Notes: a model not told the origin generated them from the sequence alone. DNA of 64,000 bases from Chlorobaculum limnaeum (GCF_001747405.1 NZ_CP017305.1:2064001-2128000); one strand, 5' to 3'; numbered from the stretch's first letter, positions 1 through 64,000 are shown. A program made the numbers and translations.

Positions 1-855
1 GGGGAGCGTCTCCATCACCTGAACCTGGGCGAGCTGTTCCGGTTCGAGCAATTCGGGTTCGATCTCCCTGCCGACCAAGAGCGTCAGGGCGTTCTTGTCC
101 TGTTCGACCTGGCGCTGGTACTGCGCGCGGCTTGCACGGGCGGCTTCGACGAGCATGGAGGACTGTGCAACGTCCAGACGCGACTTTGATCCCAGCTCGA
201 AGCTGCGCTTGATGAGGTCGTGCGTTTCCTGCCGGGTACTGAGGGTGTTCTCGGTCAGTTGCAGCAGCTCGACGTCGGCGAGGTAGGTGAGGTAGGCGTT
301 CGCGACCTCGGCGACCAGCGTGGTCTGCGCGGCCTTGCGTCCCTCTTCCGTGGCGAGGTACTGGTTCATGGCGCGGCTGCCGAGGTTACGTACCCGTCCG
401 AAAAGATCCACTTCGTAGGCGGTGGCGCCGATGTCGACAGCATAGGTTGAGGTTACATCCGGCTTGCCGGTGCCACTCGTACTTTCGGAGAGCCGTTGCC
501 GGGTATAGTTTCCGGAGGCGTCAAGCGACGGGAGCAAGTCTGCCCGCTGGATGCGGTAGGTGTTGCGGGCGACTTCGATGTTGAGCGTCGCAATGCGCAG
601 GTCACGGTTGTTCGTCAGGGCCGCTTCGATGAGTCGTTGCAGCTTCGGTGACCGGAACATTTCCCGCCATCCGATCGCGGCGATGTCCGGTTGCCCTTCG
701 GTTGCCGGGTTTGCCGCGTAGGTCGTTCCGTAGTTTGCGGAAGCCGGCCATTGTGCGCTGACCGGAGGAGTCGGGCGCACGTAGCCAGGCGCCAGCGAAC
801 AGCCCGCGAGGGTGGTTGCCGCCAGGCAGATCGGGAGCAGCGCTTTACTGTTCAT
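1..855 (-). CDS. Outer-membrane efflux factor (OprM/NodT-like lipoprotein), partial
   Basis: This is the outer-membrane channel of a tripartite RND efflux system. The visible 285 codons begin with a lipoprotein signal peptide whose lipobox reads LAGC near residue 17, so the mature protein should be lipid-anchored. The following sequence has the usual efflux-factor features: a GWREMF-type start, then helices rich in A, L, Q and R (for example [15 protein letters not shown]) that form half of the periplasmic barrel. The gene runs off the left edge, so about 170-190 C-terminal residues are missing compared with the usual 460-490. Its ATG overlaps the end of the RND gene by 11 bp, so the two are translationally coupled. 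It is the last visible gene of the tetR efflux operon. Confidence 0.9.
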
Positions 856-3800
856 CGTTCGAGCCTTTTATGTTTTGGTTTGCTGCCATATCGGTGGCGG
901 GTTTCCTGGTAAACCGGGATTGTACGAGGATGTAGAACAGCGGGACGAAAAAGATCGCCAGCACCGTTCCGGAAAACATGCCGCCCATTACGCCGATGCC
1001 GATGGCGTGCTGGCTCGCCGAACCTGCTCCTGATGAGAACGCGAGTGGCGTGACGCCCAGGATGAAGGCCATGGAGGTCATGACGATGGGGCGGAGCCTC
1101 TGGCCGGCAGCGCTCAGTGCAGCTTCTTTCAGCGGCATACCGTTGTCGTAGAGGGTTTTGGCGAACTCGACGATGAGGATCGCGTTTTTGGCCGTGAGGC
1201 CGACGGTCGTCAGAAGGCCGACCTTGAAATAGACGTCGTTAGACAGGCCTGCGATGAAGGTCGCCAGAACCGCGCCCAGGACGCCAAGCGGTACCACCAG
1301 CATGACGGCGAGCGGGACGCTCCAGCTCTCATACAGGGCGGCAAGGCACAGGAAAACGAAGAGCAGGGAGATCGAGTAAAGCAGCAGCGTCTGCTGGCCG
1401 GCGGCACGCTCTTCGTAGGAGAGCCCGGTCCATTCGATACCGAATCCTTCGGGCAGTTTTTCCGCCATTCTGGATATGGTGGCCATGGCATCGCCAGAGC
1501 TGACGCCGGGTGCCGGGGCTCCCTGGATGTTGACCGATGAGATACCGTTGAACCGTTCGAGCTTTGGTGAACCGTAGCTCCAACGGCCGCTTGAAAACGA
1601 TCCGAACGGGACCATCTCGCCAGCCGCATTACGGACGTGCCAGAATTCTACGTCTGATGGGTTCATCCGGTATGGCGCGTCTCCCTGCATGTAGACCTTT
1701 TTGATGCGTCCATCGTGCAAGAAGTCATTCACATAGGAGGAGCCCCAGGCGGTCTGCAGCGTGGTGTTGATGTCGGCGATGGAGACCCCGAAGGCGCTGG
1801 CCTTTTCGTGGTCGATGTCGATTTTGTATTGCGGCACATCCTCCATTCCGTTGGGTCGGACGCCGACCAGCGAAGGATCTTTCGATGCCATGCCCAGGAG
1901 CTGGTTTCGGGCGGCCATCAGCGCCTCATGTCCTTTGCCGGTCCGGTCGAGCAGCTGGAGGTCGAAGCCTGAGGCGTTGCCGAGCTCCATGACGGCTGGT
2001 GGGTAAAACGCGAAGATCATGGCATCTTTTACGCTCGACAGGGTGCCCATCGTCCTGCTGGCGATCGAGGCCACATCCTGCCCTTTTTTCCTGCGTTCGG
2101 CCCAGTCCTTGAGTTGGACGAAGCCCATGGCCGAGTTTTGGCCTTGTCCTGCGAAACTGAATCCGGCGACGCTGAAAACACTTTCGACGTTCTCTTTCTC
2201 ATGGTCGAGCAGGTAGCGTTCCATCACTTTCACGCTTTCGAGCGTCCGCTCCTTGGTCGCTCCCGAAGGCGTGGAGAGTTCGATGAAAAGGAATCCCTGG
2301 TCTTCGTCGGGCAGGAACGAGGTCGGGATGCGCATGAAGACAATGCCCAGCAGCATCACAACCAGCATGAAGGCCATCAGCGAGCGGTTGACTTTACCGG
2401 TCATGACCCGTGCGCCGTTCACATATCGTTCGCGGTTACGGTTGAACACGCGGTTGAACCAGACAAAGAAACCGCCGAGTGGACCGCTGCCCTGGATGTG
2501 GCCGTCTTTGTTGAGCGGTTTGAGAATGCTGGCGCAGAGTGCAGGGGTCAGGATCAGTGCGACCAGCACCGAAAGCAGCATGGCCGACACAATGGTGATC
2601 GAGAACTGGCGATAGATCGTTCCGGTAGAACCTTTGAAAAACGCCATCGGCACGAATACCGCCGAGAGGACGAGGGCGATACCGATCAGAGCGCTTGATA
2701 TCTGCTTCATCGATTTCCTGGTGGCTTCGAGCGGTGAGAGGCGCTCTTCCTCCATGATGCGTTCGACGTTCTCGACCACGACGATGGCGTCATCGACCAG
2801 CAGGCCGATTGCGAGCACCATGGCGAACATACTGAGAGTGTTGATGGAGAAGCCGAAAGCCGACATCACTCCGAAGGTACCAAGCAGCACGACGGGAACT
2901 GCGATGGTCGGAATCAGCGTGGCACGGAAGTTCTGGAGGAACAGGAACATGACAAAGAAAACAAGGATCACCGCTTCGATGAGGGTGTGCACAACCCCTT
3001 CGATCGAAGTCTTGACGAACGGCGTCGTGTCGAACGGGTAAACGACCTTCATGCCGGGCGGCAGGAGGGGGCTCAGCGATGTCATTTTCGCTTTCACAAG
3101 GTTGGCAGTATTCAGTGCATTGGCACCGGTCGCCAGGGTGATGGCCATACCGGCTGCCGGTTTGCCGTTGAAGCTTGTGGTCATGCCGTAGTCTTGTACA
3201 CCGAGTTCGACGCGGGCGACATCCCTGAGGCGGATCTGCGAGCCGTCCGTATTGACTTTCAGGATGATTTTTTCGAAATCTTCGACGCTTTTCAGACGTG
3301 ACTGAGCCGTAATAGTGGCGTTCAGCTGTTGGCCTGGTACCGATGGTGTGCCTCCAAGCTGGCCTGCGGAGACGTCCGCGTTCTGTGCGGTGATTGCCTC
3401 CTGTACCTCGGTGGTGGTGAGGTTGAAACTCGTGAGGCGATGGGGATCGAGCCAGATGCGCATGGAGTAGGGCTGGCCAAACAACTGGATATCGCCGACG
3501 CCGGGAACGCGGCTGAGCGGGTCGAGCAGTTTCGAGTTGATGAAATCGTTCATGGCGTATTCGTCGGTGCGGCCGTCATCCGAATAGACGCCGACCACCA
3601 TCAGGAACCCTGTTTCGCCCTTGGTGACACTGATGCCCTGCTGCTGTACCTGCTGTGGCAGGTTCGACATGACCGTCTGCAACTTGTTCTGCACCTGCAC
3701 CTGTGCGATGTCGGGGTTGGCTTCGGGCTCGAAGGTCACCGTGATGGTCACGTTGCCATTCGAATCGCTGCCAGAACTGAAATACCGGAGATGGTCGATG

Positions 3801-4012
3801 CCGGTGAGCGCCTGTTCGATGACCTGCGTGACGCTGTTTTCGACCGCTTCGGCAGAGGCTCCGGGATAGGAGGCGTTAATATGGATGGTCGGTGCCGCGA
3901 TGCGCGGGTACTGTTCGACCGGGAGCGTGTTGATGGCGATGATGCCACCCAGCATGATGCAGATGGAGATCACCCACGCAAATACTGGCCGTTCGATGAA
4001 AAATCCGGACAT
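845..4012 (-). CDS. RND multidrug efflux transporter (HAE1/AcrB family)
   Basis: This is a proton-driven inner-membrane pump of the AcrB/MexB/MexF type that passes drugs or solvents to the outer-membrane factor. At 1055 aa it has full family length. The N-terminus [20 protein letters not shown] is the typical first membrane helix. The TM4 relay motif [14 protein letters not shown] carries the two essential Asp residues, and [15 protein letters not shown] carries the TM10 Lys. Both large periplasmic loops are present. It lies 27 bp after the membrane-fusion gene and overlaps the outer-membrane factor gene. The tetR gene at the head of the operon is the likely local regulator. The substrate cannot be read from the sequence. 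Confidence 0.96.
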
Positions 4013-4039
4013 GGGATCGATTCGTTGATGAGATTGAAT

Positions 4040-5182
4040 TTACTTCGCCGAAACTGCGGGCTGCACTGCTTCGACGGTTTTAACCGGTATGCCGGGCTGG
4101 ATTTTCATAATGCCTTCGTAGACGACCTTTTCGCCTGCTTTGAGCCCGCCCTCGACCAGCCACCTGTCACCGACAACCTCAGAAACGGTTATGGGGCGGG
4201 GGTTGGCTTTGCCGTCCGCTCCGACAACCCACACCGAAACCGAACCGTCGGCGTTCCTGCTCACCGATTTTTGCGGTACGAGCAGGGCCTGGTCGTTTTT
4301 CTTCTGTTCGATACGGGCGTGTACAAACATGCCCGGAAGGATCATGTGGTCGGGGTTCGGGAACAGCGCTCGCCAGAGAACGGTTCCGGTGGTCGTATTG
4401 ACCGTGATATCCGAGAATTTCAGCGTGCCGGTGCGTCCCGTGGGCTTGCCGTCCACGAGGAGCTGGACCGGCGTGCTTTCCGTTGCCGAACCGTCGGGGC
4501 GTGCCTGGCGCAGGCGCATCAGCTCCGTGCTTGACTGTGAAACGTCCACGTACATCTGGTCGAGTTGCTGGACCACTGCGAGCGGATCGGTCTGGCTGGC
4601 GTTGACCAGTGCTCCCTCTGTCAGTTTCGACTGGCCGATACGGCCGGCAATAGGGGACATGACCTTCGTGTAGTCGAGGTTGATCTTTGCCGTAGCGACC
4701 TCTGACCTCGCTATGCCGACATCGGCCCTTGCCTGGCCGAGGCTCGCCATCACATCGTCGTACTCCTGTTTGCTGACGCCGCCGATTTTGACCAGCTCTT
4801 CGTACCGGGCCGCTTTTGCCTGCACGGATCTCAGGTTGGATTCGGCTTTGCCGAGATTGGCCCTGGCGCTGTTGTACGCAGCCCGATAGGGGGCGGGATC
4901 GATCTGGTAGAGTTGCTGCCCCTGCCTGACCATACTCCCTTCCACAAAGAAGCGTTTCGTGATGATGCCGCTGACCTGCGGCCGGATTTCGGCCATGCGC
5001 ACCGCCGACGTGCGCCCCGGCAGGTCTCTGGTCAGCACGATGGGTTCGGTTTTCATGGTCACGACACTGACTTCCGGCCTGGCGTTTGGATCAGGCTGCT
5101 GGTTCGGAGTTCCTTTCGGCCACAGATACCAGCCGGCGACCAGGAGTGCGGTGATGGCAACGATGAGATACGACCTTTTCAT
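4040..5182 (-). CDS. RND efflux membrane-fusion protein (AcrA/MexA family)
   Basis: This is the periplasmic adaptor that joins the RND pump to its outer-membrane factor. It has 380 aa and an N-terminal signal anchor (MKRSYLIVAITALLVAGWYL) without a lipobox, so it is probably held by an uncleaved membrane helix. After it come the split biotinyl-lipoyl domain (PQVSGIITKRFFVEGSMVRQ, then MSPIAGRIGQSKLTEG), an alpha-helical hairpin between them at about residues 105-165, and the beta-barrel and membrane-proximal domains. It starts 11 bp after tetR and is followed 27 bp later by the pump gene, so the three are one transcription unit. Confidence 0.95.
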   Translation of the reverse strand: MKRSYLIVAITALLVAGWYLWPKGTPNQQPDPNARPEVSVVTMKTEPIVLTRDLPGRTSAVRMAEIRPQVSGIITKRFFVEGSMVRQGQQLYQIDPAPYRAAYNSARANLGKAESNLRSVQAKAARYEELVKIGGVSKQEYDDVMASLGQARADVGIARSEVATAKINLDYTKVMSPIAGRIGQSKLTEGALVNASQTDPLAVVQQLDQMYVDVSQSSTELMRLRQARPDGSATESTPVQLLVDGKPTGRTGTLKFSDITVNTTTGTVLWRALFPNPDHMILPGMFVHARIEQKKNDQALLVPQKSVSRNADGSVSVWVVGADGKANPRPITVSEVVGDRWLVEGGLKAGEKVVYEGIMKIQPGIPVKTVEAVQPAVSAK

Positions 5183-5193
5183 GATGATGATGC

Positions 5194-5808
5194 TTATGCT
5201 TGGTGTGAGTTCTGTGGATTTTTCTGTTGGCTTTCCGGACAGGAGGTATACATGGTGCGAATCTGTTCCATAAACGACAGTCGCTGCTCATCGCTCCAGT
5301 CGATGAATCCGAACAATTCATGGCAACTGAACCCGATGAGGGCGAAGTAGGCCAGCCGGGCCAGTTCCGGTTTGGCCCCGGAATCCATGGCCTGCAGATC
5401 ATGGGCGACCCACTCCTTGAGTCTCTGTTTCAGCGTAACTTCGCTCGCCATCGACGAGGTGATCGCCATGACGATGGCACGGTCAGTTTCGTCGGGTGCC
5501 TGTTCTGCAAGTTTTACCCGTGCGAACAACTCCGGATGCGGTGTGTTGGCACTTTCCACGAGAGCCGATTCGATATGTGCTGAATCCCGTTGCCGATCAC
5601 GGTCGATCAGCGCCTCGAGCAGGGCTGTTTTCGATTTGTAGTCAAGTACCACGCGTGACTTGCTTATGCCCGCCTCCTGGGCCACGGCGTCGATGGAAAG
5701 CTTCGATGCACCGTGCTTGACGACCACCCGCTCGATGGCATCCAGGATGTCGTCGGTGGAAACTTTTTTCGGTCTGGCCATTCCGCTGTGCGTCGTTGAC
5801 AGGTTCAA
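5194..5808 (-). CDS. TetR-family repressor of the efflux operon
   Basis: This is a 204-aa TetR/AcrR regulator. Residues about 15-60 form the helix-turn-helix DNA-binding domain (ILDAIERVVVKHGASKLSID, then AVAQEAGISKSRVVLDYKSK). The rest is the variable ligand-binding helical domain, with a C-terminal part of the TetR_C type. It is the first gene of the operon and is co-transcribed with the fusion protein and pump genes. The start at 5808 is followed directly by a typical DNA-binding domain. Two tandem copies of a 23-bp sequence with an 8-bp palindrome lie 3-50 bp upstream and are the obvious binding sites, so autorepression is likely. The inducer is unknown. Confidence 0.93.
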   Translation of the reverse strand: MNLSTTHSGMARPKKVSTDDILDAIERVVVKHGASKLSIDAVAQEAGISKSRVVLDYKSKTALLEALIDRDRQRDSAHIESALVESANTPHPELFARVKLAEQAPDETDRAIVMAITSSMASEVTLKQRLKEWVAHDLQAMDSGAKPELARLAYFALIGFSCHELFGFIDWSDEQRLSFMEQIRTMYTSCPESQQKNPQNSHQA

Positions 5809-5810
5809 GA

Positions 5811-5858
5811 TTTATATACGATCGTTCTTTTATAATTTATATACGATCGTTCTTTTAT
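5811..5858 (-). promoter_or_regulatory. Tandem operator-like repeats upstream of tetR
   Basis: Two identical 23-bp copies (5811-5833 and 5836-5858) have a 25-bp period and each contains the perfect palindrome ACGATCGT. Read on the minus strand, TATAAA-like -10 boxes lie inside the repeats. Position and symmetry fit TetR-dimer sites that cover the promoter of the efflux operon. Confidence 0.75.
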
Positions 5859-6137
5859 GCAACTTTTTTCTGACGTTTTTCTCGTGATGATCCTGTGACG
5901 GATAATGCAGTTAGCATCCGGTCCCATTCCAGTTCACCACAACACCAATCTCCACCAGAAGCAGGTTAATTTCGTGGTTTATCTTCTCGCCATATTGACT
6001 TGGTCAAACAACGCATGAACTACCGCCATAAAACAACGGTAAACGCGCTGACACGGCAAGCGATGCACATTCATATGGGATTGGGATAAACTAAAGAAGC
6101 GGGTTCTTTGGAAGCGATCCATCGGCAGGATAAAATA
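5859..6137. other. Intergenic stretch without a recognisable gene
   Basis: No convincing reading frame is visible on either strand. The stretch lies between the tetR operator repeats and the terminator that follows the left tRNA fragment, so it is probably the original chromosomal sequence next to the island. Confidence 0.5.
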
Positions 6138-6160
6138 AAGCCTGCTGGGTATGCAGGCTT
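6138..6160 (-). terminator. Rho-independent terminator after the left tRNA fragment
   Basis: The stem AAGCCTGC/GCAGGCTT has 8 perfect base pairs and a 7-nt loop. On the minus strand it is followed by a T-rich run (TATTTTATC). It stands directly after the 3' end of a tRNA fragment, as expected for a tRNA transcription unit. Confidence 0.7.
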
Positions 6161-6166
6161 ACGGGG

Positions 6167-6206
6167 TGTGGGCGGTAGAAGATTCGAACTTCTGACCTCT
6201 ACCGTG
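6167..6206 (-). repeat. tRNA 3'-end fragment, left island attachment-like site
   Basis: On the minus strand the sequence reads as a tRNA from the 3' strand of the anticodon stem (GGTAG) through the variable loop, a perfect T-arm (AGAAG-TTCGAAT-CTTCT) and the acceptor 3' strand (ACCGCCC) to the discriminator A. No 5' half is present: the sequence upstream (towards higher coordinates) does not fold as a D-arm or acceptor strand. The same 40 bp, with one mismatch, recur at 39473-39512. This is the usual signature of an element that integrated into a tRNA 3' end. Confidence 0.75.
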
Positions 6207-6269
6207 CAGATTTAGCACAAAAACCGTATCTCATTGATTTTAAAACACTTACAATAACTTCTTCAACAC

Positions 6270-6290
6270 TCGTATAACAATGGTGTAACA
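6270..6290. repeat. 21-bp direct repeat, left copy
   Basis: A 21-bp sequence beginning TCGTATAACA is identical to 39353-39373 and has the same orientation. It lies 63 bp inside the left tRNA fragment; the partner lies 99 bp inside the right fragment. It may be an integrase arm site or part of the element ends. Confidence 0.6.
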
Positions 6291-6356
6291 AATTTTTCAT
6301 CAACAACGCTCACCGATGCTGAAGATGGCGAGCTGTCGTCCTGTTACCAACCCGGC

Positions 6357-6443
6357 TTACTCAAAACTGCAGACCGTCAGAAGCAGCAGAGGCAGTACCG
6401 TCACCAGTACTGCCTGCGCGATTCGATCGACAACGAATCGCAT
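6357..6443 (-). pseudogene. Short hydrophobic reading frame, possible permease N-terminal remnant
   Basis: A 28-codon frame starts 11 bp after the TonB receptor stop codon and reads MRFVVDRIAQAVLVTVLPLL followed by a few residues. Its pattern resembles the first membrane helix of NikB/DppB-type ABC permeases, but it ends before any diagnostic motif. It may be the remnant of a gene cut off when the island end formed, or simply chance. A hairpin (GGCAGTAC/GTACTGCC, 6391-6414) lies inside it and could act as a weak terminator. Confidence 0.25.
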
Positions 6444-6454
6444 CTGCCGCCGCC

Positions 6455-8581
6455 TCAGAACGCTACCGTGTATCGCACGTTATACGACCGGCCCGGCATG
6501 GGATATCCATCCTTTTCGGCATAGTTTTCATCAAGCAAGTTCTGGACTGTCAGATCGATACGATTCTGCCTGTTGAGCGCAAAACCGACCGTTGCGTCAA
6601 TCACCAGGGATGGATCAAACTCAAGCACGCCATCCTTGAGGGTAGGACGATACGACGTGTAGTAGTTGGTTTGATAAACAGAACCAAGATACCTCGCGCT
6701 GAGACGGGCGCTGAAAAACTTGAAATCATCATACTCTACACCAAACGAACCGAGACCATTACGCACAAAAGTCATGGGAGTTTCGCCAGTGGTATCTGTT
6801 TCAGTTGCTTCAAACAGATGGGTATAACTGGCAAAACAACGGAGCGAATAGTGGTAATCGACGCGTGAACCGAAATCATATCCGACTTCGAATTCGATGC
6901 CTCTGAGCTTTGCGCTTGCTGCATTGACATAGGTGTAATAAGACGTGGTATCGACGACATATTTTGAAGTAATGAAATCATCCCATGCGGTATCGTAGTA
7001 GGTCACGTCAGCTTTCAAGCCATGCTTTTCATCACTCCAGGTCAGGCCGACATCCCAGGTTCTGCTGGTTTCCGGTTTCAGGTCGGAGTTCCCACGCCAC
7101 AGATAGCCGTAGGAATCAAGATATTCACCGGCTTTTTGCAATGCAGTGGGAGAAACAAACGCCTTTCCGATACTTGCATGGGTTTTCAGACCAGGAACGA
7201 AGGTGTACTGGAAAGCCAGCGAAGGGCTGAAAAAACTGTCGTGCTCCTTTGTCGTATCAACGCCCGAAAGCAGCGGCGTCTCAAGCATGTTGAAGGATGT
7301 CATGTCATACCGAACACCAGGCGTCACCACCAGTTTGCCACCCATCAGTTTCAGTGAGGATTCTGCAAACACGCCGAGGTTCGCCGTTTTGCCGTCTGGG
7401 CTGTAAGGGGCTATCGAAACCCCTGGGGCGCTCTGGCGGCCAGTCTGGTATGTCGCTGTATTGTAGTCGATACCTGCCGTCAGCCGATGCTCGCCAAGTT
7501 TGATGGCGTCTTGTAACTGAAATCCATACTCCTTATTTCGGCCATTGTAGTACGCATAGGTTTCGCCTGAGGTATCAGTTTTCAGGTTACGACTTTCGTT
7601 TTCCGACCAGTATGGAAGAAATTTTATCGAGTGGTTACCAACACTACCAGAAAGCGTGAGGTCGGCTGTTTTACGAAACACATCTTTCACTCCGGGAGAA
7701 GAGGAGCCAAAAATATCACCGGCCGTATGAACTGAGGGGGCGTTGAAAACAGAACCACGCACGTCGATACGGAAATTGTCGCTCAAACGGTAGCCCAGAC
7801 GAAGCGATTCCGAGTTTGTCGAATACGCGGTATTTTCCATCGTATTGTTCCCTTTTGCATTTTTGTCCGGAAGCAATTCGGAAGATGGATTTGCTATGAG
7901 CGTATTTTTACCAAACTTGTAATCTTCAGTTTCATTGAAATACCGTACTCCAAGATCAAAATCCATCCGGTCATTAATCGAACCGCCAATGGTCGCGCTG
8001 CCTTCGTAGGTTCCGAAACTGCCGTAACCAGCAGATACCTTTCCCTTGATCGGCCCCTGCGATTTTTTTGTGATGAAATTGATCGTTCCCGCCATGCCAT
8101 TTGAACCGTACAGTGCCGATGACGGACCTTTGATTACCTCGACATGGTCGATCATGTTCATGTCAACTGTCGAAAGGTTATTCGTGCCAAGCGGACGACC
8201 ATCGAGCAGATAGGCCACATACTGGGCGCTGTAATACGATCCGTAATTCGGCTTGAAACCTCTCATCGATACGCCGGAAAGCAGGCCCGGGTACTCGATC
8301 ACATCGACGGCTGCCGTCTTTTTCAGAAGCTCGGTGGCATCAGCGGGATTGAGGGCTTCAATATCCTTGCTCGTAATAACCTCCACTTTGCGCGGGATGT
8401 TCTTGAGTTTTTCGTCCGTTCTGGTTGAAGAAACGACGATTTCACCGGCTACGTAGTCAGCCGCATCGGTTTTTGGGTTTTCCTCTGCAACAGCACCAGG
8501 CTGGAATGCTGTCGAGAGTATGGCGAGAAGGCCCGCCATGCGGATGAATGATTTCGAGGGCTTTACAAAATTGCTTTTCAT
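6455..8581 (-). CDS. TonB-dependent outer-membrane receptor, probably for corrinoids
   Basis: This is a 708-aa ligand-gated outer-membrane receptor energised by TonB. I chose the start at 8581 because MKSNFVKPSKSFIRMAGLLA begins a normal signal peptide; a longer in-frame version has no signal sequence. A TonB-box-like EIVVSSTR is followed by the plug domain (IPRKVEVITSKDIEALNPAD, then SMRGF and LLDGRPLG). The 22-strand barrel ends in the sorting signal YTVAF. Transcription must pass a cobalamin riboswitch at 8821-9021, so the ligand is probably a corrinoid or a related cobalt or tetrapyrrole compound. The gene lies downstream of the divergent cobN-like gene. In sequence it differs clearly from the receptors at 21.4 and 36.6 kb. 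Confidence 0.9.
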   Translation of the reverse strand: MKSNFVKPSKSFIRMAGLLAILSTAFQPGAVAEENPKTDAADYVAGEIVVSSTRTDEKLKNIPRKVEVITSKDIEALNPADATELLKKTAAVDVIEYPGLLSGVSMRGFKPNYGSYYSAQYVAYLLDGRPLGTNNLSTVDMNMIDHVEVIKGPSSALYGSNGMAGTINFITKKSQGPIKGKVSAGYGSFGTYEGSATIGGSINDRMDFDLGVRYFNETEDYKFGKNTLIANPSSELLPDKNAKGNNTMENTAYSTNSESLRLGYRLSDNFRIDVRGSVFNAPSVHTAGDIFGSSSPGVKDVFRKTADLTLSGSVGNHSIKFLPYWSENESRNLKTDTSGETYAYYNGRNKEYGFQLQDAIKLGEHRLTAGIDYNTATYQTGRQSAPGVSIAPYSPDGKTANLGVFAESSLKLMGGKLVVTPGVRYDMTSFNMLETPLLSGVDTTKEHDSFFSPSLAFQYTFVPGLKTHASIGKAFVSPTALQKAGEYLDSYGYLWRGNSDLKPETSRTWDVGLTWSDEKHGLKADVTYYDTAWDDFITSKYVVDTTSYYTYVNAASAKLRGIEFEVGYDFGSRVDYHYSLRCFASYTHLFEATETDTTGETPMTFVRNGLGSFGVEYDDFKFFSARLSARYLGSVYQTNYYTSYRPTLKDGVLEFDPSLVIDATVGFALNRQNRIDLTVQNLLDENYAEKDGYPMPGRSYNVRYTVAF

Positions 8582-8694
8582 GATTAAACGGATTGATGTT
8601 GTAATGTTCTTCTGTGTGTCTTGCGAATCATCCACACACATGGCCCATCACGGATGTTGCAACCCGCTGATCGTTTTCTGCATCTCCTGACGAT

Positions 8695-8739
8695 CCTTTT
8701 CCGTCCGGAAAAGGGAACGTTCGCTTCTGCCGGACGGAA
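8695..8739 (-). promoter_or_regulatory. Possible expression platform: two mutually exclusive hairpins
   Basis: On the minus strand TTCCGTCCGG (8739-8730) can pair with CCGGACGGAA (8708-8699). The latter segment also belongs to a second hairpin, CCTTTTCC-GGAC-GGAAAAGG (8714-8695). Only one can form at a time. The pair lies between the cobalamin aptamer and the TonB gene start, where an expression platform is expected. Confidence 0.5.
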
Positions 8740-8820
8740 TCTTACCGCCTCCGCCCGACCACACGCGGCAGTCGCGCTGTTTGTTGTCATGTTCGTGTTC
8801 GCTCTCTTCCCGGAGCATTT

Positions 8821-9021
8821 ACTGCATTACGGCAGGTCTTCTGACTCTCCCCTCGCTTCCGGCCTTCCCGGTTCGCGGGCGCGAACCAGTGGCGTCATCG
8901 GAAGCGATTGTCCGCCGACCCGATTGTGGCCGACGGGAGGATCACAGCAGCGGGTACTGTCCCGGATTTTCACCGGGTTCCCTTTTCATTCCGATGCCCC
9001 ACTGGGCACCGGAAACCGTAA
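8821..9021 (-). promoter_or_regulatory. Cobalamin riboswitch (AdoCbl aptamer)
   Basis: On the minus strand the conserved blocks appear in order: the 5' CCGGTGCC segment, GGGAA before CCCGGTGAAAATCCGGGAC, the CCCGC junction, the invariant CTGTGATCC-type core, and the 3' block AGTCAGAAGACCTGCC. This is the standard B12-box layout. It controls the TonB receptor at 6455-8581. The downstream sequence can form two exclusive hairpins (8695-8739). The 5' end lies only about 25 bp from the end of the upstream cobN-like gene, so the switch may also receive read-through from that operon. Confidence 0.95.
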
Positions 9022-9043
9022 CTGAACTATTTACTGTCAGTTG

Positions 9044-12000
9044 CTACTTTTTCTCAGTTCTTCTTTCCGAAGAATCGACGCCAAGACGCCACTCCTGTTT
9101 CCAGCGCTCTACGTCTTTGCCGGTGAAAATGTCGATGCGGCCACCCTGAAACGATTCGTCAACATCGCCGATGTGCTCTTCGAGGTCGCCCTCGATGGAG
9201 AGCGCCGCCTGCCGCACCGCTTCGAGCAGATCGGGACGGGCTTCCCAGAGGCCGCGTGCTTCGGCTTCGAGCAGGCGGCGGGTGATCTCTTCGAGCGCAT
9301 AAGGGTTCTGCTGGCGAATCCACTCGCGGTTTTCGTCGTTCTGCACGAAGGTCTCGACGACGCACTCGAAGACCCAGGTCTCCACCTCGCCAGTGGTGGC
9401 ACTCCACTTGAAGAGGTTGTTGATGCGCGAAGCAAACCCCTGAGCCCCCTGAAAGCCGTGTTCTTTCATTGACGCGATCCACGACTCGTTGCAGAGCTTG
9501 GCGCGAACGGAGCGTTCGGCCTCCTCGCGGAAGTCGCGGATGTCGGGATTGCCGGGGCGGGTCGCGTCGGCCCACCACGTTTTGGCGGGCTTGCCAGAGA
9601 GCACCTGCGCGGCAGCGGCCATGCCCCCGGCGCTGGCGGCGTAACAGCCGCAGTCGAGCGCGTCGTACTCTTCGGAAGTCTGTTTTATGTAAGAGACTTC
9701 AACTCTTGCAAGCTGCCTGCTGAAAAGGTCGTACGCCTTTACGCCGTGGTCGAGCTGCTCGCCGCCGTAGGCGTAACCGGCGTGATTGATGTAGGTTTCG
9801 GCAAGGTCTCGCCGGTCGTTCCAGGCCGATGCGTCGAGCGCGAGCGCCACGCCGTTGGCATACACGCCGGGCGGCGATGAAAAGACGCGGTAGAGCGAGA
9901 GGCGCTGCATGATCGAAGCCTCCATCTGTTCGGCGTGGGACTCCTGCAAGGCGGCGAGCTGTTCGAGCGTGTGCTTGCGGACGAAGTTCGATTCCGGCGA
10001 CTCCTCCTCAAGGGCGCTGACGGCGGCGACCGCCTTGTCGATCAGGGCGAGGAAGTGCGGAACCATGTCCCGGACGATGCTGCTGGTTTCGATGGTGACG
10101 TCGATCCTCGGCCTCGGCATCGAGACGCCGTCGATCGTCACTTTCAGCTCGTCGAGTGGGATCACCTCGATACCGTTCACCCTGCCGTTCGCCTGCCGCA
10201 CCGGCCTGACACCCATGAGGGCGAAGATTTGCGAAAGCAGTTCGCCGTCCGATTTGAAGGCGTCCGAACTCCAGAGGCTCATGCCGATGCTTTCGGGAAA
10301 GCGCCCCTCCTCTTGGTGGAATTTTTGCAGCACCATGTCGGCCATGCCACAGCCGATTGACCATGCAGCCTCGGTCGGCATGGTCATGATGTCGGCGGCG
10401 TAGAAGTTGCGGCCCGAAGGCAGCGCATCGGGCTTGGCCGACGACGGCGCGTCTGCGAGACCGGCATCGATGTAGCGCCCGTCGAGCGCCCGGATGACGC
10501 TGGTCTGCTCGTCGCCTGCCCTGCCGATCCCCTCGGCGGTCTTCAGACACCACGCTTTGAGCGCTTCCGGCAAGGCCTCGGCAGCGTCGCGGATGGCCTG
10601 TTCGCCCGGAGAAAGATCGAGCAGTGCCGCGAACAGTTCGGCGGCTTTCATGAAGTCGTCGCCGCCGAGTCCGGGGTGCAGCGCGGCAACCTCGGCAACG
10701 GAGGGATACTCGTCGCCGAGCCGTGGCAGAGCAGCCGTTAGCATGGAAGCAACACTCTCGACCGGCGGAGGCTCGCCGAACCGGTGCATTCCGTCGGGCA
10801 CCATCGACTGCGTCACCAGCCCGATCCTGCGCGAGAGGCTCTCGGCCTCGTTGAGCAAGTGAGCCGTGGTAGCATTTTCCGGCAGGAATCGCAAGTTGAC
10901 AGCCAGTTCGAGCAGCTTCTCCTGCAACGCCTCCATGCGCGCCTTTTCATTGCCATCCACCGCGCGGCGGAATTCATTCAGCAGCTCGTTGAATCGCTGC
11001 AATTCCGGCGTCAAGGCCGCAGGGCGATAGACCGGTGTGAGGTGGTCGATGATGACTGCCCGGCCCCGGCGCTTGGCGGTCATCCCCTCGCCGGGCACAT
11101 CCATGATGTATGGGTAGATGTTCGGCAGGTCGCCGAGCGAGATGTCGCTGAAGCAGTTGCCGGAGAGCACGGCCCGCTTGCCGGGCAGATACTCCAGCGC
11201 GCCGCTCGTGCCGAAATGGATAACGGCGTCGCACTCCTTCTGCACCCAACGATAGGTGGCCAGCCAGTGGTGCGGCGGCGTGATGTTGGGGTCGTGCAGA
11301 ATGCGGCACACCTCGCCGTCGCAACGCGCACCGTAGCAGCCGCGCTTCGGCTGTGGCATCACGAACACCTTGCCGAACCGAAGACCGGTGATGAGCAGCG
11401 CCGGTTTGCCATTGACTTCGAGCACCATCCCCTCGCCCGGAAAGACGCCCCAGTCGCCATCCACCCGCTCGCGCACGCCGACGTCGAGCCGGTCGAACCA
11501 CTCGCGGTACTCCTCTTCGTGCATTGCGTGCAACACGCCGCCCTTGCGCATGATCTCGTCGGCGGTCGTCCAGCGGAATTCGAGCAGCGCCTTGCGGTCT
11601 TGTATAAGGTCGAGCAGCGCCTTGCCCGACTCCGGCAGTTCACCCGTGTCGTACCCCTCTCGCTGCATCCGCCGGAGCAGCGAAAGCAGGCTCTCGAAGG
11701 TATCGAGACCGGCGGCCATACCGATGGTGCTCTCGACACCCTTGCAGGGGTTGTTGTGCAGCATGACGGCTACCCGCTTTTCGGTGTTCGGCGCATGGCG
11801 AAGGCGCACCCACCGCCTGACGCGCCTGGCGATCATTGCAATCCGCTCATCGATGGGAACGGCGGTTCGAAGCGTGAACGGGTCGCCGGGCTTGCGAATC
11901 ATTCCTGACACCATGACCGGATCGATGGCGCCGAACATCTCCGGCTGCACCAGCGAGTGGGTCAGGCTCATGGCGCTGATGCCGACCGGATCGGCGAGCC

Positions 12001-12805
12001 ACTCTTCGGGCGAGAGCATGAAGTTGCGGATAAGCTGGATGACCGGAACGTCAAGGTCTTTTAGGATATGGCGCTCTTCGGGCGTCGCGATCAGCCGCCC
12101 GAGCAGGAAGTTCAGCACCACGTCCGGGCGCAGTTCACCGGAGGTGAAGAGGCGGTGCCAGGGATAACGATTCTCCTGCATCATGGAAGCCTCGCTGTCG
12201 AAGAAGACGCAGAACGGCACGATGCCCGACTCCGAAAGCGCCTCGACGAGCGCATCGACATCAGCGTGGTTGGCCTCGGCCAGAAGGTTGTAGTGCATGA
12301 TAATCCCGGCAACCGGAGCGTTTTCACTCCACCGCCCTGTTTTCCGTAACCATGTCGCGTACTCGTCGGCGCTCTCGAAAAAACGGTCACTTGCGGGATG
12401 AAAGATGCCGGTCGTGCTGACCACGCGGCAAGGCTCGTGGTCGAGACCGGCAATGCGGCGCAGGCCGTTCAGGTAGTTCTCCCTCGACAGCACGCCGAAA
12501 TAGTCGCGGAGCGTCCGGAGTTCCGCGTCGTCAACCGTGGAGAAGCTCTCCGGCAATCCCGGATGCAGGGCGATCCTTCCGGGAACCTGCATCATCTTCG
12601 GAAGCAGCCCCTGCAAGCCGGGCGCTTCCGGCGGCACGTTGGCCAGCAGCAGGTCGATGCAGCCGTTCTCGAGAAGTTCGACAAAAGCCTGCTCGCCTCC
12701 GAAACCGAAAGAGAGCAGCTCGATGCCTTCACCACGAACCACAGCCGCCAACTGATGCCAGATGGCCGAACTGTGAATATTGTTGTAATATGCGATAGTG
12801 ATCAC
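9044..12805 (-). CDS. Divergent CobN/BchH-family chelatase large subunit
   Basis: This 1253-aa protein is a large-subunit homologue of cobaltochelatase CobN and magnesium chelatase BchH. CobN-type blocks are present: NIYPYIMDVPGEGMTAKRRG followed by IIDHLTPVYRP, and NPDIRDF with SWIASMKEHGFQGA near the C-terminus. In the motif that normally reads HxGTHGxLE, here around residue 530, the second His is replaced: HFGTSGALEYLPGK. The likely start is GTG at 12805, 19 bp after chlI stops, because VITIAYYNN is the family-typical first strand; the longer in-frame version overlaps chlI. The gene follows chlD and chlI. Known CobN plus ChlI/ChlD sets act as cobaltochelatases. With the altered motif the protein may have another metal, direction or binding role. 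Confidence 0.88.
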   Translation of the reverse strand: MITIAYYNNIHSSAIWHQLAAVVRGEGIELLSFGFGGEQAFVELLENGCIDLLLANVPPEAPGLQGLLPKMMQVPGRIALHPGLPESFSTVDDAELRTLRDYFGVLSRENYLNGLRRIAGLDHEPCRVVSTTGIFHPASDRFFESADEYATWLRKTGRWSENAPVAGIIMHYNLLAEANHADVDALVEALSESGIVPFCVFFDSEASMMQENRYPWHRLFTSGELRPDVVLNFLLGRLIATPEERHILKDLDVPVIQLIRNFMLSPEEWLADPVGISAMSLTHSLVQPEMFGAIDPVMVSGMIRKPGDPFTLRTAVPIDERIAMIARRVRRWVRLRHAPNTEKRVAVMLHNNPCKGVESTIGMAAGLDTFESLLSLLRRMQREGYDTGELPESGKALLDLIQDRKALLEFRWTTADEIMRKGGVLHAMHEEEYREWFDRLDVGVRERVDGDWGVFPGEGMVLEVNGKPALLITGLRFGKVFVMPQPKRGCYGARCDGEVCRILHDPNITPPHHWLATYRWVQKECDAVIHFGTSGALEYLPGKRAVLSGNCFSDISLGDLPNIYPYIMDVPGEGMTAKRRGRAVIIDHLTPVYRPAALTPELQRFNELLNEFRRAVDGNEKARMEALQEKLLELAVNLRFLPENATTAHLLNEAESLSRRIGLVTQSMVPDGMHRFGEPPPVESVASMLTAALPRLGDEYPSVAEVAALHPGLGGDDFMKAAELFAALLDLSPGEQAIRDAAEALPEALKAWCLKTAEGIGRAGDEQTSVIRALDGRYIDAGLADAPSSAKPDALPSGRNFYAADIMTMPTEAAWSIGCGMADMVLQKFHQEEGRFPESIGMSLWSSDAFKSDGELLSQIFALMGVRPVRQANGRVNGIEVIPLDELKVTIDGVSMPRPRIDVTIETSSIVRDMVPHFLALIDKAVAAVSALEEESPESNFVRKHTLEQLAALQESHAEQMEASIMQRLSLYRVFSSPPGVYANGVALALDASAWNDRRDLAETYINHAGYAYGGEQLDHGVKAYDLFSRQLARVEVSYIKQTSEEYDALDCGCYAASAGGMAAAAQVLSGKPAKTWWADATRPGNPDIRDFREEAERSVRAKLCNESWIASMKEHGFQGAQGFASRINNLFKWSATTGEVETWVFECVVETFVQNDENREWIRQQNPYALEEITRRLLEAEARGLWEARPDLLEAVRQAALSIEGDLEEHIGDVDESFQGGRIDIFTGKDVERWKQEWRLGVDSSERRTEKK

Positions 12806-12824
12806 GTTGGTACGGATTTGACGG

Positions 12825-13868
12825 TTAGTTGGTTGCGCATCGTGCTCCGAGCATCGATCCCACATCCATCACCATGTCCTGCAACGGCTGGCGGCGGACG
12901 CGGTGGGGGAGGGCGAGAGCGACGGCGCGGTCGATGTCGTCGGTGCCGACGCTCTGACGCCCCTCCCATGCGGCGATAGTCTTGGCGGTTTTCATGATGA
13001 TGATGTCGCCGCGATGGCCGTCAACGCCCACTTCGAGGCAGCTTTTGGCGATACCGAGCAGGTGCTCGCGGCTGATCGTGACGGAGGCATAAAGCTCGCG
13101 CGCCGCGACGATGCGTTCGGCAAGCTTCGACGATTCACGCTGCCACTCGCCGCAGAAGCGCTCCTGATCCTCCTCGAAAGCGAAACGGCGCTCCATGACC
13201 GTCACGCGATCCTGCGGATTGGCAATGCCTCCCACGTGCACGCAGAGGCCGAAGCGGTCGAGCAACTGCGGACGAAGCTCCCCCTCCTCCGGGTTCATGG
13301 TGCCGACCAGCGTGAAGCGGGCCGGGTGGGAGAACGAAACCCCTTCGCGCTCAATGGTGTTCACCCCCATCGCCGCCGAGTCGAGCAGCACATCGACCAC
13401 GTGGTCGTCGAGCAGGTTCACCTCATCGACGTACAGAATGCCCCGGTGCGCGGCGGCGAGCAGCCCCGGCTCGATGCGCTTTTCACCCGCTTTGAGCGCA
13501 TGTTCGAGATCGAGCGTGCCGACCACGCGATCCTCGGTCGCGCCCACCGGCAGCTCGACCACCTGCACCTTGTGCATGGCGACCTCTACGTCGTCCGGAT
13601 CGGGCATGGCGTGGCCCGTCACCGTAAAACACTCCCGGATCGTTTCGTCATCCTCATCGGGCGCGAGATTGAACGGAATGCCTGCGATCACCTCGATCTC
13701 CGGCAGAATATCGGCCAGCGCCCGGACGGCGGTCGATTTGGCCGTTCCCTTTTCGCCGCGAATGAGCACGCCGGAGATGGCCGGATTGATGATGTTGAGA
13801 ATCAGCGCGAGCTTCATCTCCTCCTGACCGACAATGGCTGTAAAGGGATAGGTGTAATTCTTTTTCAT
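12825..13868 (-). CDS. Magnesium/cobalt chelatase ATPase subunit I (ChlI/BchI-like)
   Basis: This 347-aa AAA+ ATPase is the small subunit that drives metal insertion by a CobN/BchH-type large subunit. Walker A is GEKGTAKST near residue 38. Walker B is [11 protein letters not shown], followed by the conserved [13 protein letters not shown] and [20 protein letters not shown] sensor region. The C-terminal helical lid ([19 protein letters not shown], then HRVRR) is complete. Its ATG overlaps the chlD stop (ATGA), and the next gene is a CobN homologue. This copy could serve a cobaltochelatase-type complex or supplement the bacteriochlorophyll enzyme; the corrinoid context favours the first. Confidence 0.93.
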
Positions 13869-15827
13869 GGCGTCATGGTTTTTACGATGGAAACAAGGGT
13901 GTCTGCGCGAAGGTCATCTATGCGGTAGTACCACGCATCGAGCAGACCCGCGATCTTTTTTGCAAGGCCGAAATTGACCAGGCCTGGCTCTTCGGTATCG
14001 ACAACGAGGAAGCGGATGCGCTCCTCCCGCGAAATCTTTTCGGAGATGGTGAAAGCCTCGTCGAGCGGCTTGCCTTGCCCGATGGCGCGGTTTGCCTTGC
14101 CGTCGGTCACGAGGATGATGAGTGGCCGCCCGCCCGGTTCTTTGCGGAGGTAGTTTTTGGCAATCTCGTACCCTTTGAGCAGCCCGGCGGAAAAGGGGGT
14201 GCGCCCGCCGACCGGCATCTCCTTGAGCATCCGGGCGGCAAGTTCGATAGAAGAGGTGACCGGCAGGTTGACGAACGCCTCATTCTTGCGGAACGAGACC
14301 ATCGCCAGCTTGTCGCGCTTCTGGTAGGCGTCGAGCAAGAGCGACATCACCGCACCTTTCGAGGCGGCCATCCGCCCCCGCGCGCCCATCGAACCGCTCG
14401 CATCGACCACGAAAATGAGCAGGTTGCCGAGTCGCTTCTCCCTGATCTTTTCGCGAATATCCTCGTTCTGCAACACCACCGCCATGCCGTTGGGGTTCTC
14501 GCGGTGGCGCTGGAAGGGCGCGGCAGCCCGGAGCGTGGCGTCGAGCGCAATGTCGTTGTTATCTCGCGGCATGGTGCTCTTGGTGTAACGCCCCTGTTTC
14601 TGCGAAACCCGCGACCGCGACCGCTTTCCGGAGCCGCGCCGCATCTTGCGATCTTTCGGCGTGGCAATGCTGCGAACCCTGAACGACTGGCCGATGCTGA
14701 ACAGCTTGTCCTGACCTTCGTTCTCGGGCCGCTGCTCCTCTTCGGCGGTCTCTTCGTTTTCCGGCTGCGGCATCTCTTCGTTGCCGGGCTCGTCGCCGTC
14801 GTCCCGGCTTTCGTCGCCCTCCTGCGGCTGTGGCTGCTCCTCGCTGTGCTCTTCCGGCTGCTCTGGCCGGGGCTGCTCGTCACGCGGCTGCTCCTCCTGA
14901 CGCTCTTGCTGCTTCTGTTCGGGCGGCGGAACCGGATCGCGGCGGCGATGCACGAGCGCGAAAGCCGCGACCTTGGTGACATCCTCCACCGACACCTCGC
15001 GCGACCCGCGCAGAGCCGCGTTGGCCCGCGCCGCCTGCTCGATCACCAGATCGGCCCGATGCCCGGCGACGTTGCTGTTCCGGCACAGCTCCGAGATGAA
15101 GCCGCGCAAATGCGACGGAATCCTGACCGATGGCAGAAGCGACTGCGCATCGGCAATGGCGCGCCCAAGCCGCTCCTCCTCGGCGCGATACCCTGTCGAA
15201 AAATCTTCAGGCTCACGGTCGAACTCCTCCCGCCGCAGCATCAGATCGACGCGAAGCGCCGGATCGGCCTCACCGTGCACCTCGACGCAGAGACCAAACC
15301 GGTCGAGCAACTGCGGGCGCAACTCGCCCTCCTCGGGATTCATCGTACCGGCCAGCACGAAAAGGGATGGATGGCTGAGGGTGATCCCTTCGCGCTCGAC
15401 GCGATTCTCGCCGGACGAAGCCGCATCGAGGACGATATCGACCAAATGGTCGTCGAGCAGGTTCACCTCATCGACGTACAACTATCCCCTCGTGAGCCTT
15501 GGCGAGCAGGCCCGGCTGGAATACGCGCCGCCCCTCCTTCATGGTCTCTTGGAAATCGATGCCTCCGGCCACCATCTCCTCGGTGGCGTTGAGCGGCAGC
15601 GTCACGACGACCTCGCTTTCACCGCCGCTGCCGTTTCTCGCTGCGGCAAGCAGCGCGCCGAGCGCCCTGACCGCAGTCGATTTGGCCGTACCCTTCTCTC
15701 CGCGAACGAGTACCCCGCCGATACGGGGATTGACGGCATTGAGCAGCAGCGCTTTTTTGAGATCCTCCTGGCCGAGAATGGCCGAAAACGGAAAATATTT
15801 TCTTTTAGAGCTTCGTTCGATCACCAT
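13865..15827 (-). pseudogene. Chelatase subunit D (ChlD/BchD-like), frameshifted, 5' end rebuilt by insertion
   Basis: The gene encodes the AAA+/VWA subunit of a chelatase in two frames. The first part (15827-15468) has Walker [10 protein letters not shown] and then reads EGIVVRR and stops. The second part (from about 15481) resumes with [14 protein letters not shown], an acidic and Pro-rich linker, and a complete VWA domain with MIDAS motif [10 protein letters not shown]. Removing one C at 15482 (plus strand) restores [10 protein letters not shown] exactly, so a single-base insertion breaks Walker B. The first residues (MVIERSS) come from a nested element that inserted at the original codons 2-7. 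The end overlaps chlI by ATGA. It may be a true pseudogene or a sequencing error; programmed frameshifting at this place would give a fragment without Walker B. Confidence 0.88.
15791..15806. repeat. Attachment site of nested element, chlD side
   Basis: The 16 bp read AAAAGAAAATATTTTC on the minus strand and contain the perfect 12-bp palindrome GAAAATATTTTC. An identical direct copy lies at 21402-21417, beside the integrase. Here the site continues in frame into chlD (encoding KRKYF-PFS). Confidence 0.85.
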
Positions 15828-15929
15828 TTTCAAGTCATTATTCTACAATGCTTTACAGTGATTTTTCACCCCTTGAAATTGCCTGTTTCACACCTTTATC
15901 ACAACCCGGCAAAATTCACAAGCACCCAC

Positions 15930-15953
15930 AAAAAAAGCCGGGAGTTACCCGGC
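15930..15953 (-). terminator. Rho-independent terminator at the element's left end
   Basis: The stem GCCGGG/CCCGGC has a 5-nt loop and is followed on the minus strand by seven T residues. It lies just after the last small gene of the nested element and would end its transcript before chlD. Confidence 0.8.
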
Positions 15954-15977
15954 CTCATGGTCTCGATGATGAGATTG

Positions 15978-16202
15978 TCACCTCTTGCGTTTCCGCTCCG
16001 AATTGGCTTTCATTTGCTCAATGTCGTCAGGAGAAAAACCGACATAGACGGCATCCGGATCGTAAAACAACGGTTTGCCCTCCTGATCAATCAACCTGCC
16101 GCTGTCGTCTCTGTTGGTAAACTGGATATGAACCTCTCCCGGCCCATCGTTTCGGCCTGCCGCATCTTCCAGTTCCTCAACTCGCCGCTCGATACTTGCC
16201 AT
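15978..16202 (-). CDS. Hypothetical protein of nested element, 74 aa
   Basis: This is a small, charged, soluble protein with a predicted N-terminal helix (MASIERRVEELEDAAG). A middle part reads VHIQFTNRDDSGRLIDQEGK and the C-terminus is basic (KANSERKRKR). I do not recognise the family; similar short proteins with a helix followed by IxFxxxD occur beside replication genes of integrative elements. It overlaps the end of the preceding small gene by 26 bp and is the last gene of the element before a terminator, so it belongs to the element's single transcript. Confidence 0.6.
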   Translation of the reverse strand: MASIERRVEELEDAAGRNDGPGEVHIQFTNRDDSGRLIDQEGKPLFYDPDAVYVGFSPDDIEQMKANSERKRKR

Positions 16203-16407
16203 TGTTGCCCTCGTTTTTTAATTGTTCCTCAAGCCTCTGAATCCGTTCTTCAAGCTCCGAATCCTTGATCGTGCCGGTCAAGATGTTGGCGACATACGCC
16301 GCCGCCTTCAGGTGCACTTCGTCAATCTCTTTTGCCTCAAAGCGGTTTAACAGCCCGGCCAGATACCGCCTGACATCGCCAAGCGTTTGGAGTCTTTTTT
16401 TGCTCAT
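16177..16407 (-). CDS. Hypothetical protein of nested element, 76 aa
   Basis: This small protein begins MSKKRLQTLGDVRRYLAGLL and is followed by a helical region (HLKAAAYVANILTGTIKDSE) and a C-terminal coiled-coil-like part (ELEERIQRLEEQLKNEG). I chose ATG 16407 over an upstream GTG because the natural helix starts there. The family is not recognised. Proteins of this size and pattern lie beside primase genes in many elements and phages. It overlaps the next gene and follows the primase by 106 bp. Confidence 0.65.
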   Translation of the reverse strand: MSKKRLQTLGDVRRYLAGLLNRFEAKEIDEVHLKAAAYVANILTGTIKDSELEERIQRLEEQLKNEGNNGKYRAAS

Positions 16408-16513
16408 GGGGGGGGTGTCCCTCCTTTTGTCCACTGTTTACAATATACTCTCGGCTTTTCAGCCTACAAAAAACGACCAGAAACCGCCTCAGAATCAACG
16501 ATCTCGACCCGTG

Positions 16514-17497
16514 CTATACGTTGAGACCCTGTTCCCTCAACAGGTAATCGGCCACGTCCAAACCTGCCGCTCTATCTTCGGCACTGGCGCGGCTTTCGAG
16601 CACATCCGAAACCTCGACGCCCGGCCAGCCTTTCGCCTTCTCCGTCCAGTCATCAAAGGCGTTGAGGTCGGGAAAGAGTACAACCCGGCGGCCTTGAAGT
16701 GGTTCGAGCATCGCCCTGTTCAGGCATCCTTTACCGCCGGTGGCCGTCCAGATGAACTCAGGCACGAAGCCCGATCCTATCAGGGCGCTCTTTTCACTTT
16801 CGCAGATAGCCACCGGCTTCGACCGATCCGCCGCCGCAAGGTGTAAGCCAAATAAACAGGCTGGCGGCTTCCGGTCAGCCATTCCAAGAAGCCAATGAAC
16901 ACCGGCAACCATGTTGCCCGGCTCTTTGACTCTCCGGCCCGTCTCGCTGTCGTAGAGCATCACCTTGCCGCGACGGACGCGCCCGGCATCGTCAATCTGC
17001 CAGAACACCGCTGCCCCCGGCCAGTGCTTCGACGTGCCCAGCCGGTACGCAAGGGCAAGCTCAAGCGCTTTCGACTCTCCGAACACGCCGCAAAGCCACC
17101 ACGCGAAGTTGTTCCGCTCGTATGCCGTGAAGCTCGCCTGCATCGTCTCAGGTGAGATAAAGACAGGCTCCGGCTTCGACTCCCGGCGCACCTCCGGCGC
17201 GGCCCCCGCCGGTTTCATGCTACCATCAATCCCGAACAGCTCGACGGCGCGGCGGGCGCGATCCCGGAAATCTGGTATCCGCTCGACCTCGCCGATCAAG
17301 TCCAGAACGTCGCCGGACTTGCCGCATGAGAAACAGCGCCACCGATCACCCTGCACCCGAAAAGCTCCCGACTTATTCGGCCCGGTTCCCGATCCACAAA
17401 GCGGACAGGTGTAAAACCCGCCCCTGCTCTTCGTCGTCACGGCCTCGACGTACTCCGGCAACCGCTCCCGGACGGCCTGCAACTCATCGCCGGTCAT
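16514..17497 (-). CDS. Primase-like protein (CHC2-type zinc finger and Toprim-like)
   Basis: This 327-aa replication protein starts with a zinc-binding domain: CPLCGSGTGPNKSGAF followed by WRCFSCGKSGDVLDLIGE, the DnaG/CHC2 pattern with four Cys ligands (residues about 31-61). The C-terminal half has a Toprim-like core (PVAICESEKSALIG, then TGGKGCLNRAML and VVLFPDLNAFDDW), with acidic residues where metal ligands are expected. Its start overlaps the end of the helicase gene (ATGA), so both are co-translated. Together they probably replicate the excised element. It could also be a catalytically reduced primase that loads a host enzyme. Confidence 0.85.
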   Translation of the reverse strand: MTGDELQAVRERLPEYVEAVTTKSRGGFYTCPLCGSGTGPNKSGAFRVQGDRWRCFSCGKSGDVLDLIGEVERIPDFRDRARRAVELFGIDGSMKPAGAAPEVRRESKPEPVFISPETMQASFTAYERNNFAWWLCGVFGESKALELALAYRLGTSKHWPGAAVFWQIDDAGRVRRGKVMLYDSETGRRVKEPGNMVAGVHWLLGMADRKPPACLFGLHLAAADRSKPVAICESEKSALIGSGFVPEFIWTATGGKGCLNRAMLEPLQGRRVVLFPDLNAFDDWTEKAKGWPGVEVSDVLESRASAEDRAAGLDVADYLLREQGLNV

Positions 17498-18711
17498 CAG
17501 AACATCCCCCGGAACTCATCATCAGGTTCCGCGCCATTCGTGCCGTTTGGCGTGGTTGGCATACTTGGCGCAGCTGAGGTATTGCCGGTTTCAGAGTACG
17601 CCACGCCCGCCATTTCATTAGGGGTTGGCGCGACTGGCGTAACCTTTGCGGCCTCATCTTCGGAGTACGCCACTTCCGCCACGCCCTTAGTAGTTGGCGT
17701 GACTGGCGTACTCTTCATCTTTCTGAGCTGCCCGACTCTGACCCGCTCAACCAGTCCAAACGCAAGAGCATCTTGTAACCGCCGATCTGCCGTTCTTGGA
17801 GGAATTCCTTTGTGCTCGGCCACTTCGTGAAACTGGCCGGTTCTGAACTCATCCGGCAACTCATCGATGATCTCAATAAGGGTATGATCTGGCTTTGGTT
17901 CCGGCGCGTCGGCAAGGGAGTACAGGAACCATCGTTCAGGCTGGCGGGCAAGGTGCAGGGTGAATTCATCGCAGTTCCGGCCCGTGACGGCAAGCGTAAA
18001 CCGCCCCTTCTCGCTCGCGTCCTTCTGAAATGAGGCTGTGCACTCGGCATCATCGCCAAGAACAGACGATCCGCGCCCGCTGTACAGGTGGTTCTCGTTC
18101 TGCTTCTTTCCAGTATGGTGAACGATGATTACGGTAAGGGAGAACTCCGCCATCAACTGGCGAACCGCCGCCATGAACTCCCGCATGTTGTCGGCGCTGT
18201 TCTCTTCGCCGGAAAAGAAGTTCTTGAGCGGATCGAGAATGAGAATTTCCGGCCTGATCTCGGCAAGGTTCCCGCGCATCTCTTTCATTGCATCAGGGCG
18301 CGGCAACATCACCCCGGCACTGGTAAAAAGAAGGTTCTGGCGGGCAAGCTCGGCTTCCTCATGATCGATACAGTAGTAATCTCTGAGACAGCGTAACCGC
18401 TCCTGCATCGTGCCCGGTGAGTTCTCGCCGTTGAGGTAGAGCACCCGGCGCGGTTTGTCAATCTTGAAGCTCAGGGCATCACGTCCAAGCGCAAGCCCAT
18501 AGGCCACATTCAACAACAACATGCTTTTGCCGATCTTCCCGGCTCCGGTGAGCTGCAAGACGCCCCCGGCGGTCAGTACCGCGCCATGCTCTGAATTCAG
18601 TATCACGTCGCCAAGCTCCAAAACCTTGTCGGGGAACTCAAAGAAGTTCTCGACCGTCCACAACCGGAACCCCCGCGCCTCGTTGCGAATCTCTTCAGCT
18701 ATACCGCCCAT
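17497..18711 (-). CDS. RepA/AAA_25-type replicative helicase
   Basis: This 404-aa protein is a RecA-fold ATPase related to plasmid RepA and DnaB-like helicases. Walker A is GAGKIGKSMLLLNVAYGLAL near residue 56. The following RRVLYLNGENSPGTMQERL and ILILDPLKNFFSGEENSADN fit motifs 1a and Walker B, and VIIVHHTGK is the sensor His motif of this family. The C-terminal 150 residues contain a winged-helix-like part (GIPPRTADRRLQDALAFGLV) and a tail rich in Thr and Pro with near-repeats (EVAYSEDEAAKVTPVAPTPN). It overlaps the primase gene and probably unwinds element DNA. Confidence 0.88.
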   Translation of the reverse strand: MGGIAEEIRNEARGFRLWTVENFFEFPDKVLELGDVILNSEHGAVLTAGGVLQLTGAGKIGKSMLLLNVAYGLALGRDALSFKIDKPRRVLYLNGENSPGTMQERLRCLRDYYCIDHEEAELARQNLLFTSAGVMLPRPDAMKEMRGNLAEIRPEILILDPLKNFFSGEENSADNMREFMAAVRQLMAEFSLTVIIVHHTGKKQNENHLYSGRGSSVLGDDAECTASFQKDASEKGRFTLAVTGRNCDEFTLHLARQPERWFLYSLADAPEPKPDHTLIEIIDELPDEFRTGQFHEVAEHKGIPPRTADRRLQDALAFGLVERVRVGQLRKMKSTPVTPTTKGVAEVAYSEDEAAKVTPVAPTPNEMAGVAYSETGNTSAAPSMPTTPNGTNGAEPDDEFRGMF

Positions 18712-18723
18712 CGCCGCCCCCGT

Positions 18724-18918
18724 TCAGAAATGGAACAGATTCCGGTACGCCATAAACGCATAGGCGCGGCTCTGGCGTGACTTTGCGAAGGCGTGAAAAG
18801 GCTTCCGGTAGCTTGTCATCAAGCCGGAAATCGGTATATTGCCTACGTGCCGTTCGATCATTCGCCCGATCATCCGCACAACCTCGCTTTTGCCCCATAG
18901 CTCGCCCCTGTGGGGCAT
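18724..18918 (-). CDS. Small hypothetical protein of nested element, 64 aa
   Basis: A 64-codon frame lies between the HTH gene and the helicase gene. It begins MPHRGELWGKSEVVRMIGRM and ends with RNLFHF. I prefer it to an overlapping frame starting at 18934 because its third codon positions are clearly richer in G and C, as in neighbouring genes, and its hydrophobic pattern is protein-like. The family is not recognised. It begins 19 bp after the HTH gene and stops 12 bp before the helicase start. Confidence 0.5.
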   Translation of the reverse strand: MPHRGELWGKSEVVRMIGRMIERHVGNIPISGLMTSYRKPFHAFAKSRQSRAYAFMAYRNLFHF

Positions 18919-18937
18919 TCTTGTTTCCGGTCATCGC

Positions 18938-19177
18938 TCACCCCTCCACGTCGGGTTCGGCCTGAGCGTCGCCTGTAAGCCAAGCGTCAACCTCGGCGAT
19001 ACTGAAAAGGAGCCTTCCCCCGCGCTTTATCGGATGGAGGTTGCCTTTCCGCTGCTCTCGGTAGATCGTGACCCGTGAGATAGGTAAATCGAAGGTGTCC
19101 CGGCAATACTCCAAGAGGCTTTCCATGTTGAGAAAGCGCCGCGCCGGTCTGGTCGGTAGAGTGTGGATGGTATCCAT
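18938..19177 (-). CDS. Excisionase-like helix-turn-helix protein
   Basis: This 79-aa MerR-like winged-helix DNA-binding protein belongs to the excisionase/AlpA type (HTH_17). The core is ISRVTIYREQRKGNLHPIKR followed by GGRLLFSIAEVDAWL, the typical pattern of recognition helix and wing. The start at ATG 19177 is chosen; an upstream TTG is also in frame. In integrative elements such proteins direct the integrase towards excision or regulate replication genes. It lies upstream of the small gene, helicase and primase, so it may also act on their promoter. Confidence 0.82.
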   Translation of the reverse strand: MDTIHTLPTRPARRFLNMESLLEYCRDTFDLPISRVTIYREQRKGNLHPIKRGGRLLFSIAEVDAWLTGDAQAEPDVEG

Positions 19178-19297
19178 TGTATCATTGTTCAAGGTTATAA
19201 ATCAGCTTTCGCCGTTCCCTTATACAATACAATGGATATTCGATATAAGTCTTTCTATAACAATACTTTATCAGATTATATTCTCGTCAAATCCTCG

Positions 19298-20044
19298 CTA
19301 TATCTTCACTTTTTTTTGTGGCCTTTGTCCACCAGCCTTCCGCCATTCCTGCCATGCTCGCTTTAAGGCGCTGCACCGTCGATTTTCTACATTCTCGCCG
19401 CACCGCTCGAACAAACGGTTTACCGTTTCATCCTGTGAGCTTTCATCCCTATAAATCACCTCAAGCACTTTGAAAACAGCCTCAGGATAGTTTGACGACT
19501 TAACTCTCTTGTTTATCGCCCGTTTCACCACTGGATCGAGTTGTTCCGCCGCCGCGCTGCCGACCGCCGCCGGTTCTTCGGCCTGCTCGGTCTGCTCTGC
19601 TTGTGCGATTTCTTTGAGGTGCGCCCGCCTTGCGCTCAGAGGAAACAACGGCTGAAGCCATTCATGCGCATTTTTGAGAACCCAATAATCCCGTGCAGGC
19701 CATTTTTCAGGGCCATCCGGAAAACCATATCCGGATAGTCTGAATCTCCTGAACTCCTGTATCTTTTCATCGGTTTTTTCATCATCAGGAATGCTTTCTA
19801 TTCTCTCCCTTAATGATGCAAGCACCTCGACTATGGCGGTTTGGTTGTCAAGGAAAAATTCCCTCAAATCATCCTCATTGGCGATACCTGCCCAATAACA
19901 ATCCGGCCCAACCGCATAGAGTGCATTCAGCTTGACCATTTCCGGTGAATCTGGTTCATAGCTCTTTGTTTCATCCGAGAAAGGAAAGTTACGATGAAAA
20001 ATAGCTTGAGATATTTCCCTGAATGTTATAACGCCGTTGTCCAT
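19298..20044 (-). CDS. Hypothetical protein of nested element, 248 aa
   Basis: This soluble acidic protein has no motif that I recognise. The N-terminal half includes KLNALYAVGPDCYWAGIANE and several Trp and Pro residues (GFPDGPEKWPARDYWVLKNA). A low-complexity linker rich in E, Q and A (AEQTEQAEEPAAVGSAAAEQ) divides it from a basic helical C-terminal domain (ALKRAWQEWRKAGGQRPQKK). The layout suggests an adaptor or DNA-associated protein, but no function can be assigned. It lies 20 bp after the integrase gene in the same direction. Confidence 0.6.
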   Translation of the reverse strand: MDNGVITFREISQAIFHRNFPFSDETKSYEPDSPEMVKLNALYAVGPDCYWAGIANEDDLREFFLDNQTAIVEVLASLRERIESIPDDEKTDEKIQEFRRFRLSGYGFPDGPEKWPARDYWVLKNAHEWLQPLFPLSARRAHLKEIAQAEQTEQAEEPAAVGSAAAEQLDPVVKRAINKRVKSSNYPEAVFKVLEVIYRDESSQDETVNRLFERCGENVENRRCSALKRAWQEWRKAGGQRPQKKVKI

Positions 20045-20064
20045 GTTCTCGCTCTTTGTTGGTT

Positions 20065-21201
20065 TCAGTTCTGCCCGCCCTCTCCGATCTCTGCCGCCGC
20101 GCCGCCGATCACCGGCAAGGCATCAACGCCCGCAATCTTGGCCGGATTAATCAAATGGCTATAAATCTCAGTGGTTGCAATGCTTGAATGGCCCGCCAGT
20201 GTGGAAATGACCTTCATAGGAACCCCGGCGGTCAGGGCAAGGGTAATGAAGGTGTGGCGGGAAACGTGGAAGTGGAGCTTGAAGGGAAGCCCGGCGGTCT
20301 GCCCCCACTCGGCCAGAACCGACCGCATGACGCTTTCAGAAGGGAACCCGGCGAACACCTTCACCGCCGCGTCGAACTCTCCGGAATCGTCGTTGCCGCC
20401 CTCGAAAACGTGCAGCTCCGCCGCCTTGTGCAAATACCTGGCCGCCTGCTCGCTCAACGGCAACAGTTCGTGTTTCTTGGTTTTCTTCTGCTTGTAGTCA
20501 ACGTGCAAACGCCCATCGATCTTCTGGATGTTGCCGAACGTCAAGGCCCGAACATCGGAAACCCGGAACCCGGCGAAGCAAGCGAAGAGGAACGCCACCT
20601 TGACGGCGGGATAACGGCAGTCCGTAGCATCAAGCCGCCGCACCTGCTCGACGGTCAGGAAATCCCGCTTTGAATCGTCCTTCTTGATATTCTCGACCCG
20701 ATCCGCAATATCGAAGGAACAGTAGCCCTCCTTCGCGGCCTCTCGTAACGCGGCCTTGAAGGTTGCCAGATTGTTATTTCTGGTTGTGTTGCCGACCGCT
20801 TCGGCATCAATCAGGAACCGCCGGAACCGCTGCCCGAACAGGGCATTCACCCCCGACATCTTGACCGACCCGCCCGTGAACTCCGAAAGCCGGTTCACCA
20901 TGCCCGACCACGCGCCGGGATTGCCCCGCGCTTTCGACAAATCCCGGCAATACTGGACGAAATCGGTTTTGTCTCGATCCTTCTTGTTGAAGAACGCCGC
21001 CGCATCGGTTCGCAACTCTTCCTCGAACTGCCGCGCCTTGATATGGGCATCACGTTCAGCCCTCTTTACGTCCGCTTTGTTCGATAATCTGGCAGGTAGC
21101 CCAGCGGCAACCCGCCGCCTCTGGCCCGATGCGTAAACATCGATATAGAACTGAACCCGCTCGCCGTCCTTCGACTCCCGCCGGTAGATATTCACGCCCA
21201 T
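20065..21201 (-). CDS. Tyrosine recombinase/integrase of nested element
   Basis: This 378-aa phage-type integrase has an N-terminal arm-binding domain (MGVNIYRRESKDGERVQFYI), a core-binding SAM-like domain and a complete catalytic domain. Catalytic residues are visible: Arg in FAGFRVSDVRAL, the HVSRHTFITLAL box (H-x-x-R), and the second His and nucleophile Tyr in LAGHSSIATTEIYSHL. It lies 200 bp from the right 16-bp repeat, as is usual for an integrase and its att site. The target inferred from the junctions is the 5' end of a chlD gene, which is unusual for this family. Confidence 0.95.
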   Translation of the reverse strand: MGVNIYRRESKDGERVQFYIDVYASGQRRRVAAGLPARLSNKADVKRAERDAHIKARQFEEELRTDAAAFFNKKDRDKTDFVQYCRDLSKARGNPGAWSGMVNRLSEFTGGSVKMSGVNALFGQRFRRFLIDAEAVGNTTRNNNLATFKAALREAAKEGYCSFDIADRVENIKKDDSKRDFLTVEQVRRLDATDCRYPAVKVAFLFACFAGFRVSDVRALTFGNIQKIDGRLHVDYKQKKTKKHELLPLSEQAARYLHKAAELHVFEGGNDDSGEFDAAVKVFAGFPSESVMRSVLAEWGQTAGLPFKLHFHVSRHTFITLALTAGVPMKVISTLAGHSSIATTEIYSHLINPAKIAGVDALPVIGGAAAEIGEGGQN

Positions 21202-21371
21202 CTTTCGCCCTTTTCACTTTGTTTCTCGCCCGTTTTCTTGTGAAATTTGACCCTCCGTGTCACAAGGATTTCACAAGAATATACGAAAACAGCGTAAAAC
21301 AATGAAACGCAATGAACGGTAAAGAGCTATTAAAGCATTATTCAGCAATCACTTATGATCGAAAAAGAAAA

Positions 21372-21387
21372 AGGGCTGAAAAGCCCT
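21372..21387 (-). terminator. Terminator just inside the element's right end
   Basis: The stem AGGGCT/AGCCCT with a 4-nt loop is followed on the minus strand by TTTTCTTTTTC. It stands between the stranded chlD start codon and the integrase gene, so it would stop transcripts arriving from the corrinoid operon. Confidence 0.65.
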
Positions 21388-21390
21388 GAT

Positions 21391-21420
21391 TTACCGTCGC
21401 TGAAAATATTTTCTTTTCAT
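21391..21420 (-). pseudogene. Original chlD start codon stranded by the insertion
   Basis: On the minus strand ATG AAA AGA AAA TAT TTT is followed by four codons ending in TAA. It begins 8 bp after the TonB-gene stop. The first six codons match the chlD sequence at 15806-15791, so this is the original 5' end of chlD, now separated from its body by the element. Confidence 0.8.
21402..21417. repeat. Attachment site of nested element, integrase side
   Basis: This is the direct 16-bp copy of 15791-15806 (AAAAGAAAATATTTTC on the minus strand) with the palindrome GAAAATATTTTC. It overlaps codons 2-7 of the stranded chlD start. Confidence 0.85.
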
Positions 21421-21428
21421 GATTTCAG

Positions 21429-23147
21429 TCAGAAAGTGTAGTTCATGCCAACCTCCCACTCACGGGGCGGCGCGTCATAGCCATCGACATAGAGATACTC
21501 GCGGTCGAGCAGGTTATCGACATCGACATAGAGCTGCATGGCTCCGGGCCGGTAATCCACGCGCAGGTCAACCAGCCCGTATCCCGGCAGGGTCTCCACA
21601 TTGTCCGTGCGGGAATAGGCCTGGCCGGTGTATTTCAGGTCTGCACGAATGGAGAGGCGGCTGAAGGGCTTGAGCGCGATCTGTCCCGAAAGGGTATGGA
21701 ATGGAATGGCGGGCAGCCAGAGGCCGGTCTCTTCATTGCGGGCGTGCAGGTAGAGGTACGAAGGGGTCAGTTCGAGCCATGCCGCGGGCTTCCAGGTGAG
21801 CGAACTCTCCAGACCCTGATAGATGACTTCACCGAAATTCTCATAGCGGCCCGTGTTGTCGACGGCGCGAACGTAGGTGATGCGGTCGGTGATGTCGCGG
21901 CGGAACAGCGACAGCTCCCAATTCAGCTTCTCCGATGGCGTGAACGAGAGGGCAAGGCCCGTCTTCATGGCCCGCTCCATCTGCAAGTCGGGGTTGGAGC
22001 GGGTCGTGGAGGTCTCGTTGTAGCGTTGCCGGAAGGTGGGCAGGTTACTGCTGCTGCCCGAGTTCAGCTCGATTTTCCAGGGTTTGCGGCTCCAGGTGAC
22101 CCCGAGTTCGGGGTTCACGGTGTTGCTGAACGTTGAGTAGAGATTTCCCCGGATACCGGCCACCGCCGACCAGGGGCCATTGGACTGCGAGAACCGCTTC
22201 GAAAAAAGCAGCCAGCCTTGCTCTTCCTCCTGCTCGTCGATCGCCGTTCCGCTGGCCTGTTGCCACTCGAATCCGGCGCCTGCCTGAAGTTCTCCGAGAA
22301 GGGGAAGCGACACCTTTCTTTTCAGGGTCTGGCCCACCGACTTTACCCGGAGTTGCGAAAAGAAGTCCCGGTCTGAGTCGCTGTTACGGGTGGTGGTTTC
22401 CCGGTACCAGCTCCGGCTGTCAAGGCCGTTGAATCTGGCCCCGAACAGCATCGATGAGTCTTCGTAGTTCATGCGGGAGTTGGGCGTCCTCGTTTCGGGA
22501 TAGCCCCGCAGCCCTTTCTTCTGCTTGCTGTAATCGCCGGAGAGAAAAAGCTCGGTGCCAGAATCGCCCTTGAAATCAAGCCGCAACCCGGCGCGACGCT
22601 CCTTGAGGTCGTCGTTGACCGTGAAGCCGTCGTACTCTCTCGCTCCGGCGCTCAGGGTCGCAGAGAAACGGTCGATGCCGCCCTGCAGGGTGATCTCCCC
22701 ATTTTTTGCTCCATGGTTACCGGCATGAAGGTCAACCGTGCCGCCGAAGCGGGATGACTGCCGGGTGGTGATTTCGATCACGCCACCTTCGGTATTGTCG
22801 CCGAACGCCACGCCACCACGCCCCTTGTGCACCACGATTTTCCCAATCCGTTCGACAGGAATCATCGACCACTTCACGGCCCCGGAGTAGGAGGTGGGAT
22901 CGTTGATGGAGCGACCATCCACCAGCACCTTTACCTGATACGATCCCCTGATGGAGACCGATGTTTCAGTCGCCTTGACGCCCGGAATGCGATTGAGCAG
23001 ATCCGGGGTATCGGAAGCCTGCATCGATGCTATGTCGGCCTGGCCGATAACCACAGTCTCATCGCCGCGCCCGGATGCACACACCACATCCGAAAGGGCA
23101 ACCGACATGAGCATCGCTGTCATGATGCAGGTGACAAAAAACTTCAC
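21429..23147 (-). CDS. TonB-dependent receptor at the operon end
   Basis: This 572-aa outer-membrane receptor is rather short for the family. The start is GTG 23147, which overlaps the chelatase stop (GTGA) and begins a signal peptide (KFFVTCIMTAMLMSVALSDV). A longer frame inside the chelatase gene has no signal. The plug domain is visible: TPDLLNRIPGVKATETSVSI, then VLVDGRSINDP and GRGGVAFGDNTEGGVIEITT. The barrel ends with WEVGMNYTF. Coupling to a CobN-like chelatase and to the riboswitch-led operon suggests a corrinoid, porphyrin or metal-chelate ligand. Confidence 0.9.
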   Translation of the reverse strand: MKFFVTCIMTAMLMSVALSDVVCASGRGDETVVIGQADIASMQASDTPDLLNRIPGVKATETSVSIRGSYQVKVLVDGRSINDPTSYSGAVKWSMIPVERIGKIVVHKGRGGVAFGDNTEGGVIEITTRQSSRFGGTVDLHAGNHGAKNGEITLQGGIDRFSATLSAGAREYDGFTVNDDLKERRAGLRLDFKGDSGTELFLSGDYSKQKKGLRGYPETRTPNSRMNYEDSSMLFGARFNGLDSRSWYRETTTRNSDSDRDFFSQLRVKSVGQTLKRKVSLPLLGELQAGAGFEWQQASGTAIDEQEEEQGWLLFSKRFSQSNGPWSAVAGIRGNLYSTFSNTVNPELGVTWSRKPWKIELNSGSSSNLPTFRQRYNETSTTRSNPDLQMERAMKTGLALSFTPSEKLNWELSLFRRDITDRITYVRAVDNTGRYENFGEVIYQGLESSLTWKPAAWLELTPSYLYLHARNEETGLWLPAIPFHTLSGQIALKPFSRLSIRADLKYTGQAYSRTDNVETLPGYGLVDLRVDYRPGAMQLYVDVDNLLDREYLYVDGYDAPPREWEVGMNYTF

Positions 23148-26100
23148 TCGTTGATCTCCTCCAGTTGCCCTTCGGTTTCGAGATACTCCTCCTGCAAGCA
23201 CTGCTTCATCTCGTCCGTTGCGTTCCACATGCCGCGGCTGATCGCTTCGAGCAGTTTGTCGAGAATGTTCTGGCGGGCGTAGGGGTTGACCTCCTCCATC
23301 CACTTTTTCATCTCCTCGTCGAAGACATACTTCCCGGCCACGCGCTCGTACATCCAGTCATCGACCACCTCGGCGGTGGCGTCCCAGCCGAGAATGATGT
23401 CGAGCACCTTGGAGATGTCGCCAGCCCCTTTGTAGCCGTGCCGCTTGAGGCCGTCGAGCCACTTGGGATTGAGCAGGCGGGAGCGGAAAATGTGCTTTGC
23501 CTCCTCGAAGGTGGTGCGCACCTGCGCCCGGTTCGGATCGGAGCTGTCGCCCATGAAGGCTTCGGGCAGTTCGCCGCCGCGCTGACTTTTGGCCGCCGTG
23601 ATGAGACCGCCGTAGTAGTTGTAGTAGTCGGTGCAGGAGAACATGTCGTACTCGCGGCTGTCCTCGTTCTTGACCGTGGCGTCCATGCGGGAGAGCACCC
23701 GCCTGAAGGTGTCGGGCTTCTGCTGGCCGTACGATCCGCGCCCGTAGGCGTGGGACGAGTAGCGGATGTAGTTGGCCGCAAGGTCGTCCTGCGTCTGCCA
23801 GTTTTTCGATTCGATCAGCTCCGAAACGCCCGCCCCGTAGGTGCCGGGAGGGCAGCCGAAGACGCGGAACGACGCTTCGCGCAGCGCCTCCTCGTCGTTC
23901 ATGCCCTGCCTCCGGTACTCCTCGACGTCGGCAAGCACGTTACGGCGCAAGAGGTTGCTTTCGGGCGGTTCGTCGAGCGCGGCGACCATTCTGACCGCAT
24001 CGTCGATACGCTCGACCAGCAGCGGAAAGGCGTCGCGGAAAAAGCCGGAGATGCGGGGCGTCACATCGAGCCTCGGTCTGCCAAGTTCTTTGAGCGGAAT
24101 GATTTCGACCCCCTGGACATAGCCGCTGCCCTTCTTCCAGACCGGTCGTACGCCCATGAGGTAAAAAATTTCGGCAAGATCGTCGCCGCCGGAGCGCATG
24201 GTCGCGCCGCCGAACAGGATGATGCCGATGTTGCGGGGATACGCCCCCTTCTCTTCGAGGTAGCGCTCGACGAGAGCGTCGCCGAGGCTGCACCCGACCT
24301 TCCAGGCTGCGGGCGTGGGAATCCGCTGGGGATCGATGGAGAAGAAGTTGCGCCCGGTCGGCAGAATGTCCGCCTGTCCGCGGGTGGGAGCGCCGGACGG
24401 GCCGGGATCGACAAAGCGCCCGGCAAAGCCTTTAAGGGATGCGTCGATCTCGTCGGTCACGCGCAGCAGACGTGGCACGAGGTCGTCACAGATGTAGCGG
24501 AGACCGGCCATCACATCGGGCGTCACGAGCGCCGACATTTCAGCCTGAACGGACTCCGGAGCATCCGGCAAGTAGCCTTTCGCCGAGAGCATTTTCACCA
24601 TCGCGAGCGCATGGTCATGGGCGCGGCGAATCATCTCCCCGCCGGTCTCGGAGGTCGGACCGAACACCGGCTCCCCCTTTCGACGAAGCAGCTCGTCGTA
24701 GTCGAAGCCCATCGCCGTGACCATCGACTCGCGCAGCGACGGCACGCTGCCCTGTTCGAGGCGGGTGAGCTGCACGAGCAGCTCCACCAGCCGGTCGCCA
24801 TCGGGAGCGACGCCCATCGTGTGCAGGCCATCGGAAACCATGGTATCGGCAATCTCGTCGAGCGCGGAGTGCAGTACTTCGAGAAATTTGTCGAAATCGG
24901 CAAACGCCTTTTCGCGGGTGTACCCGGTATCCTTGTCGAGATCGGCAGCGAGCACCGCGTCCCAGATCATTGGACGCAGGACGTCGAGCTTGCCGGGATC
25001 GCTGTTGCGAGCCTCGGCATAACTCCGCAGGTGGCCGTCGAGCACTGCCATCTCTTCGTACAGGTCGGCGTTGGTGAAGACCGGCGTCATGTGATCGATG
25101 ATGCAGCAGTTCGAGCGCCGCTTGGCCTGCGTCCCTTCGCTCGGATTGTTGATGATGTAGGGGTAGATGTTCGGCAAATCCATGATCGACAGATCGGGAT
25201 AGCACTCCTCCGACAGTCCGAGCGCCTTGCCCGGCAGCCATTCGAGCGAGCCGTGCGTGCCGACGTGCATCACGGCGTCGGCCTTGAAAACGTTCCTGAT
25301 CCAGCGGTAGTGGGCCAGATAGTGATGCGGCGGCGGAATGTCCGGGTTGTGCAGCATCTGATCCTGACGCTCGAAGCTTCCCCGCGACGGCTGGATGGTG
25401 ATGAACACGTTGCCGTTGATCGTGCCCGGAAAGAGCAGTTCCTCGTCATGCATGAACAGCTCTCCCGGCATCTCGCCCCAATCCTTCACCATCTTCTGCT
25501 TCACGGCTTCCGGCAACGCTTCGTGCCACGGCTGGTACAGCTCCCGGTTCGCTTTGGCTTCGGCTTTTGCGGCCATCTGATCCGGGGTGAGCCAGCGTCG
25601 GTCGCAGGTCATTCGGGTGACAAGCTCCTTTGCCAGCTCGTCGCCATTCTCGTACTGCCGCCCCACAACGTAGCCCTCCTCTTCCATCCGTTCGAGCAGC
25701 AGCCTGATGCTCTCGAAGCTGTCGAGACCGGATGCGCACCCGATACGGTCATTGCGTGGCGGGTAGTGGTGGAAGATGATGGCGATGCGCTTGTCATCGT
25801 TGGGCTTGCGGCGAAGCGCGGCCCAGCGGAGCGCCATGTCAGCCAGCTTCGAGACGCGCTCTTCGAGCGGCATGATCCTGAGCACTTCGCCGCCGGTCAG
25901 CGGATCGATGCCCATCCTCTCGCGTGTCGAAAAGGGCACGGTCATGAGAGCGCCGTCGAACTCGGGCTGCGCGGCGTTGAAGGAGACCTCCATCGTGCCC
26001 AGGCCCTGAATGCTCTCCCTCCACTGCTCGCGAGTCTGAAAGGTGTTGAAAGCTTGCAGGAATGGCACGTCGAGACCCGGCAAAATGGTGCGGTAATCGG

Positions 26101-26923
26101 GCGAGGCCATCGAGAGGGCAAAAAGCATCGGATTGATGAGTACGTCGATGCGGCTCGTGCCGTCCGGGCGGCGGAAGAAGTGCCCGGCCACGAAATCGGC
26201 CCCCTTGTTTCCCCGAATCACGTCGCGGTAGCGGTGGTGGAAAACGGCGATGATGTTGGCCCCACGCTCTTCGACCTGGCGGATGAGATAATCGTAAGCA
26301 GCCAGGTCGCCATCGACGAAGTAGTTCTGGTAGAACCAGAGTCCGACCGTGGGTTTCGACGGATCGACGTGCTTTTCAAGGTACCCCTCGAAATCGTCGA
26401 AGGCCGACCAGTCGGGATGATAGATACCCTCGTGAGGCATCTCGACCGGCTTCTCCGCATCGTTTTCGCCGCCATGGATCAGATGGCAGAGATAACGGAG
26501 CATGTTGGCCACGTTGATCGCGCCGCCGTTCTGGATGTAGCGCCGGAGCCTGTCGCCCGCTTCGGTGCCGTACAGGGCGCTGTGCTGCTGGGCCAGTTCG
26601 GCAGCTTCGTCGTCACCGCCTCCTGCCGGAATCATGATGAGCGGTGTTGCCTGGCCCGCTTCGCGCCGTTCGGCTAACGCTTCGAGAAAAGCGTCGAAAG
26701 CGGGAAAGGAGGCCTTGCCGCCCATGAGACGGATAATGACCGCATCCGACGAGGCGGCGGCGCGGGCGAACGCTGCAATCTGCTCCGGCGAGGAGAGCTG
26801 CGCGGCGATGCGGGCCTTGAGTTCCGCCTGGCCACCCCCGTCGTTGTAACGCCTGAGTCCGGCGCTGAGCGTGGAGATTTCGGAGGGGTTGACGCAGAAA
26901 TAGCAGAGCGAGATTGGTTTCAT
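23144..26923 (-). CDS. CobN-like cobaltochelatase large subunit
   Basis: This 1259-aa protein is closest to CobN by its motifs: HVGTHGSLEWLPGKALGLSE near residue 552, NLPN-like DLPNIYPYIINNPSEGTQAK followed by RRSNCCIIDHMTP, and a C-terminal block with YYNYYGGL and HGYKGAGDISKVLD. The His residues of the HxGTHG motif are intact, unlike the copy at 9-12.8 kb. The start at 26923 overlaps the radical SAM stop (ATGA). CobN proteins insert cobalt into corrins with ATPase partners. Homologues such as HmuS of Bacteroidota work in heme utilisation next to TonB receptors, so removal of metal is an alternative. It has no C-terminal membrane helix. Confidence 0.92.
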   Translation of the reverse strand: MKPISLCYFCVNPSEISTLSAGLRRYNDGGGQAELKARIAAQLSSPEQIAAFARAAASSDAVIIRLMGGKASFPAFDAFLEALAERREAGQATPLIMIPAGGGDDEAAELAQQHSALYGTEAGDRLRRYIQNGGAINVANMLRYLCHLIHGGENDAEKPVEMPHEGIYHPDWSAFDDFEGYLEKHVDPSKPTVGLWFYQNYFVDGDLAAYDYLIRQVEERGANIIAVFHHRYRDVIRGNKGADFVAGHFFRRPDGTSRIDVLINPMLFALSMASPDYRTILPGLDVPFLQAFNTFQTREQWRESIQGLGTMEVSFNAAQPEFDGALMTVPFSTRERMGIDPLTGGEVLRIMPLEERVSKLADMALRWAALRRKPNDDKRIAIIFHHYPPRNDRIGCASGLDSFESIRLLLERMEEEGYVVGRQYENGDELAKELVTRMTCDRRWLTPDQMAAKAEAKANRELYQPWHEALPEAVKQKMVKDWGEMPGELFMHDEELLFPGTINGNVFITIQPSRGSFERQDQMLHNPDIPPPHHYLAHYRWIRNVFKADAVMHVGTHGSLEWLPGKALGLSEECYPDLSIMDLPNIYPYIINNPSEGTQAKRRSNCCIIDHMTPVFTNADLYEEMAVLDGHLRSYAEARNSDPGKLDVLRPMIWDAVLAADLDKDTGYTREKAFADFDKFLEVLHSALDEIADTMVSDGLHTMGVAPDGDRLVELLVQLTRLEQGSVPSLRESMVTAMGFDYDELLRRKGEPVFGPTSETGGEMIRRAHDHALAMVKMLSAKGYLPDAPESVQAEMSALVTPDVMAGLRYICDDLVPRLLRVTDEIDASLKGFAGRFVDPGPSGAPTRGQADILPTGRNFFSIDPQRIPTPAAWKVGCSLGDALVERYLEEKGAYPRNIGIILFGGATMRSGGDDLAEIFYLMGVRPVWKKGSGYVQGVEIIPLKELGRPRLDVTPRISGFFRDAFPLLVERIDDAVRMVAALDEPPESNLLRRNVLADVEEYRRQGMNDEEALREASFRVFGCPPGTYGAGVSELIESKNWQTQDDLAANYIRYSSHAYGRGSYGQQKPDTFRRVLSRMDATVKNEDSREYDMFSCTDYYNYYGGLITAAKSQRGGELPEAFMGDSSDPNRAQVRTTFEEAKHIFRSRLLNPKWLDGLKRHGYKGAGDISKVLDIILGWDATAEVVDDWMYERVAGKYVFDEEMKKWMEEVNPYARQNILDKLLEAISRGMWNATDEMKQCLQEEYLETEGQLEEINE

Positions 26924-27981
26924 GATGGTATCTCTCCGTTGTACAGACAATAGTCGTAGATGGTTCGATAGAGGTCGCAGCTCAGACCGGCCCCGTCAGC
27001 GCCGTTGTAGTGAAGCCTCGACGGACAGTCGCCGGGGCAACGCCCCTGAAGCCCGCATCCGGCGCACTTTTCAAGCTCAGGCAACCGCCCGTCGGGCAGC
27101 GCTGTGTCGAACATGCGGGGATGATCGAGCGTACCGAGGTGGAAGCGGGCATCTCCGAGTGCTTGGGTGCAGGGATAGAGTTCGCCACGCGGCGTGACGG
27201 CGAGGCTCGATCCGGTGCAGGCCTGGCAGTAGGGACGGGCTTCAGCGCGCCCGAGAGCCGCAAGCACCGTCTGCCGCTCACGCAGGATGAGTGGACGGCT
27301 CCGCTGCGCATTCAGCACATCGAGCGTGGCGAGCAGGCGAGTGACGCCACTGCGGATCGTGACGGCATCCGGTGGCTGCACGCCGATTTTCGCCGTCACG
27401 GAGCCTTTTTGCACCAGCAAATCCAAACCGATTGCCGAGGCCATCGGCATCGAGTGCAGCGCCATGGCAAGCGTTGACAGCACTGGCGTATTGAGCGACA
27501 TTAACACCGTTGTGACCGAAAATGGCACCCGTTCGCTGTCGAGCATGGAGAGCGCTTTCCAAGTCGCCGCGCCCTGGCCGCGAAGCTGCTCCTGAATGGT
27601 GGGCAGTCCATCGACGCTGACGCCGACAGCGGTGCCGAACAATTGCAAACGGCGGGCACACTCCCGGTCAAGCAGCACGCCGTTGGTCTGGATGGCGGTG
27701 GTAGCGGGCAGATTGTTGTTTCTGATATACTCCAGAATCCCGAAAACAAGCTCTCCGGCAAGCAGCGGCTCACCGCCGGTCAGTTGCACATGGAAGGGCT
27801 GGTTCGATGCGGCCACCAGGTCGAGCGCACGCAGAGCCGTCTCAAGCTCCATCATCTCTCCCTGACCGTTGCCGCCACCTTCGTAGCAATAGGCGCAATC
27901 GAGGTTACATGCCGTGGTGACGACGAGCATGAGCGATGAAATCCGGTGATTGTTCAATACAAATCCTCTTTGATTCGGCAT
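26920..27981 (-). CDS. Radical SAM/SPASM-domain protein of unknown substrate
   Basis: This 353-aa iron-sulfur enzyme carries the radical SAM signature CNLDCAYCYEGG near residue 25, which binds a [4Fe-4S] cluster and S-adenosylmethionine, and the LTGGEPLL motif. The C-terminal part is a SPASM-like domain with clustered Cys (CQACTGSSLAVTPRGELYPC, then CAGCGLQGRCPGDCPSR) for auxiliary clusters. The family includes peptide and protein modifying enzymes such as anaerobic sulfatase-maturating enzymes. The start at ATG 27981 overlaps the TIM-barrel gene by 28 bp; a GTG at 28035 is also in frame. Its position between a TIM-barrel gene and a CobN gene in a corrinoid operon is unexpected, and the substrate is unknown. 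Confidence 0.9.
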   Translation of the reverse strand: MPNQRGFVLNNHRISSLMLVVTTACNLDCAYCYEGGGNGQGEMMELETALRALDLVAASNQPFHVQLTGGEPLLAGELVFGILEYIRNNNLPATTAIQTNGVLLDRECARRLQLFGTAVGVSVDGLPTIQEQLRGQGAATWKALSMLDSERVPFSVTTVLMSLNTPVLSTLAMALHSMPMASAIGLDLLVQKGSVTAKIGVQPPDAVTIRSGVTRLLATLDVLNAQRSRPLILRERQTVLAALGRAEARPYCQACTGSSLAVTPRGELYPCTQALGDARFHLGTLDHPRMFDTALPDGRLPELEKCAGCGLQGRCPGDCPSRLHYNGADGAGLSCDLYRTIYDYCLYNGEIPS

Positions 27982-28967
27982 TCGGGAAAAAAGCGTTGTA
28001 ACGCCCGTTTCTGCCGCTCGACCTTCCCGATCCACTCGCCAAGGGAGCTGAACGCGAGTTCGAACACGACGTTGTCCGGCTCGATGAGATCGAACAGCTC
28101 GCCAAGCATGGAGTGCGAAAAAGGCTCGTGACGATCCAGATCGCGTACATGGCGGAGAGCGATGGAGAAGCGCTGCCAGAAATCGTGAGCGCCGCCAAAA
28201 GGATCAGCATTGGCAAATCCGGCCTTGGCCGCTTCACCCGACAGACTCTTGCTCAGATGCACCGCCCTGATGAGCTTGCGATAGTCACCGAGCCGCTCAA
28301 CCTCGCGCAAAAGAAAAGCAATCGCCTCCTCTTCGGTTCGCAACTCCTGATTCTTGTTCAGAATATGGCCGGTATCGAGCACGATGCCGCACTTCGGCCA
28401 CCGGACTTTCGAGAGCAACCGGTCGATTTCGTCCGTGCTGTCGAGCCGGAAATTGCCAGGCCACCAGAGATTCTCGAACAGAATCCAGCCGTCGTATGGA
28501 GTGTCGCGCACCACCTCGTTGATGATTTCAGCGGAAAGATCGACGGTTTCTTGCCAACTCCACGGGGGTTGCCAGTTGAAGACGTACTCCAGCTCGTAGT
28601 GAACCGGATGGAATACCACATAGGGCACGCCGAAACGGGCCGCCAGTTCGAGCTGTGAACGATAGCATGAAATCACCGCCTCCCGGTTCACCCCGCCGTA
28701 GTAGTGGCGCACGGTTTCCTCGCTGTCGAAGATGCGGAGCAACCCCTCCCGGTCGTCGCGCCATATCTGGCGCAGCATGACGAAAAAGCGCAGATGAATT
28801 CCCCCGACGATCTCTTTCGGAATTGCCGTGCAGTCGTATGCGCCTGCCGGGTACAGCTCGAAGCCGTCCATGCCGGTGCGCCGGAGCAGCGATGCCGCCT
28901 CGCTCCAGTTCGGCCCGGCGATGTCCAGATCGGAGCCATGCGTACTGATGTTGAGCAGCCAGTTCAC
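27954..28967 (-). CDS. TIM-barrel protein, sugar phosphate isomerase/epimerase-like
   Basis: This 337-aa protein has the AP-endonuclease-2/xylose-isomerase-like fold. Typical parts are NISTHGSDLDI at the first strand, DGFELYPAGAY, VVFHPVHYEL, WILFENLWWPGNF with a Glu where a metal ligand is expected, and KCGIVLDTGHIL with Asp and His metal ligands, then AVHLSKSLSGE. It probably binds a divalent metal and acts on a sugar-like or other small substrate. The start is GTG, overlapping the nitrilase-like gene (GTGA). Its tight coupling to the radical SAM and nitrilase-like genes suggests one pathway. No substrate can be assigned. Confidence 0.85.
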   Translation of the reverse strand: MNWLLNISTHGSDLDIAGPNWSEAASLLRRTGMDGFELYPAGAYDCTAIPKEIVGGIHLRFFVMLRQIWRDDREGLLRIFDSEETVRHYYGGVNREAVISCYRSQLELAARFGVPYVVFHPVHYELEYVFNWQPPWSWQETVDLSAEIINEVVRDTPYDGWILFENLWWPGNFRLDSTDEIDRLLSKVRWPKCGIVLDTGHILNKNQELRTEEEAIAFLLREVERLGDYRKLIRAVHLSKSLSGEAAKAGFANADPFGGAHDFWQRFSIALRHVRDLDRHEPFSHSMLGELFDLIEPDNVVFELAFSSLGEWIGKVERQKRALQRFFPECRIKEDLY

Positions 28968-30523
28968 GGCGTTTCCTCCTCGCGCTTTCCGGTTTCATCG
29001 ACCTGGCAGGCATCGTGCAAGCGCCCGTTTCGCGCAAGCAAAAGTTCGGCGTCGATCCGGTCGAAAAAGCGCTTCCGGCGAAGTTTTTCCACCTCGATCA
29101 GCATGGAGGCTCCATCGAGGCCTTCGCCGGTGGCCTCCTCCCAGCGGTAGTGATCGACTGGTGGCAGACAGATAAAAGACACGTCGCGCCCGCACGCCGC
29201 AACGGCAACCTGCTCGATGGAACGGGAGCCGAGCACGGCCCGGTCGGCCTCGTCGAATCCGGTCGCGGACACCACCACCAGATCGCACCCCTCTTTGGCG
29301 AGCGCCGTTACCGCTTCCGGGTGGTGGCACTCCTCCGGGGAAAGCAGCGTCAGGCGCAGATGGTCGAGATCGATCAGCACGAACTCGTCACGTTCCGGTT
29401 GTCGCCGGTACACACTTCCATCCGGGCAGCAGCAGGTCAGCTCGCTCACTCCGTCCGTATCCACAAGGCCAGCACAGAACACCGTACCATGCACCCGTGC
29501 CGCATTCAGCAGAAAACCGCTCGCCGTCACCCGGTCGGAAACCCTGAGCATCGGCAGCACCACTACCAGCCCGGCAGCCCTCTGACGGCCATGCAAGAAG
29601 CTGTCGAGAACTGACACATCGCCCGACTCCGGAGAGTGTTCATGCAGGCAGTGTACCTGCACCGGAGCGGGTTCGGGCAGTCCGTGCCACTTCGTCATAT
29701 CGGTGGCATAGCGCATGTCGAGATAGAGCGAACGGTAGCGCTCCGGAGTCCTTGCAGCGAGACGCTCACGGCTCGGCGAAATCAGGCGACCCTTTGAAAG
29801 GGGGAGTTCGACATGAAACACTGCGGAGTCCGGCGAGCTGTACTCGGCAATAACCGAACCATCAGAAGCGTAGGCACAGGAAAAGGCATCGAAACACTCC
29901 ATCGTGCGATCTTTGCCCGTGCGGTTGCAAGCCACCAGAGCGCAGCCGTTTTCACGCGCCCGCGCCCGCCAAAGCTCCCGTGGATCGAGCGAGCCTCCAG
30001 GCCAGTTGGCCGAAACCAGCAAGAGATCGGCACCACGCAGAGCGGCTGTTCTCGGAATGAGTCCGTAGTAGGTGTCGGAGCAGATAAGCACGGCAGCTTT
30101 ACCCCATGGCGTCTCGAAAATACTCTCCTGCAAAGGCGATCCCTGGCAAGCCCAGCGAGCCTCGGCGGTCACTTTCCGATAATTGAGATGCCGCTTTCCG
30201 TCCGGGCCGAGCACGGCGACGGAGTTATAGAAAATACCGGTGAGCGGATCGGTTTCGGGATAACCGAACACGATGTAACAGCCTTCGGCTTCGGCGATTT
30301 CGGCCATCGCCCGCACCGACGGGCCATGCTGCGTTTCGGCAACAGCGGCGACCTCTTTCGGCGACCGGAAGCTGTAGCCGCTGACGGCCAACTCGGTGTT
30401 CACGATAATCCTTGCACCCGCTTCAGCCGCCTGCCGGTTGAGGCGGATCAGCTCCCGGCGGTTGTGCTCCGGCTCGCCATGCCGGACTGCCAGATGGACA
30501 AGCGCGATGTTCAGTCGTTCCAT
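28964..30523 (-). CDS. Tandem nitrilase-superfamily protein (second domain degenerate)
   Basis: This 519-aa protein starts with a C-N hydrolase domain. Its catalytic triad is visible: Glu in NTELAVSGYSF, Lys in YRKVTAEARW and Cys in VLICSDTYYG. The second half (about residues 270-500) repeats the fold weakly: LVVVLPMLRVSDRVTASGFL, then HGTVFCAGLVDTDGVSELTC and DLVVVSATGFDEAD, but without a recognisable Glu-Lys-Cys triad. Such enzymes hydrolyse or transfer amides. Start 30523 (MERLNIALVHL) is chosen; it overlaps cbiZ by 13 bp. Next to CbiZ it may act on amide groups of corrinoids, but this is inference. Confidence 0.85.
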   Translation of the reverse strand: MERLNIALVHLAVRHGEPEHNRRELIRLNRQAAEAGARIIVNTELAVSGYSFRSPKEVAAVAETQHGPSVRAMAEIAEAEGCYIVFGYPETDPLTGIFYNSVAVLGPDGKRHLNYRKVTAEARWACQGSPLQESIFETPWGKAAVLICSDTYYGLIPRTAALRGADLLLVSANWPGGSLDPRELWRARARENGCALVACNRTGKDRTMECFDAFSCAYASDGSVIAEYSSPDSAVFHVELPLSKGRLISPSRERLAARTPERYRSLYLDMRYATDMTKWHGLPEPAPVQVHCLHEHSPESGDVSVLDSFLHGRQRAAGLVVVLPMLRVSDRVTASGFLLNAARVHGTVFCAGLVDTDGVSELTCCCPDGSVYRRQPERDEFVLIDLDHLRLTLLSPEECHHPEAVTALAKEGCDLVVVSATGFDEADRAVLGSRSIEQVAVAACGRDVSFICLPPVDHYRWEEATGEGLDGASMLIEVEKLRRKRFFDRIDAELLLARNGRLHDACQVDETGKREEETP

Positions 30524-31653
30524 TTGTCGGCGTACCCCAGCGCCCATGCGGTTGTGATGAATGAAAGCAGTGCCTCTCGACCGGCGCTCCAACTGACCGC
30601 TTCAAGCTGTTCGGCATACGTTGCGATCCGCTCCTGCCGGTGCGAAACCGCCGCCGCGAAGAGCGCACCCTGCATGACGAAAATCTCGCCCATGCAGGAG
30701 TCGGGCAACAGACCCCAAGCGTGTTTATCGTACAGATGCACCAGCGCGCACGCCGCAGCCACCGTCATGGAGTCGCGGTCAAGGCCTGCGAAATTTTTCC
30801 TGAACACCTCACGATCGTCCGGCGACAACCGCCCGGAAACCATCTCCATCACCTCTTCCCTCTTCGCGCCAAACCGCCGGATATGTTCATAGACTGAGCG
30901 CTGGCTCTGCGGAGTCAGGGAGTTCTGGCGGGAAAGCGTGTCACGCAGTGCATCGATTACCGCGCAGGCGATCAGCTCGCCGAGCTTGGAGTGCTTGCCC
31001 GCGCTGGTGAGCGGGCGCGATCCGCCAAGCACGCAGGCCACCGCGATCTGGTCGGTACCCGTGCCGGTGGCCAGCCCCTCGGAGTAGCGCGACGAAACGG
31101 CAAGCTCCTGCAACACGGCGCTCTTGGCCTCGGTCGCGGTCACGATGCTGCGCACCATAGCGCCGTGGCTCAGTTCGCGATTGATGAGCAACATCATGTT
31201 GATCGTGCCCGGCGGCTCTTCACCCTTTTTGTCCAACGGTTCAAACCCCTCCTCGCCCTCCCAGACCGAGGCGGGATCGCCCGCACGTCCCGCGTTACCT
31301 TCGACGCCTCCGGTGCAGATTGCCGTGACCGAGAGGTCTCGAAACGAGCGCGTGGCGATGGCCGCGTGGTTCATGTTGGCCGCCGTGCCGAGCGATGCGC
31401 TCAGCTCCGCGACCCCGTACCGTTCGCACAGCCCCTGATGGTAGCGCTCCGGTTCGGCAACAATGGTTTTCAGATCTTTCCGCATGTGACCCGCAGGCTC
31501 GCACGACTGGTGGTTGAACACGCCGCCAAGGTCATCGCGCAGGCCGCCATGCACCCGGCAGGTCGAAACTACCCTATGCGGCGCGAGAAAACGCACCGAA
31601 ATCATCTTGCCCACGCGATGAACCTCGGCATCGCCAAAAACTCCTAACTTCAT
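30511..31653 (-). CDS. cbiZ: Adenosylcobinamide amidohydrolase
   Basis: CbiZ cleaves the aminopropanol arm from (adenosyl)cobinamide or from pseudocobalamin-type corrinoids, giving cobyric acid for re-assembly with the cell's own lower ligand. The 380-aa protein shows the family core: NHQSCEP, SLGTAANMNHAAIATRSFRD with AICTGGVEGNAGRAGDPA, then GTINMMLLINRELSHGAMVR and ATGTGTDQIAVA. A C-terminal extension of about 130 residues follows, including a helical part with HIRRFGAKREEVMEMVSGRL. It starts 47 bp after the second BtuF-like gene and overlaps the nitrilase-like gene. With BtuB/F/C/D it defines a corrinoid salvage and remodelling operon. Confidence 0.93.
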   Translation of the reverse strand: MKLGVFGDAEVHRVGKMISVRFLAPHRVVSTCRVHGGLRDDLGGVFNHQSCEPAGHMRKDLKTIVAEPERYHQGLCERYGVAELSASLGTAANMNHAAIATRSFRDLSVTAICTGGVEGNAGRAGDPASVWEGEEGFEPLDKKGEEPPGTINMMLLINRELSHGAMVRSIVTATEAKSAVLQELAVSSRYSEGLATGTGTDQIAVACVLGGSRPLTSAGKHSKLGELIACAVIDALRDTLSRQNSLTPQSQRSVYEHIRRFGAKREEVMEMVSGRLSPDDREVFRKNFAGLDRDSMTVAAACALVHLYDKHAWGLLPDSCMGEIFVMQGALFAAAVSHRQERIATYAEQLEAVSWSAGREALLSFITTAWALGYADKWND

Positions 31654-31700
31654 ATAATTTTGTTAGTTAAAGCAATACCAATACTGCCGGAAGAGGAGAA

Positions 31701-32873
31701 TCATTCAAGTTTCCGGTAATAGTACAGCTTGTGTCCCGGCATCAGCTCCGGATGAAAAATAGTGATGAGATCGGCAAGGATCAGATGAGGTTCGGTCATG
31801 CCTGCATCCCAGAAACTGCTCCTGCCGTTGCTGAAACAACGGTTGTTGTTGTTATAAACCCTGCCCTCCCTGACGCTCCTGAACGCCTGATAACGCAGAT
31901 CTTCCGAAAGCAGCTCCGGCATGGTCGAAACGCGGGAATGGGTGTTCAGCCAGAAATCGGCTTCTGCACCCTTCTCCATGGCAACTTCTCCGCTCAGCAT
32001 ATGACCTCGATCGAGCTCCTGATCCCTGAAAAGGTAGTCTGCCCCGGCATGATCGAGCATCGCAACAAACCAGTTCGACGACCCCATGGTAGACCAGGTG
32101 CCCTTTCTCATATACCCGGCAATAACCGTCGGCCGCTCATGCAAACCCCTCGCTTTTTCCTGTACCTGCAGATATGCCCTCTCTTTCTCACTGAATATCG
32201 CTGCCGCCAGACTGTCCCTGCCGAAAAAGGCGCCCATGAACCGTATCCATTCGAGAGCGCCGAGGGGGTGATCTTCAAGAGAGGCAGAGAACAATCCGGG
32301 AAGCAACCCGTAGGATCCTAACTTCGCCGGAATGTCCGAACCGGCTGCGGATGTGTTGATGAAAACCATGTCGGGATTCACGGAAACAAGCTTCTCCATG
32401 TTCATCGAACGCATGAGTCCCGTTACGGCAATGCTCCCGTCGTCTATCTTCCGGTGTATCCAGTCCTGACCGACCCGTACTTCTCCCGATACGCCTGCAA
32501 TCGCATCGGAAGCGCCGATCAGTTCGAGCAGCGCGACCTGAAATCCGCTTTCGCAGGTCACGTTACCCAGTGGAACCCGAACCACCCGCTCGTCGGAATC
32601 ATGCCGGGGTATTGCAGCGCCGCGGGGAACCAGCAGATAACGCATGGCCGGAGTCCTCTTTTCATGCGAACTGGAAAAAACCTCGATTCTGGTATAACCG
32701 TCGTGCTTCTTCATCGAAAAGAGTTTCGCGTACCGTAGAGGCTGCACATGTACGGAAAGGCTCTCTTTTACGGCTCTTTTTTCAGTCGGGGACTGGCATG
32801 CCTGACAGAGAACCAGACAGACAGAAAGCGCCGGAAACAGCCACCACCCGAAAAGCGATTTCCTCTTGTTCAT
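31701..32873 (-). CDS. BtuF-like periplasmic binding lipoprotein (second copy)
   Basis: This 390-aa substrate-binding protein belongs to the helical-backbone class III (BtuF/FhuD/FecB type). The lipobox CQAC lies near residue 26 after a hydrophobic signal. The two lobes are visible: VRVPLGNVTCESGFQVALLE with LIGASDAIAGVS, MVFINTSAAGSDIPAKLGSY, and a long central helix AAIFSEKERAYLQVQEKARG. Near the C-terminus VREGRVYNNNNRCFSNGRSS is typical of this subfamily. It overlaps btuD by ATGA. The two BtuF-like proteins are only distantly similar, so they may bind different corrinoids or precursors. Confidence 0.88.
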   Translation of the reverse strand: MNKRKSLFGWWLFPALSVCLVLCQACQSPTEKRAVKESLSVHVQPLRYAKLFSMKKHDGYTRIEVFSSSHEKRTPAMRYLLVPRGAAIPRHDSDERVVRVPLGNVTCESGFQVALLELIGASDAIAGVSGEVRVGQDWIHRKIDDGSIAVTGLMRSMNMEKLVSVNPDMVFINTSAAGSDIPAKLGSYGLLPGLFSASLEDHPLGALEWIRFMGAFFGRDSLAAAIFSEKERAYLQVQEKARGLHERPTVIAGYMRKGTWSTMGSSNWFVAMLDHAGADYLFRDQELDRGHMLSGEVAMEKGAEADFWLNTHSRVSTMPELLSEDLRYQAFRSVREGRVYNNNNRCFSNGRSSFWDAGMTEPHLILADLITIFHPELMPGHKLYYYRKLE

Positions 32874-33952
32874 CGCTCTTTTCCTTCGTTTTGCGATTCA
32901 TTTACCAGAGAAAGCAGCTCATCCAGGCTTTCCTTCTCGACCGGCCTGCAGCCCTCGCCGGAGACGTACTTCCACTTGTGCTCGCCGTTCAGGGTTTCAA
33001 TCTCGATATGCCTGATGTCCGATGCCCCGGGTATAACCATGCAGCCGGCTCTTTCGAGCGCCCGCTGCGTCCAGTATGCCGTTATACCCTCGCCGACCAG
33101 TCCGATCTGCCTTACGCCCTGGCGACTCAAGCGGAACGAGCCGGAAAACGGATCGAACTCGAACCCGTTCCGCTTGAAAGCGTGTTCGAGATGGCCGTCG
33201 AGCACAAGCGATTCGGGAATGGCGGCAACCATTGCCGATGAAGAGCCTCCCGAAGGATTCATCAGCCATATCCTGTCGGCAGCCTGCAGGGCGAGATCAA
33301 GTTCGTGGGTGGAAAGCACAACCGCTTTCCCCTGTTCCTGTGCAAGCGTTTTCAGGAGCTGTATAATTTCGAGACGGTTCGGCAGATCGAGATGCGCCGT
33401 CGGCTCATCGAGCAGAATCACCGGCGTGTCCTGGGCGATGGCACGGGCGATCATCACCTTCTGACGCTCGCCATCACTGAGATCCCCGACATGGCGATGT
33501 GAGAATCGCCTTGTACCGGTGGTCTCGATCGCCTGACGGACAATAGTCTCATCCTCCGGTGACAGCCGGCCCATCCATCCTGTATAGGGAGAACGACCGA
33601 GAGCCACGAGCGCATAGACCGACATGTTTCCGGTCATAACCCGTTCGGTCAGCACAAGGCTCATCAGTTTTGCAATTTCCTTCGGATGCTGCTTTCCGAC
33701 CTCTTTTCCTTTCAGCAGCACCGATCCACCGAGAGGTTTCTGCACCCCGGCCAGCGTTCTCATCAGCGTCGATTTGCCTGAACCGTTGGGCCCCAGAAGA
33801 CAGACAAGTTCACCGGCAGCAAGATCAAGCTCGATCTTGTCCGCAATGACCTTGCAGGTACCATGAGCTGAACGGCTGAACCCCGCGCTTTTTCGTTTTG
33901 CCGATCGGTATCCGATAGAGAGGGATCGGGTCTGTAAAACATGTTCGCTCAT
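32870..33952 (-). CDS. ABC transporter ATPase, BtuD-like with C-terminal extension
   Basis: This 360-aa protein energises BtuC. The ABC domain (about residues 1-255) has Walker A GPNGSGKST, a signature DLSDGERQKVMIARAIAQD and Walker B VILLDEPTAHLDL. About 100 further residues (from HLEHAFKRNGFEFDPFSGSF through ERAGCMVIPG and a Lys/Glu-rich end) do not belong to the ABC domain. Start 33952 is chosen because it overlaps the btuC stop (ATGA); a much longer frame upstream only shadows btuC. The extension is a small alpha/beta-like domain of unknown role. Its place in the operon fits corrinoid import. Confidence 0.92.
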   Translation of the reverse strand: MSEHVLQTRSLSIGYRSAKRKSAGFSRSAHGTCKVIADKIELDLAAGELVCLLGPNGSGKSTLMRTLAGVQKPLGGSVLLKGKEVGKQHPKEIAKLMSLVLTERVMTGNMSVYALVALGRSPYTGWMGRLSPEDETIVRQAIETTGTRRFSHRHVGDLSDGERQKVMIARAIAQDTPVILLDEPTAHLDLPNRLEIIQLLKTLAQEQGKAVVLSTHELDLALQAADRIWLMNPSGGSSSAMVAAIPESLVLDGHLEHAFKRNGFEFDPFSGSFRLSRQGVRQIGLVGEGITAYWTQRALERAGCMVIPGASDIRHIEIETLNGEHKWKYVSGEGCRPVEKESLDELLSLVNESQNEGKER

Positions 33953-35040
33953 GAGAAGGAGGCTCTGAGGTTTTTCTGCCTGACGATGACCCAGATAACG
34001 ACCGGGGAACCGATCAGGGCGGTTACGGCATTGATGGGAAGCGTCGTCTGGGTTCCTGGCATCTGCGCGATAATGTCGCACGCAAGCATCAGAATGGCCC
34101 CCATGAGGCATGAACTCGGCATGAGAAAACGGTGATCGGAGGTGTTCAGTATGGAACGGGCCAGATGGGGCACGGCGATACCGATGAATCCGATGGGACC
34201 GCAGAAACCGGTCACGCTTCCGGCAAGCAGGCTCGTCGCAAGGATCACGAATAGCCGTGTCGAGAATGTGCCCATGCCGAGGCTGCGGGCATAGTTTTCG
34301 CCAAGCAGCAGCACGTTGAGCGGTTTGGAGGTTGCAAAAGAGATAAGAAGCCCTGCCGTCACCACGATGCAAAGCACGGCAAGCTGCGTTCCGAATACGC
34401 CACCGAGACTCCCGAATGTCCAGATCAGATAATCCTGAATCTCTTCAGGAGCGCTGAAATACTGCCAGATGCTGATGAATGAAACCGTGATGTTGCCGAC
34501 CATGATGCCGACAATCAGCAGGACGACATTGTCGCGGATCCGCACCGCAACCCCGAGCACGACAAGCAGGACAGCCATCGCTCCTGCGGTTGCAGCTAAA
34601 ACGATCAGCCAGCTGCCGCCGAGCCCGAGCTGACGGATGGCAAACGCATTGGCGGCGCCTCCGGAAGCGAGCATCACCACGGCAACGCCGAGACTTGCCC
34701 CGGCAGAAATGCCAAGCACGGACGGACCGGCAAGCGGGTTGCGGAACAGGGTCTGCATCTGAAGTCCGCTTACGGATAGAGCCGCTCCGGCAACAACCGC
34801 CGTAATCGCCTTCGGAAGCCGTATCGTCATGACGATCTTTTCCCAGGCCACCCCTTCTGTTTCACTGCCGAAAAGAATCGCAACGACGCTCCTGAGCGGT
34901 ATCTGCACCGAGCCCAGCGCAATATCGAGCATGAAGAGCGACAACAGCACGATCAGCATGGCGACGATCATCCCTGATCTGGGCACCAGCGAGGGCCAGG
35001 CATGAACTTTCGGATCCGATTGCGACAAACTGCTCTGCAT
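33949..35040 (-). CDS. ABC transporter permease, BtuC/FecCD family
   Basis: This 363-aa membrane protein has about ten transmembrane helices. FecCD-family landmarks are RLPKAITAVVAGAALSVSGL, then GPSVLGISAGASLGVAVVML near residues 105-130, and GPIGFIGIAVPHLARSIL, which contains the coupling helix touching the ATPase. It starts 1 bp after the first BtuF-like gene and overlaps the ATPase gene (ATGA). Family members import vitamin B12, heme or Fe-siderophores; the riboswitch and CbiZ point to corrinoids. Confidence 0.94.
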   Translation of the reverse strand: MQSSLSQSDPKVHAWPSLVPRSGMIVAMLIVLLSLFMLDIALGSVQIPLRSVVAILFGSETEGVAWEKIVMTIRLPKAITAVVAGAALSVSGLQMQTLFRNPLAGPSVLGISAGASLGVAVVMLASGGAANAFAIRQLGLGGSWLIVLAATAGAMAVLLVVLGVAVRIRDNVVLLIVGIMVGNITVSFISIWQYFSAPEEIQDYLIWTFGSLGGVFGTQLAVLCIVVTAGLLISFATSKPLNVLLLGENYARSLGMGTFSTRLFVILATSLLAGSVTGFCGPIGFIGIAVPHLARSILNTSDHRFLMPSSCLMGAILMLACDIIAQMPGTQTTLPINAVTALIGSPVVIWVIVRQKNLRASFS

Positions 35041-35041
35041 G

Positions 35042-36259
35042 TTACTTCACCTCTCTGTAAAATGTGAATGATTCTTCCAGGCCGTTTTTCTTGAGAAGGC
35101 CCGGATGCAGAATCATGACAAGATCCCTGAGAATCGCGTCAGGCTGGACGACGCCGTACTCCCAGTAGGCATTTCCGCCATATTCGTTGAGCTGACGGTT
35201 ATTGTTATAGACTCGTCCGTTCTTCACCGGGCGAAGGTCAGCAAACCGGGCGTCAAGCGCGATCAGCTCTTCCAGGCTTTTCACGGTACCGGGATTAAGC
35301 CAGTAATCGGCTTGCAGGGCAAGAGGATAAACCGACTCGATATCGAGTTCGACACTCCCGCTGCCCGGTTCGCCGGCCCACGGATAGGACGCGCCTGCAT
35401 CGCGCAGCAAGGCCGCCACATAACTCTCTCCTGCGGGAACGAACCATGAATCCTTGACTGGCAAGCCGCAAAGCACGACAGGCTTGTTCCTGATTGCCCC
35501 GGTCATCTCCCTGATGCTCCTGTATGAAGCCTCTATTTCGGCAAATCGCTGACGGGCAAGCTCTTCCCTGCCGAAGAGGGCTCCGAACAGCTTCAACCAC
35601 TCCGCCCTGCCGAGAGGCGTCTCCTCCTGCCATTCGGCAATGACAAGAACCGGAATGGAGGAGTGTTCGAGCGTCTGATAGCCCGATTTGCGGGAAGGCG
35701 GTAAAGCAGGAGCAAAAACCACTCCGGGATCGAGAGCAAGGATGGTTTCCAGATCGGGACTGAACGGCATGCCGATTTCGGTGATGCTACCCTCCGCAAT
35801 GCGGCGCCTGAGGGAAGGGGTATTGACGAATTCGCTTCTCGATATGCCGACAATGCGGTCGTTCTCTCCAAGCAGATTGATGAAACCTATCTGTGTCGTT
35901 GAAAAAACAGCAGCACGCCGGACAGGCGTACGAATCACCGAATAGCCGTTAAAACCGGAGGGAGCCGGGCTGCCGTGAGGCAGCAGAAGGTACCGGAGCG
36001 TATCGCGGTTGCTCCCCTGACCTGGCATGACGAGAAGGGTTCGGTAACTCTTGCTGTCAACGATACTGAAACGCTTTGCATAGGCGGGCGACCCGGCCTG
36101 CGGCCGCATCTGCCGATTTTGCCCGGAAGAAACGGCATCACGCTCCGAAGCGGGCCTGCATGCCGTCAGCGACGCCGCATGAACGGCTATGACGAACATG
36201 AGAACGACCCGCGACAATACCTGCAGATAGTTTTTGTTACTCATCAGGCAGAGCGGCAT
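35042..36259 (-). CDS. BtuF-like periplasmic binding lipoprotein (first copy)
   Basis: This is a class III substrate-binding lipoprotein of 405 aa, or 400 aa if it starts at the internal ATG 36244 (MSNKNYLQVL). The signal peptide leads to a lipobox LTAC. Visible parts are VRRAAVFSTTQIGFINLLGE with NDRIVGISR, LALDPGVVFAPALPPS, WLKLFGALFGREELARQRFA and VKNGRVYNNNRQLNEYGGNA. The start at 36259 overlaps the last base of the 4Fe-4S gene stop (TGATG). It delivers ligand to BtuC. It differs clearly from the second copy at 31.7 kb. Confidence 0.88.
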   Translation of the reverse strand: MPLCLMSNKNYLQVLSRVVLMFVIAVHAASLTACRPASERDAVSSGQNRQMRPQAGSPAYAKRFSIVDSKSYRTLLVMPGQGSNRDTLRYLLLPHGSPAPSGFNGYSVIRTPVRRAAVFSTTQIGFINLLGENDRIVGISRSEFVNTPSLRRRIAEGSITEIGMPFSPDLETILALDPGVVFAPALPPSRKSGYQTLEHSSIPVLVIAEWQEETPLGRAEWLKLFGALFGREELARQRFAEIEASYRSIREMTGAIRNKPVVLCGLPVKDSWFVPAGESYVAALLRDAGASYPWAGEPGSGSVELDIESVYPLALQADYWLNPGTVKSLEELIALDARFADLRPVKNGRVYNNNRQLNEYGGNAYWEYGVVQPDAILRDLVMILHPGLLKKNGLEESFTFYREVK

Positions 36260-36564
36260 CAGTCGAGGTATTCAACATACTTCTCGAACTCCTCACGCGG
36301 AGGAAAAGAGATCGCGCCCGCCGCGCACTCCCTCTCACAAGCAGAACACAGTACAATGCACCGGTAGGGATTGGGCACCTGCATTTTGGGCCGCCGGCGC
36401 AGCCCTTCTTCCACAGGCCCCGATGCGAAGACCTCCTTCGGACAGAAATCGTAACAGGAACTGCAACTGTTGCACAATTCAGGATCGATCACGGGATACC
36501 ATGCGATCTGTTCGCGTGGAACAGTCAGTCGCCGTTTTCTTCTTTCACTTTTACCGTTCATCAT
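36259..36564 (-). CDS. Small 2x[4Fe-4S] ferredoxin-like protein
   Basis: This 101-aa soluble protein has two Cys clusters: CNSCSSCYDFCPKEVF (CxxCxxCxxxCP) and CIVLCSACERECAAGAISFP (CxxxCxxCxxxCA). Each can bind one [4Fe-4S] cluster. The N-terminus is basic (KSERRKRRLTVPRE). It lies 77 bp after the TonB receptor gene and overlaps the first BtuF gene by one base. The position suggests electron supply for imported corrinoids, for example reduction of Co(III) before ligand removal, or to the radical SAM enzyme further down. This is inference; the sequence only shows a two-cluster ferredoxin. Confidence 0.88.
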   Translation of the reverse strand: MMNGKSERRKRRLTVPREQIAWYPVIDPELCNSCSSCYDFCPKEVFASGPVEEGLRRRPKMQVPNPYRCIVLCSACERECAAGAISFPPREEFEKYVEYLD

Positions 36565-36641
36565 GAACTCTTGTCTTGATCATTTTGTCAGCCCTCCCAC
36601 CACCACCACTCAATGGCAGGAGGCCCTGACGGAGAAACAAA

Positions 36642-38546
36642 TCAGAATGAAACCGCGTAGCCGACCCTGACAAGCCGACCCGGATCGTAATAAGCATAAC
36701 GGCTGGTTGCCGATTCAATCAGGTTACCTGTTGTCTGAATCTCGGTATCGAACAGATTTTCAACCGCGATCGTAACGTTGCCGGGACCTGCTTTAACACG
36801 CCCGGAAAGATCGAAAGCGGTATAATTGTCAAGATTGTCCTGACGGCCGGCAAGTATCCGGCATTTCAGGTCGAGACCGAAGGGTGTCGAGGTATAGGCG
36901 ATGCCGAAGGTATTCTGGAATTTTGGACCCGGCTGGTACTTTTCTCCATAGATATCTTCCGACACAGGATCCGCCCAGTACCCAGCGGCCGATAGCGAGA
37001 TCCTGCCGGGAAACCCTTCCTCGCCGTAAAATGGACGCAGCCCCAACTCCCATTCAATGCCTTTCGACCCGTATGCTCCAGCGTTGAAATACTTATACGG
37101 CTTGCCATGCATGCGGTCGATCTGGATTTTGTCGTCATAGGTCATCCAGAATCCGGAGACCCTTGCCGAAGCGCAATCGCAGTTCCACTTGACCCCGGTC
37201 TCGTAACTCCAGCCCGATTCCGGCTTGAGATCGGGATTTCCTTTTATGGTTTTGCTGTCATAGTAGAGCTGTGTAAACGTCGGCACCTGAAATGCCTTGC
37301 CAGCATTGGCAAACAGGCTGAGATCGTCCGACGCTTTCCACGTAATACCCGCACTTGGCAGAAAGACGTTATGATCGGTTGTTTCCGCCTCGTTGTCGAT
37401 GAACTGCTCCCGCCCGCCAAGCGTCAGGATGACGCCGTCGCCAAAACGCTTTTTCAGTTCGGCAAAGAGTCCGTAATCGTCTCGTGACTTCTCGCCATAG
37501 ATGTTGGAATATTCAGCATAACGATGCACATAGTCGGCTCCCACGGTCAATTCGAAACCGTGCGAAAAAAGAAAACGATAATCGGTCTCGGCGCCGTAAT
37601 TGTAATTCACACGCTCAACCTCTGCATCGAATACATCATCGACATAATCCGTCTGGATGCGGTTATCGTGCATGCCGTACAGCTTTGCCTTGAACACCTC
37701 ATTTTCATAGCGAATATTGAGAAAATGAAAATCACTCTGCTGATCGGTGCGTTCGACCAGACCTGAGTCGTAACGATCGATGAACCCGGTTTTGTATCCG
37801 GCATACTGATAATCGATGAAGGTATTGGCAAACGGCGACACATTGAGATTGAACATGTACCTGTCGGTCTCGTCGAGGGCATTGGTATAGTCGCTGCTGA
37901 ACTGGCGACCGACATTGTCGAGTTCACCCATATGCTGGTAACGGAAACCGATATTGACACCCGGCAGGCTGACGCTGACGCCGTGGTTCATCCACGACTC
38001 GTTACCGAATTCAACCGATGCGGTTGCCGATGTTGTATCGGTTGGCTTCTTTGTGACAATATTGATCACGCCAGACATGGCATCCGCGCCATACAGCGTC
38101 GAGGCTGCTCCTTTGAGCACCTCGATCCTTTCGATCTGGTCAACGGAAATAGCACTGAGATCATACCCTTTCGAAGCGGCCTGCTGGACAGGCATACCGT
38201 TGACGAGAATGAGTTCCCCATCGGCCATACCCCTGATGTAGAGTGCGCTGTTCATGCCGAGCTTGTTGATACCAAGGGGAGCGAGGGACTTGTACCCGAG
38301 ACCGCCTATCCGCGAGAGCGCTTCGATGGCGTTTGTTGCGCCAGTCTTTTTCAGTTTTTCGCTGTCTGCGACGGTTACGAACCGGGAGCTTTCCTTTTCC
38401 TTTACAGAAAAACGGCTACCGGTCACCACCAGTTCATCTGCCATATAGCCCAGCGCCAATTGATCGGCACCTGAGGGAGAGGCAGCGGGTGCAGTACTGG
38501 CGCAAACCATACATGCGGCCAGAAACGCTAAAGTTTTTTTTGTCAT
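36642..38546 (-). CDS. btuB: TonB-dependent cobalamin receptor (BtuB-like)
   Basis: This 634-aa receptor is the first gene of the riboswitch-led operon. The signal peptide is MTKKTLAFLAACMVCASTAP; DELVVTGSR is the TonB box region. The plug shows ATNAIEALSRIGGLGYKSLA, ALYIRGMADGELILVNGMPV and GAASTLYGADAMSGVINIVT. The barrel has typical TonB receptor sequences (GNPDLKPESGWSYETGVKW) and ends in YAVSF. The identification as BtuB rests on the cobalamin riboswitch 280 bp upstream and on the btuFCD-cbiZ genes downstream. It probably brings cobalamins and related corrinoids across the outer membrane. Confidence 0.92.
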   Translation of the reverse strand: MTKKTLAFLAACMVCASTAPAASPSGADQLALGYMADELVVTGSRFSVKEKESSRFVTVADSEKLKKTGATNAIEALSRIGGLGYKSLAPLGINKLGMNSALYIRGMADGELILVNGMPVQQAASKGYDLSAISVDQIERIEVLKGAASTLYGADAMSGVINIVTKKPTDTTSATASVEFGNESWMNHGVSVSLPGVNIGFRYQHMGELDNVGRQFSSDYTNALDETDRYMFNLNVSPFANTFIDYQYAGYKTGFIDRYDSGLVERTDQQSDFHFLNIRYENEVFKAKLYGMHDNRIQTDYVDDVFDAEVERVNYNYGAETDYRFLFSHGFELTVGADYVHRYAEYSNIYGEKSRDDYGLFAELKKRFGDGVILTLGGREQFIDNEAETTDHNVFLPSAGITWKASDDLSLFANAGKAFQVPTFTQLYYDSKTIKGNPDLKPESGWSYETGVKWNCDCASARVSGFWMTYDDKIQIDRMHGKPYKYFNAGAYGSKGIEWELGLRPFYGEEGFPGRISLSAAGYWADPVSEDIYGEKYQPGPKFQNTFGIAYTSTPFGLDLKCRILAGRQDNLDNYTAFDLSGRVKAGPGNVTIAVENLFDTEIQTTGNLIESATSRYAYYDPGRLVRVGYAVSF

Positions 38547-38698
38547 CGATTTACTGCTATCTGTCAGTTACTGAAAAATGATGAACTGACTATCAGGATT
38601 GTCAGGGGGAGACAAAAGAAGAAGCCTGACGACAGGCACCGAAAAACCGCAGCGGCCAAAGCAAAACCACGACCCGAACTGGCTGAAGCGCAACCGGA

Positions 38699-38718
38699 AG
38701 CAAGGCTCAAGCCTTGCT
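38699..38718 (-). promoter_or_regulatory. Strong hairpin between riboswitch and btuB
   Basis: A perfect 9-bp stem (AGCAAGGCT/AGCCTTGCT on the minus strand) with a 2-nt loop lies between the cobalamin aptamer and the btuB start. No U-tract follows directly, so it is a candidate part of the expression platform and not a clear terminator. Confidence 0.4.
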
Positions 38719-38828
38719 ACAGTTGCCTGCCTGATGAATAGGTGTCGAAACGACGAATGGATGAAGCACGGTTTTCACATGAATCCTTGCCTGAGACTAT
38801 AAACCCGTAGTCCGTTATTTGTGCAAAT

Positions 38829-39047
38829 GCATGACTGGCAGGTCTCCTGACTTTGACGGCATCGAGCGCCTCCAGACCTTCCCGCAGTTTTCCGTGGAGG
38901 AAAACCGGCAGTGACCTGAAAGCCCGCCTTGCGCATCCGTGTGGCCACGGAATCTGCCCGGCGGTTAACCGTTGTACAGTTGCGGGTACAGTGTACGAAT
39001 CTCACGTACTTCCCTATTCTCCGGCTTTTAAGCCGGCACCTGTCATG
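38829..39047 (-). promoter_or_regulatory. Cobalamin riboswitch upstream of btuB operon
   Basis: Conserved blocks are present in order on the minus strand: a 5' ACAGGTGCCGG segment, GGGAAG, the ACCCGCAACTGT-type core, GCCGGGCAGATT, and the 3' block AGTCAGGAGACCTGCC. This is a complete B12-box layout. It should repress the whole operon from btuB to the TonB receptor at 21.4 kb when adenosylcobalamin is abundant. Confidence 0.95.
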
Positions 39048-39352
39048 GCGAGAAAGAACTTGTTAATGGCCTTAAATACCGAATCTTTTTCTGATTTGCA
39101 AGCCCATCAATCAAATGGTGAGCACAGAAATCTTGCCAAAGACCACGAAATGAGCACCAGCAGCATAGAGAGCGCTTCTGACGCAATCCACTACAACGGT
39201 CGGAAAATCCGTTATCAACATGAATGATTCAAATCTTCCCGCCCGAATAACACCTGCACTCTCTTTGCAGAGGTAGTACTTCCATGCCAAGAGAAATCAT
39301 AAGCGCCATTAATATTGAAGGTTATGGATAACCTCTGACAAAGCTCATCATT
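39048..39352. other. Leader and upstream region without a gene
   Basis: No convincing coding frame is seen. The promoter of the btuB operon should lie here, just upstream of the riboswitch (minus strand), but I cannot place -35 and -10 boxes with confidence. Confidence 0.4.
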
Positions 39353-39373
39353 TCGTATAACAATGGTGTAACA
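39353..39373. repeat. 21-bp direct repeat, right copy
   Basis: This is identical to 6270-6290 and in the same orientation. It lies 99 bp inside the right tRNA fragment. Confidence 0.6.
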
Positions 39374-39424
39374 CAAATGCCTTAAAAAGCACAAAAATCG
39401 GCAGAAGTAGTGTATTTATACAGA

Positions 39425-39464
39425 AAGAAAAAAAGCCCTGTAAGTCGTTGTCTTACAGGGCTTT
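39425..39464 (-). terminator. Rho-independent terminator after the right tRNA fragment
   Basis: A perfect 13-bp stem (AAAGCCCTGTAAG/CTTACAGGGCTTT, 39432-39464) with a 7-nt loop is followed on the minus strand by TTTTTCTTTCTG. It stands 8 bp after the tRNA 3' fragment and also separates the island from the upstream region. Confidence 0.88.
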
Positions 39465-39472
39465 AGGAGGGA

Positions 39473-39512
39473 TGTGGGCGATAGAAGATTCGAACTTCTG
39501 ACCTCTACCGTG
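39473..39512 (-). repeat. tRNA 3'-end fragment, right island attachment-like site
   Basis: This second copy of the 40-bp tRNA 3' piece has a perfect T-arm and ends ATCGCCCACA. Here the match with a tRNA continues a few bases further upstream: TTTACAC precedes GGTAG, which would be an anticodon loop with UAC, so the gene is probably tRNA-Val. The expected 5' strand of the anticodon stem is altered and no D-arm or 5' acceptor strand follows. It is therefore also only a fragment. Confidence 0.75.
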
Positions 39513-40023
39513 TAAAAGGAGCGCTAACGGTATAAAATATTATATAATTAATACTTAAAAGAGATAGTTAGCCATTTGTCGTCGCATATGCGTCGCAGAT
39601 ATGTCAACAAAAACGATGAGTAAGTATTAGAAATCATAAAAATCTCTGCATGACACTAAGCCTGCCGAAAGGACGTATAAATGCAAATCGCCCACACGCA
39701 ACCGAATTGTTGTAGAGGTAGCGATTTGGTTCCTGCAGAGGCGTATCTTCTCACCCTTTAAGAATCAGTTTCCAGCGTAATCATTACTCCTGCCTGAGCG
39801 TAAAGATCAGACTGTTAAATTTATAGAATACCCTCCTATCACGTCAATTGTTTTAGTGCACCACATCCGTGTTGTCTCATAAGGGGATTGACATCTGTTC
39901 AGACAGACCCCTCCATCAGAGAGTTTTTCAATCCTCTTGCCATTCCTCCAGATTTCGATTAAATTGTTTTACGCGACACAATCGAGCTTTTAAGGTAAAT
40001 AATACGACATCTGTATCGAATCC
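39513..40023. other. Intergenic region without a recognisable gene
   Basis: The stretch is AT-rich near the tRNA fragment and contains a perfect CGCATATGCG palindrome (39583-39592) and an inverted repeat CAAATCGC/GCGATTTG near 39.68-39.73 kb. These could be recombinase arm sites or regulatory sites for the downstream Fic gene. No coding frame is supported. Confidence 0.4.
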
Positions 40024-41544
40024 ATGAAGAGATCGCTGAAAAACACGACAACCGATGATTCTCTTGTCATCTACGCCGAACTCAATGATGCTGAAATAAG
40101 AGCTGCACAGCGGCGACTGAAAACAGGAGAGTTGGCGCGAATTGTCCCTAGCGTTCTCAGCGCCAGCCCTGAAGAGGATTGGCCTTCAATCGTTGCGTTG
40201 CACAGGATAAGACTCCTCGCCGCACTGTTTCCGGGTGCGGTGATTGGTTTCAGGAGCGCCTTCAAAGGCGGCATCCCGGTGGATGGAGTCATACACCTCA
40301 GCTACAGCTACAACAGAATCGTCGAACTGCCTGGGTTGAAAGTGATCCTGGTCAAAGGACATGGACAGCTTGCAGGCGACCAGCCGATGTCCGGGCGAAA
40401 CCTGTTCTTTCCTTCCCAAGCCCGTATGCTCATGGAAAATCTTACCGCAAGCCGTGGGGTGATTAAAAAAGCTGTGGGGCAGATCGCTGTTGAAGAACGG
40501 CTGGTCGGTATTTACGAATCCAGAGGTGCCGAGGCGCTCAACCGGATCAGGGATGAAGCTCTTGCTCTTGCGCCACTCCTGGGATTCGACAAGGAATACC
40601 GGATGCTGAACGAGCTGATCGGCACCATTCTTGGAACAAAAAGCGCCCAACTTGTTACCGTTGCTGGAAAAGCCCTGGCTGCGGGCACGCCTGTTGACGC
40701 CGACCGGCTTGCGCTTTTTGAAGCGCTGGCAGCAGTTTTGCGAGTCATACCTTTCTCAGAGAAAGCATCACCAACCGGCAGCGAAGCAGCACGCATCAAT
40801 TTTGCATTCCTTGAGTCCTATTTCAGCAACTTCATCGAAGGAACGGAATTCGACGTGTCAGAAGCACGGCAAATTGCTCTTGACGGGAGAATCATCGATC
40901 AACGCCCGAAAGATTCGCACGACATTCTCGGCGTGTTCCGTCAGGCGATCAATCCCGGATGGGCAAACCAATCGATGGCAATCGGTGAAGCGGTGTTGCA
41001 CCAGCTGCGGCAACGTCATACGGATCTCATGAAAGAACGCCCTGAGGCGTCCCCCGGTGATTTCAAAGACCGGGAGAATTTTGCCGGTAACACGACGTTC
41101 GTCTCACCCAGAAACGTAATGGGAACCTTGATCGAAGGCAGCAAGCTTTTGCCATCAGTCCCGCCAGGTATGGCTCGTGCGCTGCTGGCGATGTTCATTG
41201 TCTCGGAAGTGCATCCATTTATCGATGGGAACGGACGACTGGCAAGACTGGTCATGAACGCGGAGTTATCCGTGGTCAACGCCAGCAGAATCATCGTCCC
41301 GACGCTTTTCAGAGAAGAGTATCTGGATTGTCTGCGCGTGCTCACGCGGCAGGGAAAACCAGAGCCATTCATTGAAGCCATGCAGTATATCCAGCAATGG
41401 ACTGCCGCCTTTGACTACACCGATCTTGACCGGGTAATCAACCAGATGAAAGCCTGCAACGCATTTGAAAAATCCCGCAGGCAGTTCCAGCTGCTCAACG
41501 TTTCGGATTTAGACACTCATCTAAGGCAGAATATTCAAAGCTGA
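40024..41544 (+). CDS. Fic-domain protein with N-terminal AbiEi-like region
   Basis: This 506-aa protein contains a Fic/AMPylase domain with the complete active-site motif HPFIDGNGRLAR near residue 398. An inhibitory-helix motif of the form S/TxxxEG/N is present at SNFIEG, about 110 residues upstream, so the enzyme should be self-inhibited (class II). The first 170 residues resemble the winged-helix and CTD part of AbiEi-type antitoxins (RLKTGELARIVPSVLS, then IGFRSAFKGGIPVDGVIHLS). Fic enzymes transfer AMP or other nucleotide parts to Ser, Thr or Tyr of target proteins. It lies alone at the edge of an accessory region, so a defence or toxin role is plausible. Confidence 0.88.
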   Translation: MKRSLKNTTTDDSLVIYAELNDAEIRAAQRRLKTGELARIVPSVLSASPEEDWPSIVALHRIRLLAALFPGAVIGFRSAFKGGIPVDGVIHLSYSYNRIVELPGLKVILVKGHGQLAGDQPMSGRNLFFPSQARMLMENLTASRGVIKKAVGQIAVEERLVGIYESRGAEALNRIRDEALALAPLLGFDKEYRMLNELIGTILGTKSAQLVTVAGKALAAGTPVDADRLALFEALAAVLRVIPFSEKASPTGSEAARINFAFLESYFSNFIEGTEFDVSEARQIALDGRIIDQRPKDSHDILGVFRQAINPGWANQSMAIGEAVLHQLRQRHTDLMKERPEASPGDFKDRENFAGNTTFVSPRNVMGTLIEGSKLLPSVPPGMARALLAMFIVSEVHPFIDGNGRLARLVMNAELSVVNASRIIVPTLFREEYLDCLRVLTRQGKPEPFIEAMQYIQQWTAAFDYTDLDRVINQMKACNAFEKSRRQFQLLNVSDLDTHLRQNIQS

Positions 41545-41749
41545 AAAAGAACCGTACACGCGCTTCTTTGGCCAGATTTCGGAACTAAGATGTTGCATAT
41601 ACGAAAGAACTTACCTTAGGCCCATGAACGTCATTATTACTCCGGCCATTATAACTCAAAATAATTAACCTGATTGCCAAGTCAGAACTTGCTGGCAGCA
41701 CAAATTAAATCAAAGACTTAGCAAAATTGATTATCATTTTCGGATTGCG
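41545..41749. other. Intergenic region, nothing recognisable
   Basis: The stretch is AT-rich with many stop codons in all frames. It separates the Fic gene from the transposase remnant. No regulatory element is clear. Confidence 0.4.
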
Positions 41750-41967
41750 CTTTTTTGTGGCCGGAGCAATAACACAACCGAACCGCTCCAAAGCAGCAAA
41801 TGCGCGTGATTTATTGCCAGCGCCTATGCATTGATCATCGTGCCGGTTTTCTTCGCCGCTTTGCCGAGCTGGTTCAGAAAATCCTGATGGTCTTCATCAT
41901 CTTAATCAATTGCCGTTTGCTCGACATCCCGATCCATCACATGCTGCAACGCCCATGGCGTACCCAT
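41750..41967 (-). pseudogene. Decayed REP-associated (Y1/IS200-like) transposase fragment
   Basis: On the minus strand from ATG 41967 the frame reads MGTPWALQHVMDRDVEQTAI, then a stop, DDEDHQDFLNQLGKAAKKTG, TMINA, a second stop, and ALAINHAHLLLWSG. This matches the N-terminal part of REP-associated tyrosine transposases (RxxHHVMxRGxE..IFxDDEDRxxFL, then YAWALMPNHxHLLL), where the HxH metal site is still visible as HAH. Two in-frame stops and the missing catalytic Tyr region show that it is dead. The larger plus-strand reading frame over it is spurious. Confidence 0.75.
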
Positions 41968-42128
41968 TCTCGCTACTCTCGACACGGCAGTGTCCGACAA
42001 CTGATCCTTGAGCAAAAGCGACTCATCAAAAGCCCTATAAAAATCCTTCAAAAATTTGTAAATAAATTTTTCTTTTTATTTTGCTATGTAGTTCTGAAGC
42101 CTTATGAGAATTAGCGAGAGGTACCACC

Positions 42129-42344
42129 ATGAATATGGATGACGCTGAACTGGTGCTTAGGAAAGCGATTACCTTTTTTGTCAACGCTTACCCAGAGCAG
42201 AAAAATGAGGTTGAGGAGGCGCTGGATACGCTTTTCGAAATAACGAGAAAAGCAAGCTCCATCGCTGCTGAATGCCAACAATTGCTTGACGAATGCCTAC
42301 AGCTGATGCAGAACTTCCCGTTCTCTACTTTAAAGACTTCTTGA
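42129..42344 (+). CDS. Small hypothetical protein, 71 aa
   Basis: This small acidic helical protein (MNMDDAELVLRKAITFFVNA, then EVEEALDTLFEITRKASSIA) has two predicted amphipathic helices. A purine-rich GAGAGGT lies 6-12 bp before the ATG and could be a ribosome site. The family is not recognised. Its 3' end overlaps the convergent repressor-like gene by 20 bp. It may be a phage- or plasmid-type accessory protein. Confidence 0.5.
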   Translation: MNMDDAELVLRKAITFFVNAYPEQKNEVEEALDTLFEITRKASSIAAECQQLLDECLQLMQNFPFSTLKTS

Positions 42345-42702
42345 GCCTCCCGATCATCTGATTGACCTCGTGCACAGAGGCGCTCAGCTCCAAAAGTTTG
42401 CCCTGAATGTCGTTGATTTTTCTTGCGCACTCTTCGTAAAGGCTCTCTTGCTCGGCAGGCTCTTCACCCAACGCAAGCACCTCTTTCCTGCCCGTCATAA
42501 TGTAATCAACGTCAATACCTACCCCCTCAAGCTTCTTCCTGAGGATTCCCCCTATCATGCTCCGGCCGGTCACATAAGGCGTCAAATAACTCCCGTCCTT
42601 CACTCCGATTGCCTTTGCAAGGGCAATCTGCGTTCCGAACTGTTCTTTGATCACCTGCCTGAATCTCTCGGCCATTTCAGCATGGCCATCATGGTTCATC
42701 AA
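42325..42702 (-). CDS. Phage-type helix-turn-helix repressor
   Basis: This 125-aa protein has an N-terminal helix-turn-helix of the Cro/CI or bacteriophage CI type (FRQVIKEQFGTQIALAKAIG, then YLTPYVTGRSMIGG). The second part (GIDVDYIMTGRKE) is the short linker seen in many such repressors. A C-terminal coiled-coil-like helix (ARKINDIQGKLLELSASVHE) could dimerise it. It is divergent from the HTH and replication genes at 42.8-44.7 kb, so it probably represses them. No S24 peptidase domain is present. Confidence 0.82.
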   Translation of the reverse strand: MMNHDGHAEMAERFRQVIKEQFGTQIALAKAIGVKDGSYLTPYVTGRSMIGGILRKKLEGVGIDVDYIMTGRKEVLALGEEPAEQESLYEECARKINDIQGKLLELSASVHEVNQMIGRLKKSLK

Positions 42703-42789
42703 TTTTCTATTTTTCTATTTTCGTGCTTGAATAAGAGAAAAATCTTTCTATTTTGGCAAAGAGAGGAAGATTTTACCAAATCCTGCAAA

Positions 42790-43164
42790 ATGCCATTCGT
42801 CATGAATACCGCTGCCTCGCACGACAATCTGCCTCAGGAAGTCCGGCTGCTTCGTCAGAAACTGGAAGTAATTGATGCCAAACTCGATACCATCACTTTC
42901 CAGAATCAACACCTGAACGACTCCCTGATAGGTGTTGATGATGCTGCCAAGCTCCTCGGTATTACCAGAGGCGCAATCTATTCAAAGGTCTATCGCCACC
43001 TTATCCCCTATTACAAATCCGGGGGCAAGCTCTACTTCTCGAAACAGGAGATACTGCAGGAGATTTTCTCCCATCGGTATCCGAAAAACGGTTCTCATGG
43101 CTCTGTTCCTCAGCCTTCTATGAACGGAAGCAAGGCAGTATTTGATACTCGCATAAAAATCTAA
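42790..43164 (+). CDS. Excisionase/MerR-like DNA-binding protein
   Basis: This 124-aa protein has an N-terminal coiled-coil-like segment (EVRLLRQKLEVIDAKLDTIT) and an HTH_17-type winged helix (IGVDDAAKLLGITRGAIYSK, then HLIPYYKSGGKLYFSKQEIL). I chose ATG 42790 (42802 is an alternative); the longer upstream frame covers the divergent repressor gene and is not coding. It lies 110 bp before the replication-type gene and opposite the repressor, as in small phage or plasmid control regions. Confidence 0.8.
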   Translation: MPFVMNTAASHDNLPQEVRLLRQKLEVIDAKLDTITFQNQHLNDSLIGVDDAAKLLGITRGAIYSKVYRHLIPYYKSGGKLYFSKQEILQEIFSHRYPKNGSHGSVPQPSMNGSKAVFDTRIKI

Positions 43165-43273
43165 TAAAAAAATAAGAGTAATTCCACTGCAAACATAGAA
43201 AGAATTTTGTTATAAACACTCTTCCCGCCTGAAAAAATCCAATCCCGCCCTCAGGGAATCAGATTTCCCCCTC

Positions 43274-44044
43274 ATGAAACACGGTAACTGGGTTCCGCTC
43301 TCCAAAGCTCTCGTTAAAGAGCTGCCAATCGACAGGCCGTTTTCTAAGGTTGAAGCGACATTCGCCCTGCAAATCGATTATGACAACAGAAAACAGGTTT
43401 CTATTGCCGGTTATGCCAAGCAATGGAGCTGGAGTAGAAAGAAAGTAAACGCTCTTTTCAAGGAGCTTGGCGTCTTTATAAAATACGCCAATAGCACATC
43501 GACTCAGCAGAATCAAAAGGGACAGATATGGATACAGATCGGGGACAGATCAGGGACAGATCGGGAGCAGATCAATTTCATAAATAATAAGGAGTTACAG
43601 TCTTCCGGGAACAGATATGGAGCAGATCGGGGACAGATCGGGGACAGATCAGGGTACACTACTATAAATACTAATACTAATACCGATATCGAGACTGAAG
43701 AGGTAAGAGTGTTTTCGGCTGCTTTCATGAAGGAACATTGGGATCGATGGAAACGGCTGAAAAAGGGCGGGCCATACCGGAACCATGAAATCGAGGCAAT
43801 CGCTCTGGAAGAACTCTTCGCCCTTTCGTTCGGAGATGAAGTGATCGCAGCCAATGGCCTGAGAGCCGCCATTGCAGCTCAAGCACAAAGCTTTTCATGG
43901 TGTTTCAAATCATCAGACAACCGCCAACTCGCCAGCCATGACAGAACCGTCCAGCCTCAAGAGCGCACTACAGAAAACGACGACCATTTTGGTGCCGACA
44001 ACATCAGATGGCTCGAACTTCATGCTCGATCAGAGCATCCGTAA
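43274..44044 (+). CDS. Replication-initiator-like protein
   Basis: This 256-aa protein starts with a winged-helix-like domain (WVPLSKALVKELPIDRPFSK, then ISIAGYAKQ-type helix and WSRKKVNALFKELGV), the pattern of phage replisome organisers and plasmid initiators. The middle is a low-complexity stretch coded by 11-bp DNA iterons at 43519-43652. The C-terminal domain (FSAAFMKEHWDRWKRLKKGG, then YRNHEIEAIALEELFALSFG) is of unknown type. As in lambda O, the origin may lie inside the initiator gene. It is followed by an overlapping hypothetical gene. It belongs to a phage- or plasmid-like module in the accessory region. Confidence 0.68.
   Translation: MKHGNWVPLSKALVKELPIDRPFSKVEATFALQIDYDNRKQVSIAGYAKQWSWSRKKVNALFKELGVFIKYANSTSTQQNQKGQIWIQIGDRSGTDREQINFINNKELQSSGNRYGADRGQIGDRSGYTTINTNTNTDIETEEVRVFSAAFMKEHWDRWKRLKKGGPYRNHEIEAIALEELFALSFGDEVIAANGLRAAIAAQAQSFSWCFKSSDNRQLASHDRTVQPQERTTENDDHFGADNIRWLELHARSEHP
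43519..43652 (+). repeat. Two clusters of 11-bp iterons inside the initiator-like gene
   Basis: Nine copies of GGGACAGATC-like sequence occur. ACAGAT or GCAGAT begins at 43522, 43534, 43545, 43556 and 43567, and again at 43611, 43622, 43633 and 43644, so spacing is 11 bp except the first (12 bp). The clusters are separated by an AT-rich stretch (AATTTCATAAATAATAAGG). The period is not a multiple of three, so selection acts on DNA. The layout fits a replication origin. Confidence 0.75.
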
Positions 44045-44753
44045 ACTCGGCAGAAGCCTTGACGAGGCCCTCAAAAGGGCTGGTCAGTTGCTCTCCCATG
44101 CGGAAGAGCTGGAAATCGAGCGAGCCATCCGCACGCTCCAGCTGATCAAGGGCAAGACCTATGCGAAGGCTCTGCTGAAGGAAAATGGCAAAATCATCAA
44201 CGAAGTTGCCTTCGACATCGGCATCAGCCTCATGCTCAGAAAAGGGCGCATCACGCAGGCCGAACTCGAACTGTGGTTCGATGAGGCTGAAAAGAAAAAA
44301 TTCGAAGGCCACATTTTCCAGCCGCTGCCAGACAAAGCCGATGCTTGGGCGCTTTTTCAGAGCATCCGGCAAAAACTCTCCCCATTGAGCTTCGCGGCCC
44401 AGGAGCTGATTGAAATCCAGCAAAAGAAGATGCTGCCGTCAGCGTCATCGAAAATCACCCGTAATGCCGCCAAGACTGCTCTTGAGCTGGGCATGTGGAA
44501 CCTGCTCAACAGGGAACAACGTCAGGAAGTTATTTTTGCGCTGGACTGGAATGAGATACCACGGCCTCAGAGGCTCGAATTCTTCTTTTGGCTCCCAGAG
44601 TCCACAAAAGCGGAGATCCTCGCTCTGATCGGCAATACGGCAAGAGAAAACGCAACCTGTGCAGAGCACGAACGCCTGAAATCCGCTCGCCAGCAAAAAG
44701 AGGCAGGAACTCCGATTGAACCACAAATTCATCATCCGGCAAAATCCCCATAA
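44022..44753 (+). CDS. Hypothetical protein, 243 aa
   Basis: This soluble, mostly helical protein starts at MLDQSIRKLGRSLDEALKRA (ATG 44022, 23-bp overlap with the previous gene); ATG 43938 is an alternative. Further landmarks are LIKGKTYAKALLKENGKIIN and GMWNLLNREQRQEVIFALDW. I do not recognise the family. It is coupled to the initiator-like gene and could be a replication, partition or regulatory partner. It ends just before a bidirectional terminator facing radC. Confidence 0.6.
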   Translation: MLDQSIRKLGRSLDEALKRAGQLLSHAEELEIERAIRTLQLIKGKTYAKALLKENGKIINEVAFDIGISLMLRKGRITQAELELWFDEAEKKKFEGHIFQPLPDKADAWALFQSIRQKLSPLSFAAQELIEIQQKKMLPSASSKITRNAAKTALELGMWNLLNREQRQEVIFALDWNEIPRPQRLEFFFWLPESTKAEILALIGNTARENATCAEHERLKSARQQKEAGTPIEPQIHHPAKSP

Positions 44754-44759
44754 TGGAGA

Positions 44760-44778
44760 GGCCCGGCTGAGCCGGGCC
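44760..44778. terminator. Bidirectional terminator-like hairpin
   Basis: An 8-bp perfect GC stem GGCCCGGC/GCCGGGCC with a 3-nt loop lies between convergent genes. No strong U-tract follows, so it is a likely but not certain terminator. Confidence 0.55.
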
Positions 44779-44789
44779 CGCGTGGTCAC

Positions 44790-45278
44790 TCAAATCAGCG
44801 AGTGATCCCTGAAACTGTAATACCCTTCCTTACTGCCGATAATGACGTGATCGAGAATTTTCACATCGAGGATATTTCCTGCCTTCGTCAGAATAGCCGT
44901 CACCTGCTTGTCGGCGTTGCTTGGCTCGACATTGCCTGACGGGTGGTTATGGGCCAGAATGAGCGCATAGGCATTCGCGAGCAGAGCGCCCTTGAACACT
45001 TCGCGAGGATGCACCAGTGAAGCCGTCAAAGTACCCCTGCTGATCATCTCAACCCCGAGCACATCGTTTTTCGTGCTCAGGTAGATGCTGTAAAACTCTT
45101 CGGTGGCCTTTTCATGCAATCCGATTGTCTGGAGCAGGTCACAAACCGCCTCGGCACCGGTGATTTTCTTGTTGGCATACCTGAACTCGCTTTCCCTGAC
45201 GAGTCTTATCCCGTACTGAGGAATTGTCACCATTGAAGCCTCTTCGGTGAACAGCGGAAGTGTGTTGGTGCGTGTCAT
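44790..45278 (-). CDS. radC: RadC-family JAB-domain protein
   Basis: This 162-aa protein has the JAB/MPN metalloprotease-like domain of RadC with its complete metal motif: LILAHNHPSGNVEPSNADKQ (HxHPSGx4SxxD), plus an upstream Glu (STKNDVLGVEMIS region). The N-terminal HhH region of long chromosomal RadC is missing, as in short RadC proteins of plasmids and genomic islands. Its function is unknown, though it is often linked to mobile elements and antirestriction. A 190-bp inverted-repeat element lies 38 bp upstream of its start. Confidence 0.9.
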   Translation of the reverse strand: MTRTNTLPLFTEEASMVTIPQYGIRLVRESEFRYANKKITGAEAVCDLLQTIGLHEKATEEFYSIYLSTKNDVLGVEMISRGTLTASLVHPREVFKGALLANAYALILAHNHPSGNVEPSNADKQVTAILTKAGNILDVKILDHVIIGSKEGYYSFRDHSLI

Positions 45279-45316
45279 GGTCGTAAACGTTGAGAGTTGC
45301 CGGAAGTTTGCCTTTC

Positions 45317-45504
45317 AAATCATTCCCCGGGGGGACAGAGGCTTCCCCGAGGACAGGCAAACTTTTTGGGCAAGGGAGGAAGAGAGCTGCACAAACGAAG
45401 AGCGGAAGCGAACGGCCCTTGAGCAAAAAGGCAAACTAGCCTATCTTGCCGTCCCCCCTCCGGGGATGAGTGAATGCTCGATCCGCGAAGCGGGCATGAC
45501 ATCA
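45317..45504 (-). repeat. Dispersed inverted-repeat element, copy 1
   Basis: This 188-bp sequence is almost identical to 54580-54777, in the same orientation. Its first 150 bp are bounded by imperfect terminal inverted repeats: TCATTCCCCGGGGGGAC at 45320-45336 and GTCCCCCCTCCGGGGATGA at 45451-45469. Inner parts also pair partly. It lies upstream of radC. It resembles a MITE or a structured leader. Short reading frames across it are not real genes. Confidence 0.8.
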
Positions 45505-45709
45505 ACCCGGCCAACTCAAGGCCGGGAAACAAAAAAGTGGTGAACTGGGCCGGTTCAACCGGCACTGTTCACCACCATAGCGCCAACGCAATGGTCACGT
45601 CGGGACCTGAACCATCGGTCGATAACTGCAATGATTAGAAGCGTTTGAGGGCGATGCCCCGATTTTTACCACGTCACGTCTGGACGGCAGTGCAACGTTT
45701 TCGTGATAA

Positions 45710-45789
45710 CATGGAAACATGCCAGCATGATGACAAGATTACATGTCTGCATGTCACCATGTAAACATGACAACATGCAGACATGTAAA
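45710..45789. repeat. 8-bp periodic CATG array
   Basis: CATG starts at 45710, 45718, 45726, 45742, 45750, 45758, 45766, 45774 and 45782; CAAG stands at the missing position 45734. Thus ten 8-bp units CATGNNNN follow each other without a gap, with four variable bases each. The period is not a multiple of three and no gene is supported here. It lies directly after the ardC-like gene, beyond its terminator. Confidence 0.85.
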
Positions 45790-45809
45790 AAGCCCCGGAT
45801 CAACCGGGG
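45787..45809 (-). terminator. Terminator of the ardC-like gene
   Basis: The stem CCCCGG/CCGGGG with a 5-nt loop overlaps the stop codon of the ardC-like gene and is followed on the minus strand by CTTTTTAC. Confidence 0.75.
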
Positions 45810-46630
45810 TCTTCGTTGTGGTGGCCAAGGATGTAATCAGCGGCTTTCTGCGCTTTCGAGCCTGCCTTGACGATGTACCTCGGATCGGCTCGCAACTTCC
45901 TGAGCCAGCCGCCGATGTACGCCACCGAGTTCGGCATCGGTTTCTGGCCGATCCCGGCAAATCCGCAGAGGAACGACGAGGTCATTTCGGCGATGAGCTC
46001 TTCATCGGAATATTCGTGTGATCCGAATGCCCAATTCGTGGTCACGCCCACCCGGTCGAGGCGAGTCTCATGACCGGTGCTGTGCGCGAGTTCGTGGAAC
46101 AGCGTGCTGTAAAACTCCTCGCCGTCGATGAAGCTCTGCATCTCCGGCACCTGCACCTCGTCCCGTGACGGGAAGTAGCAGGCCCCACGGCCGCCGTATT
46201 TGATCGACGGCGGGTTCGGCATCTGCCGGACGACCTCTTCTGCCGCATCGATTGGCGCAACCGTCGCTGCGTTTCCGGCTGCTACTTCGAGGCCATCGAT
46301 ACCACTCACCGGATAAACCCTGTAATAGCGCAGCAGCGGAATCCGCTCGATCTCGCCACTCTTCGGGTTTTCCCGTTCGAGCATCTTCCAGAACATGACC
46401 GGAAAACCTTTGCAGCGAATCCTGCCGCCCAGCCCCTCGGCCTGTTTTCGGGTGACGAAATACTCCTCGTTCACCATCGAGAGTAAAAACAGGTTGACAC
46501 CTCGATACACTTTGCCCGATACCAGGTTCTTCGGCAACCCATTACGCCACGGCTGACGCCATGGAACGACGCCCTTTTCAAGCTGGGCGATGATCTGAGC
46601 GGTGATGATTTCATAGACGGTAATAGACAT
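45800..46630 (-). CDS. ArdC-like antirestriction protein/zincin
   Basis: This 276-aa protein has the N-terminal ssDNA-binding domain of ArdC/TraC-type proteins (VYEIITAQIIAQLEKGVVPW, then RQPWRNGLPKNLVSGKVYRG) and a C-terminal zinc metallopeptidase-like domain with FHELAHSTGHETRL (HExxH plus a further His) and a Glu in SDEELIAEMTSSFLCGF. Such proteins protect incoming plasmid DNA from restriction and are carried by conjugative plasmids and integrative elements. The gene ends in a terminator beside the CATG array. It supports a mobile origin of the 42-58 kb region. Confidence 0.92.
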   Translation of the reverse strand: MSITVYEIITAQIIAQLEKGVVPWRQPWRNGLPKNLVSGKVYRGVNLFLLSMVNEEYFVTRKQAEGLGGRIRCKGFPVMFWKMLERENPKSGEIERIPLLRYYRVYPVSGIDGLEVAAGNAATVAPIDAAEEVVRQMPNPPSIKYGGRGACYFPSRDEVQVPEMQSFIDGEEFYSTLFHELAHSTGHETRLDRVGVTTNWAFGSHEYSDEELIAEMTSSFLCGFAGIGQKPMPNSVAYIGGWLRKLRADPRYIVKAGSKAQKAADYILGHHNEDPG

Positions 46631-47097
46631 GACAGCCTCCAGAGGTTAGTGTTGATGCAATGCGAACGTGCACTACAGCAACAGGGCACCAGCGAGGACG
46701 GCAGGAGTGCATGACCTGAACGCCGGGCTGCCCATCAGGCTCCTCGCCCCAGCGACAGCGGGTGAAGGAGCCTCGGCAGCCTTATGGCCGGAAAAGAACC
46801 GCCAAGCCATTTTTCTGACAGGAAAAAAGGACGAACCAATGACAACAGACCTTCGCCGCTCTGGAGCGCTCATGACCCCACAGCGGATATTTCAGTTTGC
46901 TGTACGTGAAGCGGTATGACTTACGATAGACCCGCCGACAGGCTGGCATAAATGGCCTGGCGGGCGGATTCCATCCGGAGGCACTCCGGGCATGATTGTA
47001 TGCTGGAGGTGGCGATCAGACCGGTTGAACACGTGGCGACAAGAAGTCGGGACAAAATCGTCATCACAATCCTTACGAGGTATACAGGAACTGTAAA
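46631..47097. other. Intergenic region between ardC-like gene and hip operators
   Basis: A plus-strand frame at 46668-46919 is open but has no protein-like pattern, and I do not support it. An inverted CCCGCC...GGCGGG stretch near 46.95 kb may be a hairpin. The promoter of the ardC-like gene should lie near its right end. Confidence 0.4.
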
Positions 47098-47161
47098 TCA
47101 TTCATTAAAGGCATTTATTGCCAATAATGAATGAAATATCATTCAAAAAATTTGATATTTC
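47098..47161. promoter_or_regulatory. Overlapping inverted repeats upstream of hipBA
   Basis: Three perfect inverted repeats overlap: TCATTCATTA (47098-47107) with TAATGAATGA (47125-47134); TGAATGA (47128) with TCATTCA (to 47145); and GAAATATCA (47133-47141) with TGATATTTC (47153-47161). Such symmetric sites in front of an HTH gene fit HipB operators and autorepression. Confidence 0.65.
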
Positions 47162-47220
47162 ACCTGATGAACGGTAGCTTCGATTGATAAATCATGCGTT
47201 GATGGACAAAGAGCAAGAGT

Positions 47221-47562
47221 ATGACTGAGAACACCAACTGGATATCGATGAGTGACCAGGCGCTTGCCGCGCACATAGGAGCTTTTGTGCGGCACCATCG
47301 TATGGAGCAGAACCGGACGCAGAATGCACTTGCCCATGCGGCTGGTATCAGCCGCTCAACCCTGAGCTTGCTGGAAAGAGGCCAGACCGTCACACTCGCT
47401 ACCCTGATCCAGGTACTCAGGGTACTGGACCAGTTGCAGATCATGGATGCCTTTGTAGTAGAACAGCGAGTCAGTCCGTTGGCGCTGGCCAAGATGCAAA
47501 AAGAAAAAAGACAACGGGCCAGAGGAAAACAGGGTGACGAAACAACAGAACATGAATGGTAA
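47221..47562 (+). CDS. hipB: HipB-like antitoxin/transcriptional repressor
   Basis: This 113-aa XRE-family protein has a helix-turn-helix at residues about 20-75 (VRHHRMEQNRTQNALAHAAG, then ISRSTLSLLERGQTVTLATL). A basic C-terminal tail follows (KMQKEKRQRARGKQGDE). It lies 3 bp before hipA. In HipBA systems HipB binds and neutralises the HipA kinase and represses the operon through inverted repeats; suitable repeats lie at 47098-47161. Confidence 0.9.
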   Translation: MTENTNWISMSDQALAAHIGAFVRHHRMEQNRTQNALAHAAGISRSTLSLLERGQTVTLATLIQVLRVLDQLQIMDAFVVEQRVSPLALAKMQKEKRQRARGKQGDETTEHEW

Positions 47563-47565
47563 GCA

Positions 47566-48870
47566 ATGGACGTAGCGGAAGTGAGAATATGGGGAGAGCT
47601 GGCCGGGGCTGTTGCTTGGGACGATGCCACCGGCTTGGCCACCTTTGAATTCGATCCCCGATTCAAGTCGAAGGGATGGGATTTGGCTCCTCTGCAAATG
47701 CCCATTTCAGCCGCCCGGAATATGTTTGCGTTTCCCGCGTTGCGTAAGAAAGCCGAACCCGCGCTGGACAGCTTCAAAGGCTTGCCGGGCCTCTTGGCCG
47801 ACGTGTTGCCTGACCGGTACGGCAATGAACTGATCAACCTGTGGCTGGCCCAGCAGGGACGTTCACAGAACAGCATGAATCCAGTCGAGATGCTCTGCTT
47901 TATCGGTACCCGTGGCATGGGAGCGCTGGAGTTCGAACCGGCGGTCTGGAAAGAGAATAAGAGAACCTTCTCTGTTGAGATCGCTACCTTGGTGGAAATT
48001 GCAAAAAACATGCTCTCCAGAAAAGAGGCCTTTTCAACCAACCTCGAAGCGGACGCGAAAAAGGCGATGTCAGAACTTCTCCGTATTGGCACCTCGGCAG
48101 GTGGCGCAAGGCCGAAGGCCGTGATTGCCTGGAACGAAAAAACAGGAGAGGTGCGATCAGGCCAGACCAATGCCCCCAAAGGTTTCGAGCATTGGCTGTT
48201 AAAACTGGACGGCGTGAGCGACGTTCAACTCGGCACCACACACGGCTATGGAAGGGTGGAAATGGCCTACTACCACATGGCCCGGGCCTGCGGCATCACC
48301 ATGATGCCATCGCGATTACTGGAGGATAACGGAAGGGCGCACTTCATGACCAAACGCTTCGACCGTGAAGGCGGATCGACGAAACACCACATCCAGACCC
48401 TCAGCGCCCTGAAGCACTTCGACTACAACTCGGTCATGAGTTTCAGCTACGAACAGCTGTTTCAGACCATGCGCGAACTGAAACTGCCCTATCCTGATGC
48501 GGAGCAGATGTTCAGGCGGATGGTGTTCAACGTTGCAGCCCGGAACTGCGATGACCACACCAAGAACTTCTCGTTCCGGCTGAAACAGGGTGGAAAATGG
48601 GAACTTGCGCCAGCCTATGATGTCTGCCACGCCTTTCAGCCTGACCATCGCTGGGTCAGCCAGCACGCTCTGAGCATCAACGGCAAGCGGACAGACATCA
48701 CCAAAGAAGACCTGCTCACCATCGGCAAATCCGTCAGCGTCAAAAAAGCAGCTGAAATCATCGATGAAGTCAATACCGCAGTAGCGCAATGGAAACGGTT
48801 TGCCGATGAAGTCGCGGTTGAACCCGCCTTGCGAGACCAGATCGCCGGGACTCTGATTCGGCTAAAGTAG
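47566..48870 (+). CDS. hipA: HipA-like serine/threonine kinase toxin
   Basis: This 434-aa protein is a HipA-family kinase. The N-terminal subdomain includes LPGLLADVLPDRYGNELINL. The kinase part shows GTSAGGARPKAVIAW (P-loop-like region), FEHWLLKLDG, AHFMTKRFDREG, the catalytic loop NVAARNCDDHTKNFSF and the metal-binding segment LAPAYDVCHAF. Classical HipA phosphorylates glutamyl-tRNA synthetase and causes dormancy; the target of this homologue is not known. It is co-transcribed with hipB. The two together are a type II toxin-antitoxin module, common on mobile elements. Confidence 0.92.
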   Translation: MDVAEVRIWGELAGAVAWDDATGLATFEFDPRFKSKGWDLAPLQMPISAARNMFAFPALRKKAEPALDSFKGLPGLLADVLPDRYGNELINLWLAQQGRSQNSMNPVEMLCFIGTRGMGALEFEPAVWKENKRTFSVEIATLVEIAKNMLSRKEAFSTNLEADAKKAMSELLRIGTSAGGARPKAVIAWNEKTGEVRSGQTNAPKGFEHWLLKLDGVSDVQLGTTHGYGRVEMAYYHMARACGITMMPSRLLEDNGRAHFMTKRFDREGGSTKHHIQTLSALKHFDYNSVMSFSYEQLFQTMRELKLPYPDAEQMFRRMVFNVAARNCDDHTKNFSFRLKQGGKWELAPAYDVCHAFQPDHRWVSQHALSINGKRTDITKEDLLTIGKSVSVKKAAEIIDEVNTAVAQWKRFADEVAVEPALRDQIAGTLIRLK

Positions 48871-49025
48871 GTATCAATCCCTTTTCTATTATACAAAATA
48901 CCCCTAAGCAACGTGAACGGGTCACAATTTATAACCAGTTGCGCTTTCTTAACTATCGAGGCCAAGAGGTATTCACGTTTCTGAACAATGCTCCAAAGTT
49001 CAGTTCCGGAAGTCAGCTTTTCCGC

Positions 49026-50123
49026 TCATTCAGTATAAATGAACTGCGAACCATCAAGAGCAGGTTTTTCCCACGTATCATGGTCATCATTTGGGATGGG
49101 TTGCAGATTTTGCTTGTTGTATTTGTTGCGATTGATGTCGTATTGATCGTACCAGCCTGAAGGGAACTCATAAACTTGACCGTCGGTGGGATCGTAATAA
49201 CGCTCTTTACTGAGTATTGCATCACTACGTTTCTCGGAGATAACATCGTAGGTATTCTGGCGCTGGTTCCATGCATTGTTCAAGATGTCCGAACTCTCCC
49301 GAAGCGTCTCTCCAGTCTGTATCGCCCGACTTCCCGCAGCCTTGAGTTGCTCGTTGGCTTGCTGTACATAGTCCTGTCTATACCTTAACGTTGCGATTGA
49401 TCGAGTCAGAATTGCCTGATAACGCTCGAAGTCCTCTTTTGGAGCTGTTATCCCTGTAAACGCCTTAACCATTCCGGTATGCCCACTTGGAAAGCCCGTG
49501 AATGGCGCTACCTGAATGACTTCGCCTTTGAAAAGCCCTTCGATAACCTTGCCGTTTTGGGTGAATAGCGCATGGACGAGTTCGGCTTTTCCTCCAGTCT
49601 GGCTCTGCGCAGGCTGGACTTCAATGATTTCAAGGTTGTCGAACCGGGGCAGCCTGTACTTGACATCTCGGGTACGGGCATTCAAGCTTTCTGCAAACTG
49701 GTTCCATTTCAGGAAAAAATTGGTGAACGTGTGCGGCTCTACGACAGGCAATTCTGACCATCGTTGCACGGGACCACCCATTGCTGCAGCACGGGTGTCG
49801 ATTTCTTTCTGTATATCGCTGAGATAATAGGGCCCAATGGCACTAAAGATGAACACCTGGCGGGACGGCTCGTCCGGGTCAGTCATCCATATGGCTAAAT
49901 TTCCTACACCTCCCGTAGTGATGACCTTCCAGCCGGCAGGGATTTCGATGATGAAGAATCCGCCGTCGTATGTTTCTGATTGTATTTCATGTTGAGCCTG
50001 TTCATCAGGCAAGGCAGGAGCCTCTTCATTCTGCTCGCTGCAGGAAGCAAGCAGGATCAGCATCAGGGCATACATAAGAACTCTTGATACCGATGCAATA
50101 GCGTTATGGCTGGATTGCAGCAT
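49026..50123 (-). CDS. Hypothetical lipoprotein, 365 aa
   Basis: This exported protein begins with a signal peptide and lipobox LLASC near residue 28, so it is probably anchored to a membrane. The following part (GFFIIEIPAGWKVITTGGVG, then AIWMTDPDEPSRQVFIFSAI) resembles a domain seen in secreted proteins of the DUF-type 'PsbP/MOG1-like' fold, but the relation is weak. The C-terminal third is rich in Q, N, D and Y (RYYDPTDGQVYEFPSGWYDQ). The gene lies 282 bp after the CHAT gene in the same direction. It may be part of the same unit or independent; its function is not known. Confidence 0.65.
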   Translation of the reverse strand: MLQSSHNAIASVSRVLMYALMLILLASCSEQNEEAPALPDEQAQHEIQSETYDGGFFIIEIPAGWKVITTGGVGNLAIWMTDPDEPSRQVFIFSAIGPYYLSDIQKEIDTRAAAMGGPVQRWSELPVVEPHTFTNFFLKWNQFAESLNARTRDVKYRLPRFDNLEIIEVQPAQSQTGGKAELVHALFTQNGKVIEGLFKGEVIQVAPFTGFPSGHTGMVKAFTGITAPKEDFERYQAILTRSIATLRYRQDYVQQANEQLKAAGSRAIQTGETLRESSDILNNAWNQRQNTYDVISEKRSDAILSKERYYDPTDGQVYEFPSGWYDQYDINRNKYNKQNLQPIPNDDHDTWEKPALDGSQFIYTE

Positions 50124-50405
50124 GGCTTGACAAGTTATTTTTTAAGCGGTTCGAGAGTTAATGGCGAAAAATGCACAAAACCCGGGTCGTGCAAATCAGC
50201 ATATTTGAAAATTTGACATACAGCTTGACAAAACGATCGGGTTGCCGGGATGTGCTCCCCAATCAAAGGACGGCTATTTTACGAAACAACACTTGTACTG
50301 AAACCTGACGATGAAGCATACCGGCAGTACCGGAAACGAGCGAAAAAAATACCCCAGCTATCCATAAGGCCATGCAACCAAGGATCGGCCTTCTCACCAG
50401 AAAGC

Positions 50406-52961
50406 TTATACATCTCCTGCAACGAAAAAACCAGCCCAATAATAAGGGTGTGCAAACGGAGGGTCAGCCCTACTTGTAATAACAGTACCCCAACTTTGTG
50501 ATTTATCCGGAAGATTTGCCTGGATCCAGGCAAACACCTGTTCTCGTGACATCTGCATGAGGGCTCTTTGAGCCTCATTCAATGCGCTGGTAACGGTATG
50601 CTGTCCATCGTGCAGAAACTGGTAATGATGGCCCAACAGGATGGCCGCAGCAAACTGGTTGACCTCCCACAAGCTGCTGATCACATAGCGCACCCCTGCT
50701 GCGAAGAAAGCGATTGGCAGCCCCAAGTATTCTGCGGTGACGATGGTGTGGCCCAAGCCGCTTTCACAGGCCCCAAGAGTAACACATTCACACCCGGCCA
50801 GATCAAGTTTGGAGAAAATCTTTGAGAATGACGCTTCTTCAGTCTGGCTCAAGAACAGACTACTTGCTGTGGGATCATCTGGATCGAACTGGCCATGACA
50901 GGCGAAAAAAATATCTGCAGGATGCTGACCGTCTATTAACGATTCGAAATCTTCCCATTGCGGGTTTCGCAACACGCGCAGGTCATGGTTGTAGAGACGG
51001 CTTAATTGCTTGAGCGTTCCCTGATATGCTGGAGCACCTTTATCATCGCAAACGATCGCCAACGTTCTGGTTGAGACTTCGCTCTTATGAGGCTGATGAA
51101 CCTGGAGAAATAAGCCGAGCGTCTGAGCATAGCTCACCTGGCAGTACTCGATCAACCGCTTGTTACCAACTTTTAATGCGTGAAAAGGTACCTCATTGAG
51201 GAAGAGGCGTGGAAAAATTTTGAGATGACGACCTTTCAAGTATGGCAGAAAGTCTTCCAGCAACGGGCCAAGAGCATTCTCGTAATAGCCAAGCTGATCA
51301 TCGAGCAATTGACTCATCCCGAGGGCGGGGTCTGGCAACTCGCTTACGTCTTGCAGGGCCTTCTGATATGTCTCATGCTGCGCCCGCCAATGCCGCTCAC
51401 CATATCCGCAAACAGCTACGGCTATTATTTCCCCGGATCCGACATCTAACAGCGTACCATATGTCTGATTCTCCCCAAGATGGAAAAGGAGAAACAGGAC
51501 GCCAGGCAATCGCAATGCAAGGACCTTGTTTGCAATCTCGTCACTGAGCTGGGCGTGCGTCACAGGATCTGTCAGGGCGTTACGCGTCTCCTGGTAGAGA
51601 CGACGTGCCTCGCGATTGCTCTCAACAGAAGCAAGGTACTGAGAGAAGTCTATATCTAAATCACTTTTTTGATTGAATGTTGTCAAGTGCTGATGAAAGA
51701 TCGCGCGATCCTGCCGGAACCGGGCTTGGACATCGCTGGGCAGCGAACTGGCCGCTATGCTCTCAGCCACCAGTTCCGTGGCATAACGTGGTCCAGAAGC
51801 CTCTACCTCAGCCAGAGTGTCCGAAGTGTTTCTAAGAGACAAAGCGACTTGCAATGCATTGTCAGTATAGGAACGGAATAGTTGTTGATTGACCGAGCGG
51901 GCAACGGGCACAATCCCCCTGCCGATAGCAGCTTCAAAAATCAAACGGCCAGCTTTATAGGCTCGCGATGCATGTTCTATCTCAGCTGGTGGATGCTCTA
52001 TATCCACTTCGCGGGGAGCCATTTTCAGCCGTACATCGCCGAGTTCCCGCAGCGCAAGAGCCCGCCAGTAGCCAAACACCGGGTGCGATTCATAAGCGGC
52101 TGCCCTCTCAAACTGCTGCGCCGCCTCCCGTAAATGACCAGTTTTATACAGTGCATACCCGTAATGTCGGTAGAAATGTCCAATTTCCGTATCCAGTGAA
52201 ACATTCCGGCCTGCTTCAAGACCGAGCCAAAACTGCTCTCGCGCAGCCTCCCATTTTCCTTGTCCTTGGTACAAGTGGCCCAGAAATCGTCGCGCCACGA
52301 TACATGCGTAGCTGTCATCTGCTTGCTGGCACTGGTCAATGACACTCAGGTAGTCATCCGGAACCAGTTGGGTTCGAGGTTTGTCAAGCCTTGGAAATGC
52401 CATTGCGAGATCTGTAAAAGACATTTCCGAGTAAAGGTGCTCGGTTAAGGGGTTGATCTCGCTGTAAGGCTCAGGCGTGTACCAACGTCGATAATATCGA
52501 TAAACCTGACGCATTCGTTTACGAAAGTCATCGGTAATCTTGCGTATGTTCTCGTTTGTATCCCCAGACGTAGAAAGCCACTGCATCAGTCCAGCATATC
52601 CATTTTCCAGGGACATGAGGCACAAGTCTGCATTGACGTTAATTTGCGCCTTTGCATAGAGCTGACAGGCAACAGGAAAGTAGAAAGATCCCACTCGTTG
52701 CATCGCGAGCTGGAACAGGTAAGTAAGCCAGTAACCAGGCAAGCGTTGCCAGTGTACGACACGATCCAACTCTTCCATCATGCGCCCCTTATCTTCCTTA
52801 GACACGCACGCGGCTCCCATCTCCCCCACAAGATCAGGCAGATGTGGGTTGAGCTTACGCTGGTCAAACTCGTTATGGATCAAAAATGTCTCAATCCTCT
52901 GTACAGCATCACGCTGCTCAGGTGCCAAGAGGCTTTTTGTAGGTGGCGGATATGCTATCAT
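50406..52961 (-). CDS. CHAT-domain (caspase-like) protease with helical repeats
   Basis: This 851-aa protein has a long N-terminal helical-repeat part (TPR-like; for example HLYQGQGKWEAAREQFWLGL and YGYALYKTGHLREAAQQFER) and a C-terminal CHAT peptidase domain. The catalytic dyad is visible: His in IFFACHGQFDPDD and Cys in VTLGACESGLG; the typical VRYVISSLWEVNQFAAAILL and the final HPYYWAGFFVAGD complete the domain. CHAT proteases cut partner proteins, including gasdermins, in several defence systems. It starts 3 bp after an unknown gene, so the two form an operon. The TPR region probably senses or binds the trigger or substrate. Confidence 0.9.
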   Translation of the reverse strand: MIAYPPPTKSLLAPEQRDAVQRIETFLIHNEFDQRKLNPHLPDLVGEMGAACVSKEDKGRMMEELDRVVHWQRLPGYWLTYLFQLAMQRVGSFYFPVACQLYAKAQINVNADLCLMSLENGYAGLMQWLSTSGDTNENIRKITDDFRKRMRQVYRYYRRWYTPEPYSEINPLTEHLYSEMSFTDLAMAFPRLDKPRTQLVPDDYLSVIDQCQQADDSYACIVARRFLGHLYQGQGKWEAAREQFWLGLEAGRNVSLDTEIGHFYRHYGYALYKTGHLREAAQQFERAAAYESHPVFGYWRALALRELGDVRLKMAPREVDIEHPPAEIEHASRAYKAGRLIFEAAIGRGIVPVARSVNQQLFRSYTDNALQVALSLRNTSDTLAEVEASGPRYATELVAESIAASSLPSDVQARFRQDRAIFHQHLTTFNQKSDLDIDFSQYLASVESNREARRLYQETRNALTDPVTHAQLSDEIANKVLALRLPGVLFLLFHLGENQTYGTLLDVGSGEIIAVAVCGYGERHWRAQHETYQKALQDVSELPDPALGMSQLLDDQLGYYENALGPLLEDFLPYLKGRHLKIFPRLFLNEVPFHALKVGNKRLIEYCQVSYAQTLGLFLQVHQPHKSEVSTRTLAIVCDDKGAPAYQGTLKQLSRLYNHDLRVLRNPQWEDFESLIDGQHPADIFFACHGQFDPDDPTASSLFLSQTEEASFSKIFSKLDLAGCECVTLGACESGLGHTIVTAEYLGLPIAFFAAGVRYVISSLWEVNQFAAAILLGHHYQFLHDGQHTVTSALNEAQRALMQMSREQVFAWIQANLPDKSQSWGTVITSRADPPFAHPYYWAGFFVAGDV

Positions 52962-52964
52962 GTT

Positions 52965-53741
52965 TTATCCCCTTAAGCGATAGATATATGAATCCGTCAT
53001 GTAGTGAGCCTTCAGGAACGTCCCAAGTGGGCCTTTCTGACGTAATTGACAAGAAATGCTGGCGACAACCGTAACATCAGAATCCCTAGGGGCTCGAATA
53101 ATGACGTATCCGGTGAATCCATTCTGAATGGAACTATCGGTTACGTACCATTCAACTGGATTCGACATCCGATCCGATGTTTGCACCTTCGCATAGTTGC
53201 TCGTCCATTTGAAAGGAAGCTCTAACTTGAAACCGAAACAGTCGCTCATTGACGCGGCTGCCGCGCCCGCTCCGATCGCTGATAGGAAATACTTAAGCGT
53301 TTTGGAGACATCGAGATTTGCTTCTCCCGTCATGATCGTTTTCACGTCGTATTCATCATTCGGGAAAAGATCGTATGCGACAATCTGGGTGGTTTTTTGG
53401 CCGCTTGCTTCTAACTCGAGACGCATCCTCAAACGTTTCAGACACAGGTTAGGCACCAAAATTGTGAGTGGTAATTCAATCTGATAGAAATCATAGCGTT
53501 CGCTGTCTGGCGGGATTGATAATTGCAGCGGGGTCGGAAGTTGTTGCGCATACTTGAGCAATTTAACCTGCTTAAGGTCTTCAACTCTTGGTAGTTCAAG
53601 TCGCATGGCTTCGAGCATTTCTTTGCTCTCTGCCTCGCTGGCCTTTACCGTCTCTCTATCAGCCAGCACATTAGCCATTTCATCTTCAGCATCCCACTCC
53701 GGAATGGTAGTGGGATGAAGATCTAATCGAATGTTTTCCAT
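52965..53741 (-). CDS. Unknown protein co-transcribed with the CHAT protease
   Basis: This 258-aa protein does not match a family that I recognise. The N-terminal 80 residues are acidic and helical (EWDAEDEMANVLADRETVKA). The middle is beta-rich (IELPLTILVPNLCLKRLRMR). A small-residue hydrophobic segment (FLSAIGAGAAAASMSDCFGF) could enter or cross a membrane. A further beta-rich part follows (GYVIIRAPRDSDVTVVASIS). The gene ends 3 bp before the CHAT start. It may be the protease's substrate, effector or regulator. It is not clearly a bacterial gasdermin by sequence. Confidence 0.7.
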   Translation of the reverse strand: MENIRLDLHPTTIPEWDAEDEMANVLADRETVKASEAESKEMLEAMRLELPRVEDLKQVKLLKYAQQLPTPLQLSIPPDSERYDFYQIELPLTILVPNLCLKRLRMRLELEASGQKTTQIVAYDLFPNDEYDVKTIMTGEANLDVSKTLKYFLSAIGAGAAAASMSDCFGFKLELPFKWTSNYAKVQTSDRMSNPVEWYVTDSSIQNGFTGYVIIRAPRDSDVTVVASISCQLRQKGPLGTFLKAHYMTDSYIYRLRG

Positions 53742-54020
53742 TTACAAGCCCTCCTTATGGATAACAGGTTTCGGATAAGCACTTATCACTGCTTAACTGT
53801 CCATATGAGTGCCGTCTCGGAATGAAAAAATAAGCCCGACGGGATGCTTACAAATATAACGTAATCAAAAAGCTTTGAATTACAAAGCAGCCAAATACGA
53901 AGTAAAAAGGGGCATTGCTGCCCCCCTTCACCACAGCCTCATAAAACGAACGTTTTTTGAGGCACTTGTTTTACAACTTGCTGAGATAAACAGCAAAGCC
54001 CCCGTCAAGGGGGCTGCCGA

Positions 54021-54551
54021 TCAGGCACCAAATCTGGTACTCGCTCGGGCGTGAGTCATCATTTCCCGCGTGGTAAAGGCTGTCTGGATCAGCCTGACCT
54101 GCTTTTCAATATCGGTTCGCCTGGCGTGCCTCGAACAGAGTTGCCGGAACTCGTCGGCAAAACCTAACGCGATCATTCGCATAGCCTCCAGCACTCCGGT
54201 CGAGGCTTCGACCAGAAACAGGGTGATCAGGTTGGAATCCGATGCCATCCACTCGCGGCGAAACTCCTCATCGAACATCGAGGCGTCAATCGACATATCA
54301 ATACTGAATCCCTCGCCGAAGTCGAGTACCAGAAACGGGATGCCTTTTTGTTCAAAGAGATAGGCGCTCAACTTGCCACTCGAAAAAAGCTCTTTCTCCC
54401 TTTTCGAAATACGGTTCAACGACATGAGCACATTGAAAAACCGATCCGTCACAATAGCGACGTGCTGCTCCTTGCCTGTGCAGAATTGCTCATGAGGAAA
54501 CAACTCCCCGACGCGATAGACTTCCATGGTTTGACCTGTTACGCCCGGCAT
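54021..54551 (-). CDS. Hypothetical protein, 176 aa
   Basis: This soluble alpha/beta protein (start 54551, or ATG 54527 at MEVYRVGELF) contains GKEQHVAIVTDRFFNVLMSL, GIPFLVLDFGEGFSIDMSID and an end rich in Arg helices (RQLCSRHARRTDIEKQVRLI). I do not recognise the family. The second copy of the inverted-repeat element lies 28 bp upstream of its start, exactly as copy 1 lies before radC. A function cannot be proposed. Confidence 0.6.
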   Translation of the reverse strand: MPGVTGQTMEVYRVGELFPHEQFCTGKEQHVAIVTDRFFNVLMSLNRISKREKELFSSGKLSAYLFEQKGIPFLVLDFGEGFSIDMSIDASMFDEEFRREWMASDSNLITLFLVEASTGVLEAMRMIALGFADEFRQLCSRHARRTDIEKQVRLIQTAFTTREMMTHARASTRFGA

Positions 54552-54579
54552 CTACCGGACTGATTATCGGAAACTTACA

Positions 54580-54777
54580 AAATCATTCCCCGGGGGGACA
54601 GAGGCTTCCCCGAGGACAGGCAAACTTTTTGGGCAAGGGAGACAAGAGAGCTGCACAAGCCTGAGACATTAGGGGCGGAAGCGAACGGCCCTTGAGCAAA
54701 AAGGCAAACTGGCCTATCTTGCCGTCCCCCCTCCGGGAATGAGTGTTTTCTCCATCCGCGAAGCGGGTATGACATCA
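54580..54777 (-). repeat. Dispersed inverted-repeat element, copy 2
   Basis: This 198-bp sequence is nearly identical to 45317-45504 except for an insertion of about 10 bp near 54660. It has the same TCATTCCC-type terminal inverted repeats. Its right end touches a truncated SRAP gene, which suggests that the element inserted or recombined there. Confidence 0.8.
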
Positions 54778-54787
54778 TGCTCTTTTT

Positions 54788-54997
54788 TGAAGCGAGCTTT
54801 CGATTCATGACCGGATGCCGGTCATGCTTGAGCCTCAGCACGGGAAACAGTGGATCGAAGCGGGTTCTCCCGATACCGCGAAGCTTCTTCTTCCAATCGG
54901 CGACGGAAAGCTGCATATTTATCCTGTATCGACGCAGGTCAACAACCCTCGATACGTTCGCCGCGATTGCATAGAGGAAATTGAAACCGACAGCTAA
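54788..54997 (+). pseudogene. C-terminal fragment of an SRAP (YedK/HMCES-like) gene
   Basis: After a stop codon the plus-strand frame reads SELSIHDRMPVMLEPQHGKQ and continues to HIYPVSTQVNNPRYVRRDCI, ending in TAA 3 bp before umuD. HDRMPV(I/M)L and YPVSTxVNNPR are the C-terminal motifs of SOS-response-associated peptidases, which crosslink to abasic sites in ssDNA. The N-terminal part with the catalytic Cys is missing; the dispersed element ends about 10 bp upstream. The truncated gene lies in front of umuDC, consistent with a former SOS cluster. Confidence 0.72.
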
Positions 54998-55000
54998 ACC

Positions 55001-55462
55001 ATGAGCGACATGAAACTGCTTCGCATCCATACCAGCCCTATACTGGATTTCTATACCGCCGATTACTCGACCGAGCTGGCGTTGCCTCTGGCCGATGCCG
55101 GTATCTCTGCCGGATTTCCGTCCCCCGCCGAGGAGTACGAAGAGGTCTCGCTCGACCTGAACAAAGCGCTCATCAAACACCCGGCAGCCACCTTTTACGC
55201 CCGGGTCAAAGGCACCTCCATGACGGATGCGGGCATTCTCGACGGCGACCTTTTGGTGATCGACAAGTCACTCGACCCGAAAAGCGGAGATATTGGCGTC
55301 TGCTTCCTCGATGGAGAGTTCACCGTCAAGCGCATCGAGCAGATCGATGACGCCCTGTACCTCATGCCCGCCAATGAGCGCTTCCAGCCGATCAGAATCA
55401 CCGAAGAGTCCGACTTTCAGGTGTGGGGCATCGTGACCTTCGTCATTCACAAAACGCGCTGA
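55001..55462 (+). CDS. umuD: UmuD-like SOS mutagenesis protein (S24 peptidase)
   Basis: This 153-aa LexA-type self-cleaving peptidase has a probable cleavage bond Ala-Gly at [11 protein letters not shown]. The catalytic Ser is in [13 protein letters not shown] and the Lys in FTVKRIEQ. It lacks an HTH, so it is UmuD and not LexA. It starts 3 bp after the SRAP fragment and lies 17 bp before umuC. After RecA-stimulated cleavage, UmuD' forms polymerase V with UmuC. A LexA-like box was not found with confidence. Confidence 0.94.
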
Positions 55463-55479
55463 CGAAGAGGAGCACGCTC

Positions 55480-56760
55480 ATGTTCGCCCTCGTCGATTGC
55501 AATAATTTCTACGTCTCCTGCGAGCGGGTGTTCGATCCCTCCCTGAACGGCAGGCCGGTGGTTGTGCTCTCCAACAACGACGGCTGTTTCATCGCCCGCT
55601 CGAACGAGGCAAAAGCTCTCGGCCTGCCGATGGGCGGCCCGGCATTCAAGTTCAGGGAAACGCTGAAGAAGCACCAGGTGAAGGTGTTCTCGGCCAATTT
55701 CCCGCTCTATGGCGATATGTCTTCCCGAGTCATGGAGACGCTCGCCAACCTGGCTCCAGAGATCGAGATTTACTCCATCGATGAGGCTTTTCTGGATATG
55801 ACCGGCTTCAGACGATTCGGCTTCAGGGAGTACGGGGCCACGATCCGCAAGACCGTCACCAAGCATACCGGCATACCGGTCTGTATCGGCATGGGGCCAA
55901 CCAAAACGCTGGCGAAGGTAGCCAACCAGCTGGCGAAAAAAGAGCCTCGATACAACGGTGTCTGCCTGCTCTCCGAAGAGCAGGAGATTGAAGCGGCACT
56001 GGCGTCGTTGAAGGTCGAGGATATTTGGGGCATCGGGAGGCAGTGGTCTGCTCTTCTGCAAGTGAGGGGTATCAAGACTGCCTTTGATTTCAGCCGGGCC
56101 TCTTCAACGTGGATTCGCCAGCACCTGCACATCACCGGAGCGCGGATTCAGGAAGAGCTGCTCGGGCACTCCTGCCTGCCGCTGGAACAGGTGCGGCCAC
56201 CAAAGCAGAGCATCTGCACCTCTCGCTCCTTTGGCCGCTCCGTCATAGGTTTCGAGGAGTTGCAACAGGCCGTGGCTACCTTCACCGGAAAATGCGCTGT
56301 GAAGCTTCGCAAGGAGGGCTCCGTAGCCTCAACGTTGACCGTGTTCATCTGCACCAGCCCGTTCAACGAGCCGTCCCAAAAATATTGGGGCACCAAAACC
56401 GTCGCGCTTCGCCAGCCCTCGCAGGACACCATCGCTATCATCCGCGCCGCCGATCAGGTGTTGGCGGCAATTTTCAAGGCTGGTTATGAATACAAAAAAG
56501 CCGGGGTGATTGTCGGCGGGATTTCTTCTGCAACAGCGTCAGCAAGCCCTTTGTCGCTCTTTCCCGATGAAGAGACTGAGCAGACGAATGACCGACGACA
56601 GAAGCTCATGCAGGTGATGGACAAAGTCAACCGCCGATATGGGACAGGGACGATGCATACTGGGGCGGAGAACTCAGAGGCATGGAAACCACAGCAGACC
56701 AATCTCTCGCCGCATTACACGACGGCGTGGAAGGATGTTATTGAGGTGAGGGGGAATTGA
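55480..56760 (+). CDS. umuC: UmuC-like Y-family DNA polymerase
   Basis: This 426-aa translesion polymerase is the catalytic subunit of polymerase V. I chose the start at 55480 because [20 protein letters not shown] is the family N-terminus with the first catalytic Asp. The second acidic site is SIDEAFLDM. The thumb and little-finger parts ([20 protein letters not shown]; later [20 protein letters not shown]) are present, and the C-terminal UmuC tail ([18 protein letters not shown]) is intact. Length is normal. A terminator follows about 70 bp downstream. Confidence 0.95.
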
Positions 56761-56828
56761 CGATTGTCTTTTGGCGTTTAAATCTTTATATTAAACATAG
56801 CTCATCTACCATGTGTGGAAGGAGTAAC

Positions 56829-56860
56829 GAAGCCGTCCTTTGGGCGGCTTCAGCTTTTTG
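56829..56860 (+). terminator. Terminator of umuDC
   Basis: A 10-bp stem with one G-U pair (GAAGCCGTCC/GGGCGGCTTC) and a 3-nt loop is followed by AGCTTTTTG. It overlaps the end of the convergent gene by a few bases. Confidence 0.75.
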
Positions 56861-57350
56861 GAGCCTTCCGCCGCTGATATTCTTCGTATTCTTTTTGCAA
56901 TTTCCTTTGCTGATGCGGATTTTCAACCAGATAGGCCGTCCAGGGAAGGATGTATTCACCACGATCAGCAAGTACAACAAGATAATCCTCTGGTACAAGC
57001 CATAGGCAAATTCTTTCCTCGCGTCCTCGTTGATTGCGCCAAACCTTGATGGATGTATCATTTTCATGTTCAATTACCGGTTTCGACCACCGAATTCGTT
57101 CGCATCGCCTGAAATCGGGAAGCCGATCATCTTCATTTTTTCCCTCTGAAATCATGTGCCAAAAAGTCGCTTCCTTACCATGACAGAGTGGATACCTTTT
57201 CAATCCGAGTTTTCTTCCCTGAAATACCGGTTTGCTGTCAATGAAATCTTGCTTAAAACAGGCATAGATGGCATCCAGATACCGGTTCCAATCACCATCA
57301 TAGTCACGTAAATACATCAACGAAGGCAGCCATTCCAGAAAATCACTCAT
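56850..57350 (-). CDS. Hypothetical partner of the DUF3800 protein, 166 aa
   Basis: This 166-aa protein is rich in aromatic and charged residues. It starts MSDFLEWLPSLMYLRDYDGD and contains WNRYLDAIYACFKQDFIDSK, LCHGKEATFWHMISEGKNED and RICLWLVPEDYLVVLADRGE. Proteins of this length and pattern are found next to DUF3800 genes, and here its ATG overlaps the DUF3800 stop (ATGA), so co-translation is clear. Its function is not known; a nuclease partner or antitoxin-like role is possible. Confidence 0.75.
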   Translation of the reverse strand: MSDFLEWLPSLMYLRDYDGDWNRYLDAIYACFKQDFIDSKPVFQGRKLGLKRYPLCHGKEATFWHMISEGKNEDDRLPDFRRCERIRWSKPVIEHENDTSIKVWRNQRGREERICLWLVPEDYLVVLADRGEYILPWTAYLVENPHQQRKLQKEYEEYQRRKAPKS

Positions 57351-58060
57351 CCCTGCACCTCCGATGCATGCCAGCGGAAAATGTTCATTTTTTCTTCGCG
57401 CAGCAGTGTCGTCCGGGTCAGGTCATAACCGGATCGATGCTGCATCCGCTCGATGATAGCCATTTTCCCGATATTGCCATGTAATCCTCGGTTCAGGTAG
57501 CCCACTGCGCCTATCAGCAAATCGGCTAACTGTAGCTGCTCGATTTCATGCGAGTGAACCAGTTGCAATCGTTCAATTACCTGGCGAGAAAAGTCATAGC
57601 GGTCATTGCACAATACCTCATGCAGATCGGCCACCTTTTGCGCGCCTCGGGTATCCTTGATGTCGAGATAGATGCGATAACGGGCGTCTGGCTTGAAAAT
57701 GACCTTCAGCATATCGAAGTACATCTTGTAGTACCAGCCATCATGATCCTGACCAGGAAACGCATCATGATGAAGCAACGATTTATCCGGAACAATCAAA
57801 GCCCTGAAATGCAGGTCGTCATCGTCGAAGAAGTAATCTACAAAGTCCAGATAGAACTCTTTCTTGGCTGGCGATACCTTTGTCCACTTCACTTCGAATA
57901 ACGGTGAAAGTCCGTGCTTCTGCTTTATCTCACGCAATCGGACAGCGATCTCACGACTTTTATCCAGCGGACACCAGACCGCGCCGAGCACCATGGCTTT
58001 CTGTCGATCATTTTCAAGATGACAAGATTCGTCACAGTATACATTGAACAGTTCGCTCAT
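57347..58060 (-). CDS. DUF3800 protein, putative RNase H-like nuclease
   Basis: This 237-aa protein starts at MSELFNVYCDESCHLEND (ATG 58060); a longer frame upstream overlaps the restriction gene. DUF3800 proteins have an RNase H-like core; here the acidic residues are in YCDES, YLDIKDTRG and QLADLLIGAVGYL. It lies 23 bp after the type III restriction gene and overlaps the small partner gene. The whole set may be one defence operon. A nuclease role is inferred from the fold. Confidence 0.85.
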   Translation of the reverse strand: MSELFNVYCDESCHLENDRQKAMVLGAVWCPLDKSREIAVRLREIKQKHGLSPLFEVKWTKVSPAKKEFYLDFVDYFFDDDDLHFRALIVPDKSLLHHDAFPGQDHDGWYYKMYFDMLKVIFKPDARYRIYLDIKDTRGAQKVADLHEVLCNDRYDFSRQVIERLQLVHSHEIEQLQLADLLIGAVGYLNRGLHGNIGKMAIIERMQHRSGYDLTRTTLLREEKMNIFRWHASEVQG

Positions 58061-58083
58061 GATATTAATATTGTCTCGCGTTA

Positions 58084-61000
58084 TCACAGATACCTTGCGA
58101 TAGATTCCACTAACCGCTGAGGCTCCCGACATACCAGAAAATCCCATTTGCCGAGCTTGCCCCAGTTGTTCACGGCTTCGATCCAGCGGCGACAGGCCTG
58201 GTGTTTTGCTTCTGTGTGGTCGGGCTCATGTCCTTTGATCTCAAGCACCAGATTCAGAGAATTTTTAAGCCTTATGATAAAGTCCGGCTCATAAACATAA
58301 GGGTTACCAAAGAGTTCATAGGGTATGCTGAATTCGAGATGATCGTTCCGGACGTAACATATTACATGACCGGATTTTGCAAGCATTTCGAGCTGGAACA
58401 TCGCAGCCTGTTCCCATGAAGCGGTGTCACAGGCTACAAAGTTGAGATGGCTTGCTGTCGTTGCCTGAACGGGTTTTACCGTTTTGAAATGAACGTTTTC
58501 GGTGCTTCCGATAGGTTTATATCTGTTCAAACGAGGTAAAAGAGGTGATTCCCCTTTGCTGTCATCAGGAGTTATCGCGGATGTGAGAATTCCAACAATG
58601 CGGTCTGCATAGGTTTGCAATCCGATTTCAGCGGGATGCAGCCCATTGTAAACAACGCGCTGTCGAACATACTGCTGGACAATACGCAAAACCTGGGGAA
58701 AAAGAGTGCTGCGGGCTTCCCGGCGGAGCTTGGCTTTTTCGGGATGAGCTGTATCGGTAAGGATGCGAACGATTTCACGGGCAATTTCGAACTCGATCAT
58801 CTGGGGATGAACCGATTGGTAATATGCCTGCCGATCAGCCATTTCAAAACCGAAGCCGCCAAATGCGCTTGCCTGCCCGATCTGGTATGATACCTGCGCT
58901 CTGAGAAATGCTGCTGTCGGGGTAGTCCAAGGATTGAGCACGGTAGGCTCAACGCTTTCCACATCACAACGGATGAGATTCTTCCGAAGCGAGACGACGT
59001 AACCTTCGACAACTGGAAAGCGAATCTCGAAGGCCTTGCGTTCAGGTACAGCCATCACTTCGTGTTTTGGCCTGTCATCCTGTGGAGGGGCGCTTCCGGG
59101 CTCTCTGCCTTTGAATGGGATCAGAGAGAACGGCACTCCGAAAATATCGACATACTCTGCTGTCAAAAGACCAGTTTCCGGATCAGGAGTATAATCCATG
59201 CGGCGCAAACCTCGACCGACTACCTGTTCGCAAAGCAACTGACTCCTGAAGGCACGCAATCCGAGAATATGGGTCACATTGTTTGAATCCCATCCTTCGC
59301 TGAGCATGTTGACACTGACAACACAGCGGATATGCTCACCGGGTTCGCCGGGCTTTCCCACTGTCGCTACGATTTTCCGAAGCTCTTCGGCAGCATCTTT
59401 TTTTGTCGATTTCGGGTCTTCACTTTCGGCCTGGGCAAGCAGATTGGAGTCTATGCGAAGCGTTACTTCTGCTTCTTTCTCATTCCAGAACTCTTTGAAG
59501 CCGGGCAATCCCTGCCCATATTGCTTCTGCGGCTTCGGCTTTTTCTTTTTGCGTTTCGGCGCTTCATCTTCGTCTTCCTCGTCTTCGTCCGGCATATCGG
59601 AAAGCACCATCTCTTCACCAGAGATCATTCGGTAATAGTGTTCCGCAATGTCGGTATTATCACAGACGACAATCATCACCGGAGGAGTTCTGTCCTGACC
59701 GGGCGCTGATTGCTGAATCAGTTCAAAGCGTTCCCGCCACTCTCCGGCAAGCATCAGAAGCGCATCTTGTGACTTGCGGTATACAACTTCAGGCTTCGGC
59801 TTGCCGCCGTTGAGTTTTTCACCTGCCCTGAGGTCTTTGGTAATGTGCTCCCACAGCTTGAAATATTTCGGGTCAGGATGGCCAGTATTATCCATCACCG
59901 GAAGACGGGGAATTTTGGTAATGCCGCTTTCGATGGCATCGACCAGAGAGAAATCGCTGACAATCCAGGGGAATGGCGAACCTTCGGGATAGCCGCTTCC
60001 GTGGATGTAGAAGGGCGTTGCGGAAAGATCGACACACAGTTCGATACCACAGGCCGTATTGATTCGGTCCAGACCATTGACCCAGACAGTTGCCTCTTCA
60101 AGATCGGCCTTCTCTTCAGCCGTCAGGTTGGAATCTTCGCTGACTCGAGCCGGTCTGTAAGCGTGATGCCCCTCGTCATTGAGCACCATGAGCGGTTCAT
60201 CATCCCATAAATCACCGAGGCGGTTTCGAGCAAAAGCTTCGGGGCTTTCAGGGCCTTTTTTGACAATCGCCACTCCGCCGACATTCTGCGTTTCAGGTTC
60301 AGGGGCAAGCCAGTGCCAGTTGGTCACCAACACCTTACCTTTGGCAAGTTCCGGGCGCAATGAGGAAGGGACAATATCGAAGCTATCGTAATAGTTGTGC
60401 GTATCACCCGGTCGCAGTACGGAAAGTCTTTCCTTGATGGTGAGGTTCGGACAAAGCACCAGCACCCGGCGCGGATAGCGTGCGTCTCCGGGTTTGGTGC
60501 CACGGTTGCAGAATGCCCAGGCAATCAGCATGGCCATAACGACCGTTTTGCCACTGCCAGTAGCCATTTTGCAGGCATACCGTGGAATCGGGTTGAACTT
60601 CGGATCGTTTGGTATATCGACCAGTTTCGGATGCTGGGCAATCTGAGTTACCCATTCCGCCGGTTTCGGATTCTCGCCCGCGCTGAGCTTGTTGTAATCG
60701 TCGAGGCTCAGCTTCGGCGTCCACCTCGTTTTGCGACTTTGAGCAAGGATTTCCCGGAGATAGATGATCGTTTCGACCGCCTCGAGCTGGCAGAAGAACA
60801 TCCGGCGGAACCGGTCTTCGCGCCACCAGTGGCGCAAGAGCTTCTTGGTGGTTTCGCTTGCATTCTCCCAGCCTGAATTCCTCCAGCGGCGTACATCGTC
60901 GCGCAAGGCGTTGACAAGCGGCAAATCATCACGCTCCTCTTCGGCAATCAGAGAGAGCGACAACTGAGCACTGCCAGTGCGCTCAGTTTTGAACCAGTAA

Positions 61001-61143
61001 CTTGCCGGTCGCCTTCCTATATTCTTTGAAGGTATTCCGGTACTGGTATCGTAAAGCCAGTGCTGATCCGGCTCTTTGTATGGTGAACAAAGAATCGGGT
61101 TCTCGACCGGCTGAATAGGTATCTGCATCTGATTTTCTGACAT
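58084..61143 (-). CDS. Type III restriction enzyme, Res subunit
   Basis: This 1019-aa protein is an SF2 helicase-nuclease. Walker A is MATGSGKTVVMAMLI near residue 194, the Walker B box reads VLNDEGHHAYRP, and motif III is DLSATPFY; further SF2 motifs such as SEGWDSNNVTHILGLRAFRS with QVVGRGLRR follow. At the C-terminus a PD-(D/E)xK nuclease is visible: EPDFIIRLKNSLNLVLEIKG. With the Mod gene 10 bp upstream it forms a type III-like system that cuts unmodified DNA. The translation is complete without frameshifts. Confidence 0.93.
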   Translation of the reverse strand: MSENQMQIPIQPVENPILCSPYKEPDQHWLYDTSTGIPSKNIGRRPASYWFKTERTGSAQLSLSLIAEEERDDLPLVNALRDDVRRWRNSGWENASETTKKLLRHWWREDRFRRMFFCQLEAVETIIYLREILAQSRKTRWTPKLSLDDYNKLSAGENPKPAEWVTQIAQHPKLVDIPNDPKFNPIPRYACKMATGSGKTVVMAMLIAWAFCNRGTKPGDARYPRRVLVLCPNLTIKERLSVLRPGDTHNYYDSFDIVPSSLRPELAKGKVLVTNWHWLAPEPETQNVGGVAIVKKGPESPEAFARNRLGDLWDDEPLMVLNDEGHHAYRPARVSEDSNLTAEEKADLEEATVWVNGLDRINTACGIELCVDLSATPFYIHGSGYPEGSPFPWIVSDFSLVDAIESGITKIPRLPVMDNTGHPDPKYFKLWEHITKDLRAGEKLNGGKPKPEVVYRKSQDALLMLAGEWRERFELIQQSAPGQDRTPPVMIVVCDNTDIAEHYYRMISGEEMVLSDMPDEDEEDEDEAPKRKKKKPKPQKQYGQGLPGFKEFWNEKEAEVTLRIDSNLLAQAESEDPKSTKKDAAEELRKIVATVGKPGEPGEHIRCVVSVNMLSEGWDSNNVTHILGLRAFRSQLLCEQVVGRGLRRMDYTPDPETGLLTAEYVDIFGVPFSLIPFKGREPGSAPPQDDRPKHEVMAVPERKAFEIRFPVVEGYVVSLRKNLIRCDVESVEPTVLNPWTTPTAAFLRAQVSYQIGQASAFGGFGFEMADRQAYYQSVHPQMIEFEIAREIVRILTDTAHPEKAKLRREARSTLFPQVLRIVQQYVRQRVVYNGLHPAEIGLQTYADRIVGILTSAITPDDSKGESPLLPRLNRYKPIGSTENVHFKTVKPVQATTASHLNFVACDTASWEQAAMFQLEMLAKSGHVICYVRNDHLEFSIPYELFGNPYVYEPDFIIRLKNSLNLVLEIKGHEPDHTEAKHQACRRWIEAVNNWGKLGKWDFLVCREPQRLVESIARYL

Positions 61144-61153
61144 TGCGCCCCCG

Positions 61154-64000
61154 TCAATTGATATTGAGGACGCGCAGCCCTTCGTTACCTCTCGGATCGA
61201 TCACCTTGACGGCCACCTTCCACGGCTCTCCCTCTTTGAGATGAGCCGGACGAGGGAAAGCAAGACTTCTTAGACCGCTAAGAGAATCGAAAGCATCTTC
61301 ATCGACGACATTGGCACTGCCAAGTGCTTTGGCGAGTTTGGCCCATTTGGACTTGTCGGGAAAAAATGCCTGGCAGATGCAGAAGGTGCGCCCGTCGTAA
61401 TCCGTATCGATGAACCACGCGGCAATGCGCTCCCTGTCTGTCGGAAAGAGCGTATTGCTGACTGGGTCATAGACATCCATACCTTCAACCTCGACGACAT
61501 ATTCGCCATCAGGGAGCTTGTCCGGGCCTTTGATTCTCGGAGCACTGAACACGGAAAAGAGCTGGCTTCCCGGCTGGGTCTTCAGCAGGTCGCCCATTGC
61601 CACATCCGGACGGATCAGGGCCATATGCAGTCGAAGGTTCGGATGATTTTCACTTTCGATAACCTCCTGAGCAGCAGCATCGAATCCGAAACCGGCAAAC
61701 ACCACGTCGTCATAACCGCGACGGTTGGCTGAACGGATCACCTCTTCAACCTGCATGGAAGAGATATTGCCAACTTCAGGCCCGACGCTGACCGCTACCC
61801 GGCGAGCGTTTCCGTCTCCATTCATCCACTGCCCTTCAAAATGGATGAGCGATACACCGGTCACGAGTTCAAGACTATTGAATTTCATGTTCTTGTTCTC
61901 GGGGAAATCGACGCCGGTAGCCTTAAGAAGACGGAGCATTTTTTCGAGATGCGCTTCGGCGTTCACGACTTCGATGTCGCCATCGAACATATCGAGTTCA
62001 TCAGGTTCGCCACCAATTGGTGAATCGGGGCCATCTTCAACGGCAATGACCCCTTCCATGGTAAACGGCCCGGCGACCCTGACAACGCCATTTGCCGTTT
62101 CAGGTTTGTCCACCAGCTCTTCCATTTGAGCATTGGCAGCAATGCAGTCATTTACCTCATCCATTTTGGCGCGCCACGCTTCGCGGTAGGCTGTCAAAGC
62201 ATTCCGCAAAGATTGGGGCCATTCGGCATCAGTATCGAACGGAACCTCCCACTCTTTCCACTCGCCTTGAGGAATTGACGAACGATACTTCTCAACCTGC
62301 TTTGCCGTCAAGCCCTTGTACGGCTTTTTGGCTGGCATGGCGACGATGGATAAACGCGACGTATCGGGCAACAGCCAGCGACGGCAATCGGCATCGGTGA
62401 CGGCGCTCGCCCCCTCTTCACGATGTTTTTGGACGAGCTTTGCAGCGAGCGCTTCTTTCATGGCCGGAGTCACTGTGGCGACTTCACGGTTCAGCACGGC
62501 AAGCTTTTCGGCAAGAAGCGGTTCATGCTTTTCAAAGATCGGATCGAGCGAGGTATTTCGGGCAATGCTTTTGAGTGTAATATGTGGAACTGTACGGCAC
62601 TGGAAGGTCTTTTTCCGGCCGGTAGCATGACCATCGACATCGAGTTCGGCAATCCAGGTGCCATCGGGATTCCGGCTGACATCTTCGGCATTCAATTCGC
62701 GAAGACGGTAAAAATCGAACTTCGCCGTCATCATGCGATGTTTGGCAAGAGCGAGAGCAACACGGCTGGTATCGCAGGTAATCCAGCGACGCCCCCACTG
62801 TTCGGCAACATAGGCAGTCGTTCCACTGCCACAGGTAGGGTCGAGCACCAAATCGCCGGGATCGGTGGTCATCTGAAGGCAACGCTCAATAGTTTTCGTG
62901 CCAGTTTGAACGACGTATATTTTTTCATCAGTAAAGCTGCCTGTAGCTGTATCAGACCAGAGTTTAGTAACAGGAACCGCAATAAAATCAGATAGATAAC
63001 GGACATACTGAAGTGAATTTTCTGCCACATGCAATCTATTGGCAGATGCCAAGCGTTTTAAGCCTTCTAGATTGGTTTTCCATCGTTGAGTATAATGTTT
63101 ATCAAAATGCTCGAAAGAAATAAGAGGATTGCCTTGAGAAGTAATATTGTCAGCTTTATATAAAACACTCCCTTCTGGCAATGGAACTGATTCATCTTTT
63201 TCTTGGCGACTCATTCCTCTTCGTAATGAGGTTGGCAATTCTACCCATCCATAATTATTTGCTGTTCCATCTTCAATACTTTTATCGAGGTATATTTGTC
63301 GATACTTAGCTTGTTGCTTGTCTTTAGCAAACCATATCAAATGATCAAATCGATCAGGTAAGAATTTTTGAGAAACGCCACTTGTCTTGACAAACGCAAT
63401 AATTGCGCAAAAATTCCCCTCTCCGAACACCTCATCCATCACGCAACGAACACGATGCAGGTTCTCATCGCTGATCTGAACAAAGATGCTTCCGGAATCG
63501 GTCAGCAACTCCTTTGCCATCATCAGGCGGTCACGCAGATAAGCAAGGTAGGAGTGAATCCCCAGCGTCCAGGTATCGCGGTAAGCCTTGACCGTCTCCG
63601 GTTCACGAGTCAAGTCCTGCAACTTGTCCTTTACGTCGCGCTGCCCGAGCTGCGGCTGGAAGTTCGAGGAGAACTTGATACCATAAGGTGGATCGATATA
63701 GATCATCTGCACCTTCCTGGCAAGGTCTTCGCGACGGGCAAGGCTGGCCATAACCTGCAATGAATCACCGAGGATCATCCGGTTCGACCAGTCCACTTCG
63801 TGCTTGTAAAATTGGACAGCTTTGGCATAGTCCTGCTGTGGATCGGCGAAGAGGTCACGCTGAACATCTTCACGTGCCAGCACTTTGAGAATCGCCTGCG
63901 TCGAAATGCGCTCGTGCATATGCAAGGCTACCGGTTCGACCTCAAACCATGGCTTTTCACGTTTGCCGCTCCATTCCAGCCATGGCTGACGCTGCCGTAG
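61154..64000 (-). CDS. Type III DNA methyltransferase, Mod subunit, partial at right edge
   Basis: This is an adenine-type (beta-class) DNA methyltransferase. The catalytic motif IV is IYIDPPYGIKFSSN, and the SAM-binding motif I is LDPTCGSGTTAYVAEQWGRR. The frame stays open without a stop from a possible TTG at 63925 to the window edge, and the sequence before it (WLEWSGKREKPWFEVEPVAL) is typical of Mod N-termini, so the real start lies beyond 64000. The visible 948 codons include an unusually long C-terminal part with DUF-like regions and a target recognition domain. It modifies host DNA and guides Res. Confidence 0.93.
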   Translation of the reverse strand, partial: LRQRQPWLEWSGKREKPWFEVEPVALHMHERISTQAILKVLAREDVQRDLFADPQQDYAKAVQFYKHEVDWSNRMILGDSLQVMASLARREDLARKVQMIYIDPPYGIKFSSNFQPQLGQRDVKDKLQDLTREPETVKAYRDTWTLGIHSYLAYLRDRLMMAKELLTDSGSIFVQISDENLHRVRCVMDEVFGEGNFCAIIAFVKTSGVSQKFLPDRFDHLIWFAKDKQQAKYRQIYLDKSIEDGTANNYGWVELPTSLRRGMSRQEKDESVPLPEGSVLYKADNITSQGNPLISFEHFDKHYTQRWKTNLEGLKRLASANRLHVAENSLQYVRYLSDFIAVPVTKLWSDTATGSFTDEKIYVVQTGTKTIERCLQMTTDPGDLVLDPTCGSGTTAYVAEQWGRRWITCDTSRVALALAKHRMMTAKFDFYRLRELNAEDVSRNPDGTWIAELDVDGHATGRKKTFQCRTVPHITLKSIARNTSLDPIFEKHEPLLAEKLAVLNREVATVTPAMKEALAAKLVQKHREEGASAVTDADCRRWLLPDTSRLSIVAMPAKKPYKGLTAKQVEKYRSSIPQGEWKEWEVPFDTDAEWPQSLRNALTAYREAWRAKMDEVNDCIAANAQMEELVDKPETANGVVRVAGPFTMEGVIAVEDGPDSPIGGEPDELDMFDGDIEVVNAEAHLEKMLRLLKATGVDFPENKNMKFNSLELVTGVSLIHFEGQWMNGDGNARRVAVSVGPEVGNISSMQVEEVIRSANRRGYDDVVFAGFGFDAAAQEVIESENHPNLRLHMALIRPDVAMGDLLKTQPGSQLFSVFSAPRIKGPDKLPDGEYVVEVEGMDVYDPVSNTLFPTDRERIAAWFIDTDYDGRTFCICQAFFPDKSKWAKLAKALGSANVVDEDAFDSLSGLRSLAFPRPAHLKEGEPWKVAVKVIDPRGNEGLRVLNIN

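Follow-up and report, generated by a model that had tools for sequence, protein, structure and literature searches.

The window analysed here is a 64,000 nucleotide (nt) stretch of the Chlorobaculum limnaeum genome (GCF_001747405.1, NZ_CP017305.1:2064001-2128000), a single contig of 2,797,276 base pairs (bp) from a member of the Chlorobiaceae. It carries a long run of corrinoid-related genes behind a cobalamin riboswitch (Table 1). The original prediction described five tightly coupled genes, and profile searches recover all of them on the minus strand: CbiZ (PF01955, 2e-62), the nitrilase-like Nit2 (PF00795 CN_hydrolase, 2e-32), a TIM barrel protein (PF01261 AP_endonuc_2, 6e-18), a radical SAM/SPASM enzyme (rSAM; PF04055, 3e-16) and CobN1 (PF02514, E=0). 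The coupling is as tight as proposed, with overlaps of 13 bp (CbiZ/Nit2), 4 bp (Nit2/TIM barrel), 28 bp (TIM barrel/rSAM) and 4 bp (rSAM/CobN1) when gene starts are set from homologues, and the upstream import set (BtuB1-BtuF-BtuC-BtuD-BtuF) and riboswitch lie where they were said to lie. The position of this leader riboswitch is matched in Chlorobium tepidum (L021:10026-10264). The proposed end point at CobN was too early: CobN1 overlaps BtuB2 by 4 bp, and BtuB2, ChlD, ChlI and CobN2 are also members, their order being kept in relatives. This continuation is found in C. tepidum, two Chlorobium/Chlorobaculum MAGs and one Chloroherpetonaceae MAG (in one of these MAGs the contig stops inside ChlD). 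Beyond CobN2, relatives have a second riboswitch and then another TonB receptor in the same order, with the riboswitch next in both C. tepidum and C. antarcticum.

Table 1. Features of the corrinoid locus, in operon order (positions counted from the first letter of the window).
Feature	Position	Strand	Evidence
Cobalamin riboswitch, operon leader	38820..39058	-	RF00174, 80.4 bits
BtuB1, TonB-dependent receptor	36642..38546	-	PF00593/PF07715; TonB-B12 143 bits, below cut-off
BtuFa, corrinoid-binding protein	35042..36259	-	PF01497
BtuC, permease	33949..35040	-	PF01032, 4e-73
BtuD, ATPase (start approximate)	32870..33951	-	PF00005, 2e-29
BtuFb, second binding protein	31701..32873	-	PF01497
CbiZ, amidohydrolase, long form	30511..31653	-	PF01955 over residues 21-235
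Nit2, two nitrilase domains	28964..30523	-	PF00795, motif residues
CbiR-type TIM barrel, predicted cobamide phosphodiesterase	27954..28967	-	PF01261, metal ligands, Foldseek, neighbours, PMC7733943
rSAM/SPASM enzyme	26920..27981	-	PF04055, CNLDCAYC and SPASM cysteines
CobN1, predicted cobaltochelatase large subunit	23144..26923	-	TIGR02257 973 bits, above cut-off; groups with genuine CobN
BtuB2, TonB-dependent receptor	21429..23147	-	TonB-B12 137 bits over full length
ChlD-type AAA+/VWA subunit, split ORF	13865..15833	-	TIGR02442
ChlI-type AAA+ ATPase	12825..13868	-	TIGR02442 484 bits, BchI 433 bits
CobN2, diverged CobN paralogue, HFGTSG for HxGxHG	9044..12865	-	Motif comparison
CobN2 Cys loop CYGARCDGEVC (CX4CX4C)	11306..11338	-	Alignment
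Second cobalamin riboswitch	8814..9035	-	RF00174, 104.7 bits
TonB receptor past second riboswitch	6455..8641	-	Within operon in Chloroherpeton

A co-occurrence search, suggested with the original prediction as a check on the module, finds CbiZ (PF01955), full-length Nit2, the TIM barrel, rSAM (E<1e-25) and CobN1 (at least 64% identity) in one identical set of genomes, 6 of the 61 relatives searched. A seventh (G015) has CobN1 and CobN2 alone, at a contig end in an assembly that is 92% complete. Across the order, the TIM barrel is present in 8 of 98 genomes; rSAM is present in the same eight among 395 genomes of the phylum and nowhere else. Seven of these eight, plus G015, have a close CobN2. 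Because these distributions coincide, the module genes form a genuine unit that is rare and is passed on or lost as a whole (the counts ignore kinship among the genomes).

This unit has two parts. In Chloroherpeton, the module lies at two sites, each behind its own cobalamin riboswitch; together with the matches in the window and in C. tepidum, this bears out the predicted placement of the module beside such riboswitches. One Chloroherpeton site (L023) has BtuF-CbiZ-Nit2-TIM and then CbiM, CbiQ and an ABC ATPase, and the other (L053/L052) has BtuF-BtuC-BtuD-TonB-BtuF-rSAM-CobN1-BtuB2-ChlD-ChlI-CobN2. At a further locus (L034), genes for the corrin ring (TP methylases, CbiC, CbiG and CbiD) lie between Nit2 and the TIM barrel. 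From the Chloroherpeton split and the L034 order, Nit2 therefore belongs to the CbiZ/TIM barrel part and rSAM to the chelatase part.

The TIM barrel protein is most likely CbiR, a predicted cobamide phosphodiesterase. It falls in the AP endonuclease 2 superfamily, and the best PDB match to its model is Endo IV (2e-9, Foldseek). The Endo IV metal ligands H109, E145, D179, H182 and H216 correspond in alignment to H120, E165, D198, H201 and H237 here, and four further candidate ligands (H58, D278, H280 and E303) are invariant in the homologues. The gene adjoins cobamide genes in the window, at L034 and L023, and in a Shewanella operon (L038) with profile matches to BtuF, CobU, CobC, CobQ, CobB, CobS and CobA; homologues with 34-41% identity are found in operons of both Shewanella and Ferrimonas. 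A sugar isomerase was rejected on the Endo IV-type ligands and this context. CbiR, described by Mok et al. (2020), is an AP_endonuc_2 enzyme characterised in cobamide remodelling, where it opens the nucleotide loop by hydrolysis; its homologues occur mostly in Chlorobi, Chloroflexi and Proteobacteria, approximately 20% of them in taxa that also have CbiZ (PMC7733943). Like the CbiR of Akkermansia muciniphila (PMC7733943), the protein is an AP_endonuc_2 TIM barrel encoded beside cobamide genes, with a His/Asp/Glu metal site; unlike it, the barrel described here, whose activity is predicted, keeps a fixed place next to CbiZ, Nit2, rSAM and CobN. Not every member of the wider family need be CbiR, since no cobamide neighbours are found around the distant Fusobacterium and Acetoanaerobium homologues (25-30% identity).

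The CbiZ domain scores 210.8 bits against PF01955 (cut-off 27), and approximately 145 amino acids beyond it form a C-terminal extension that is conserved in orthologues. As in the CbiZ remodelling of Rhodobacter sphaeroides and archaea (as cited in PMC8620254 and PMC7733943), the domain is coupled to BtuFCD import; the extension and the CbiR partner set this locus apart. Nit2 is a true double nitrilase whose halves align (E = 0.0013). The Glu-Lys-Cys triad (NTELAVSG, YRKVTAE, LICSD) is present in domain 1 only, with the Cys nucleophile lost from domain 2. Its solved relatives are amidases and nitrilases, and a plasmid search with Nit2 found two-domain amidases in Rhizobium adjoining urea-type transporter genes. 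We know of no B12 pathway with a role for a nitrilase or a SPASM rSAM, and a literature search found no paper joining CbiR or CbiZ with either. The earlier claim that no such pathway needs these enzymes thus stands for Nit2 and rSAM and falls for the TIM barrel, which fits CbiR.

CobN1 scores 973 against the TIGR02257 equivalog (cut-off 822). It has the motifs HVGTHG and TDYYNYYGG, the first of which satisfies the active-site pattern HxG(T/K)HG, and its similarity is highest to Mycobacterium tuberculosis CobN (747 bits) and lowest to HmuS (361). In a small tree, for which the builder warned of long branches, CobN1 clusters with CobN (98/99) and CobN2 forms a separate lineage (100/100). By these comparisons, CobN1 resembles a genuine ATPase-dependent CobN rather than HmuS. 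It shares motifs, score and ATPase partners with CobN cobaltochelatases that work with ChlI/ChlD (TIGR02257/TIGR02442; PDB 7C6O, 9UK9); it differs in that the host genomes already have CbiK/CbiX, and that a second, His-less and Cys-rich CobN2 and an rSAM partner are present.

CobN2 is below the TIGR02257 cut-off (663 vs 822) and reads HFGT(S/E)G where other sequences have HxG(T/K)HG. The active-site His, which the HmuS paper (PMC12583661) regards as conserved throughout the superfamily of chelatases, is absent from CobN2, and the two CobN proteins are therefore not simply redundant. A loop of three cysteines, CYGA(R/K)C(D/N)GEVC, is kept in all four full CobN2 sequences aligned, and neither this loop nor the DCGCY motif is found in CobN1 or in six outside homologues. 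Of the new observations in this analysis, this His-less, Cys-loop CobN2 is the most interesting, and it was unexpected.

With slightly better than even confidence, we interpret these genes as a corrinoid salvage locus, run by B12 riboswitches, with two functional halves: one would convert imported cobamides to cobyric acid, and the other would metallate, or remetallate, metal-free corrinoids. Of these, the first is well supported and the second is inferred. Riboswitch control suggests expression under B12 scarcity, which fits salvage. By analogy with the characterised enzymes, CbiR would hydrolyse the nucleotide-loop phosphodiester of imported cobamides and CbiZ would remove the aminopropanol, giving cobyric acid; Nit2, at a guess from its context, might hydrolyse an amide of the same corrinoid substrate. 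From the gene context, the stripped product would be taken up by the late steps of the host's own cobamide synthesis and gain the preferred lower ligand. The same kind of evidence suggests that CobN1 with ChlD/ChlI would most likely carry out ATP-driven insertion of cobalt into imported metal-free corrinoids, e.g. hydrogenobyric acid. CobN2 and rSAM would be assigned to this metal-handling half, where rSAM may act either on the corrin, by modifying it, or on CobN2, by maturing it. A metal-free substrate is plausible because certain purple sulfur bacteria, in the absence of cobalt, produce corrinoids that lack the metal (PMC6771967) and because on a Spirosoma plasmid TonB/BtuFCD genes accompany CbiA-CobN-ChlID-CobQ-CbiB, with no ring genes within 49 kb, though that genome may have ring genes at other sites. 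CbiR and CbiZ alone would be enough for remodelling, which we count against the full proposal.

Parts of this locus have been noted before. Eisen et al. (2002), as cited in PMC8620254, remarked on a C. tepidum chelatase encoded next to a cobalamin receptor and proposed that it inserts cobalt into cobalamin that the cell has acquired. Panwar et al. (2021; PMC8620254) report that the variable regions of an Antarctic Chlorobium contain cbiZ, cobN and bchHID-like genes. The cluster of C. tepidum and Ca. Chlorobium antarcticum is the same locus, with cobN, bchHID-like, cbiZ and btu genes noted; CbiR, Nit2, rSAM, the CobN2 anomaly, the two halves and the strict co-occurrence appear to be additions to those accounts. 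In anoxic phototrophic communities, cobamide remodelling governs the B12 forms in circulation. The locus links both known remodelling hydrolases (CbiR and CbiZ) with a complete class I chelatase and three proteins without an assigned role, making the 2002 idea of metallating acquired corrinoids directly testable. The locus is, in addition, a candidate for an enzyme system acting on the cobalt of mature corrinoids.

One alternative, which we consider unlikely, is anaerobic metal exchange on the corrin: CobN2, possibly activated by rSAM, would remove or transfer the metal of imported corrinoids, CobN1-ChlI/D would add cobalt back, and CbiR-CbiZ-Nit2 would strip the side chains. If true, this would be the first enzymatic process known to act on the cobalt in finished B12. 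Also unlikely is demetallation for cobalt salvage or metal exchange, in which the chelatase half would free imported corrinoids of their cobalt or of a wrong metal, with CobN2, where Cys replaces the usual ligands, as the extractor and CobN1-ChlI/D as the re-inserter. HmuS, a member of the same superfamily that occurs in a TonB/import context in Bacteroidota, is a proven heme de-chelatase (PMC12583661). Demetallation is also consistent with a CobN2 that has lost the superfamily His and gained CX4CX4C and DCGCY, and with gene position: the chelatase half adjoins import genes, and the other half in Chloroherpeton precedes CbiM/Q and an ABC ATPase. However, the HmuS precedent offered in the original prediction is weak for CobN1, which is nearest to genuine CobN, lacks the His of the second HmuS motif (LSLDH) and is accompanied by ChlI/ChlD. 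Unlike HmuS (PMC12583661), neither CobN1 (CTDYYNYYGG) nor CobN2 (CGCYAASAGG) contains LSLDHxxEFMGG, and both were rejected as HmuS members. The ATPase pair in the locus fits insertion, whereas HmuS needs no ChlI/D, and the cobalt of corrins is hard to extract.

The rSAM protein has CX3CX2C (CNLDCAYC) and the SPASM cysteine pattern and fold of the anSME type. A model of moderate confidence (mean pLDDT 72) and the profile both place it closest to anSME, CteB, TigE and ChlB, all of which modify proteins or peptides, and both its length and its missing N-terminal precursor-binding domain are anSME-like. These properties, and the fact that rSAM and CobN2 remain together in the split Chloroherpeton locus, would suit a dedicated CobN2 maturase that modifies Cys in the CYGA(R/K)C(D/N)GEVC loop for the chelatase reaction, with no free peptide involved. 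We nevertheless regard this as improbable. In anSMEcpe, the Asp that follows the SPASM YPC is the catalytic base. The residue is Thr in rSAM (YPCT, vs YPCD in 4k37), which argues against the maturase and also weakens a formylglycine-type anSME. Moreover, the CobN2 cysteines could simply be ligands of a metal or of an Fe-S cluster, CobN2 does not stand out by co-occurrence, and some SPASM-type enzymes act on tetrapyrroles. RiPP maturation was rejected, as rSAM overlaps both neighbours, leaving no fitting precursor-peptide gene, and has no room for a precursor-binding N-domain; its scores against peptide-maturase equivalogs are far under the cut-offs. A plasmid search with rSAM returned only Nostoc proteins (25-26% identity), with no corrinoid genes nearby.

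Within the 61 genomes, the module is confined to the 15 with CbiD (hypergeometric 9e-5, uncorrected for phylogeny). Every carrier has CbiD plus CbiK or CbiX, and eight genomes with CbiD and CbiK are without the module. The carriers thus also encode de novo cobamide synthesis with a cobaltochelatase of its own. Since the carriers have CbiK/CbiX and eight producers do without the module, CobN1/2 are not needed for de novo cobalt insertion, and this distribution disfavours a de novo role for CobN. It is improbable that CobN1/2 with ChlI/D serve the host's de novo cobamide synthesis as a spare late cobaltochelatase and lie beside a remodelling operon only by chance: cbiK and cobN do occur together in Chloroflexus aurantiacus (PMC3150298), and cbi genes lie inside the operon in two genomes, but the carriers are anaerobes on the early-insertion pathway and the chelatase genes track CbiR, CbiZ and rSAM exactly.

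In the window, a 5.6-kb element with a tyrosine integrase separates BtuB2 from ChlD-ChlI-CobN2 (15833-9044). The element is bordered on both sides by the 16-bp repeat AAAAGAAAATATTTTC, and its insertion point is the very start of chlD. ChlD itself is broken by a 1-nt insertion near 15481, and is a single ORF in C. tepidum. Because ChlD is split and cut off from the operon by the mobile element, the chelatase half may be impaired in C. limnaeum. In C. tepidum it is BtuB2 that is broken, and bchH paralogues have reportedly been mutated in that species.

The ChlD-type chelatase subunit gene (chlD) carries an integrated mobile element at its 5' end: 16-bp direct repeats are present with this element, which supplies chlD with a new start. 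Relative to C. tepidum, chlD also contains 1 extra nucleotide near position ~15481 and therefore lies in two frames; this apparent split may be either a true frameshift or a sequencing error.

Coordinates of features in the window and comparison loci (L)
Feature	Position	Content
Integrated mobile element	window 15806-21417	tyrosine integrase, HTH_17 protein, AAA_25 ATPase, primase-like DUF6371 protein
Receptor directly after cobalamin riboswitch	window 6455-8641	
C. tepidum BtuB2	L022:4145-5052	
Conserved 642-aa protein	L038:12981-14909; L039:14985-16913	

The top model for the riboswitch-associated receptor is TonB-hemin, not BtuB, at 290 bits (below the cut-off of 317). The C. tepidum BtuB2 receptor looks broken, as approximately 200 internal residues are missing and the frame changes.

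In Trichlorobacter lovleyi, plasmid pGLOV01 encodes a CobN-like protein with DUF2162, ExbB, DUF2149 and two TonB receptors, flanked on one side by genes for the lower ligand (BzaF, CobT) and on the other by genes for cobalt transport. The CbiR-like gene of Shewanella is followed, at a distance of a few kb, by a conserved gene for a 642-aa protein, a putative B12-binding radical SAM enzyme judging by how its sequence begins. Two PLSDB "plasmids" with distant TIM-barrel homologues (Fusobacterium vincentii, 2.1 Mb; Acetoanaerobium noterae, 2.6 Mb) look like wrongly filed chromosomes.
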